Virus record (IMG/VR): IMGVR_UViG_3300046517_000733
Span: 1-28,902 of that record
DNA from: a virus
DNA: 28,902 nucleotides
Direction: 5' to 3' (one strand)
Shown: one piece after another, positions 1 to 28,902 of the stretch
Numbering within the stretch: the first letter of the stretch is position 1
Layout of the letters: every line of letters starts with the position of its first letter
The notes under the pieces: generated by a model
Told to the model about the DNA's origin: nothing
The model's database searches: none
Seen by the model: only the letters and a program-made list of their open reading frames with translations
Translations under genes and position numbers: made by a program

Positions 1-1972
1 ACGTGCCGCCGACCTGGGCGAGGGCTTCCTTGACGGAAATAATGTCCTGCTGGAAGGTGATGAAGTTCGTCTCGCCGCCGGTCATCGTCCCGATGACCGT
101 GTCCCACGCCGAGTTGAGATTCTGCATGGCCTTGAACTGGTCCGACATGGACAGGTTCAGCGCATTAAGGTCATTCTGGAGGACGCCGCCCGTCTGGCCC
201 ATCGCCAGGTAACCGGCCCGGGTAGCCTCCACCTGCTGCAAGATCATCAGCCAGGCGTGGGTGCCCTTTTTGAGCATGTCGCCCATTTTGACGCCCGAGG
301 CGATCAGGAAACCCTGTGCATTCCCGACTCCGCCGAGCCCGATCGCCAGCCGCGACAGCCGGCTGTTATACAGGTTGGACTCGTCGCTCAGCTGCCGCTG
401 GCCTTTCGACAGTTCGCTGCTTTTCTTTACCGCGTTTTCCAGGGTGATATTCATCATCCCGGCCCGGCCCGCGACCACCCTGGTGTCGCTGGCCACATTG
501 GTCATGGCGTGATGCACTTCCACCTGGGCACGAGCCAGGTGTTGCGACACTATGACCTGGTCGGCCTGCAATTGCATGAACCCGGTGACCGCGTTCTGCG
601 CCATCAGGACTTTCTGTAGCGAGTCCAGCCAGTTCTGCGTCGCGTCCTTCGCGGTGATGAGCTTGAACGCCAGGAAGCCGACCACGATTGCGGCAGCGGC
701 AGCCCAGCCCCATGGGAAACTGGCCAGGCCCTTGAGCCTGCCCCCGAGCTTGAATAGCGCATCGCCGGCCTTCTGGCCTCTCCCGCCCAGGGCCGCCAGG
801 GCTATGCCCCCCTTGCTGGCCAGGTTTCCCAGGCCGCCAAGGCTCGCCGAGACGGCCTTGCCGGCGATCGTCGCGCCCAGGCCCACATAGACGAGCGCCC
901 CGTGGCCAATCAGCCCGAAGTTAGTGATCTTCTGCACAACAGCCGAGGAGGTCAGCCGCTCAATAAAGCCGGTGGCGTTCTGGGTGATGGTGAGCAGTAT
1001 CTGGGCGATGCCCGGCATGGCGTGAAGCAGGTTGCCGATAATACCGAACAGGTTGCCGAACACGTTACCAAGCTGTTGCACGTCATCGACGGCGTTGCGC
1101 ATGAAAACCGAGAAGCCGCCGCTCTTGATGGCGACAGTGATCCGGGCGGCGAGGTTGTCCATGACGCGGGCTGTCCCCGTCGCCAGCTTGTTGAATTCGC
1201 CGGTCTTGGCGTTGACGATCGCCAGTCCCTCACCGAACAGCTGGTACACGTCCGGCCGGACCGCCTGGTGCATCTTCTCCAGGTTGCGGGTGAACGGCGG
1301 GATCGTCTTCCCGGTCGCATCCATCGCCGTGTGCATGTTCTGCACCTGGCGGACGACCAGCTTGAACGAGTCCGAGCCGGCCAGGGCGAATGCACCGAGG
1401 GCGATCGTTGCCGGGATGACGATCGCCAGGACTTCAGCGAGAACATCTACTAGCAGGTGCAGGGTACCGATACCGACGATAAATCTCGGTATCCAGCCGA
1501 AACTCTGCCCGCCGAACAGTGGGACTTTCGTCTTATTGCCCAGGATGCCCCACAGTCCGGTGAACCGGAAGACGGTCTGATTCGCGTCTTGCAGCTTGGA
1601 CTCAGCCCGCTGCGCCGACGCCTCCACGCCCAGCAGCGCCGCCTGCACCTTCGTCGCGCCCAGCAGCGTGATCTCCGGGGTGACCCGCTTATCGAGCCGG
1701 TTCAGCAGCAGCACGGTGCGGGTGAGCTGCGCCTGCACGCCAGGGTCGGTCACTTTCAGGCGCAGTTCATAGATCCGCTTGGTCAGCGCATCGAGGTAGA
1801 CACGCAGGTCCGCAGCGGCTGCCTTCGCCGCATCGGTCTGCGCGGTGATCTTGACCTTCCGGTCCATCCCCGCCATGGCAGTCTTCAGCTGCGCGTCAGC
1901 CTCGGTGCGGAACCCATCGGACGTGGGCCTGATCCTCACGAAGGCGTTAGCCAGCGCGAAGGCATCTGGCAC
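1..1972 (-). CDS. tail tape measure protein (3' end outside window)
   Basis: The reading frame is open from a GTG at 1972 to the left edge, about 657 codons, with no stop, so this is the N-terminal part of a longer protein. It starts after a GGGGGTGA ribosome binding site and 19 nt below the chaperone-like gene, the usual place for a tape measure. The first ~130 residues are charged, Ala/Leu-rich and helical. Hydrophobic segments follow near residues 165-200 (containing IVIPATIALGAFALAG) and near 440-460 (AAAAAIVVGFLAFKL), then a long Gln/Ala-rich helical stretch with phrases such as NAQGFLIASG. Tape measure proteins set tail length, act as the scaffold for tube polymerisation, and often carry membrane-active segments for DNA entry. 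Tape measure identity is an inference from size, composition and position; no peptidase motif is visible in the part present. Confidence 0.88.
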   Translation of the reverse strand, partial: MPDAFALANAFVRIRPTSDGFRTEADAQLKTAMAGMDRKVKITAQTDAAKAAAADLRVYLDALTKRIYELRLKVTDPGVQAQLTRTVLLLNRLDKRVTPEITLLGATKVQAALLGVEASAQRAESKLQDANQTVFRFTGLWGILGNKTKVPLFGGQSFGWIPRFIVGIGTLHLLVDVLAEVLAIVIPATIALGAFALAGSDSFKLVVRQVQNMHTAMDATGKTIPPFTRNLEKMHQAVRPDVYQLFGEGLAIVNAKTGEFNKLATGTARVMDNLAARITVAIKSGGFSVFMRNAVDDVQQLGNVFGNLFGIIGNLLHAMPGIAQILLTITQNATGFIERLTSSAVVQKITNFGLIGHGALVYVGLGATIAGKAVSASLGGLGNLASKGGIALAALGGRGQKAGDALFKLGGRLKGLASFPWGWAAAAAIVVGFLAFKLITAKDATQNWLDSLQKVLMAQNAVTGFMQLQADQVIVSQHLARAQVEVHHAMTNVASDTRVVAGRAGMMNITLENAVKKSSELSKGQRQLSDESNLYNSRLSRLAIGLGGVGNAQGFLIASGVKMGDMLKKGTHAWLMILQQVEATRAGYLAMGQTGGVLQNDLNALNLSMSDQFKAMQNLNSAWDTVIGTMTGGETNFITFQQDIISVKEALAQVGGT

Positions 1973-1991
1973 GACTCACCCCCGGGTCAGG

Positions 1992-2390
1992 TCAGGCGGG
2001 GATCTGCTCGGCTGCGGCCCGGACAGTGGTACGGCGGCCATTACGTGACCGCTTTGTGTCAGCGATGCGGATAGCGCCCATGACAGCGTCGAGCACCATC
2101 AGGAGGTCATCCATCTTCTTGGCGATCATGTCCTCCTGGAAACGCCCCCAGTCATCGGGGTGGACCGAGTCCTCCAGGATGGCGTGCGCCGAGGCCATCG
2201 CCCGGCGGTTCCCCACATCGTTGTCGCCGGTTTCGACTGCCCGTGCGTACTGCATCAGCGGCCAGATGCCGACCTTGGGGGCGAGCTTGTATTCGGCCCC
2301 CATCAGCTTGAACGTGGCCGGCTCAGGCTTGGACTGCCGGGCAGGAGTCGCCCGGCCTTTCGGCGGCGTGGTAGTGCGGGTGTTCGACAT
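1992..2390 (-). CDS. tail assembly chaperone-like protein (downstream copy)
   Basis: The 132-residue protein has a Pro/Lys/Thr-rich start (residues 1-25), then a folded region opening FKLMGAEYKLAPKVG and containing HAILEDSVHPDDW and MDDLLMVLDAV, and a basic tail. Its size, its position directly before the tape measure, and the 'x-F-x-x-G-x-x-Y-K' opening fit actinophage tail assembly chaperones, which bind the tape measure before tube assembly. The ATG at 2390 was chosen because the upstream extension is compositionally odd; the ribosome binding site is weak. It aligns by eye with the 3074-3661 product along most of its folded part, so the two may be paralogues. I see no slippery heptamer joining it to another frame. 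Chaperone function is inferred. Confidence 0.72.
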   Translation of the reverse strand: MSNTRTTTPPKGRATPARQSKPEPATFKLMGAEYKLAPKVGIWPLMQYARAVETGDNDVGNRRAMASAHAILEDSVHPDDWGRFQEDMIAKKMDDLLMVLDAVMGAIRIADTKRSRNGRRTTVRAAAEQIPA

Positions 2391-2481
2391 GTACGGCCTG
2401 CCTGCGTGGGGAGGACGGGCGCGGTGCCATGCGCACGCCCTGTTCTCAACCCGGAGGCCGGGGAATTGCTGCCAGGCTACC

Positions 2482-3045
2482 ATGACGGCCATGATCAGGC
2501 TCGTGTGCGGGCACAAGGGGCGTCGCCGGGCTGTCACCGTGTTCGCCTACGACGGGCCGCTGCCCGTCCCCGCCACATACACGCCCCGGGGCCGTAGCTC
2601 AAGCCTGGAGCTGCGGTGCCGGTACTGCGGGTTCGCGCCCCGGCCTGGAGATGAGGGCCTGCGGGCCTTGCTGGCTGCTGCTGCCGGGCTGCCCCGCATG
2701 ACCCTGGACATCAACCCCCGCTTACAGGTGGTATTCCTTGCCGTCCACGGTCCACATCAGCGCCGTAGGCAGGAACGGGATGTCCCGCTTGATCTGCCTC
2801 GCCGGCGGGTCCAGGAACCGGCCATACCACAGGGCCGCAACATCGGCATACGGCCCGATATGGTCCTGGTCCACGCTCGACTGCACCGACGCCTTCAGCC
2901 GGCCAGGAACGCCGATATAGCCTTTCTTGGCCCACCGGGGAATGGGTGTGCGGCGGCCACGGATGGGCGCGATGGCGCGGGCCACGTCCTCAACTTCGCT
3001 GGCGATCCGGGGCAGCAGCGCCGCGTCCACTTCCAGGATGTATAG
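2482..3045 (+). CDS. small zinc-ribbon protein on the plus strand (3' extent uncertain)
   Basis: This plus-strand frame fills the only gap of more than 300 bases between minus-strand genes (2391-2721). The first ~80 residues look like a real protein: a C-G-H near the start (RLVCGHKG), a C-x2-C knuckle (RCRYCGF), then an acidic-to-helical stretch PGDEGLRALLAAAAG, the layout of small zinc-ribbon proteins found among actinophage structural genes. Third codon positions are strongly G/C up to about 2724. Beyond that the frame runs antisense to the gp10-like gene, the G/C preference at third positions weakens, and the first stop is at 3043-3045. The C-terminal ~107 residues may therefore be an overprint or spurious, or a frameshift may have removed an earlier stop. 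Two ATGs (2482, 2491) are possible and neither has a strong ribosome binding site. Function unknown. Confidence 0.42.
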   Translation: MTAMIRLVCGHKGRRRAVTVFAYDGPLPVPATYTPRGRSSSLELRCRYCGFAPRPGDEGLRALLAAAAGLPRMTLDINPRLQVVFLAVHGPHQRRRQERDVPLDLPRRRVQEPAIPQGRNIGIRPDMVLVHARLHRRLQPARNADIAFLGPPGNGCAAATDGRDGAGHVLNFAGDPGQQRRVHFQDV

Positions 3046-3081
3046 CGACAGTGCGTAGGCGTCCCATGCGATATCAACCAT
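2722..3081 (-). CDS. HK97 gp10-like neck/tail component
   Basis: The 119-residue protein has an N-terminal helix (roughly residues 8-40), a basic stretch with GRRTPIPRWAKKGYIG, then LKASVQSSVDQDHIG and ALWYGRFLDPPARQIKRD, and ends DGKEYHL. The pattern of a helix followed by basic beta strands, a Y-A-x-x-x-x-W-Y-G-R-F-L-type segment and a final strand fits the HK97 gp10-like family of neck or tail-joining proteins. The ATG at 3081 overlaps the upstream stop by 8 nt and has a GAGGAGGACGAAG leader, so it is translationally coupled. Lying after the tail tube gene and between two chaperone-like genes is unusual, since gp10-like genes normally precede the tube gene. Family assignment is by pattern and moderately secure. 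Confidence 0.62.
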   Translation of the reverse strand: MVDIAWDAYALSLYILEVDAALLPRIASEVEDVARAIAPIRGRRTPIPRWAKKGYIGVPGRLKASVQSSVDQDHIGPYADVAALWYGRFLDPPARQIKRDIPFLPTALMWTVDGKEYHL

Positions 3082-3661
3082 CTTCGTCCTCCTCCGCCTT
3101 CAGCTTCATGGACGCTTTGTACTCCCGCAGCGCCGCCAGGGCGTCAGCCTCCGGTGACCCCTCATAGCTAAGGTCCACAAAGAACTCCTGGCGGGCCTCC
3201 TCGTCGCGGCCTTCGAGGCATATCGCCAGCGCCAGATTACAGGCTTCACGGGCAGTCAGGCTGGTCAGGCCACGCGCCGACGTACGCAGCAGGCCGCCGT
3301 CGATCTCTTCCAGGCTGCCAGCCAGATAGCCGAGCAGCCGCATCGCCGGCCAGAAATTCCGGGCGCAGGTGTACTCAACGACAGCTTTGGCCACCGCCTG
3401 GATGTCGTCAAAAGAGGCTTTGGCGGTGAACGCGGCGGCGCTGAACCCGGCGAAATCCACCAGGCAGTCCTCCAGCAGTCGGTGCATGGCGGCCAGGGCC
3501 ACGCCCTCCTGCTCCTCTTCCGGCTTGGACTGCAAGTCCGCGAGCACATAGCGCAGCAAGGCCGCGAGCGGGTCGGAGCGGATCTTCCACTGCTGCCCGG
3601 CGAACGTGATCTCAGGCGGGCCGGCGTAGCCGGCCAGTTCGCGGAGTTCGTCCTCGGTCAC
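3074..3661 (-). CDS. tail assembly chaperone-like protein (upstream copy)
   Basis: This 195-residue acidic helical protein opens with MTEDELRELAG and then ITFAGQQWKIRSDPLAALLRY, followed by AAMHRLLEDCLVDFAGF and FDDIQAVAKAVVEY. The same order of elements (strand-G-x-x-W/Y-K, helix, H-x-x-LED, then a D-D helix) appears in the 132-residue product at 1992-2390, suggesting duplication and divergence. This copy carries an extra ~90-residue C-terminal helical region ending in acidic residues (KAEEDEDG). The GTG at 3661 overlaps the lysin stop in a GTGA, so translation is coupled. Its place between tail tube and tape measure supports a tail assembly role. Chaperone identity is inferred; an unrelated tail protein remains possible. 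Confidence 0.6.
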   Translation of the reverse strand: MTEDELRELAGYAGPPEITFAGQQWKIRSDPLAALLRYVLADLQSKPEEEQEGVALAAMHRLLEDCLVDFAGFSAAAFTAKASFDDIQAVAKAVVEYTCARNFWPAMRLLGYLAGSLEEIDGGLLRTSARGLTSLTAREACNLALAICLEGRDEEARQEFFVDLSYEGSPEADALAALREYKASMKLKAEEDEDG

Positions 3662-4473
3662 GGGTTCTTGGTGTAATACGGGGTGCCTACCCGTAGCGCC
3701 TTCCCCGCGATGATCTGCTCGTCCTGCGTGGTGTAGCTTGCCGCCGAATAGGCCATCAGAGCCTCAGCCGTGGTGCCCCGCTGCTTAGCGATCCGGTTCC
3801 ACGACGCCGGGAACTTCACCACATGCCGGTACGGCGGGCCACCCGAAGGCGGTGGCGTGGGCGGCTTCACCACCGGCCGGGGCCACTGGCCATAGTCAGC
3901 GCCGTGGGAATGGTCCACGTCCACCGACACCCCGCCGACGCTCACCGTGAGACCCTGCATGATCTGCGGGGTCCAGTTAGCGGTCACCCAGTTGTTACCA
4001 GACCAGGCGATCGTGCCCCACACCCGCTTAGCCTTCCCCGCTGCCCGCGCCCGCGACGTGGGCCAGAAGCCGCCGTAGATGTTGCGGCCCCGGTCATCAC
4101 CCATCACCGACGCACACCCATCCAGGTAGGCGTCGATCGCCGCCTGGTCCCCCGGCGGCGCGTCATAGTCGCAGGCGAAATAGACCGGGATCGTGGGCAT
4201 GCCGAGCGCCTTCACCACCGCGTTCGCGTGCGTAGCATCGGTCACGCCCGCCGAATGGCCGCCCTTCATGCGCTCCGCGCCCTCCTCGGCCACAACAACC
4301 ACCGACAGGCCAGCGGCGAGCAGGGCGGTCAGCTCACCCTTGAGCAGGTTCTTGCCGTTCGTGTCATTGACCGGCAGCGCCGAAGTGTAGCGGGCGGCGA
4401 ACACGACGCCGGCTGTCTTCATGGCAGCGATGCTGGGATGGGGATTGAACGCGTAGTCAATTCCGAAGGACAC
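3658..4473 (-). CDS. DUF1906 (Rv2525c-like) glycoside-hydrolase-type endolysin with LysM-like tail
   Basis: The 271-residue protein has an N-terminal domain (about residues 1-196) of the DUF1906 type, a TIM-barrel related to GH25 lysozymes. It begins MSFGIDYAFNP with an early Asp (D6), and contains PVYFACDYDAPPGD with acidic residues at the end of a strand and a late VDVDHS motif. A Pro-rich linker (about 197-216) leads to a C-terminal ~50 residues (KFPASWNRIAKQRGTTAEAL) that resemble a LysM peptidoglycan-binding repeat. It probably cuts the glycan strands of the host wall, as an endolysin or virion-associated lysin. No signal peptide is visible. The GTG start has a GGGAGG site six bases upstream. 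Its location inside the tail operon is notable. The fold call is confident; the lytic role is inferred. Confidence 0.8.
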   Translation of the reverse strand: MSFGIDYAFNPHPSIAAMKTAGVVFAARYTSALPVNDTNGKNLLKGELTALLAAGLSVVVVAEEGAERMKGGHSAGVTDATHANAVVKALGMPTIPVYFACDYDAPPGDQAAIDAYLDGCASVMGDDRGRNIYGGFWPTSRARAAGKAKRVWGTIAWSGNNWVTANWTPQIMQGLTVSVGGVSVDVDHSHGADYGQWPRPVVKPPTPPPSGGPPYRHVVKFPASWNRIAKQRGTTAEALMAYSAASYTTQDEQIIAGKALRVGTPYYTKNP

Positions 4474-4502
4474 GACGGCCTCCCTTGGTGGCTGGGGGCA
4501 GC

Positions 4503-5174
4503 CTAGCGCAGTCGCTTAAAATCCACCTCGCCATAGCGGCCCAGGAACTCCAGTGCCCAGTCGATCTTGTCCTCCACGCGCCCGCCTCTCGGCTGGCTGC
4601 CACTCCATAGCTCCAGGTTGGAGGGGTCGTTGTCGGTCTTGATCGTGTTCTTGTGGTGAACCTCTTCGCCCGACAGGAGCTTGCGGCCAAGCATTTTCTC
4701 CATAACGAGACGGTGCTCAAGCTCAGTCTTACTGCCGTGCTTGATCACCATGTAGCCACGACTGTCGATGCCGCGCCAGCCAGCGCCGTTGGCGGCGCGG
4801 CGCATGGGCGCTTCGGGATCGCCATACCTGTGCCAGCGCTCATAGTGGCTATAACACCAGCCCCGCGCCGCCGGAGGCTTAGGGCAGCCCTCTATCAGAC
4901 AGCGCTCTGGTAGCTGCTCGCGCATACGTGGCCGGCCACCGAGAGGATCACCGTGCCGCTTCCAGCGCATGTAGTGCGCCAGGCAATAGGTGTGCGTGGC
5001 GGCAGCGCGGGCGCAGCCCTCCACAGTGCAGACACTTGGCTGGCGCTCCTGGGTGCGGCTTCCACCCAGAGGGTCGCCATACAGCATCTGACGACGGTAG
5101 TGATTCCGGCATAGGCCCTTGGCATAGTGCGCGCCAGGGCAGTCTGGTATTTCGCATGCTCGGGTAGCGGCCAT
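4503..5174 (-). CDS. HNH endonuclease with three N-terminal zinc fingers
   Basis: The 223-residue protein carries three tandem C-x4-C-x9-C-x2-H fingers (C7/C12/C22/H25, C49/C54/C64/H67, C92/C97/C107/H110), each followed by HY-x-R and a GDP-containing turn. A C-terminal HNH_3-type nuclease core contains LEHRLVMEKMLGR, then EVHHKNTIKTDNDPSNLELW (H173, H174, N176, N186). Free-standing HNH proteins of this kind cut DNA at or near their own insertion site and behave as homing endonucleases. The fingers probably give DNA-binding specificity. It is preceded by its own sigma70-like promoter and has short non-coding flanks on both sides, unlike its tightly overlapping neighbours, which fits a late insertion between the tail tube and lysin genes. 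A role in packaging is less likely because terminase-partner HNH genes sit near cos and the terminase. Confidence 0.88.
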   Translation of the reverse strand: MAATRACEIPDCPGAHYAKGLCRNHYRRQMLYGDPLGGSRTQERQPSVCTVEGCARAAATHTYCLAHYMRWKRHGDPLGGRPRMREQLPERCLIEGCPKPPAARGWCYSHYERWHRYGDPEAPMRRAANGAGWRGIDSRGYMVIKHGSKTELEHRLVMEKMLGRKLLSGEEVHHKNTIKTDNDPSNLELWSGSQPRGGRVEDKIDWALEFLGRYGEVDFKRLR

Positions 5175-5183
5175 GTCCCCAAG

Positions 5184-5211
5184 CGTATACGAACTTTGTG
5201 ACTGGAGTCAA
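5184..5211 (-). promoter_or_regulatory. sigma70-like promoter for the HNH gene, with a short palindrome at the -35
   Basis: Reading the minus strand, TTGACT (5206-5211) and TATACG (5184-5189) are 16 bases apart, and the HNH ATG follows 9 bases after the second hexamer. TGACT-GG/CC-AGTCA (5199-5210) is a perfect 5-bp inverted repeat that overlaps the -35 and could be an operator. This is the best promoter-like sequence I found. Activity is an inference. Confidence 0.5.
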
Positions 5212-5221
5212 GACCCCAGGC

Positions 5222-5641
5222 TCACCCGTATCCCGCAGTGGGATCATACTTAATTACGGCCGTTGACGCTTTCCAATTGGCTTTGACCGAGATCGCTTCG
5301 GCAATACCACCCGAAACCTGAAAATCTGGAAGTATCTGTCCATACCAATACATATTAGGATCGGCCACAGTGTTTGGGTATAGATAGAAGTTTCGTGCTA
5401 CACCGTCACGGGCTGCGGTATAGATCTGCCGGCTCGCGTCGTCGTAGAACCCAGTGAAGTCACCGGATGCGTCGGGCAGGCCCGAGACGTAGATCTTGTT
5501 GGCGTCACCGAACGCCGTGACCTCGGGCTGGTCAACCGTGAAGTTCAGGTTCCAGTTGGTCAGGAACGCGATCGGGGAAGCGACAGCGCCCGAGGCGATG
5601 CCCATGTAGACGAAACCGGACTTGCCGTGAATCCGGGCCAC
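5222..5641 (-). CDS. major tail (tube) protein
   Basis: The 139-residue protein fits the small actinophage tail tube family. It has an N-terminal strand region (GKSGFVYMGIASGAV), a W-N-L-N-F strand, DASGDFTGFYDDASRQ, ARDGVARNFYLYP, a tail strand with WYGQILPDFQVSGGIAEAI and a final AISVKANWKAS. Tube proteins stack as hexameric rings around the tape measure. The GTG at 5641 has a GAGG site 9 bases upstream. Position before the chaperone and tape measure genes agrees. The 3' part of the gene is richer in A/T than its surroundings. Together with the capsid it is a likely abundant virion protein and thus a candidate acceptor for the sugar machinery of the window, although nothing in the sequence proves that. 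Confidence 0.82.
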   Translation of the reverse strand: MARIHGKSGFVYMGIASGAVASPIAFLTNWNLNFTVDQPEVTAFGDANKIYVSGLPDASGDFTGFYDDASRQIYTAARDGVARNFYLYPNTVADPNMYWYGQILPDFQVSGGIAEAISVKANWKASTAVIKYDPTAGYG

Positions 5642-5708
5642 AGCCGCACCTCACTCCAGGTGGAGGATTGCGGCCTCGGGTCTATCTTAGCGGGAAGAAT
5701 CGGGAAGT

Positions 5709-5945
5709 TCACTCCCCGTTGAGCAGCCATCTGTCGAGAAGACACCGGGCGTAGACGACCCGGCCTTTGGCTTTGAATGAGAGCGGCCCGTCGCCGAGGC
5801 TGCGCCAGTTGGCCAGTGTCTTCGGCTGGGCGCGGACGTGAGCGGCAGCCTCGGTCTCGGTGAGCCATTCGACCCGGTGCATCTCGCTGCCGCAGGCGTC
5901 GCAGCACGGTACCGGCTGGTAACCCTCAGCCCATGCCTGGTCCAC
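5709..5945 (-). CDS. excisionase/MerR-type helix-turn-helix protein with half zinc ribbon
   Basis: The 78-residue protein has a C-C-D-A-C-G-x-E-M-H knuckle at residues 14-23, followed by a winged helix-turn-helix of the HTH_17/excisionase type (28-74): LTETEAAAHVRAQPKTLANW, then GDGPLSFKAKGRVVYA and a DRWL end. Such domains bind DNA as small regulators, excisionases or packaging cofactors. The GTG at 5945 has GAGG five bases upstream. Codons just upstream of this GTG in the same frame read C-E-V-C, which would complete a second knuckle of a zinc ribbon, but no standard start lies between them and the TGA at 5967-5969. Either a non-standard start is used or the ribbon has been shortened. It sits directly before the tail tube gene, an odd place for a regulator. 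Confidence 0.72.
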   Translation of the reverse strand: MDQAWAEGYQPVPCCDACGSEMHRVEWLTETEAAAHVRAQPKTLANWRSLGDGPLSFKAKGRVVYARCLLDRWLLNGE

Positions 5946-5974
5946 GCATACCTCACAGGCGGCCGGTCAGGCTC

Positions 5975-6673
5975 TCATTTTATCCCGGCCACCATGAGCC
6001 GGTCGGCTGAGCCGTTGACATCGGTGAGGTGGTCGTGAATCTCGGCCACCAGGGGGAACCCGGCGTCCTGGATGGCGGCGAACAGCGCCGGCCTGGTGAG
6101 CCAGAAAGACTGCTCGTTCCCCCACGCGGACCACGGGTGGCCAAGGTCACCTTCGATGTACCAGTGGCCTTCGTAGCCCTCGTTCTCGCTGCCGCCCCGC
6201 CCCGAGACGTGGGTCTGGACGATGAGCAGCCGCCGGGTGACTGCCGCGAGGCTGTGCAGGAGCTTCACTGGCTGCTCCATGTGGTAAAGCAGGCCGCAGC
6301 AGAATACCGCGTCGAACGGGCCGTAATCTTCAATGTTCCGCACGTCGTCGCAGTAATAGGTCACGTTCGGCAGCCCCGCCATGTGCTTCCAGCACTGCTC
6401 GACGTTCTCCGGGCGGGCGTCGATACCGGTCGCCTCATATCCATGATGGGCGAATTTCAGCGTGTAGGCCCCATGCAGGCAGCCGAGGTCGATGACCGAC
6501 GCCCCTGGCTCACAGACGGCGGCCAGGAGCCGCAGCGCCGCAGCGGCCCGGCCTTCAGCGGCGTCGTAGGTCTGCCCGCCCGGGTCGTCGCGGGGCGGGA
6601 CTGGCAGCAATGTCATGCCCCTGCTGCGGGCTGGCCCCACTTCGTCAAACCACTCGCGTGGGATGACAGGCAT
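5975..6673 (-). CDS. class I SAM-dependent methyltransferase (CmoB/DUF1698-like)
   Basis: The 232-residue protein has a Rossmann methyltransferase core: motif I VIDLGCLHGAYTLKFA (about 60-75), the acidic residue of motif II in GIDARPEN, and motif IV FDAVFCCGLLYHMEQP. The DLGCLHG and LLYHMEQP phrases resemble DUF1698/CmoB-like enzymes and the methyltransferases of sugar clusters. Substrate is unknown; the adjacent glycosyltransferase, whose stop abuts this start, suggests a sugar or a glycosylated protein. It begins with ATG directly after the upstream stop, so translation is probably coupled. The N-terminal ~30 residues look like a short extension. The family is confident, the substrate is inferred from neighbours only. 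Confidence 0.82.
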   Translation of the reverse strand: MPVIPREWFDEVGPARSRGMTLLPVPPRDDPGGQTYDAAEGRAAAALRLLAAVCEPGASVIDLGCLHGAYTLKFAHHGYEATGIDARPENVEQCWKHMAGLPNVTYYCDDVRNIEDYGPFDAVFCCGLLYHMEQPVKLLHSLAAVTRRLLIVQTHVSGRGGSENEGYEGHWYIEGDLGHPWSAWGNEQSFWLTRPALFAAIQDAGFPLVAEIHDHLTDVNGSADRLMVAGIK

Positions 6674-7747
6674 TTACAGCTCGTCCAGCGCCTGGAGCAG
6701 GTTCTGGAGGTTGGCCGCGAAGGTGCGGGGCCGGACTGCTGCCCGCGCCGCCAGCGCCGCCTTCTCCCGCTCGTCGTCGTGGCTGAGCCACCAGTGCAGC
6801 TGCTCGGCCGCGTCTTCGGGGCTGACGTAGGTGGGCAGGATGCCATCGAACAGCTCGTCCGATTCGGGCCGGGGCTCGCGCAGGAAGAACAGCCCGCACG
6901 CGGCCATCTCGATCTCTCGCGGCCCGGCCGCCCAGCCTTCATGGGTGTCGTCGTCGTCTTCGCGCCGGTACATGTTGAAGCCCACCTTGGCGGACTTGTA
7001 GATCCGGGTGGTGAGCGCGTTGTCCACGCATTCGTTCCGCTCATGCGACAGCAGCTGCATCAGCGGGTCGCTTTCCTTCACCATCGCCCAGTTGCCGCCG
7101 AACGTGGTGTCGATCCCCTCGAACGCGCCGAGCGCCACCATCTTGGAGAAGAATTCCTGGCGGGTGCGGAACATGGTGCCGATGAAGATGAAGTCGGTCA
7201 TGAACTGGTCCTCGCCTGGCCCTGGGTAGTGCAGGCCGGGGCGGTAGGCGTGCGGCATGTAGAGCGCGGGGATGCCTGCCTCGTCATACATGGAGATCCG
7301 CAGCGGGTCGTTGAGCAGCACCAGGTCAGCGTGGTGGGCGCGTTCCAGCTGGCGGGCCTCCTCGTACGGCGACTCGGTGAACAGGAGTACCACCTTGATG
7401 CCACGTGAACGCATCACGTCCATGAAATCGGTGGGGATGAAGAACGCCGAGATGATGATCACCACGTCGGGCCACCACTGGAAGCAGGTGGCGTAGATCC
7501 CGTTCGCGGACACCCCGATCACTGCCGCCTTGTCGCGGAAGGCTTTCTTGAACTGGGGGCTGCCCTGCTTGTCGTGGTTGCCGGTGTAGAGGTAGGCCGA
7601 GTCGTGGAACGCGATCCGGTCATCGAGGTTGTAGTCCCGGCAGGCGATACCTGCCTCGATGAGGGCTTCCTGCCAGCCGGCGTACACGTCGTGGACGGAA
7701 AAATTTGGGCCAGGGTGGACTATTAGTACCCGCTTAGGGATCTTCAC
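6674..7747 (-). CDS. CgeB-like family glycosyltransferase
   Basis: The 357-residue protein has a GT-B layout. The N-terminal half opens RVLIVHPGPNFSVHDVYAGW and contains PDVVIIISAFFIP and LLFTESPYEEARQL. The C-terminal half has FIGTMFRTRQEFF, KSAKVGFNMYRRED and the signature GPREIEMAACGLFFLREP (about 275-292), typical of the CgeB/Glyco_trans_1_2 group, where the Glu-rich loop binds the sugar nucleotide. It overlaps the upstream small gene by 4 nt (ATGA) and is followed without a gap by the methyltransferase, so the two form a pair. It probably transfers a sugar to a phage or host acceptor. It lies 10 kb from the main sugar cassette, inside the neck/tail genes. Confidence 0.85.
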   Translation of the reverse strand: MKIPKRVLIVHPGPNFSVHDVYAGWQEALIEAGIACRDYNLDDRIAFHDSAYLYTGNHDKQGSPQFKKAFRDKAAVIGVSANGIYATCFQWWPDVVIIISAFFIPTDFMDVMRSRGIKVVLLFTESPYEEARQLERAHHADLVLLNDPLRISMYDEAGIPALYMPHAYRPGLHYPGPGEDQFMTDFIFIGTMFRTRQEFFSKMVALGAFEGIDTTFGGNWAMVKESDPLMQLLSHERNECVDNALTTRIYKSAKVGFNMYRREDDDDTHEGWAAGPREIEMAACGLFFLREPRPESDELFDGILPTYVSPEDAAEQLHWWLSHDDEREKAALAARAAVRPRTFAANLQNLLQALDEL

Positions 7748-8070
7748 GATTCTCCTCTGGCTGCGTCCTTACGGCCTGGCCCAGTATCGGCCACCATGAG
7801 TTCCAGGTTGTGGCCGGCCACAAGAATGGGGAAGTCCGGGGCCAGCTTCAGGTAACCCCGTATCCGCTGGGCTACGATCTGCGCCTGCGCCGACGTGACA
7901 TCAGTCGCATCCACATAGGCAACGATCCGGTCGCCAGGCTGAATGCGCCAACGGTGGATTTCGGTGACCTCGGGCAACGTCGTCTGGCCCGGCCCACTCG
8001 GGCCTCCGTAGTAGGGCATGCGATGGCCGTTCATGGCGCATTCCATCGACGGGCAGAGGTGGCCGCTCAT
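7744..8070 (-). CDS. small conserved-type hypothetical with Cys-rich start
   Basis: The 108-residue protein begins MSGHLCPSMECAMNGHRMPY, a C-x4-C...H cluster that may bind a metal. It continues with a beta-alpha-beta part (WRIQPGDRIVAYVDATDVTS, AQIVAQRIRGYLKL) and a strand ILVAGHNLELMVA. The start was placed at the ATG that overlaps the upstream stop as ATGA (8067-8070) rather than 18 codons earlier. It is coupled to both neighbours. Family and function are not recognised; position between a tail-terminator-like gene and a glycosyltransferase does not decide its role. Confidence 0.7.
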   Translation of the reverse strand: MSGHLCPSMECAMNGHRMPYYGGPSGPGQTTLPEVTEIHRWRIQPGDRIVAYVDATDVTSAQAQIVAQRIRGYLKLAPDFPILVAGHNLELMVADTGPGRKDAARGES

Positions 8071-8477
8071 GCCGCCAGCACCGTAACGAGTATCTGGGCA
8101 CCGAGATACTGCTGGCCAGCCCATTCCATCAGTCCGTATCCCCTCACCGAATCCATGTTCACTGATTCTGCCGCACCGCCGAGCCGGGGATTAGCCAGAA
8201 TCGTGGCTGCCACCGAATATTGCCCGGTGGTCGCCAGGTAGGAGTTGAGCTGATTCACCGACGAAGAGTCCTGGGCGTACTGGGTGAGCAGCACGACCCG
8301 CAGCAGGTAACTGATCCCGCCGCCCATCGTGTCGAACCGCAGCGACTGGGACGGCTGCGGCATGACGACTGCCATCGGCGGGTTCACCTGGGATGTGAAC
8401 CCGGAACTGACTCGCAGGCCGGGGATCGTGTCGAGCACGGTGGCGAGCCCATTGCAGACGGCGGTGAGATCAGCCAC
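8067..8477 (-). CDS. putative tail terminator / tail completion protein
   Basis: The 136-residue protein starts VADLTAVCNGLATVLDTIPG, followed by NPPMAVVMPQPSQ, RFDTMGGGISYLLRVVLLTQ and SVNQLNSYLATTGQYSVAA, and ends in beta strands (YLGAQILVTVLAA). An N-terminal helix followed by alternating strands and a helix is the layout of tail terminators, and the gene follows the connector by two positions. The GTG at 8477 was chosen because of a GAAGAGG site seven bases upstream and an 8-nt overlap with the upstream gene. Such proteins cap the tail tube and dock it to the head. Assignment is by shape and context. Confidence 0.6.
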   Translation of the reverse strand: MADLTAVCNGLATVLDTIPGLRVSSGFTSQVNPPMAVVMPQPSQSLRFDTMGGGISYLLRVVLLTQYAQDSSSVNQLNSYLATTGQYSVAATILANPRLGGAAESVNMDSVRGYGLMEWAGQQYLGAQILVTVLAA

Positions 8478-8841
8478 GGCCGGGCCTCTTCCCCAGGTAG
8501 AAGTGGTGGGCCTTGAGGACATCCTCCTCGGTCAGGTGCCCGTCAGGGTGGTGCTTGCGGCACACTTTCGTCCCGGCTGCGGTAGCGTGCCGCCCGATCC
8601 GCCAGCAGCCATGCACTTCACAGTTATGGGAGCGGACCACCCCGAGCAGGGCACCGACGATCGACAGGTAGGCCAGGTCAGACCCGATGCCGGACCAGAA
8701 CAGGTAGTGGGGGCTGTTGCCGTCGCCGTTGCGGAACCCGAACTCATTCTGAGCCCAGTGGATAATGGCGAACCGCCAGAGCAGCACCGCCGTGGTGGCG
8801 GCGAACGCGACGAAGAGCAGCACCGCCGCCCGTCTGGTCAT
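8470..8841 (-). CDS. two-helix membrane protein with Cys/His cluster
   Basis: The 123-residue protein starts MTRRAAVLLFVAFAATTAVL, a first transmembrane helix (about 5-24), then a short loop with W, H and polar residues, and a second hydrophobic segment near 54-70 (LAYLSIVGALLGVV). The tail has a Cys/His cluster: HNCEVHGCWRIGRH and VCRKHHPDGH, which may form a zinc site. The ATG at 8841 overlaps the connector stop as ATGA. Similar Cys/His phrases occur in hypotheticals of actinophages. It could be holin-like or a membrane anchor, but holins rarely carry a metal cluster, and no function is assigned. Confidence 0.72.
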   Translation of the reverse strand: MTRRAAVLLFVAFAATTAVLLWRFAIIHWAQNEFGFRNGDGNSPHYLFWSGIGSDLAYLSIVGALLGVVRSHNCEVHGCWRIGRHATAAGTKVCRKHHPDGHLTEEDVLKAHHFYLGKRPGRG

Positions 8842-9782
8842 ATGCCGACCTTGCGCATCGGTGAAGCGTAGTCGCAGAGCAGGCTCGCCACATAGGGGTT
8901 GCCGCCACGCGGGAGCCGGACCATGCCGAACTCCGACGAGCCGGCCAGGCCGAACGGGGAGTCTTTCAGCTTGAACAGCTCGCTGGCGATCTGGAGGGCA
9001 GCCTGCTTCACCCGGTACGGCACCGCTGGCCAGCCCCACACACCGACGATCTGGATACGGTCGAGCCGGCTGAACGGCCATGTGTAGGGGAAGAACTTCC
9101 CGCCGCCGGCCGCGTTGATCGCCCGGATCTGGGTGTAGGGACGGGCCTCGCCGGTCACGTTCTGGTTGAACTCCCACATCCCGAAGGCCAGCTGGAAGTC
9201 CGTGCCTTGCGTCCACGGCTGCTCGAACACGCCGTCGCCGTCCTGGTCGGTGGCCATCGACGTTACTGAAACGAGATCATCGACGGGCAGATCCCAGATG
9301 TCGTACGGCATGTAGGTGCGCGTCTCGGCGATCTGGTAGAAGAACCGGCCGGTGTAGCTCTCCACTGCCCTTGCCGCTGCCTGGACGGCCAGCTCCAGCT
9401 CGAAGTCGCTGACCGTGTCGGTGATGTTCAGCCGCGACTTCAGCTCCTCCACCGACGTGTAGAGCTGGTTAATCGTTGCGGCGGGGTTGACAGTCCAGGT
9501 GCCCGCATCCACTTCAGACGCGGTGCCGGTGCCGATCCACACGAATCCCCACAGGCCCACGATCGTGGAGCCGATGAGCAGCTGGTAGGTGCCGAGGGAG
9601 AGCCTGGTGATGTCAGCAGGAGCCGAGCCGGCGAAGGTGTGGGTGGTGGCCACGCCCGTGGGGTCGGTGATCACACAAGAAATGGCAGTAGGGTCGGCTG
9701 GACTGCCGCTGACCTGGAAGATCATCTGCAAGGTGGCAGTGTCGTTCCCCGCCTGGTTCTGGAAGAACACGGTCGCGCCCAT
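8838..9782 (-). CDS. gp6-like head-tail connector fused to an N-terminal Ig-like domain
   Basis: The 314-residue protein has two parts. Residues ~1-100 are beta-rich (FQVSGSPADPTAISCVITDP and GTYQLLIGSTIVGLW) like the Ig-like or BppU-type domains in virion proteins. Residues ~105-314 match a gp6/adaptor-type connector: LYTSVEELKSRLNITDTVSD, LAVQAAARAVESYTGRFFY, then RLDRIQIVGVWGWPAVPYRV and a helix VKQAALQIASELFKL. Adaptors form the ring between portal and tail. The helix with AARAVESYTGR is the most typical element. The ATG at 9782 follows a 42-nt gap after the 95-residue gene. The fusion of an extra beta domain is common enough in actinophages not to be surprising. Confidence 0.78.
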   Translation of the reverse strand: MGATVFFQNQAGNDTATLQMIFQVSGSPADPTAISCVITDPTGVATTHTFAGSAPADITRLSLGTYQLLIGSTIVGLWGFVWIGTGTASEVDAGTWTVNPAATINQLYTSVEELKSRLNITDTVSDFELELAVQAAARAVESYTGRFFYQIAETRTYMPYDIWDLPVDDLVSVTSMATDQDGDGVFEQPWTQGTDFQLAFGMWEFNQNVTGEARPYTQIRAINAAGGGKFFPYTWPFSRLDRIQIVGVWGWPAVPYRVKQAALQIASELFKLKDSPFGLAGSSEFGMVRLPRGGNPYVASLLCDYASPMRKVGI

Positions 9783-9824
9783 GCGGCTGCCACCCTCGGT
9801 CAGCGCGGCCTGCCTGTGGCCAGT

Positions 9825-10112
9825 TTAGTCCGGCCACTCACCTGCATAAATATCGTGCTGCCGGTCATATTCGGTGAGCTGGTAGACCACGTTCCGGTCG
9901 CGGGCACGGATGGTGACGATGCTGCCGATGCCGACCCGGCCACTACTCACCTCGGTGAACGGCAAAGCCTCACCCCGGCGCACCCTGCGGAGCAGGAAAC
10001 CACTGAACAGGGCGCGGGGCTCGGCATGGACGACCTCCAGCCAGGGGTCACCACCCGGTTCCCAGTGGCTGCGCAGGATCAGCCCGTCCTGCTCGCGCCA
10101 TAGTTCAGCCAT
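9825..10112 (-). CDS. small hypothetical protein, possible head-tail stopper-type
   Basis: The 95-residue protein starts MAELWREQDGLILRSHWEPG and contains RVRRGEALPFTEV, VGIGSIVTIRARDRNVVYQL and ends YAGEWPD. It is beta-rich and compact. Size and position just before the connector suggest a neck component, but the usual order is connector then stopper, and the transcription order here is reversed. It starts 6 nt after the stop of the 1302-residue gene. No family was recognised with certainty. Confidence 0.62.
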   Translation of the reverse strand: MAELWREQDGLILRSHWEPGGDPWLEVVHAEPRALFSGFLLRRVRRGEALPFTEVSSGRVGIGSIVTIRARDRNVVYQLTEYDRQHDIYAGEWPD

Positions 10113-10118
10113 GAAGAC

Positions 10119-13100
10119 TCAGCTTACCGAGGCCACTCCGCCCCCGGTTTCGCCCACGGTGGCCAGGCCATCGTGGGCGTCGAAGACGGTGGCTATACCG
10201 GTGTTCACGTCGGACACGGTCGCCGTGCCGGTCGCCGGGATGAACACGGGCGGCGGCGGCGGCACGAATGGACGCCATTGCTGCGGGTGCTGGAAGTGCT
10301 TGCGCCACACCCCACCTGGCTGTGCGAACGTGGCGGCGGCGGCGGAAGCGGACGCCGGTGTCAGATTCTGCGCCGTGCCGGTGCCGGCGGCCAGCCCGGC
10401 GTTGACGGTGACTTGCGGGTTAGGCCCAAGCGCCGCACCGGACGCGCTGGCCAGTCCCGCGTTCGGCGAGACGAAGGCGGTATTGGTCCCGTTGTCCTGG
10501 CCGGGGGCGGTACCGCTGGCCGTCGCATTGGCTGCGTTCGGTGAGACGAACGCAATGTTCGCCCCGTTGTCCTGGCCGAGCGCCGTCGCGGTCGCGGACG
10601 CCAGGCCCGCATTAGCGTTGGTGGAGGTAACTATCACCGGGGCCGGCGGGACGAACTGCTGCGGGTGGTGGAAGAAGTGCCGCCACACCGCGCCGGGGTA
10701 CGCCTGGGCCGGGGGGGGGCCTGGGATTGTGGTGGTCGCGTCGAGCGCAGACGCGACGGCGGTAGCGGTCTGGGCATTGACCGTGACCGCCGGTTCGTTG
10801 GCCCCAGTGTCGTTGCCCAGCGAGGTGCCGGTCGCTGGTGCCATCGCAGCGTTCGGGGACACCATGGCGATGTTTGCGCCCGCGTCCTGCCCGAGGGCGG
10901 TGCCGGTGGCCAGCGCCACGGATGGGTAGACGCTGAACGGTGCTGGCGGGATGAATTGCTGCGGGTGCTTAAAGAAGTGCCGCCACACCGCGCCGGGGTA
11001 CGCCTGGGCCTGAGCTGCCCCCGGCACGGAGGAGGTGGCGTCCAGGGCAGTTGCGGTGCCCCCTGCCAAGCCCGCGTTGACGGTGACCGCAGGCTCGTTG
11101 GCCCCGGTGTCGTTGCCAAGCGAAGTGCCCGTAGCGGGAGCGACGGCTGCGTTCGGCGCAACCGAGGCGTCAAAGGTTGCGTTGTTGTCCTGGCCAAGAG
11201 CGGTCGCGGTCGCCAGCGCCGGGGCCGGGTAGACGTTAAATGGTGCCGGCGGTACCGGTTGCTGCGGGTGGTGGAAGAACTTCAGCCAGACCGGGCTGGG
11301 CTGCGCCCGCTGTGGCGGATAGGCGACACCGGGCAGCATGTCCCCGGTGTCGAAGCCACGGGCAGTGCCGGTACCGGCAGCCACCGCAGCATTCGGGGAC
11401 ACCATGGCGATATCCGCGCCAGTGTCCTGTCCGAGGGCCGTACCTGTGGCGGACGCGACCCCAGCATTCGGCGCAACGATGACATCGAACGTCGCGTCGG
11501 TGTCCTGGCCGAGCGAGGTAGCAGTACCCGATGCGAGGCCAGCGTTGACATTGGTGACCGTCGCGCCAGCTGGGGCCGGCGGGGCGAACTGCTGCGGATG
11601 CTTGAAGCGCCGCAGCCAGGTCCGGCCGGGCAGCGCATAGCCCGCAGACGCCGCCGGGGTGACGGGTGGCCCCTGGAATACCAGCACCCAGTCCGGGTCG
11701 CCGGCCGAGTTGTTCCCCAGCGGGGTGGAGTTGAACGTGGACCCCGGAGTGGCCGCCTGCGTGGCCAGTGACAACGGGTCCACCCAGGTCGCGGTGTACC
11801 CGGCACCCAGTTTCGTCTGGTCGATCGTGATCGACATCGCGGCTTTGCAGTAAATGACCGCGAGCGTCCCGGCGGGGGTGACCGACCCGGCAACGTATGT
11901 ACTGCTGTTGCGGAAGTTGAACGCGCCGCCCGGCGCGTCGCACGTTCCCCGCGTGCCCCGGCCTGCGGTAATGAACACGTTCCCCGTGTCGGGGATCAGC
12001 TTGTTCCAGTCGGCCAGTCCCGAGAAGAACGACGCGATCTGCCCGACCCCCGACGTGGTAAACGTGCCGTTCGGGTCGGTGGTCAGCCACGAAACAGAAC
12101 CAGAAGCCCACTGCCACAGCGACGTTGGGCCTACTCCGATGAGCGATGGCCCGGACGTGGACGGGAATCCGCGAGACCCCGACGACAGCGCCCACCAGAC
12201 GAAGTTGCGGATCGCCCGGTCCGGGGTCGTCCCGGAGCCGGAGTCGCCGTAGTACACCCCGTCGCCGTACACCGGCGGGATGTGCGGGAACGAGCCGCCC
12301 TCTTTGTAGGAGGCCTCGCAGCCGAAGTACGGCGCGTCGTAGGAGTACACCCAGTTGTAGGTCGCGTTCGGCACCCCGAACGCGCCGGAGAACGCCGTCC
12401 CGTTGTCGAACTCGATGTGGCTGTTGCAGTTGGTGAACGACTCGGTGGAGATCAGCGGCCGGGCGTCCCCGGCGCCCTGCATCCCGGTCAGGATCGCCTG
12501 GTAGAACGAGTCGTTGGGGCCGTCGTCGTCGTCGCCGAAGAACCAGAACACGTGCGGGTACGTGGCCTGCGGGTACCGGGCCGTCAGGGCGGCACCGAAC
12601 GCGGTGCCTTGTGTGTTGGTGGCGTTCTGCCACACCGATCCGGCGGAGGAGATGTCGTAGGACTGGGAAATGTTGAGGAAGCAGGCGACGCCCTGGCTTC
12701 TCGCGGCGGTGAACAGGTAGTCGATCCGCGTCCAGAACGCGCTGTTGAGGGTGATCGTCTCGGAGCCGGTGGCGATAGCGCCCGGCGTGCCGTTGATGTT
12801 GAGCGGGTAGATGCCGTCCCACGTCCGGCCACCGGACAGCGCGGTCGTATCGACATGGACGTTGTTCCACGCGATGCCATACCAGGCGGTGTATCCCTGC
12901 GCGGCCCGTGCGGCGAAGTAGGCGTCCATGTCGGACTGCCAATTGCCGCTGTTCCACCGGCCCGCATTGCTCGGCAGCAGCCACGCCTGCTCGATCACCA
13001 TCAGTTCCGGGGCGCCGAACTGGTTAGTGAACCATGAGTTGTACCCAGTGCCGCCGAGCCCTGCGGGGTACGGTTTCAGGCCATTCGCAGTGCCGGTCGC

Positions 13101-14027
13101 AGTGGCGGTCTGCGCGGTGACCCACGCGAGCGGCGGCGGCCCCGACAGCTGCTGCTGCTGCGGCCACTGGAAATGCTTCCGCCAGGTTCGGCCGGGGTTG
13201 AACTGTGGCGCGGCGGCGGCACTGACCGTGACGATCTGCTGCGGGCCAAGCGCGGTCGCGGTCGCGGTCGCGGTGATGGGGTTGGCCTGGGTCATCACCG
13301 GGCCGGGCGGCTGCTGGTTAAAGAGCTGCGGCTTGCGGAATTGTCTCAGCCACGTCCGGCCGGGGAGTGCCTGCACACCCGGCGGCGGCGCTGATGGCAG
13401 CACCTCGACGGCGAGCACAGCCCACGGGTCGCCGGAAGCGGTCAGCGTCCACGACACCGTGACACTGCTGCCGGTCGCCGGGGCGGTCGAACCGGCCGCG
13501 TTGCCTACCGCATCGCCCGCGCTGCCCCGGAGGTTCTCGATGAACCGCGACGTGTTCCCCGACGAGACGATCGTGTCACCGGTACCAAGGAACCCGGCGA
13601 TCAGGTTCCCGCTGGTGTTACTGGAGACCGCCACACTGCCAGTGACCGACGTGCCTGACGCAGTGAACGGCGTGGCCACGCCGCCGGCGCCAGAGAATGA
13701 GATCGAGCCAGCGGACAGGTCATCGGGTGTGCCACCGGCTGCGGTGACCAGGATCGTGTGGTTCCCGGACGACCGGCCGCCGATCGACCAGACCTGCAGG
13801 AAACCGGCGGTCTGCGCGTCGGACTCGACCCGGCCCAGCGAGGTCATCGCGGTGCCGTCGCACGTGCAGGTCATGCTGAACGCGGCGTCGCTGGGCGCGT
13901 CGAGCGCACAGCCCACCAGGAGCGTCACACCACCCGCGACAGCGGCATGCGTCCACGTCAGGGTCGTCTGATTGGTGTTGCCGGTGCCAGCGGCGGATGG
14001 CCCTACGGCGTCAAAGGCGACTGCCAT
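10119..14027 (-). CDS. giant virion surface protein with glycoside-hydrolase-like domain and Trp-rich repeats
   Basis: The 1302-residue protein has a modular layout. Residues 1-~212 are a beta-sandwich-like domain (TLTWTHAAVAGGVTLLVG; VTVSWTLTASGDPWAVLAVE). Two Trp boxes follow (~219 and ~276, GRTW..F..PQ). Residues ~330-785 look like an apiosidase-like/DUF4038 glycoside hydrolase: QAWLLPSNAGRWN, FAARAAQGYTAWYGIAWNN, HVFWFFGDDDD, RPLISTESFTNC, and a beta domain with SVTPAGTLAVIYCKAAMSIT. Five further Trp boxes and short Ala/Thr/Gly repeats (NA-x-A-x-A-T-G-T-A-L-G-Q-D-T/N-G-A-N) fill ~790-1302. Family members act on carbohydrates, so the protein may degrade or bind host glycan as a fibre or tail surface protein. 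ATG at 14027 with an AGGTGA site. The hydrolase call is by pattern; the catalytic residues are not proven. Confidence 0.82.
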   Translation of the reverse strand: MAVAFDAVGPSAAGTGNTNQTTLTWTHAAVAGGVTLLVGCALDAPSDAAFSMTCTCDGTAMTSLGRVESDAQTAGFLQVWSIGGRSSGNHTILVTAAGGTPDDLSAGSISFSGAGGVATPFTASGTSVTGSVAVSSNTSGNLIAGFLGTGDTIVSSGNTSRFIENLRGSAGDAVGNAAGSTAPATGSSVTVSWTLTASGDPWAVLAVEVLPSAPPPGVQALPGRTWLRQFRKPQLFNQQPPGPVMTQANPITATATATALGPQQIVTVSAAAAPQFNPGRTWRKHFQWPQQQQLSGPPPLAWVTAQTATATGTANGLKPYPAGLGGTGYNSWFTNQFGAPELMVIEQAWLLPSNAGRWNSGNWQSDMDAYFAARAAQGYTAWYGIAWNNVHVDTTALSGGRTWDGIYPLNINGTPGAIATGSETITLNSAFWTRIDYLFTAARSQGVACFLNISQSYDISSAGSVWQNATNTQGTAFGAALTARYPQATYPHVFWFFGDDDDGPNDSFYQAILTGMQGAGDARPLISTESFTNCNSHIEFDNGTAFSGAFGVPNATYNWVYSYDAPYFGCEASYKEGGSFPHIPPVYGDGVYYGDSGSGTTPDRAIRNFVWWALSSGSRGFPSTSGPSLIGVGPTSLWQWASGSVSWLTTDPNGTFTTSGVGQIASFFSGLADWNKLIPDTGNVFITAGRGTRGTCDAPGGAFNFRNSSTYVAGSVTPAGTLAVIYCKAAMSITIDQTKLGAGYTATWVDPLSLATQAATPGSTFNSTPLGNNSAGDPDWVLVFQGPPVTPAASAGYALPGRTWLRRFKHPQQFAPPAPAGATVTNVNAGLASGTATSLGQDTDATFDVIVAPNAGVASATGTALGQDTGADIAMVSPNAAVAAGTGTARGFDTGDMLPGVAYPPQRAQPSPVWLKFFHHPQQPVPPAPFNVYPAPALATATALGQDNNATFDASVAPNAAVAPATGTSLGNDTGANEPAVTVNAGLAGGTATALDATSSVPGAAQAQAYPGAVWRHFFKHPQQFIPPAPFSVYPSVALATGTALGQDAGANIAMVSPNAAMAPATGTSLGNDTGANEPAVTVNAQTATAVASALDATTTIPGPPPAQAYPGAVWRHFFHHPQQFVPPAPVIVTSTNANAGLASATATALGQDNGANIAFVSPNAANATASGTAPGQDNGTNTAFVSPNAGLASASGAALGPNPQVTVNAGLAAGTGTAQNLTPASASAAAATFAQPGGVWRKHFQHPQQWRPFVPPPPPVFIPATGTATVSDVNTGIATVFDAHDGLATVGETGGGVASVS
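10270..11640 (-). repeat. tandem repeat array in the giant surface protein gene (period about 300 bp in part)
   Basis: Five Trp boxes (W-x3-F-x-HPQQ followed by Pro) are encoded near 10270-10315, 10640-10700, 10939-10996, 11239-11299 and 11572-11632. Between them lie copies of the ~25-residue ALGQD-type repeat. DNA identity is high between adjacent units: 39 bases starting at 10672 recur exactly at 10972, a 300-bp shift, and blocks around 10779 and 11079 also line up at 300 bp. Such repeats evolve by recombination and unequal crossing-over. Two more diverged Trp boxes lie outside the array (near 13141-13197 and 13311-13375). Confidence 0.85.
10711..10719. repeat. nine-base G tract (C9 on the coding strand) in the surface protein gene
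   Basis: Nine Gs in a row on the plus strand, inside the PGPPPAQ-encoding part of the fibre gene near residue 1104. This is the longest homopolymer I noticed in the window. The corresponding position in the neighbouring 300-bp repeat unit is not a homopolymer. Confidence 0.9.
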
Positions 14028-14085
14028 GCGGAGGTCACCTCACCGTCGCTCGCTCACCCCCGGTGGGCCGGGATAGCGGCCTCCC

Positions 14086-14706
14086 TTAGTTCAGGCCGAA
14101 GATCAGGAAGTTGCTCATGGTGAGCGACGGCGCGTTCGTGGTCGCGCTCCACCAGGCGTACACGTCGATGTAGTAGGCGTTGGTGTTAGTGATCGTCACA
14201 CCGGTCTGCGGGGCACCGATCATCGTCACGCCGGCCGCGCTGGTCGCACCGTTGGAGGCGAACGTGGGCGCGGCGGCGTTGTTGCCCGGCCCCCAGAAGA
14301 TGTGCCCGACCGCGTTCAGTTTCGAGTTGGCACCCGAGCCGAGGGCCGAGCAGGTGACCAGTACCTCGAACTCCCAGCAGCCGTTAGTGATCGACACGAC
14401 GGGGGTGATCGCACCCGACTGCGCCATGATCGTCAGCTGCGTGCCCGCCGTGGTGTCCATGTAAATGGCCATGGTCAGGGTGTCGGCGGTGGCACCGAGG
14501 GTGAAGAACCCGCCGCCCTTGAGGAGCAGGGACTTGCCCGTGCCCGTACCCGACTGCTGCGTGAAATACGCGGCAGGCAGCTGGTAGGGAAGGATGGTGG
14601 TCGAGTTCGCGGACAGGATGCCTGTGGTAGCTGTGTTAGTTACCGCCGGGGCGGACGCAGGCATCGCATACAGCAGCTCACACTGCGTGCCGGTGTAGAA
14701 GCTCAC
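14086..14706 (-). CDS. predicted virion surface protein (jelly-roll-like)
   Basis: The 206-residue protein is beta-rich with few charged residues: GTQCELLYAMPASAPAVTNT, STTILPYQLPAAYF, KSLLLKGGGFFTLG, MAIYMDTTAGTQLTIMAQSG, WEFEVLVTCSALG, YYIDVYAWWS and the end SNFLIFGLN. This order is typical of a recurrent actinophage structural family of unknown exact role that probably folds as a beta sandwich. The GTG at 14706 was chosen over an ATG 42 codons upstream because an AGGAGG site lies seven bases before it and the extension is compositionally odd. It lies directly upstream of the giant surface protein, and its leader contains one copy of the repeated intergenic element. A fibre, decoration or baseplate role is inferred. 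Confidence 0.72.
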   Translation of the reverse strand: MSFYTGTQCELLYAMPASAPAVTNTATTGILSANSTTILPYQLPAAYFTQQSGTGTGKSLLLKGGGFFTLGATADTLTMAIYMDTTAGTQLTIMAQSGAITPVVSITNGCWEFEVLVTCSALGSGANSKLNAVGHIFWGPGNNAAAPTFASNGATSAAGVTMIGAPQTGVTITNTNAYYIDVYAWWSATTNAPSLTMSNFLIFGLN

Positions 14707-14743
14707 CTGTGGCCTCCTGAAGCCAAGATCCGGGTGAATGAAT

Positions 14744-14792
14744 CCCGGCGGGCTCCAGCCAGGCACCCGTGGGGCTACCACGGGCTGCGGCC
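14744..14792 (-). promoter_or_regulatory. conserved intergenic element, copy A (upstream of a virion protein gene)
   Basis: Within the 148-nt gap 14707-14854. In minus-strand orientation it reads GGCCGCAG (14785-14792), a 7-bp hairpin (CCCGTGG at 14766-14772, loop of 5, CCACGGG at 14778-14784), then a 20-base block with core GGCTGGAGCCCGCC (14744-14763), 37 nt before the GTG start. Both the 8-base and 20-base blocks recur upstream of the capsid gene, with a hairpin of different sequence between them. Confidence 0.6.
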
Positions 14793-14842
14793 AGCAGAAG
14801 GACAGCGTTGGCCTAAGCCGTCCTGCGGCCAATACTACAGCG

Positions 14843-14855
14843 TAGGCTCCCCGTA
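14843..14855 (+). promoter_or_regulatory. possible leaderless -10 for the plus-strand fusion gene
   Basis: TAGGCT (14843-14848) fits the actinobacterial TANNNT -10 and ends six bases before the ATG at 14855. The ATG has no convincing ribosome binding site, so a leaderless transcript is possible. No clear -35 is visible. This is weak, context-based evidence. Confidence 0.25.
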
Positions 14856-16186
14856 TGCGGATACTGCTCGGCTACACAAAGGCGGGTCTTGATCCCGATA
14901 CCCGCGATCAGGTGGCCGGGCTACCCGGGGCCGAGCTGGTGGACGTGTCTGCTGACGATTTCGCCTACTGGCGGGCGATCGAAGAGCGGTGGACCGGTGA
15001 TGAAGATCTGCTGATCATCGAGCAGGACATGATCATCCACGACGGGGTGGTGCCGCAGCTGCTCGCCTGCCCGCAGCAGTGGTGCGTCTTCCCCTACCCG
15101 ATTTTCAACTCGGGCCAGCGGCTCACCCAGGGCCTCGGCTGCACCCGTTTCGGTGCTGCCCTTCAGCGGCAGATCCCCGCCGCCGAGTTCGAGCGTGACG
15201 GCAAGCTGCGCAACATCATCGACCCGGACCTGACCGGTGTCCCGTGGCAGTTCCTGGACCTGGTCATCGCCGGGCGGCTGCGCCTCGGGCACGGGCTGAA
15301 ACCGCACGTCCACACCCCCGACGTGGAGCACCGTCATGACTATTCCGGGCCACCGACGCTTGGGCCGCCCGGGTTCAAGCGCCATCCCGGTGAGCCGGCG
15401 AAGCATCCTGACGATGACCCGCTGGCGGTGTATCACCGCCCTATCCCGGTCATGTTCGACCCGGTGCGCCAGCCGGCCGGTATTCAGGTGTATGGCGCGG
15501 AGATGAGCGAGGTCAGCTGCCCCGATGATGCTGCCCGGCTGGCTAACGCCCTCCAGGCCCGCTACATGAACGCGGACGGCTCACCGCGCTACGTGCCCGC
15601 CCAGTACGACACCGACCGGCCGCCCGCTTTGCGGTTCGCCAGCGACAAGGTCTGGCAGGGCTATCTGCCGTCCTACCTGAAGATGGCAGCGGAGATCGGC
15701 ACCGCCGGCCGGGTGTGTGAGATCGGCGTGCTGCGCGGCGAGTCACTGCATATGTGGCAGGCCCTGTTTCCCGGTGGGGTCGTCGCCGGGGTGGACCGTA
15801 GCAAGGAAGCCGTGTGGCCGCAGGAGAGCGTGCAGATCATCGCCAGCCAGGAAGATGACGATCTGCCCAGTAAGCTCGCGGCGGTCTGCCCTGCCTGGGA
15901 TCTGATCGTGGATGACGCCTCCCACCTGGGGAAGCTGACCCGCATTACCTGGGAGCTGCTGTGGCCGCTGGTGGAGCCCGGTGGCTGGTATGTGATCGAG
16001 GACTGGTTCGTCGGCTACGGGAACCACCCGCTGCACGCCGGTGACCATTCGATGATGCGCACCGCCGAGTCGTTCCTGGCGCTATTCAGTGAGCAGGGCG
16101 GTGAGGTGGAGTCGGTGGAATACCGTTACGGGCTGATCATCATGCGGAAGGCACCCGCCAGTAGCCGTAGTCAGCCTGCCAGATAG
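14855..16186 (+). CDS. glycosyltransferase-like / SAM methyltransferase fusion
   Basis: The 443-residue protein is one of only two plausible plus-strand genes. Residues 1-~165 look like a glycosyltransferase A-fold: MRILLGYTKAG, DLLIIEQDMIIHDGVV (with an acidic D-x-x motif), and WQFLDLVIAGRL followed by His-rich HVHTPDVEHRHDY. Residues ~265-435 are a class I methyltransferase: CEIGVLRGESLHMWQ (motif I), AGVDRS (motif II acid), WDLIVDDASHLGKL and GGWYVIEDW, like the CmcI/rhamnosyl O-methyltransferase group. Fusion suggests transfer and methylation of a sugar on one acceptor. The gene converges with the TylF-like gene and overlaps it by 47 nt at the ends. It is divergent from the virion surface gene at 14706, so it needs its own promoter. 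Confidence 0.8.
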   Translation: MRILLGYTKAGLDPDTRDQVAGLPGAELVDVSADDFAYWRAIEERWTGDEDLLIIEQDMIIHDGVVPQLLACPQQWCVFPYPIFNSGQRLTQGLGCTRFGAALQRQIPAAEFERDGKLRNIIDPDLTGVPWQFLDLVIAGRLRLGHGLKPHVHTPDVEHRHDYSGPPTLGPPGFKRHPGEPAKHPDDDPLAVYHRPIPVMFDPVRQPAGIQVYGAEMSEVSCPDDAARLANALQARYMNADGSPRYVPAQYDTDRPPALRFASDKVWQGYLPSYLKMAAEIGTAGRVCEIGVLRGESLHMWQALFPGGVVAGVDRSKEAVWPQESVQIIASQEDDDLPSKLAAVCPAWDLIVDDASHLGKLTRITWELLWPLVEPGGWYVIEDWFVGYGNHPLHAGDHSMMRTAESFLALFSEQGGEVESVEYRYGLIIMRKAPASSRSQPAR

Positions 16187-16856
16187 GCGTGGTGATGCCG
16201 TACTTCGCCCGGTATTCGGTCACTGCTTCGCGGCAGGATTTGAACCACCAGTCGTCAATGATGACGAACCCGCCGGGTGACACCTTCGGGTACAGGGCTT
16301 CCAGTGCAGTCATGGTCGAGGAGTACAGATCGCCATCGAGCCGCAGCAGCGCCAGCCGCTCGATGGGGGCGGTGGCCAGGGTCTCATCGAACCAGCCGGG
16401 CAGGAACTGGACCTGCTCATCGAGCAGGCCGTAGCCAGCGAAGTTCGCCTTCACCTCATCGAGCGGCACGGCCAGCTCGGGCATGTCGAACCAGCCCTCC
16501 TCGCCGCCATGCTCAACGCTGGGCATCCCCGCGAACGAGTCCGCCACCCACACGGTGCGGCTGGTGTCACCGTGGGTCTTGAGGATGGCCCGCATGAAGA
16601 TGCAGGCCCCGCCGCGCCACACCCCGGTCTCGATCAGGTCACCAGGCACGTCGTCGGCGAGGATCTTCTCCACGCACTCCTGAATGTTGCCCAGCCGCTC
16701 CAGGCCGATCATCGTCGGGGCATGAACCGGCCAGTCCGCACCCCGGGCGCGGTCATACCGGCTGAATTCGCTGCGATGGTTGTTGCCGTACACCGGGATG
16801 CAAGGGTCTTCGTCCTTGATCCCGGTGAGGGACAGCTTCAGCAGTTCCAGATCCAT
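16140..16856 (-). CDS. TylF/macrocin-type O-methyltransferase
   Basis: The 238-residue protein matches the TylF family: DLIETGVWRGGACIFMRA (73-90), VWVADSFAGMPS, LALLRLDGDLYSSTMTALEA with DGD at 174-176, and GGFVIIDDWWF (195-205). These enzymes methylate sugar hydroxyls in a metal-dependent way, with the DGD and DD acidic residues binding the metal. The length is close to that of the core of the family. The ATG overlaps the upstream stop as TAATG. The last 47 nt overlap the end of the convergent plus-strand fusion gene. Together they suggest a methylated glycan is made. The acceptor is unknown. Confidence 0.88.
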   Translation of the reverse strand: MDLELLKLSLTGIKDEDPCIPVYGNNHRSEFSRYDRARGADWPVHAPTMIGLERLGNIQECVEKILADDVPGDLIETGVWRGGACIFMRAILKTHGDTSRTVWVADSFAGMPSVEHGGEEGWFDMPELAVPLDEVKANFAGYGLLDEQVQFLPGWFDETLATAPIERLALLRLDGDLYSSTMTALEALYPKVSPGGFVIIDDWWFKSCREAVTEYRAKYGITTPIWQADYGYWRVPSA

Positions 16857-17317
16857 TAAGTGATCGTAAACTGCATGATCCCGTTGCCAGACCAGACGAC
16901 CGTGAAGGTTCCGGCCGTCACGGACTGTGATCCGCCGAAGTAATTCCAGCAGAACGCATGGGCACCGGCTGCGGTGTTGTCATACACCAGGTCGCCGAAG
17001 ACGGCGGTTAGTGTCGCCGCGTTACCGGAAGCGGTGTTGGCCGCGCTGAGCTGCTGCGTGCCCGCGCCGAACGTGTTGGTCTTCGAGGCGAGAGCGACAC
17101 CACCCTGCGCCCACTGGCCGGCCTGGAAGATCTCGTTCGCGGTCGCCCACGTGCCGACGTTGTAGGCGTTGTTGGCGAACGTGTCGTTCTTGTTGGGCGT
17201 GACCGAGTTGTTATACAGGGCCACCAGCATCGAGTCGGTGGAGTAGGCGACTGCGGCAGCCGGGTCGAAGACATTCTTCACCTGCGCCGCACTGATGTTA
17301 GATGTTGCCCAGGCCAT
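16856..17317 (-). CDS. predicted virion structural protein
   Basis: The 153-residue protein starts MAWATSNISAAQVKNVFDPA and is rich in Ala, Thr, Asn and Gly with few charges, including MLVALYNNSVTPN, FAGAGTQ-type stretches, HAFCWNYFGGSQ and the end GNGIMQFTIT. The composition and the strand-rich pattern resemble minor virion proteins of actinophages located near the head-tail genes. The ATG at 17317 has GGAAGG upstream and lies 3 nt after the previous stop. No named family is recognised. It could be a head fibre or decoration protein and thus a potential acceptor of the sugar machinery, which is speculation. Confidence 0.7.
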   Translation of the reverse strand: MAWATSNISAAQVKNVFDPAAAVAYSTDSMLVALYNNSVTPNKNDTFANNAYNVGTWATANEIFQAGQWAQGGVALASKTNTFGAGTQQLSAANTASGNAATLTAVFGDLVYDNTAAGAHAFCWNYFGGSQSVTAGTFTVVWSGNGIMQFTIT

Positions 17318-17320
17318 GGG

Positions 17321-17635
17321 TCAGCCTTCCTGTTGCGCGGACGCGGTACCGGGGAAAACGGCGCAGTCGTTGCTGCCGTCCCATCGTTCGGTGATCACGG
17401 ACATGACAGGCCGGCCGTCAGTGTCGGTGCGCAGGCCCTGCTCTGGACCCACGTAATCCTCGCGGTCAAGGGCGTGCACGTTGCAGCGGGTGCCCGCTTC
17501 CACGTAGGGCGCGAAGATGCCCCGCAGCCCCGGGCAGTTGTGGAACGGGATGTGCGGCTCCGCCTCGGTCGTCAGGTGGGTGGCCGGGCAGTTCGGGCAT
17601 TCCCACCGGGTCTCAGCGTGCAGCAGCGGGATCAT
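17321..17635 (-). CDS. small zinc-binding hypothetical protein
   Basis: The 104-residue protein has a C-P-N-C knuckle near the start (WECPNCPATHL), followed by HIPFHNCPGLRG, so a C-x2-C...H-x-C type metal site is likely. It then has VHALDREDYVG and a stretch MSVITERWDGSNDCAVF. Similar small zinc-ribbon proteins lie among actinophage head-tail genes. I chose the second of two ATGs (17635 rather than 17641), since the GGGGG of the leader is nine bases from it and only three from the first. It overlaps the upstream gene by about 20 nt. Function is unknown. Confidence 0.7.
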   Translation of the reverse strand: MIPLLHAETRWECPNCPATHLTTEAEPHIPFHNCPGLRGIFAPYVEAGTRCNVHALDREDYVGPEQGLRTDTDGRPVMSVITERWDGSNDCAVFPGTASAQQEG

Positions 17636-17951
17636 GGCCATTCACCCCCGCCAGCTTCGAGGCGGTCAGGTCACGCAGCAGCCGCAGCCCGTCAGCAATG
17701 ACCCGGCGCACCGTCTTCTCGTCAGGCTCGGGCATGCCAATCGGCACCGTGTGGCACAGGCGCGGCTCACCGAGGATGGGGTTGCGGGTGGTGATCGCCA
17801 GGTACCAGCCGGGGACGATGACGTTCGGTGCACCTGGGGCAGGGACAGGCACCCAGGTGACCGCGATGCGGTACTCGGTGCCGAAAGCCTGCTGGGCGAT
17901 CTCATCGAGCGCCCAGGCTTTCACTAGCTCATCAATGCAGGCCGCAGTCAC
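17613..17951 (-). CDS. hypothetical protein, head-tail region
   Basis: The product of about 112 residues has IDELVKAWALDEIAQQAFG, a strand YRIAVTWVPVPAPGAPN, VPGWYLAITTRNPILG and a helix EKTVRRVIADGLRLLRDL. An alpha-beta layout with a C-terminal helix. The frame allows a TTG at 17966 or a GTG at 17951; I chose the GTG because a GAGAG stretch lies upstream of it and nothing similar precedes the TTG. It overlaps the next gene. No family is recognised. Confidence 0.65.
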   Translation of the reverse strand: MTAACIDELVKAWALDEIAQQAFGTEYRIAVTWVPVPAPGAPNVIVPGWYLAITTRNPILGEPRLCHTVPIGMPEPDEKTVRRVIADGLRLLRDLTASKLAGVNGHDPAAAR

Positions 17952-18005
17952 CAGTCGTACTCTCAATCGACGGTGCGGCCTGTTACGGGACAGCTTAGCG
18001 CGTCA

Positions 18006-18329
18006 TCACTTCGGCTTGTTAGGGCTGCCCGGAGGCCGGCCTGGCCCGCGCTTGCGCATCTCCATGGGAAGGTTCTCTTCACTCTCCTCTGCCCCGGCGG
18101 GCGGGGCCACTGCCTGGGCAGCTGCGGGCTCTGCGCGTACCTCCACGGCAGGGTCAGGCGGAGGTGCGGCGACCTCCACCTTGCGCTCTTCCGCTACCGG
18201 TACCGCCAGTCCGCCGGCGACCAGCTCGGGGCCTTCCCAGTCGGGTACCTCGAACTCCGCCCCGAAAGCCGGCCAGTCTGAGCCGTCGTGGCGGGGGCCG
18301 CTCATCTGCTGGATCATGCGGACTTTCAC
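18006..18329 (-). CDS. small head-tail-region protein with AT-hook-like basic tail
   Basis: The 107-residue protein opens VKVRMIQQMSGPRHDGSDWP then FEVPDWEGPELVAGGLAVPV, the pattern of small phage proteins often found near head-tail joining genes. A low-complexity Ala/Pro/Glu stretch follows, and it ends in RKRGPGRPPGSPNKPK, an AT-hook-like core (GRP) in a basic tail, suggesting nucleic-acid contact. The GTG at 18329 overlaps the glycosyltransferase stop as GTGA, with AGGAGG eight bases upstream, better than the longer frame. It lies at the end of the sugar cassette and may be translationally coupled to it. Confidence 0.75.
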   Translation of the reverse strand: MKVRMIQQMSGPRHDGSDWPAFGAEFEVPDWEGPELVAGGLAVPVAEERKVEVAAPPPDPAVEVRAEPAAAQAVAPPAGAEESEENLPMEMRKRGPGRPPGSPNKPK

Positions 18330-19405
18330 GTCAGTACCTCCTGGTACGCGGCGGCCCACCTATGCCAGTTGCCCTCAATCGTATGCTGGGCAGCCAGCTC
18401 GCGGGCTTTGGCACCCATGCTCTCACGCAGGTCAGCGTCGGCCACGAGTTCGCGGATGCGGTCCCGCCACTGCTGCTTGGTGGTGACCAGGAACCCGGTC
18501 ACCCCGTCGATGACGAACCCTGGATAGGGGCCGAAATCGGAAGCGACGACGGGGATGCCCATCGCCGCATATTCAAGGGCCTTCAGGTGGCTCTTGGAAT
18601 AGTTGAACCGGGTGGGCGCAAGTGGCGCGAGCCCGATGTCGAAATCGAGGCTCTGGGCCATGCCCAGGCAGTAGTCAGCCGGGTTGTCCACCCACTTGGT
18701 GTGGTAGGCGTGGTTGTGGCCAAGGGTGGGCCGGTAGTCCACTCCCACCACGTGCAGCCGCAGACTGGGGTCGCGGTCGAGAACCTTGCGCACCGAGGTG
18801 GCGATCGTCGCAATGTCCATGGCGTGGCTCGCGCCGCCGGCGTAGCCGATCGTCACATGCTTACTGCGCTTGCGCTCGGTGGTGAGCACTGAGGCGGGCA
18901 GGTAGTTGCCGATCACCTTCACGTTGGGATGATCGGTACGCGCCCGGACTGTCTCGGCCAGCGCCTCGGTGGTCACGGTCACCAGGTCGGAAGTGACGAT
19001 GGAGCTTTCAACCGCGTCGATCACCGACAGCCGGCTGAACACGCTGTAGGCATTGAAGTTGGTCACATCGACGTTCCACACGTCGTCGTCTATCTCGTAG
19101 GCGAGCCGGTGGCCCTGCCGCAGCCGCCGCCACGCCCCGAGCACCTGCGGGCGGTCCAGCCGTTCACCGACGATCAGCCGGTAGCCCGCCACCTCGGCGG
19201 GTGGGGTGAACGCCTGATAATGCACCTTCCACCCGTGGGCAGCTAGCTGGTCGAGGGGGAGAGTGATGCGGAAATACCCACAACCTGTGGGCATCGGGTT
19301 GCCCTCGGCCTGGGCATCATGAATACCCCAGACGCTTGGGGTGAAAGGAGGCGGTGCCGCCGTTGGAGGCTTGGCTTCCGTACTTCCTTTGGACGGCTCC
19401 GTCAT
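18326..19405 (-). CDS. GT4-type glycosyltransferase
   Basis: The 359-residue protein has a GT-B fold. The N-terminal part opens with a Pro-rich ~30-residue leader, then PTGCGYFRITLPLDQLAAHG and RLAYEIDDDVWN. The C-terminal part has VTIGYAGGASHAMD, LRLHVVGVDYRP, FDIGLAPLAP and the typical SKSHLKALEYAAMGIPVVAS with Glu in the sugar-nucleotide loop. Retaining GT4 enzymes add sugars to many acceptors. It is the last gene of the cassette and overlaps the next gene as GTGA. ATG at 19405 follows the GT2 gene after 9 nt. Acceptor and donor are unknown. Confidence 0.88.
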   Translation of the reverse strand: MTEPSKGSTEAKPPTAAPPPFTPSVWGIHDAQAEGNPMPTGCGYFRITLPLDQLAAHGWKVHYQAFTPPAEVAGYRLIVGERLDRPQVLGAWRRLRQGHRLAYEIDDDVWNVDVTNFNAYSVFSRLSVIDAVESSIVTSDLVTVTTEALAETVRARTDHPNVKVIGNYLPASVLTTERKRSKHVTIGYAGGASHAMDIATIATSVRKVLDRDPSLRLHVVGVDYRPTLGHNHAYHTKWVDNPADYCLGMAQSLDFDIGLAPLAPTRFNYSKSHLKALEYAAMGIPVVASDFGPYPGFVIDGVTGFLVTTKQQWRDRIRELVADADLRESMGAKARELAAQHTIEGNWHRWAAAYQEVLT

Positions 19406-19414
19406 TCCGTCAGC

Positions 19415-20029
19415 CTAACGGTAGGCGCTCGGCCACACATCCACTGTCACCCACGGGATGAACTGGGCCTCGACGCCCTTTTCCATCCACCTGTTCACCA
19501 GCCGCCAGTCTTCCATCGTGTCGGGTGGCCCCCAGGTGGAGATCTCCAGCAGCTCCCGCCGGTGCATGATCATGGGCGTGCCGATGGCGCAGGGGGCGAC
19601 TTCCCCGGTGCCGACGATCCCCGGTGGCACGTTCGGGCTCGCATGGACGGCCATCTGGGTGTATGCGAACCCGATCTCTGGGTGATCCTCCAGTGCCCGC
19701 ACCAGCTGGGCACAGTGATCGAGCCGGTAGGAGTCATCGTCATCGAGGTAGGCGATCAGGCCGGCGGTGGCTAGTTCCAGGCCACGCAGCCGGGCACGTG
19801 TCCCCCACCGGGGATCGGGGTTCGGCGGCAGCTGGTCGAAGACGACCGGAATATCGGTGGGCTCCCGGGCGGCGATCAGTTCCGCTAGCACGGGGTCGGG
19901 ACCGTCACTGATGATGACATGCTCGATGTGGCGATACTCCTGCGCCTGCACCGAGGCGATGCAGCGGTCAAACAGCCACTCATGCCGCTGCCAGGTCGGC
20001 GTGATCACCGACACCAGCGGGTCGCTCAT
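19415..20029 (-). CDS. GT2-type glycosyltransferase
   Basis: The 204-residue protein is a GT-A enzyme of family 2: PLVSVITPTWQRHEWLFDRC, EHVIISDGPDPVLAEL, RARLRGLELATAGLIAYLDD with a D-x-D (DDDD) motif for the metal and sugar nucleotide, and FAYTQMAVHAS. It is short, consisting of little more than the core, and has no membrane helix. It lies 1 nt after the preceding glycosyltransferase stop. It is likely soluble and adds a single sugar. Donor and acceptor cannot be read from the sequence. Confidence 0.87.
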   Translation of the reverse strand: MSDPLVSVITPTWQRHEWLFDRCIASVQAQEYRHIEHVIISDGPDPVLAELIAAREPTDIPVVFDQLPPNPDPRWGTRARLRGLELATAGLIAYLDDDDSYRLDHCAQLVRALEDHPEIGFAYTQMAVHASPNVPPGIVGTGEVAPCAIGTPMIMHRRELLEISTWGPPDTMEDWRLVNRWMEKGVEAQFIPWVTVDVWPSAYR

Positions 20030-20030
20030 C

Positions 20031-20771
20031 TCACCACCAGGAACCCCAGTGACGCGGGATATTCAGTCCCATGTTAAACGCTAGCAGCTCATCTGGGGTG
20101 AAGCCGGGATTCCCCGGGTCGATCTGGCCAATGTCGGTGTTCAGCTGCCCGGACTCACAGTACCGGTGCCAGTTTTCCAGATCTTCAGGGATCAGATTCG
20201 TGGACGCCTGGTAGGACGCATCGGTCTGGCCGGTGAGGGTGTAGTGGAGGTGCGGAATGTCCACCTCATGCAGGTAGGTGATCCCGGTCTTCACGCCCCA
20301 TGCCATCCAGGCCACATCGACATACATGTGCCGGATGCCGGGTGGCCCGAAATAACCGAGCCGCTGAACCACCTCACTGCGCATGAACACATGGCAGCAG
20401 AGCTGGCCGGGCGGGCGCGGGTAGTGATCGTTGCCAAAAGCGAACGGCGTCTTCTCCAGCGCCTCCATGATCGACACATCCCAGCCCACCGTGTCGAACG
20501 TGTTGTCGTCACCGACGTGGCCGATGTAGCGATAGTTCTCAGCCTGCGGGACGGCGAGGCGGTTGATCCAGGCAACCACCTGGCGCAGGCCGGTCTGCAC
20601 GGTGTAGGAGAGCGGCGTGGCAGCCAGGTAATCACTCAGTGATGGGTCGTCGTCATCGAGCCCGACGATGATGCTGGTGTCCCCCCGGCAGGTTGCCTGC
20701 ATGGCATCGAACAGCCGCTTGATGTTGCCCGGCCGGCCACGACTGGGCACGACCAGCAGCAGGTCTTTCAT
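20031..20771 (-). CDS. GT-A-type glycosyltransferase
   Basis: The 246-residue protein starts MKDLLLVVPSRGRPGNIKRL and has TSIIVGLDDDDPSLSDYLAA with the acidic D-x-D cluster, and ENYRYIGHVGDDNTFDTVGW, a second D-D. Later GYFGPPGIRHMYVDVAWMAW resembles the acceptor region. This is a GT-A fold. ATG at 20771 was chosen since it overlaps the upstream stop as ATGA, nine codons inside the longest frame. It belongs to the continuous cassette. Specificity is unknown. Confidence 0.78.
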   Translation of the reverse strand: MKDLLLVVPSRGRPGNIKRLFDAMQATCRGDTSIIVGLDDDDPSLSDYLAATPLSYTVQTGLRQVVAWINRLAVPQAENYRYIGHVGDDNTFDTVGWDVSIMEALEKTPFAFGNDHYPRPPGQLCCHVFMRSEVVQRLGYFGPPGIRHMYVDVAWMAWGVKTGITYLHEVDIPHLHYTLTGQTDASYQASTNLIPEDLENWHRYCESGQLNTDIGQIDPGNPGFTPDELLAFNMGLNIPRHWGSWW

Positions 20772-21424
20772 GTCATCGGCCCGATGTGGGTGAGCCATTC
20801 GTACTCAGGCAGCGGCTCCCAGCCGGGCAGGGGGTCGCGGCTGACCTGGAAGTGGTCACCGCTCCGGAACCGGTAGTAGTACATCTCTTCGTCAATGAAA
20901 ACCTCGGTCTGCACCCGGCCATTGGCCCGCACTTGTTCCGCCCACTTAACCTCAGCCCCGTATCCCCCGGCCCATTCGCCAAGCAGGGCCAGCTCGCGGC
21001 GCATCGGGTTCTTCTCGGACAGATCCCGGACGAGCATCCCTTCGCGGGTGTCCCAGCAGTGGTACTTCAGCGAATGCACGACGGGCATGCCGGGCTGCCC
21101 GTCCACGGTGTAGCAGATCTTGAACCCCACATAGTCGGGCCGTGTCAGCAGCGCCGGCCAGACGCGTTTGATGAAATGCGGGGCCACCAGGTCGTCGTCA
21201 TCAATGCAGGAGACGTAGTCGGCCGTCGAGTGGGCGAGCATGGCCCCGATCTTGTTTCCGTAGGGGGTCTCCAGGTTGTCGCGGAAGCAGATCACCCGGA
21301 CATGCGGGTAGAAGTCCGGCATCTGCGGGGCCAGGACGGCCAGCAGCTCGGTCATCGTGTCGTGGCGGTGGGGGATGGAGCAGATGCAGATATCCCAGGT
21401 GGGTGCGTGGATCTGCGGGCTCAT
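20768..21424 (-). CDS. GT-A-type glycosyltransferase
   Basis: The 218-residue protein has ICICSIPHRHDTMTELLAVL, VRVICFRDNLETPYGNKIGA, HSTADYVSCIDDDDLVAPHF (with the DDDD metal-binding motif) and the later GDHFQVSRDPLPGWE. This is the GT-A fold of the GT2-like group. It overlaps the preceding dehydrogenase-like gene by ATGA and the next by 4 nt. The set of four adjacent glycosyltransferases suggests an oligosaccharide with several different linkages. Donor is unknown. Confidence 0.75.
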   Translation of the reverse strand: MSPQIHAPTWDICICSIPHRHDTMTELLAVLAPQMPDFYPHVRVICFRDNLETPYGNKIGAMLAHSTADYVSCIDDDDLVAPHFIKRVWPALLTRPDYVGFKICYTVDGQPGMPVVHSLKYHCWDTREGMLVRDLSEKNPMRRELALLGEWAGGYGAEVKWAEQVRANGRVQTEVFIDEEMYYYRFRSGDHFQVSRDPLPGWEPLPEYEWLTHIGPMT

Positions 21425-22182
21425 TTGGTGTACCGCTCATTCTGTAGCCGGATGTCTTCCAGGAACCACGCCTGGTATCCCATGCCGTCTGCCGCCATCA
21501 TCAGCGCGGTCAGGTCTTTCGGCCAGCACTTGCCGCCGAAACCGGGCAGGAACCCTTCCATCGCCGTGTACGCGGGATTGATCCTGAAGTCCATCAGCCA
21601 CGCCTCACGCACGCTCGCCCAGTCCGCACCGAACGCCGCGCAGACGCCGGCCATCTCGTTGACGAACGTGACCCGCGTAGCCCAGTACAGATTCGCCACG
21701 TACTTTGCCAGCTCGGCCTCGGTAGATGAGCATTCGTGGATCGGGGAGGGGAACGCTTTCTCCAGGAATGGCCGGAAGTAGAGCCGGGCCTCTGGCTCGC
21801 CGCCGAGGATCATCCACGGCACATAGATGCTCTTGTGCCACGGGCCACCGTTTCGTTCGTGGATGAACTCGGGCGCGAAAGCGAACAGGTGGCCGGGGTA
21901 GTCGAGGGCTAGCTTTGCGGTAGTGCCTGGCGGCACGGTGGAGCGCAGCAGAACGGGCATCATGGGCAGGTCGTCCAGGGCGGCCAGGATTGCGCTAAGG
22001 TCCGCACTGCCGTCGTCACGGGCGGGGGTGCCGACGCAAATCACGGCGAAGTCACAGCTGCCGATCAGTTTGCGGGGGTAAGGCTCACTGTCACGAATGT
22101 CGTAGGTGATGACCTTGCCGGTGCGGAAAAGCTGCTCCTGCGCCTGCCCGACGACGCCCATGCCGATGATGGCGACCTTCAT
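21421..22182 (-). CDS. short UDP-glucose/GDP-mannose dehydrogenase-like protein
   Basis: The 253-residue protein opens MKVAIIGMGVVGQAQEQLFR (GxGxxG at 7-12), has ICVGTPARDDGSADL, LLRSTVPPGTTAKLAL, FAPEFIHER, ELAKYVANLYWATRVTFVNE and GFLPGFGGKCWPKDL, in which C219 matches the catalytic Cys of nucleotide-sugar dehydrogenases. Normal members have about 400-450 residues with a C-terminal UDP-sugar-binding domain, which is absent here. It could be a minimal dehydrogenase, a reductase-like derivative or act with another subunit. The cassette order and ATGA overlaps place it in sugar-nucleotide synthesis, but a lack of the last domain makes uronic acid formation uncertain. Confidence 0.83.
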   Translation of the reverse strand: MKVAIIGMGVVGQAQEQLFRTGKVITYDIRDSEPYPRKLIGSCDFAVICVGTPARDDGSADLSAILAALDDLPMMPVLLRSTVPPGTTAKLALDYPGHLFAFAPEFIHERNGGPWHKSIYVPWMILGGEPEARLYFRPFLEKAFPSPIHECSSTEAELAKYVANLYWATRVTFVNEMAGVCAAFGADWASVREAWLMDFRINPAYTAMEGFLPGFGGKCWPKDLTALMMAADGMGYQAWFLEDIRLQNERYTK

Positions 22183-22526
22183 GGCAGTAGTGGCACCTCC
22201 AGCCTTTCGGTGTCCGATTCGTAATCCACGCCACTGCGTGGGCCTCTGGTGAAGACCAGCACCGTGGTGTCCTCCAGTGCCTGCCAGGCATGGGCTACCC
22301 CAGGCAGATCACAGACCATTTCCCCAGGCTCATAGACGTGATCCTCGCCCCGGCTGGTAACCATCCGCAGGCGGCCCGACACAACGTAGGTCCACTGCGT
22401 GGTGTGCTGATGGTAATGGTTGCCACGGATCGCGCCCTTGCGGGTGAAGATCTGTGTCACCGCATCGAGTGGGGTGCTCAGCAAGTCCTGGATGACGCCC
22501 CGGCCATCCTCGAAGCGATCGGGCAT
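22179..22526 (-). CDS. cupin, sugar-nucleotide epimerase/ketoisomerase-like
   Basis: The 115-residue single cupin has the metal-type motif RGNHYHQHTTQWTYVVSGRL (H37, H39) and the second cupin motif PGEMVCDLPGVAHAWQ (H79), with the remaining beta strands. Small cupins in sugar cassettes are often dTDP-sugar epimerases or ketoisomerases (RmlC/FdtA-like), but a general cupin function cannot be excluded. It overlaps the C-methyltransferase as TAATG and the dehydrogenase by 4 nt. It probably acts on the same keto sugar as the C-methyltransferase. Confidence 0.78.
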   Translation of the reverse strand: MPDRFEDGRGVIQDLLSTPLDAVTQIFTRKGAIRGNHYHQHTTQWTYVVSGRLRMVTSRGEDHVYEPGEMVCDLPGVAHAWQALEDTTVLVFTRGPRSGVDYESDTERLEVPLLP

Positions 22527-23656
22527 TAGTCGGTGATCTCCGGTTCCGGGAGGGGGATGATGAATTTTCCCTTGTACCCTGCACTGCGCAGCTTAGGTAT
22601 CAGGCCGTCACGCAGATGCCAGGACAGCAGCAGGGCGTGCGGCGGCTGGTCGGCGAGCAGCTTCTCCTCATCCACCACCGGGATCGTGGTGCCCGGCATG
22701 ACGGTGCCAATCTTCTCGCTGCCGGTGATCTCGCAGACGCAGTCGATGAACTTTGCGATCCCCGTGTAATGGATCAGCGGCGTGGCACGGGTGGTCGCGC
22801 CGATACCGTAAACAGGCCCGGCGGTAGCGGCTGAATCAAGCATGCCGTATAGCGACCGGGCAACCGCGACTGCACGCAGGCCCAGGGTGCGTCCCTGCCA
22901 TTTGCGGGCCGTCACCCTGAATGACCCACCGTGAATAGGCACCCGCTGGTAGTCCGCGACGCTCAGGTCGTGCATCTCCAGCAGGTAGCTCAGTGACGCG
23001 AGCGAGTAATACCGCAGGTGCTCATGGTAGATCGTGTCGATCTGGAGCCCTTCAGCGACCGATGCCCAGTCGTGGTTCTCAGTCACGAACAGGCCCTGGT
23101 CAGACAGGAGGCTAGTCACGCCGGCGAGAAAACCATGCACGTCTGGCACGTGGGCGAGCACGTTGGCAGCGGTGATCAGCTTCGCAGGCCCATATTGCTT
23201 ATAGAGGGCGTCCGCGAGACCGGGGCTGAAGAACTCCCGCCGGACATCAATCCCGTCGCCCATCTTGCGGGCCTGATTGGTCGGCTCAACCCCCACCAGG
23301 CGCAGGCCGCCCTTGAACATGGCGAAGGCTCTCAGCAGGGTGCCGTCGTTAGCCCCGATGTCCACGACGAGATCCCCGTCGTTCAGCCCTGACAGCAGCC
23401 ACATCGCCAGCTGGGCGAAGTGCTGCCGCAGCGCCCTGGTGTTACCCGAGGCGTATGGATGGGCGGGGGGGAAGACCAGCCGGGGGTCAGCTATGTGGGT
23501 CAGCTGGGCAAGGTGGCAGTTCCTGCATTCCACGAGCCGCAGCGAATACCGGGGGGCGTCGGTGCGCATGTTCTCGGGCAGCGGCACCGACCCCATGTTC
23601 AGCAGGAGGGTCAGCGTCCCGTAGCCGCAGACCTGGCAGGACCGGGCTTCACCCAT
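22526..23656 (-). CDS. sugar C-methyltransferase (NovU/TylCIII/EvaC-like)
   Basis: The 376-residue protein has all three parts of the family: an N-terminal zinc-binding part with C7, C10 and C44, C47 (CQVC, CRNC), a SAM-binding core (DGDLVVDIGANDGTLLRAF), and the characteristic TIYHEHLRYYSLASL (208-222), followed by GGSFRVTARK and a C-terminal domain (VYGIGATTRATPLIHY). Known members add a methyl to C-3 of dTDP-4-keto-6-deoxysugars, making branched sugars. That reaction would need a 4-keto sugar made by the neighbouring SDR enzyme or by the host. It overlaps the epimerase by 8 nt. Confidence 0.88.
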   Translation of the reverse strand: MGEARSCQVCGYGTLTLLLNMGSVPLPENMRTDAPRYSLRLVECRNCHLAQLTHIADPRLVFPPAHPYASGNTRALRQHFAQLAMWLLSGLNDGDLVVDIGANDGTLLRAFAMFKGGLRLVGVEPTNQARKMGDGIDVRREFFSPGLADALYKQYGPAKLITAANVLAHVPDVHGFLAGVTSLLSDQGLFVTENHDWASVAEGLQIDTIYHEHLRYYSLASLSYLLEMHDLSVADYQRVPIHGGSFRVTARKWQGRTLGLRAVAVARSLYGMLDSAATAGPVYGIGATTRATPLIHYTGIAKFIDCVCEITGSEKIGTVMPGTTIPVVDEEKLLADQPPHALLLSWHLRDGLIPKLRSAGYKGKFIIPLPEPEITD

Positions 23657-24605
23657 GAGTCTTGTACCAGTCCACGGTGCGGGCCATGCCGTCGTGGAAA
23701 CCCCACCGGGGGCGGTAACCGCCAGCAGCCTCGGTCTTGGCCATATCCGGGAGCCGGCGCGGCGGTGAGCCTTTCGGCAGCGTGCCCGGCAGGATCTTGA
23801 TCTCCCGGCCGTAGCATTCGGCTACCTTCCGGGCGACGGCGGAGATGGACCGCTCGTCCATCCTGCCCACGTTGTAGATAGCCGGCGAATCGCCAGTGTC
23901 CAGCAGTGAGACGAGCTGGTCGGTGCAGTCTTCGATGTAGCAGAACGCCCGCGTTTCCTGGCCGCTGCCCTGAATGGGGAACTCGATGATTCCCTCTGGC
24001 TGCTCATGCACGAGGCGGTTCATGCGGATGCAGAACTCGGGGATCACGTGCTCGCGGCCCATGTCAGGGCCGTAGATGTTGTGCGGGCGGGCGATGATCA
24101 GCCGGTCGAGCACGCCGGCCCGGTGCCAGGCGTTCGCCATGACCTCGCAGGCGATCTTCCCGCCGCCGTAGGAGTAGCGAGGGTTCAGCGGGTCAGGGAC
24201 CGTCAGCGGGATCGTCTCCGGGGTCGGCACCACCGACGCCACCTGGTATGCCTCCGAGGAGGACATCAGCATTAGGTTGCCGACGCCGTGCTGCTCGCAG
24301 GCATTGAGGATGTTCAGCATCCCCCGGACCGCGACATCGAGCACCTGCCGGGGCTCGGCGTAAAACGTCTGGGTGCCTTGCAGGTAGGCCAGGTGGATGA
24401 CGCAGTCCTGGCCGTGGACAGCCGAATGCACCTTCAATTCCTGGCGGACATCACCGGGAATGAGGGTGATAGGCAGTCCGGCCAGGCGGTCAGCGCGGCC
24501 ACGGGAAAAGTCATCGAGGACGGTCGCATTGTGGCCATCGGCCACCAGGCGCTTGACGAGGGCAGAGCCGATGAAGCCGGCACCACCGGTCACCAGGTAC
24601 TTCAC
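23649..24605 (-). CDS. NAD-dependent epimerase/dehydratase (extended SDR)
   Basis: The 318-residue extended SDR has the NAD motif TGGAGFIGS (6-14), an acidic pair DD at 31-32 for NAD binding, and the catalytic triad Ser-Tyr-Lys with SSSEAY (115-120) and YGGGK (146-150). Later parts include HNIYGPDMGREHVIPEF and PGTLPKGSPPRRL. This is the family of UDP-glucose 4-epimerase, dTDP-glucose 4,6-dehydratase and related enzymes; which one cannot be decided by eye. The GTG at 24605 has AGGAGG 7 nt upstream and is the first gene of the cassette, followed by 8 overlapping genes. A 6-bp inverted repeat surrounds its ribosome binding site. Confidence 0.9.
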   Translation of the reverse strand: MKYLVTGGAGFIGSALVKRLVADGHNATVLDDFSRGRADRLAGLPITLIPGDVRQELKVHSAVHGQDCVIHLAYLQGTQTFYAEPRQVLDVAVRGMLNILNACEQHGVGNLMLMSSSEAYQVASVVPTPETIPLTVPDPLNPRYSYGGGKIACEVMANAWHRAGVLDRLIIARPHNIYGPDMGREHVIPEFCIRMNRLVHEQPEGIIEFPIQGSGQETRAFCYIEDCTDQLVSLLDTGDSPAIYNVGRMDERSISAVARKVAECYGREIKILPGTLPKGSPPRRLPDMAKTEAAGGYRPRWGFHDGMARTVDWYKTHG

Positions 24606-24649
24606 GGGCGGCCTCCTGGGGGCTGGGGACTGCCCGTCAGGTTAGCAGG

Positions 24650-24835
24650 CTAGACCTGCCGCCACGGGGCAGAGTCCGCGAAGTCACCAGTCACATGGCC
24701 ACCCTGAAGACTCGCCGGCCCAGAGTTGTCATCGAGCTTCACCCATGCCGCGACAGGAGCGTCGGAGCACGAGTCCCATGGCTGCCCGTCCACGGATGGA
24801 GTCGAGGTGATGGGCGAGGAGACTGGCTGAGCCAT
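24650..24835 (-). CDS. small head-region protein with W-R-Q-V tail (third copy)
   Basis: The 61-residue protein contains SDAPVAAWVKLDDNSGP and ends VTGDFADSAPWRQV. The end is the shared C-terminal motif of three tandem small proteins. The ATG at 24835 lies 2 nt after the previous stop; a CAGG lies upstream. It may be a head decoration or cement protein or an unrelated small factor. Function unknown. Confidence 0.68.
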   Translation of the reverse strand: MAQPVSSPITSTPSVDGQPWDSCSDAPVAAWVKLDDNSGPASLQGGHVTGDFADSAPWRQV

Positions 24836-24837
24836 CG

Positions 24838-25077
24838 CTATACCTGCTTCCAGAGCCCGTTGTCAGGAAAGTCTTCGCCAGTGCGCCGGCCCGTGTTCAG
24901 GTCCACCGCGCCGGCCTGGATCTTGTCAAACCCGGCCAGGGGAGCCTGGCTCGACGGCTCGTAGTAAGCCTCCTGGTAAGGATTACTGCTGACGTGCGGC
25001 GGCTCGGTGATCGTCCGCAGCGGCGGGATCTCGTGGGCTGGGTTCGCCGCGTCGGGTGGCATCGGCATGGAGGCCAT
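24838..25077 (-). CDS. small head-region protein with W-K-Q-V tail (second copy)
   Basis: The 79-residue Pro-rich protein contains SSNPYQEAYYEPSSQAPLAG and ends RTGEDFPDNGLWKQV, the same type of tail as its neighbours. The ATG at 25077 overlaps the previous stop by one base (TGATG) and has GGAAGGAAG upstream, so I preferred it to the GTG five codons earlier. Probably translated with the other two small genes. Not recognised in a known family. Confidence 0.72.
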   Translation of the reverse strand: MASMPMPPDAANPAHEIPPLRTITEPPHVSSNPYQEAYYEPSSQAPLAGFDKIQAGAVDLNTGRRTGEDFPDNGLWKQV

Positions 25078-25364
25078 CAGACTTCCTTCCACTCGCCGCC
25101 GATGGTGATCGCCTGGAAATTCCCGCCGCCATCATTTCCATGCGAGACGGGAACATGCTGCTGCTCACCGGGATGCACGACAGGGAACTGAGTGCTGTTG
25201 GTGAATTCGGGCAGTGGCAGGTTGTCCATCCGGTCGGGCACCGGGATGATCCCCGCGCTGCCCGGCGCGGACATCGACCACTTGCGGTCATCGGCCGTGG
25301 TGTTGCCCGCACCCATCGAGCTGGGCACAAGGTTCGACATGAGCCTGCCGGTGAGGTCTTCCAT
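25077..25364 (-). CDS. small head-region protein with W-K-E-V tail (first copy)
   Basis: The 95-residue protein opens MEDLTGRLMSNLVPSSMGAG, then PEFTNSTQFPVVHPG and HGNDGGGNFQ, and ends ITIGGEWKEV. The tail matches the motif of the two following small proteins. The ATG at 25364 overlaps the upstream stop by one base. All three follow the capsid gene, where cement or decoration proteins usually lie. Function is inferred from position. Confidence 0.72.
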   Translation of the reverse strand: MEDLTGRLMSNLVPSSMGAGNTTADDRKWSMSAPGSAGIIPVPDRMDNLPLPEFTNSTQFPVVHPGEQQHVPVSHGNDGGGNFQAITIGGEWKEV

Positions 25365-25939
25365 CAGGTGCCCGGCCCGCTGTGCGGCGGGTGCTTGCTG
25401 GTGTGCTCGGTGCCGTTGAGCCGGCCGCCGTACATCACGCTGCCCGCACCGGTCTGGAACTGGCCGCTGCCCGGGATGGGAGTGTTGCCTTCGACGCCGG
25501 GCATGTTCCAGCCGGGGCCGTAGGAGTTGTCGTTGGCCTGCGTCCAGTCGGCTTCACCGGAGATCGAGTCGTGGACGGTGAGCTGCTTGTAGCCGGCACC
25601 GCTCGCCTCGTTCCACGAGCCCGGCTCATCCACGACCTCGTAGATGCCCTTGTAGAAGGTGGGCTTGGAGACAACGATCGTGTCCGGGCCACCCGCCAGG
25701 TCGCGGCCGATGCCCTGCGTGCCGGGTGCCCCGGTGCCGTTGAGGGACACGCCAGTGAAGGTCTCACGGCTGGGGTACTGGCCGGGCTCGTTCGTGTCGC
25801 CCTGGTCCACGTCGCTGGAGGTGGGCGAGCCGCCGGCCGCACCCGAGCCAAAGCTCTGCTCGGGCAGGCCGAAATCACTCCACTCCGTGGTCGGGTACTG
25901 GCCCGGCTGGTTCACAGAGCCGCTGTTGTAAGTTGCCAT
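25364..25939 (-). CDS. glycine/proline-rich head-region protein with PGQYP repeats
   Basis: The 191-residue protein has two copies of N-x-PGQYP (residues 10-16 and 50-56, 40 residues apart), then GAPGTQGIGRDLAGGPDTIV and GIYEVVDEPGSWNEASG, QLTVHDSISGEADWTQ and a polar tail. No transmembrane helix or known domain. The ATG has GGAGG eight bases upstream. It is the first gene after the capsid and its hairpin. It is probably a virion or capsid-associated protein. Function unknown. Confidence 0.75.
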   Translation of the reverse strand: MATYNSGSVNQPGQYPTTEWSDFGLPEQSFGSGAAGGSPTSSDVDQGDTNEPGQYPSRETFTGVSLNGTGAPGTQGIGRDLAGGPDTIVVSKPTFYKGIYEVVDEPGSWNEASGAGYKQLTVHDSISGEADWTQANDNSYGPGWNMPGVEGNTPIPGSGQFQTGAGSVMYGGRLNGTEHTSKHPPHSGPGT

Positions 25940-25961
25940 CCCTCAGCCTCCGCTGTGGTGA

Positions 25962-26004
25962 TGGCCCCCGCCCGCCGGCCCGATGGAAGAGCGGGCGGGG
26001 GCCA
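25962..26004 (-). terminator. perfect 14-bp GC-rich hairpin just after the capsid gene
   Basis: The arms 25962-25975 and 25991-26004 pair perfectly over 14 bp with a 15-base loop, four bases after the capsid stop codon. No T tract follows on the minus strand, which is common for actinobacterial intrinsic terminators. It may be a partial terminator or an RNA-stabilising 3' end that raises capsid expression relative to later genes. Confidence 0.68.
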
Positions 26005-26008
26005 CGTA

Positions 26009-27319
26009 CTAAGTTGCCGGCCCCTGGAAGAGCTTAATCGCGCCGGTCTGGTCAACCAGCGTGCCGTCGCCACGGATCAGGGCGCGGAAGGCGACCAGGT
26101 CCGAGCCGAACAGGAAGTCGTCCGACCGCTCGAAGCGGACCGGGCCGACGATGCGGACGAAGAACTGGCTGAAGTCGCCGAATGCGACCGACTTGCCACC
26201 AGTGACCACAGCTGGCATGAACGGGTCCGCCACCAGTGGCTTGCCGAGCAGAAGGTCAGGCGATCCGAGGACCATCGACGGCTCCCAGATCGGCCGCGAC
26301 TGGCCGTCCAGCAGCAGCCGGAAGCCGCCGACCGCCGCGTCCCTCGCCAGCCAGTAGCAGCTCTTGCTCTGACGGTAGGGAGCGATGACGCTGTACTCCA
26401 GGTTGACCAGGTCGCTGTACTGGGCAGCGCCACCCTTGGCGGTCGTGGTACCGGTGACACCGACCGATGCGGTGGCGATCAGGCCGTTCGGCATCGTGGT
26501 GCCGGTGCCGGTCACCAGGTCGGAACCGAACTTGTTGCCCAGCGCCCGGCCGGACTGCATGGCCAGGTACCCGACAAGGTCCACACCCGAGTCGTCCAGC
26601 AGCTCGCGGGCTACCTGGAGCAGGATGCCGTACTTGAACGCACCCAGGGTGACCAGGCCGAACTGCGGGTCCGACTGGGCGATGTTGCCGGCCTGGGTGG
26701 TCAGCGTCGCCGACGAGTGCGCAGTCGTCTTCGGGATCTGGAGGTTCTCGCCGCCGGCCGTGTTGAGCACGGTCGGGCCGGTCTGGAGAATGCCGCTGAC
26801 CTCGATCAGGTGGGCGATCAGCTGGTCATAGAAGTCGGTCGGGACCAGGTTCTGGCCCGAGCCGGCGTTGGTGGACACCAGGGTCCGGTACTCAGCCTCG
26901 GCCCTGCGGACCTCGGCCAGGTTGACCGGGCCGTAGTTCCAGTTGATCCGGCTGTTGTCCGGGCGGGCCACCTCGTAGGCACCACCGGGAGCGTTACCCC
27001 GGGTGTCGCCGAGCAGGAACTTGCGCAGCTCGGTGTTGAGCAGCTTGATGGCCGGGTCTTTCGCCATCTTCTTGCCCTCAGCGTCGGCGTGCAGGCGGTT
27101 GAACGCCTGGTCGGCCTCGGCGGAACGCTGCTCAGCGTCGAGCGCTGACTTGATGCGGGTGTCGAGGGTGTCCATCTCCTCGTTGAGGACATCCCACTTG
27201 CCCTGCTCTTCTGCGGAAAATGCGCGGTTCTCGGTCGCCGCCGTGTCTGCCAGTGCCTTGCACTGCTCCCAGACGTTGAGGCGGCGGTCCCGAAGGCGCT
27301 TGGTGACCTCGCTGGCCAT
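26009..27319 (-). CDS. HK97-fold major capsid protein
   Basis: The 436-residue protein has an N-terminal helical delta (scaffold-like) region of about 80 residues (VTKRLRDRRLNVWEQCKALA, RAFSAEEQGKWDVLNEEMD), followed by the HK97 capsid fold: NAGSGQNLVPTDFYDQLIAH, GILQTGPTVLNTAGGENLQI, GLVTLGAFKYGILLQVAREL, LDDSGVDLVGYLAMQSGRAL, YWLARDAAVGGFRLLLDG and VVTGGKSVAFGDFSQFFVRI. The capsomers form the icosahedral shell; the delta region is normally removed by the protease encoded next door. The ATG at 27319 has AGGAGG six bases upstream, so expression is probably high. The upstream gap carries a copy of the repeated intergenic element. Confidence 0.94.
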   Translation of the reverse strand: MASEVTKRLRDRRLNVWEQCKALADTAATENRAFSAEEQGKWDVLNEEMDTLDTRIKSALDAEQRSAEADQAFNRLHADAEGKKMAKDPAIKLLNTELRKFLLGDTRGNAPGGAYEVARPDNSRINWNYGPVNLAEVRRAEAEYRTLVSTNAGSGQNLVPTDFYDQLIAHLIEVSGILQTGPTVLNTAGGENLQIPKTTAHSSATLTTQAGNIAQSDPQFGLVTLGAFKYGILLQVARELLDDSGVDLVGYLAMQSGRALGNKFGSDLVTGTGTTMPNGLIATASVGVTGTTTAKGGAAQYSDLVNLEYSVIAPYRQSKSCYWLARDAAVGGFRLLLDGQSRPIWEPSMVLGSPDLLLGKPLVADPFMPAVVTGGKSVAFGDFSQFFVRIVGPVRFERSDDFLFGSDLVAFRALIRGDGTLVDQTGAIKLFQGPAT

Positions 27320-27351
27320 CGGCTCCTCCTGAGCCCGTAGGGATGGTGATC

Positions 27352-27401
27352 CCCGGCGGGCTCCAGCCAGGAGGCGGGGGAATTACCCCGGCCCTGCGGC
27401 C
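27352..27401 (-). promoter_or_regulatory. conserved intergenic element, copy B (upstream of the capsid gene)
   Basis: Within the 121-nt gap 27320-27440. In minus-strand orientation it reads GGCCGCAG (27394-27401), a different hairpin (CCCCGG paired with a GGGG-containing arm, loop at 27380-27385), then the same 20-base block (27352-27371), ending 32 nt before the capsid ATG. Spacing and order match copy A at 14744-14792. Confidence 0.6.
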
Positions 27402-27440
27402 TATCTGGACGGGATGGCCTACTCCGTCCTAGTGGCGATC

Positions 27441-28448
27441 CTACCCCTCTTCATCCCACTGGTCACGCTTGCGCAGCAGGATCTGCGTGAGCGCGGCCGG
27501 GCCGAACAGTCCCTTGCGCGGGCCAGCAGCCGGCAGGGTGGGCCGGTCGCTGCGGACGAAGAACTTGCGCAGGTCGTCGTCAGCGGCGAATGCCCGCACC
27601 TCTTCGACCTCGGCCTGGACGTAGTCGGCGATCGAATACAGCGCCGCGTCGAACGCACGCAGCATCGACGTTGTGTCACCGTAACCTGGGGTCAGCACCG
27701 GGGCCACGTCGATCAGGTCACCTGAATGCAGGGTCCGCAGCGCCAGGCCGTCGCGCCAGTCCCACTCGTCCCCGCCGGGGTGGCAGCGGAACGCGAAGCT
27801 GGAGTACCGGATGTCGCGCCGCTCGACCAGCTCACGGATGTCGGCGCGGGACTCAGGCGGCTTCACCATGTAGTCGAGGCCGATCCGGTCCGGGCTGAGC
27901 CGCAGCGTATCCGCCTCGGTCGTGCCGAGCACCATGTTCGAGTCGTGGTTGTACCGGCAGACGACCCCGGTGGCGTCATCGAGGTTCTTCCAGCCGCGTG
28001 ACTGCACCTCGTTGAAGAACGTCGGCATGACGCGCTCTTTGAACCCGCCGAGGTTCTTCGACTCGCGGGGGATGAACACGGTGGCGTAACCACCGATCCA
28101 CCGGCCCTCGCTGCCCATGTCGCGCATCTCGATCGGCCGGTCCAGGTCGCGGAACTGGCTGGTGATCCGCACCTCGCGCCGCTCGTAGTCATGCGACAGG
28201 CTGGACTCGCCGACGTGGACGCCGAACCGCTTCGCCGCCGCCTTGATCTTGGCCATCGCCTTTTCCCCGAACGGGGATGAGCTGGCGCGGGCGAGGGCGT
28301 TACGGACGTGCGAGGCGTCGTGGACGGGGAAATGCCGCAGCGAGCGGGGCGTGGTCTTCCCCTCGCCGTCTTTGGTGCCTCCCGGCTCAACGTAAGCGAA
28401 GGCACTGTCCGGGAGGTCGTTGGCCTCGGAAGTCGAGATGGCCGCCAT
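27441..28448 (-). CDS. HK97-type prohead protease with N-terminal DUF6582-like region
   Basis: The 335-residue protein has an N-terminal part (about 1-80: LPDSAFAYVEPGGTKDGEG, RHFPVHDASHVRNALARAS) resembling the DUF6582-like segment often found before phage proteases. The protease domain includes GRWIGGYATVFIPRES, VVCRYNHDSNMVLG with catalytic-type H168, and RYSSFAF with the catalytic-type Ser (S217). Prohead proteases mature the capsid by cutting scaffold and capsid delta regions. The C-terminal end (GLFGPAALTQIL) matches a segment in the upstream gene product. The ATG at 28448 lies directly after the previous stop. Followed by the capsid gene, as expected. Confidence 0.9.
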   Translation of the reverse strand: MAAISTSEANDLPDSAFAYVEPGGTKDGEGKTTPRSLRHFPVHDASHVRNALARASSSPFGEKAMAKIKAAAKRFGVHVGESSLSHDYERREVRITSQFRDLDRPIEMRDMGSEGRWIGGYATVFIPRESKNLGGFKERVMPTFFNEVQSRGWKNLDDATGVVCRYNHDSNMVLGTTEADTLRLSPDRIGLDYMVKPPESRADIRELVERRDIRYSSFAFRCHPGGDEWDWRDGLALRTLHSGDLIDVAPVLTPGYGDTTSMLRAFDAALYSIADYVQAEVEEVRAFAADDDLRKFFVRSDRPTLPAAGPRKGLFGPAALTQILLRKRDQWDEEG

Positions 28449-28902
28449 TTAGTGCGCCTTCCCATTCATGGCGGCCCTGGCCGCCGGGACAAAGTTTTCC
28501 GCCTTGCCGTGCAGCAGGGCGAGCGCGGCCGGGCCGAACAGGGGCTGGGCGTCCCTGTGGTCCTCTTCCGTCGTGGACGCGGCCTGCTCCACGACGGGAA
28601 GATCTGCGAACAATGTATCAAGATCTCCGCAGGTTACGGCCTCTGACGCCTTGAGAGATCGCTCATCGAATTCATGGCCCCGCAGCCGGCCCGCCGCCGC
28701 GTGGACGGCGAGCAGTTCGCGGGCATGCTCACGGTCGGTGTCGGAGGCGCGGTATTCGGCCGGCCCGAAATCGGACCGGCGCGGAACCGATGGTGCCATG
28801 CCATCGGTCAGGTGCGGCAGGCCCTCGAACAGCTGCGCCAGCTCACCCGTGGTCCTCGCCGCACTCACAGCGGCGATCTTCTCCTCCACCTGCGCGACGG
28901 TC
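28449..28902 (-). CDS. DUF1707-repeat protein, cut by the window edge
   Basis: The frame is open to the right edge, so the 5' end is missing; the GTG at 28889 is not trustworthy as a start. The first residues before it (TVAQ) continue a DUF1707-like end (VSAARTTGELAQLFEGLPHL), and a full DUF1707-like domain follows (YRASDTDREHARELLAVHAA, RGHEFDERSLKASEAVTCGD, LDTLFADLP), i.e. at least two copies. DUF1707 is a helical domain of unknown function mostly found in Actinobacteria near the N-terminus of membrane or regulatory proteins. The tail contains QPLFGPAALALL. It lies before the protease, where portal or a scaffold gene is expected, so it may be part of a portal-associated protein. Confidence 0.78.
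   Translation of the reverse strand, partial: TVAQVEEKIAAVSAARTTGELAQLFEGLPHLTDGMAPSVPRRSDFGPAEYRASDTDREHARELLAVHAAAGRLRGHEFDERSLKASEAVTCGDLDTLFADLPVVEQAASTTEEDHRDAQPLFGPAALALLHGKAENFVPAARAAMNGKAH

Follow-up and report, generated by a model that had tools for sequence, protein, structure and literature searches.

The window analysed here, a stretch of 28,902 nucleotides from the IMG/VR virus record IMGVR_UViG_3300046517_000733, carries at 18326-24605 eight intact open reading frames, which all lie on the minus strand and show a coding-like third-position GC content of 0.74-0.87. The genes are separated by gaps of 9 and 1 nt or overlap by 1, 4, 4, 8 and 31 nt, and according to Pfam and PHROG assignments they encode an SDR-family nucleotide-sugar enzyme, a C-methyltransferase (CMT), a cupin, a shortened nucleotide-sugar dehydrogenase and four glycosyltransferases (GTs). 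On one side they are flanked by the genes for an HK97-type major capsid protein (MCP; 26009-27319, minus strand, PF05065 5e-52, C-terminus ...FQGPAT) and a prohead protease (27441-28448, minus strand, PF04586 6e-24), and on the other side by a head-tail adaptor or connector (8838-9782, minus strand, phrog_442 4e-23). A sequence-only reading of the window had proposed both the run of eight overlapping or abutting sugar genes and its location between capsid-region and head-tail genes, and these assignments bear it out on both counts. Chance is excluded, since the cassette genes recur in dozens of independent contigs.

Between the MCP gene and the cassette lie, on the minus strand, a disordered Gly/Pro/Thr-rich repeat protein of 191 amino acids (25364-25939), which adjoins the capsid gene and is kept throughout the lineage, and three small paralogue-like proteins of 61, 84 and 95 amino acids with W[KR]xV ends (24650-25364). 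Four further sugar or methyl transfer genes outside the cassette had been missed earlier: a TylF/macrocin-type O-methyltransferase (16140-16856, minus strand, PF05711 6.5e-87), a backbone protein with a weak C-terminal Methyltransf_24 match below the Pfam cut-off (14855-16186, plus strand, phrog_21658 methyltransferase 8e-16; 95% identical in the related contigs L010 and L013), a backbone CgeB-like GT (6674-7747, minus strand, PF13524) and a class I methyltransferase (5975-6673, minus strand). The latter two are 88% and 75% identical, respectively, in the L010 contig.

The SDR-family enzyme (23649-24605, minus strand, Pfam Epimerase 8e-41) bears the motif SSSEAYQ...YSYGGGK. Its best PDB match is a UDP-glucuronate decarboxylase (2e-29), dTDP-glucose 4,6-dehydratase is also among the matches, and the NCBIfam hits, including LegB (3e-35) and dTDP-glucose 4,6-dehydratase (2e-32), all fall under the curated cut-offs; for the 4,6-dehydratase model TIGR01181 the score is 112.8 bits against a cut-off of 365. 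The catalytic Glu, Tyr and Lys (SSE plus YxxxK) are conserved in all phage orthologues, as in the active site of NDP-hexose 4,6-dehydratases, and the GMD-like enzymes of the relatives L027 and L034 have the same SSE. These features indicate that the SDR probably catalyses a 4,6-dehydratase-like or decarboxylase-like first step. A simple 4-epimerase is disfavoured, as the Glu typical of dehydratases and decarboxylases is conserved.

The adjacent gene (22526-23656, minus strand, Pfam Methyltransf_13/23/14) encodes an NDP-sugar 3-C-methyltransferase of the TylC3/TcaB9 family. The protein aligns over its full length with D-mycarose 3-C-methyltransferase (1e-50) and TcaB9 (1e-47), the zinc cysteines and active-site motifs of the latter are matched, and the zinc-binding N-terminal domain (PF08421 just below cut-off), the SAM domain, the C-terminal domain and the YxEH motif are all present. 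In a phylogenetic tree the phage enzymes form a phage-only clade (support 100/100), and in INPHARED five phage records match, at just 25-28% identity. The small cupin (22179-22526, minus strand, Cupin_2 5e-10) also matches Cupin_1 and, below cut-off, Polysacc_synt_C (CapF C-terminal type). Its motif RGNHxHxxxxQ is conserved in the orthologues, and a role as sugar epimerase or isomerase is probable. A Pfam search of the window cupin did not yield the PF00908 domain of the RmlC dTDP-sugar 3,5-epimerases; a true PF00908 gene is found in L027, where the methyltransferase sits with RmlC-type epimerase and GDP-mannose-dehydratase-type genes.

The mini nucleotide-sugar dehydrogenase (21421-22182, minus strand, PF00984 3.5e-22, PF03721 partial) retains the central domain and the catalytic Cys and Lys, within GGxCWPKD (GGKCWPKD), ELAKY and PEFxHE (PEFIHE). 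The protein stops after the central domain without a match to the C-terminal UDP-binding domain PF03720, and its length is 253-257 amino acids in the window, L020 and L044. The family proposed initially holds, but for want of the UDP-binding domain an ordinary UDP-glucose dehydrogenase cannot be assumed, and the reading as a plain UDP-glucose 6-dehydrogenase was rejected. An RmlA-type nucleotidyltransferase (PF00483) was absent from 22 records of related viruses (up to 190 kb long), in which controls were positive; this agrees with the earlier suggestion that no such enzyme is encoded and that the host supplies the activated sugar.

All four GTs are encoded on the minus strand. GTc (20768-21424, PF00535, phrog_14775 2e-26) and GTb (20031-20798, phrog_14945 1e-34, no Pfam match) are GT-A enzymes; for GTb an AlphaFold2 model (pLDDT 89) retrieved the GT-A folds WrtF, AvpGT and TarP with Foldseek (~1e-8). 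GTa (19415-20029, PF00535 7e-13) also belongs to the GT-A type and GT1 (18326-19405, PF00534 7e-12, phrog_7162 9e-53) to the GT-B type. The relatives of GTc in INPHARED are confined to Mycobacterium, Gordonia and Actinoplanes phages. GTc matches the N-terminal half of gp108 of mycobacteriophage Che8 (26% identity, 7e-14), and the TylF-type methyltransferase matches the C-terminal half of the same protein (29%, 9e-13), such that both a GT and an O-methyltransferase homologous to Che8 genes are present; for Che8 gp109 and gp110 no match was seen. Taken together, the family assignments uphold the earlier enzymatic interpretation, namely synthesis of a C-methylated, branched sugar followed by several transfer steps.

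A nucleotide search of INPHARED retrieved no relative, and the nearest MCPs therein are ~30% identical; therefore, the comparison rests on IMG/VR contigs. Four of these (L005, L007, L010 and L013) encode capsid proteins 91-95% identical to that of the window. DNA homology with these contigs ends at 24649-24651, resumes at 20021-20023 and continues through GTa and GT1, which are 75-81% and 76-87% identical, respectively, in phages carrying a different cassette. Accordingly, GTa and GT1 represent a conserved flank, which is not exchanged, and the SDR-CMT-cupin-dehydrogenase-GTc-GTb block (20024-24648) is replaced as a unit. Outside the block, on either side, the structural region of the best-covered relative shows mostly 88-96% identity, and the site of the block is occupied in near-identical phages by an entirely different sugar set. 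The left breakpoint coincides with the stop codon of the 61-amino acid gene, and inspection of the joints by eye revealed no flanking repeat and no conserved site beyond coding sequence. The sequence-only reading had suggested a check of whether the cassette is gained or lost as one block: block exchange was found, but the unit comprises six genes rather than eight. Of the 24 relatives that were selected by their MCP and extend 9 kb or more downstream, all carry a GT in this stretch, 23 carry GTa or GT1, and just three carry the SDR and CMT pair. Some island genes, coding for haem-peroxidase-like and DUF5753/HTH proteins and for homing endonucleases, look unrelated to glycans.

The six-gene block, often in the same order, is found in dozens of uncultivated phages, some of which have unrelated capsids. 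At further SDR loci the CMT gene is adjacent in 55 of 62 cases and the triplet is present in 46 of 62, with several loci sharing the same six-gene order. In L204 the block is located between an unrelated capsid gene and a tail terminator, and in L082 and L208 it lies beside DNA-replication genes. SDR and CMT identity does not track capsid identity, and according to the tree the CMT entered the island twice, i.e., one enzyme class was captured on two independent occasions. The frames are intact, the gene order is preserved, and the catalytic residues are retained in dozens of phages at identities of 50-70%.

We consider it fairly likely that the locus, known here from its genes, is a modular virion-glycosylation locus composed of a conserved GT pair and an exchangeable cassette, and from these genes we infer the reactions, the order of transfer and the virion as target. 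GTa and GT1, together with TylF and the remaining methyl- and glycosyltransferases of the backbone, would start and finish an O-glycan on a phage-particle protein in the cytoplasm of the host while the late genes are expressed, and the block between the GT pair and the capsid genes would determine which sugars are added. The SDR would introduce a 4-keto group into a host-made NDP-hexose, the CMT would place a methyl branch beside it, the cupin would adjust the stereochemistry, the mini dehydrogenase would possibly oxidise a second sugar, and GTc and GTb would transfer the cassette products. Swapping of whole cassettes by recombination at gene ends would let particles that are almost the same bear different types of glycan.

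The earlier interpretation left the choice between a glycan on the virion and one on the host surface. Some phages are known to encode GTs that change the surface glycans of their host, and both C-methylated deoxysugars and TylF-type methylation are found in surface and secondary-metabolite glycans of actinobacteria; the cassette could modify the envelope glycan of the infected host instead of the particle, for receptor masking or superinfection exclusion. We regard this as unlikely, given that neither a flippase (PF01943) nor an initiating polyprenyl-phosphate transferase (PF02397), as expected for a Wzx/Wzy-type surface polysaccharide locus, was detected in the 22 related records (fragments; controls positive), that none of the cassette proteins has a transmembrane helix, and that the genes are closely linked to late virion genes. 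Since these export functions are absent from the related records and GTc and TylF match Che8 gp108, the virion appears to be the better supported target.

Glycosylation of phage DNA is a still more distant prospect and in our view highly improbable. T4-like phages glycosylate their DNA by glucosyltransferases, the DNA of Bacillus phage SP-15 carries a glucuronate-type modification, and SP-15 possesses a relative of the mini dehydrogenase; moreover, the block adjoins replication genes in L082 and L208. However, a thymidylate-synthase/hydroxymethylase homologue (PF00303), the marker sought for base hypermodification, was lacking in the 22 relatives (fragments, including records of 97-190 kb), most carriers have the block in the late structural operon, and its GTs resemble virion-glycosylation GTs. 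Horizontally acquired sugar genes with no role in the virion, be it as accessory metabolic genes or chance cargo, would account for the fast turnover of the content and for the peroxidase-like, DUF5753/HTH and endonuclease genes in the island. Such cargo would hardly be expected to keep intact frames, catalytic residues and gene order in dozens of phages, to be captured twice independently as the same enzyme class in one locus, or to border on a conserved GT pair, and we judge this explanation improbable.

Within the preferred reading of a virion glycan, the acceptor may be a C-terminal Thr or Ser of the capsid protein, or else the disordered neighbour protein. The C-terminal MCP residue is Ser or Thr in 38 of 47 lineage representatives at 90% identity, and a terminal Ser or Thr is also found in the Che8 capsid and in three of seven control PF05065 capsids. 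The capsids of the close relatives L003-L007 end in GNAA, yet GTa and GT1 are kept, and because the L204 capsid ends in VRLA, the capsid C-terminus is not the acceptor in every carrier. The disordered 191-amino acid protein, for which AlphaFold2 gave no fold (pLDDT 49), is a candidate alternative acceptor or decoration protein. The tail tube C-terminus was rejected as acceptor, since it ends in PTAGYG or PVEGYG and offers no conserved terminal hydroxyl.

The first reports of glycosylated phage particles are recent and concern mycobacteriophages, in which the glycans reportedly protect the virions against antibodies. To our knowledge, soil phages never meet antibodies. Another selective force is indicated, because in this large lineage every contig of sufficient length has a GT by the capsid gene and whole sugar pathways are swapped without such exposure; candidate forces are surface adhesion, host recognition, protist grazing and bacterial capture of virions. 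The window stems from a soil phage, and its host is probably an actinobacterium, as suggested, though not proven, by one GTDB contig with a 61% MCP match from a Micromonosporaceae MAG and by weak matches in a search of related orders. The phages of this lineage, with their differing cassettes, probably wear exchangeable sugar coats, akin to the swapping of bacterial O-antigens. More tentatively, and with slightly less than even confidence, we envisage a glycan typing of soil phages, in which one of many interchangeable, self-contained cassettes for sugar synthesis and transfer occupies a fixed slot next to the capsid gene. The cassettes would pass among otherwise unrelated phages and quickly alter the surface chemistry of a virion that itself hardly changes. 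This phage counterpart of O-antigen switching would include branched C-methyl sugars and, in sister phages, a nucleotidyltransferase-kinase fusion. The same backbone with two different cassettes constitutes a natural allele swap, which allows a clear test, and the cassettes also offer a new supply of compact sugar C-methyltransferases and of enzymes that glycosylate proteins.

Several known systems share features with this locus. Che8 virions are reported to be glycosylated (PMC12363180, citing Freeman 2023), and virion glycosylation has been ascribed to Che8 gp108-110, Corndog and Myrna (Freeman et al. 2023, doi 10.1016/j.chom.2023.05.028, as cited in PMC12363180 and PMC11600133); in cluster O phages an O-methyltransferase and tandem GTs are credited with capsid and tail-tube modification (PMC11600133). 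The window resembles the Che8 type in combining phage GTs with an O-methyltransferase and in its probable actinobacterial host. In Che8, genes 108-110 occupy the right end of the genome, remote from the capsid genes, and have no sugar-synthesis genes next to them; the window, by contrast, has complete sugar-building genes next to the capsid gene, and these are swapped as a unit. Partial counterparts are pas33-35 of Actinoplanes phage phiAsp2 (pas33 33% identical to GTc; the N-terminal half of pas34 27% to GTb) and gp4-5 of Streptomyces phage Zuko, an SDR annotated as UDP-glucose dehydrogenase and a GT (gp5, 35% to GT1) encoded upstream of the terminase and portal genes; both differ in that no C-methyltransferase, cupin or mini dehydrogenase is listed in the stretches compared. 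The CMT shares its domain architecture, zinc cysteines and active-site motifs with TylC3, TcaB9, EvaC and NovU, but belongs to a compact phage-specific clade outside any antibiotic cluster. Ostreococcus viruses possess a hypervariable region flanked by capsid genes (PMC12906663) and chloroviruses an autonomous glycosylation (PMC5408694); these eukaryotic large DNA viruses likewise feature a capsid-bounded variable region or virus-encoded glycosylation, but employ unrelated genes. Bacterial O-antigen, capsule and flagellin-glycosylation loci also carry variable sugar genes between conserved flanks and exchange whole cassettes; in contrast, the locus described here is phage-borne, with no flippase or lipid-carrier transferase in the 22 related records (fragments).

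The 28.9-kb window, an uncultivated viral contig from IMG/VR with a GC content of 65.6%, carries all eight sugar-related genes named in the sequence-only reading, encoded on the minus strand with neighbours overlapping or lying 1-9 nt apart. Searches against Pfam, PHROGs, NCBIfam and the PDB back the proposed enzyme families: an SDR (23649-24605), a sugar C-methyltransferase (CMT, 22526-23656), a cupin (22179-22526) and a short nucleotide-sugar dehydrogenase (21421-22182), followed by the glycosyltransferases (GTs) GTc (20768-21424), GTb (20031-20798), GTa (19415-20029) and GT1 (18326-19405). GTc, GTa and GT1 have database matches; GTb is without a Pfam match and was assigned through a confident AlphaFold2 model (pLDDT 89), whose top PDB matches are GT-A enzymes. 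Third-position GC of the eight genes ranges from 0.74 to 0.87. Their location amid virion genes is also confirmed: genes for a prohead protease and the major capsid protein lie upstream of them, and downstream come those for a head-tail adaptor, a tail terminator and a tail tube. Further sugar- or methyl-transferring enzymes lie beyond the span originally proposed, namely a TylF O-methyltransferase (16140-16856), a plus-strand methyltransferase-domain protein (14855-16186), a CgeB-like GT (6674-7747) and a methyltransferase (5975-6673).

Relatives were collected as 80 IMG/VR loci encoding homologues of the window's capsid protein. Those with capsids 91-95% identical align at the DNA level from the window end up to 24649-24651, the stop codon of a 61-aa gene, and then show no alignment until 20021-20023, just within the start of GTa, beyond which 79-85% identity resumes and continues through GT1. 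In one of the related contigs (L010, 55 kb), the majority of genes further on are 88-96% identical to those of the window (o117b, o106, TylF, the plus-strand methyltransferase, o248, connector, terminator, the GT at 6674-7747 and tail tube), and a few, e.g., o153 and a 1302-aa protein, reach 65-75%. Because DNA homology breaks at these borders while the backbone stays similar, the alignments indicate that SDR, CMT, cupin, dehydrogenase, GTc and GTb are swapped as a single 4.6-kb block, and they place GTa and GT1 in the constant region outside the exchanged unit. The check proposed in the earlier reading, by comparison with related genomes, thus has an answer: gain and loss do affect a whole block, with borders that differ and enclose six genes rather than eight.

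In the close relatives an unrelated stretch of approximately 7 kb takes the place of the block. It encodes a fusion of a MobA-like nucleotidyltransferase with an APH-type kinase, together with methyltransferases, a different SDR and a distantly related GTb. In L007 this alternative cassette (11156-14640) runs on the opposite strand, with the fusion, reminiscent of the LicC/LicA phosphocholine enzymes, between two genes lacking a Pfam match. Between their prohead protease and capsid genes, the closest relatives (L003-L016) also harbour an extra methyltransferase gene, which resembles part of window 14855-16186.

SDR and CMT are missing in the relatives with capsids 91-95% identical and present in several at 58-77%; in L020, L044, L046, L050, L055, L056 and L093, which have capsids in the latter range, the SDR is 62-67% and the CMT 53-57% identical. 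Across eight carriers, cassette and capsid identity are uncorrelated (Spearman 0.05 and -0.27). Of the loci selected by capsid, 24 extend for 9 kb or more downstream; in that stretch all 24 carry a GT of the window's kinds, 23 carry GTa or GT1, and only three carry SDR and CMT. Elsewhere the islands encode O-methyltransferases, a GT of family 17, an FAD oxidoreductase or a protein resembling haem peroxidases; a 667-aa product with an animal-haem-peroxidase-like domain is encoded at L061:11541-13544.

An SDR profile search retrieved 69 loci, 62 of them new, where the CMT adjoins the SDR in 55 and the cupin is also present in 46. Seven loci (L201, L203-L207, L210) share the identical gene order SDR, CMT, cupin, dehydrogenase, GTc, GTb. 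The capsid gene of L204 is not recognisable with that of the window; its block again separates portal, protease and capsid from tail terminator and chaperone. In L082 and L208 the block adjoins replication genes. In a maximum-likelihood CMT tree two phage clades are each supported at 100/100: a phage-only clade of 10 rows and one comprising L034, L035, L041, L058 and L081. Since actinobacterial sequences separate the two, the tree indicates at least two separate entries of this enzyme class into the same island. Among 397 genomes sampled from the phylum, bacterial homologues have no more than 40% identity in their best segment, apart from a single isolated C-terminal segment at 41-47%.

The cassette chemistry as a whole is inferred from its enzymes. 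Over its entire length the CMT can be aligned to D-mycarose 3-C-methyltransferase and TcaB9; it retains the zinc cysteines as well as the active-site motifs IYxEH and AHxP. Enzymes of this type require a 4-keto sugar. The SDR orthologues all keep the Glu and Tyr-x3-Lys in the dehydratase/decarboxylase arrangement SSE...YxxxK (L052 alone reads SAE), and this conservation makes formation of the 4-keto sugar likelier than C4 epimerisation, with no curated model threshold passed by the SDR. The same SSE occurs in the GMD-like enzymes accompanying CMTs in L027 and L034. The L027 island, which combines RmlC with a GDP-mannose-dehydratase-type enzyme, encodes a fuller branched deoxysugar pathway (8812-12684: CMT, RmlC-type epimerase, cupin, GDP-mannose-dehydratase-type enzyme). 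The cupin motif RGNHxHxxxxQ resembles that of sugar epimerases and isomerases.

The dehydrogenase keeps its catalytic residues, and the UDP-binding domain is missing in all three phages compared (window, L020, L044; 253-257 aa), so that its substrate and even its activity are putative. These mini dehydrogenases (window 21421-22182; L020:9375-10148; L199, L201-L210) form a phage-conserved family and are possibly a distinct enzyme. As the earlier reading noted, no sugar nucleotidyltransferase is visible: PF00483 is absent from 22 related viral records and found in all control genomes, and on this gene content the activated sugar would have to be host-supplied.

Several neighbouring genes deserve mention. 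Three small proteins (61, 84 and 95 aa; 24650-25364) share a W[KR]xV ending, which suggests duplicated capsid-associated proteins. The 1302-aa protein (10119-14027, upstream of the connector) combines PGxTWLRxFxHPQQF repeats with an Apiosidase-like glycoside hydrolase domain and may serve in the head or tail as a glycan-binding or glycan-cutting fibre. DUF1707 is a SHOCT-like, mostly actinobacterial domain. It occurs in an ORF at the contig end (28449-28889) that probably represents the last part of a truncated portal gene, as DUF1707 forms the C-terminal portion of the 658-aa L017 portal protein (6843-8819). In L020 a tail-tube-like gene (5096-5515, 80% to the window's) directly follows the capsid gene instead of lying in the tail region.

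Where would the glycan be attached? All cassette proteins are predicted to be soluble (maximum 19-residue hydropathy 1.38). Action on the host envelope is weakened by the lack of a flippase or polyprenyl-phosphate sugar transferase in the 22 related records, and modification of DNA by the lack of a thymidylate-synthase homologue in the same set; these records are fragments, in which absence is not proof. The nearest characterised relatives point to the virion as the target. Virion glycans of mycobacteriophage Che8 and cluster O phages are located at protein C-termini. In the window lineage the C-terminal capsid residue, a candidate acceptor, is a hydroxyl amino acid in 38 of 47 representatives (Thr in 32, otherwise Ser) and the adjoining positions are variable. 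Two observations speak against this candidate: control capsids end in Ser/Thr in 3/7, and those of L003-L007 and L204 do not. A disordered, Thr/Gly/Pro-rich 191-aa protein adjoining the capsid gene is an equally possible acceptor.

Within the phage collection, GTc matches only Mycobacterium, Gordonia and Actinoplanes phages, and the Che8 glycosylation-cluster protein gp108 is a fusion, whose N-terminal half resembles GTc and whose C-terminal half resembles the window's TylF protein. The Che8 GT cluster is reported to glycosylate Che8 virions (PMC12363180, citing Freeman 2023), and in cluster O phages an O-methyltransferase with three tandem GTs is credited with modifying capsid and tail tube (PMC11600133). 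Homology supports membership of the cassette in the actinophage virion-glycosylation kind, whose defining feature, a glycan on the particle, is a prediction for the window's phage. Accordingly, the idea of a phage-made virion glycan is partly supported and sharpened: its enzymatic reading stands and gains homology to virion-glycosylation genes, but the unit comprises six genes. Two features are new: a branched-sugar pathway lies complete next to the capsid gene, and it is exchanged as a precise cassette both within a large lineage of uncultivated phages and outside it.
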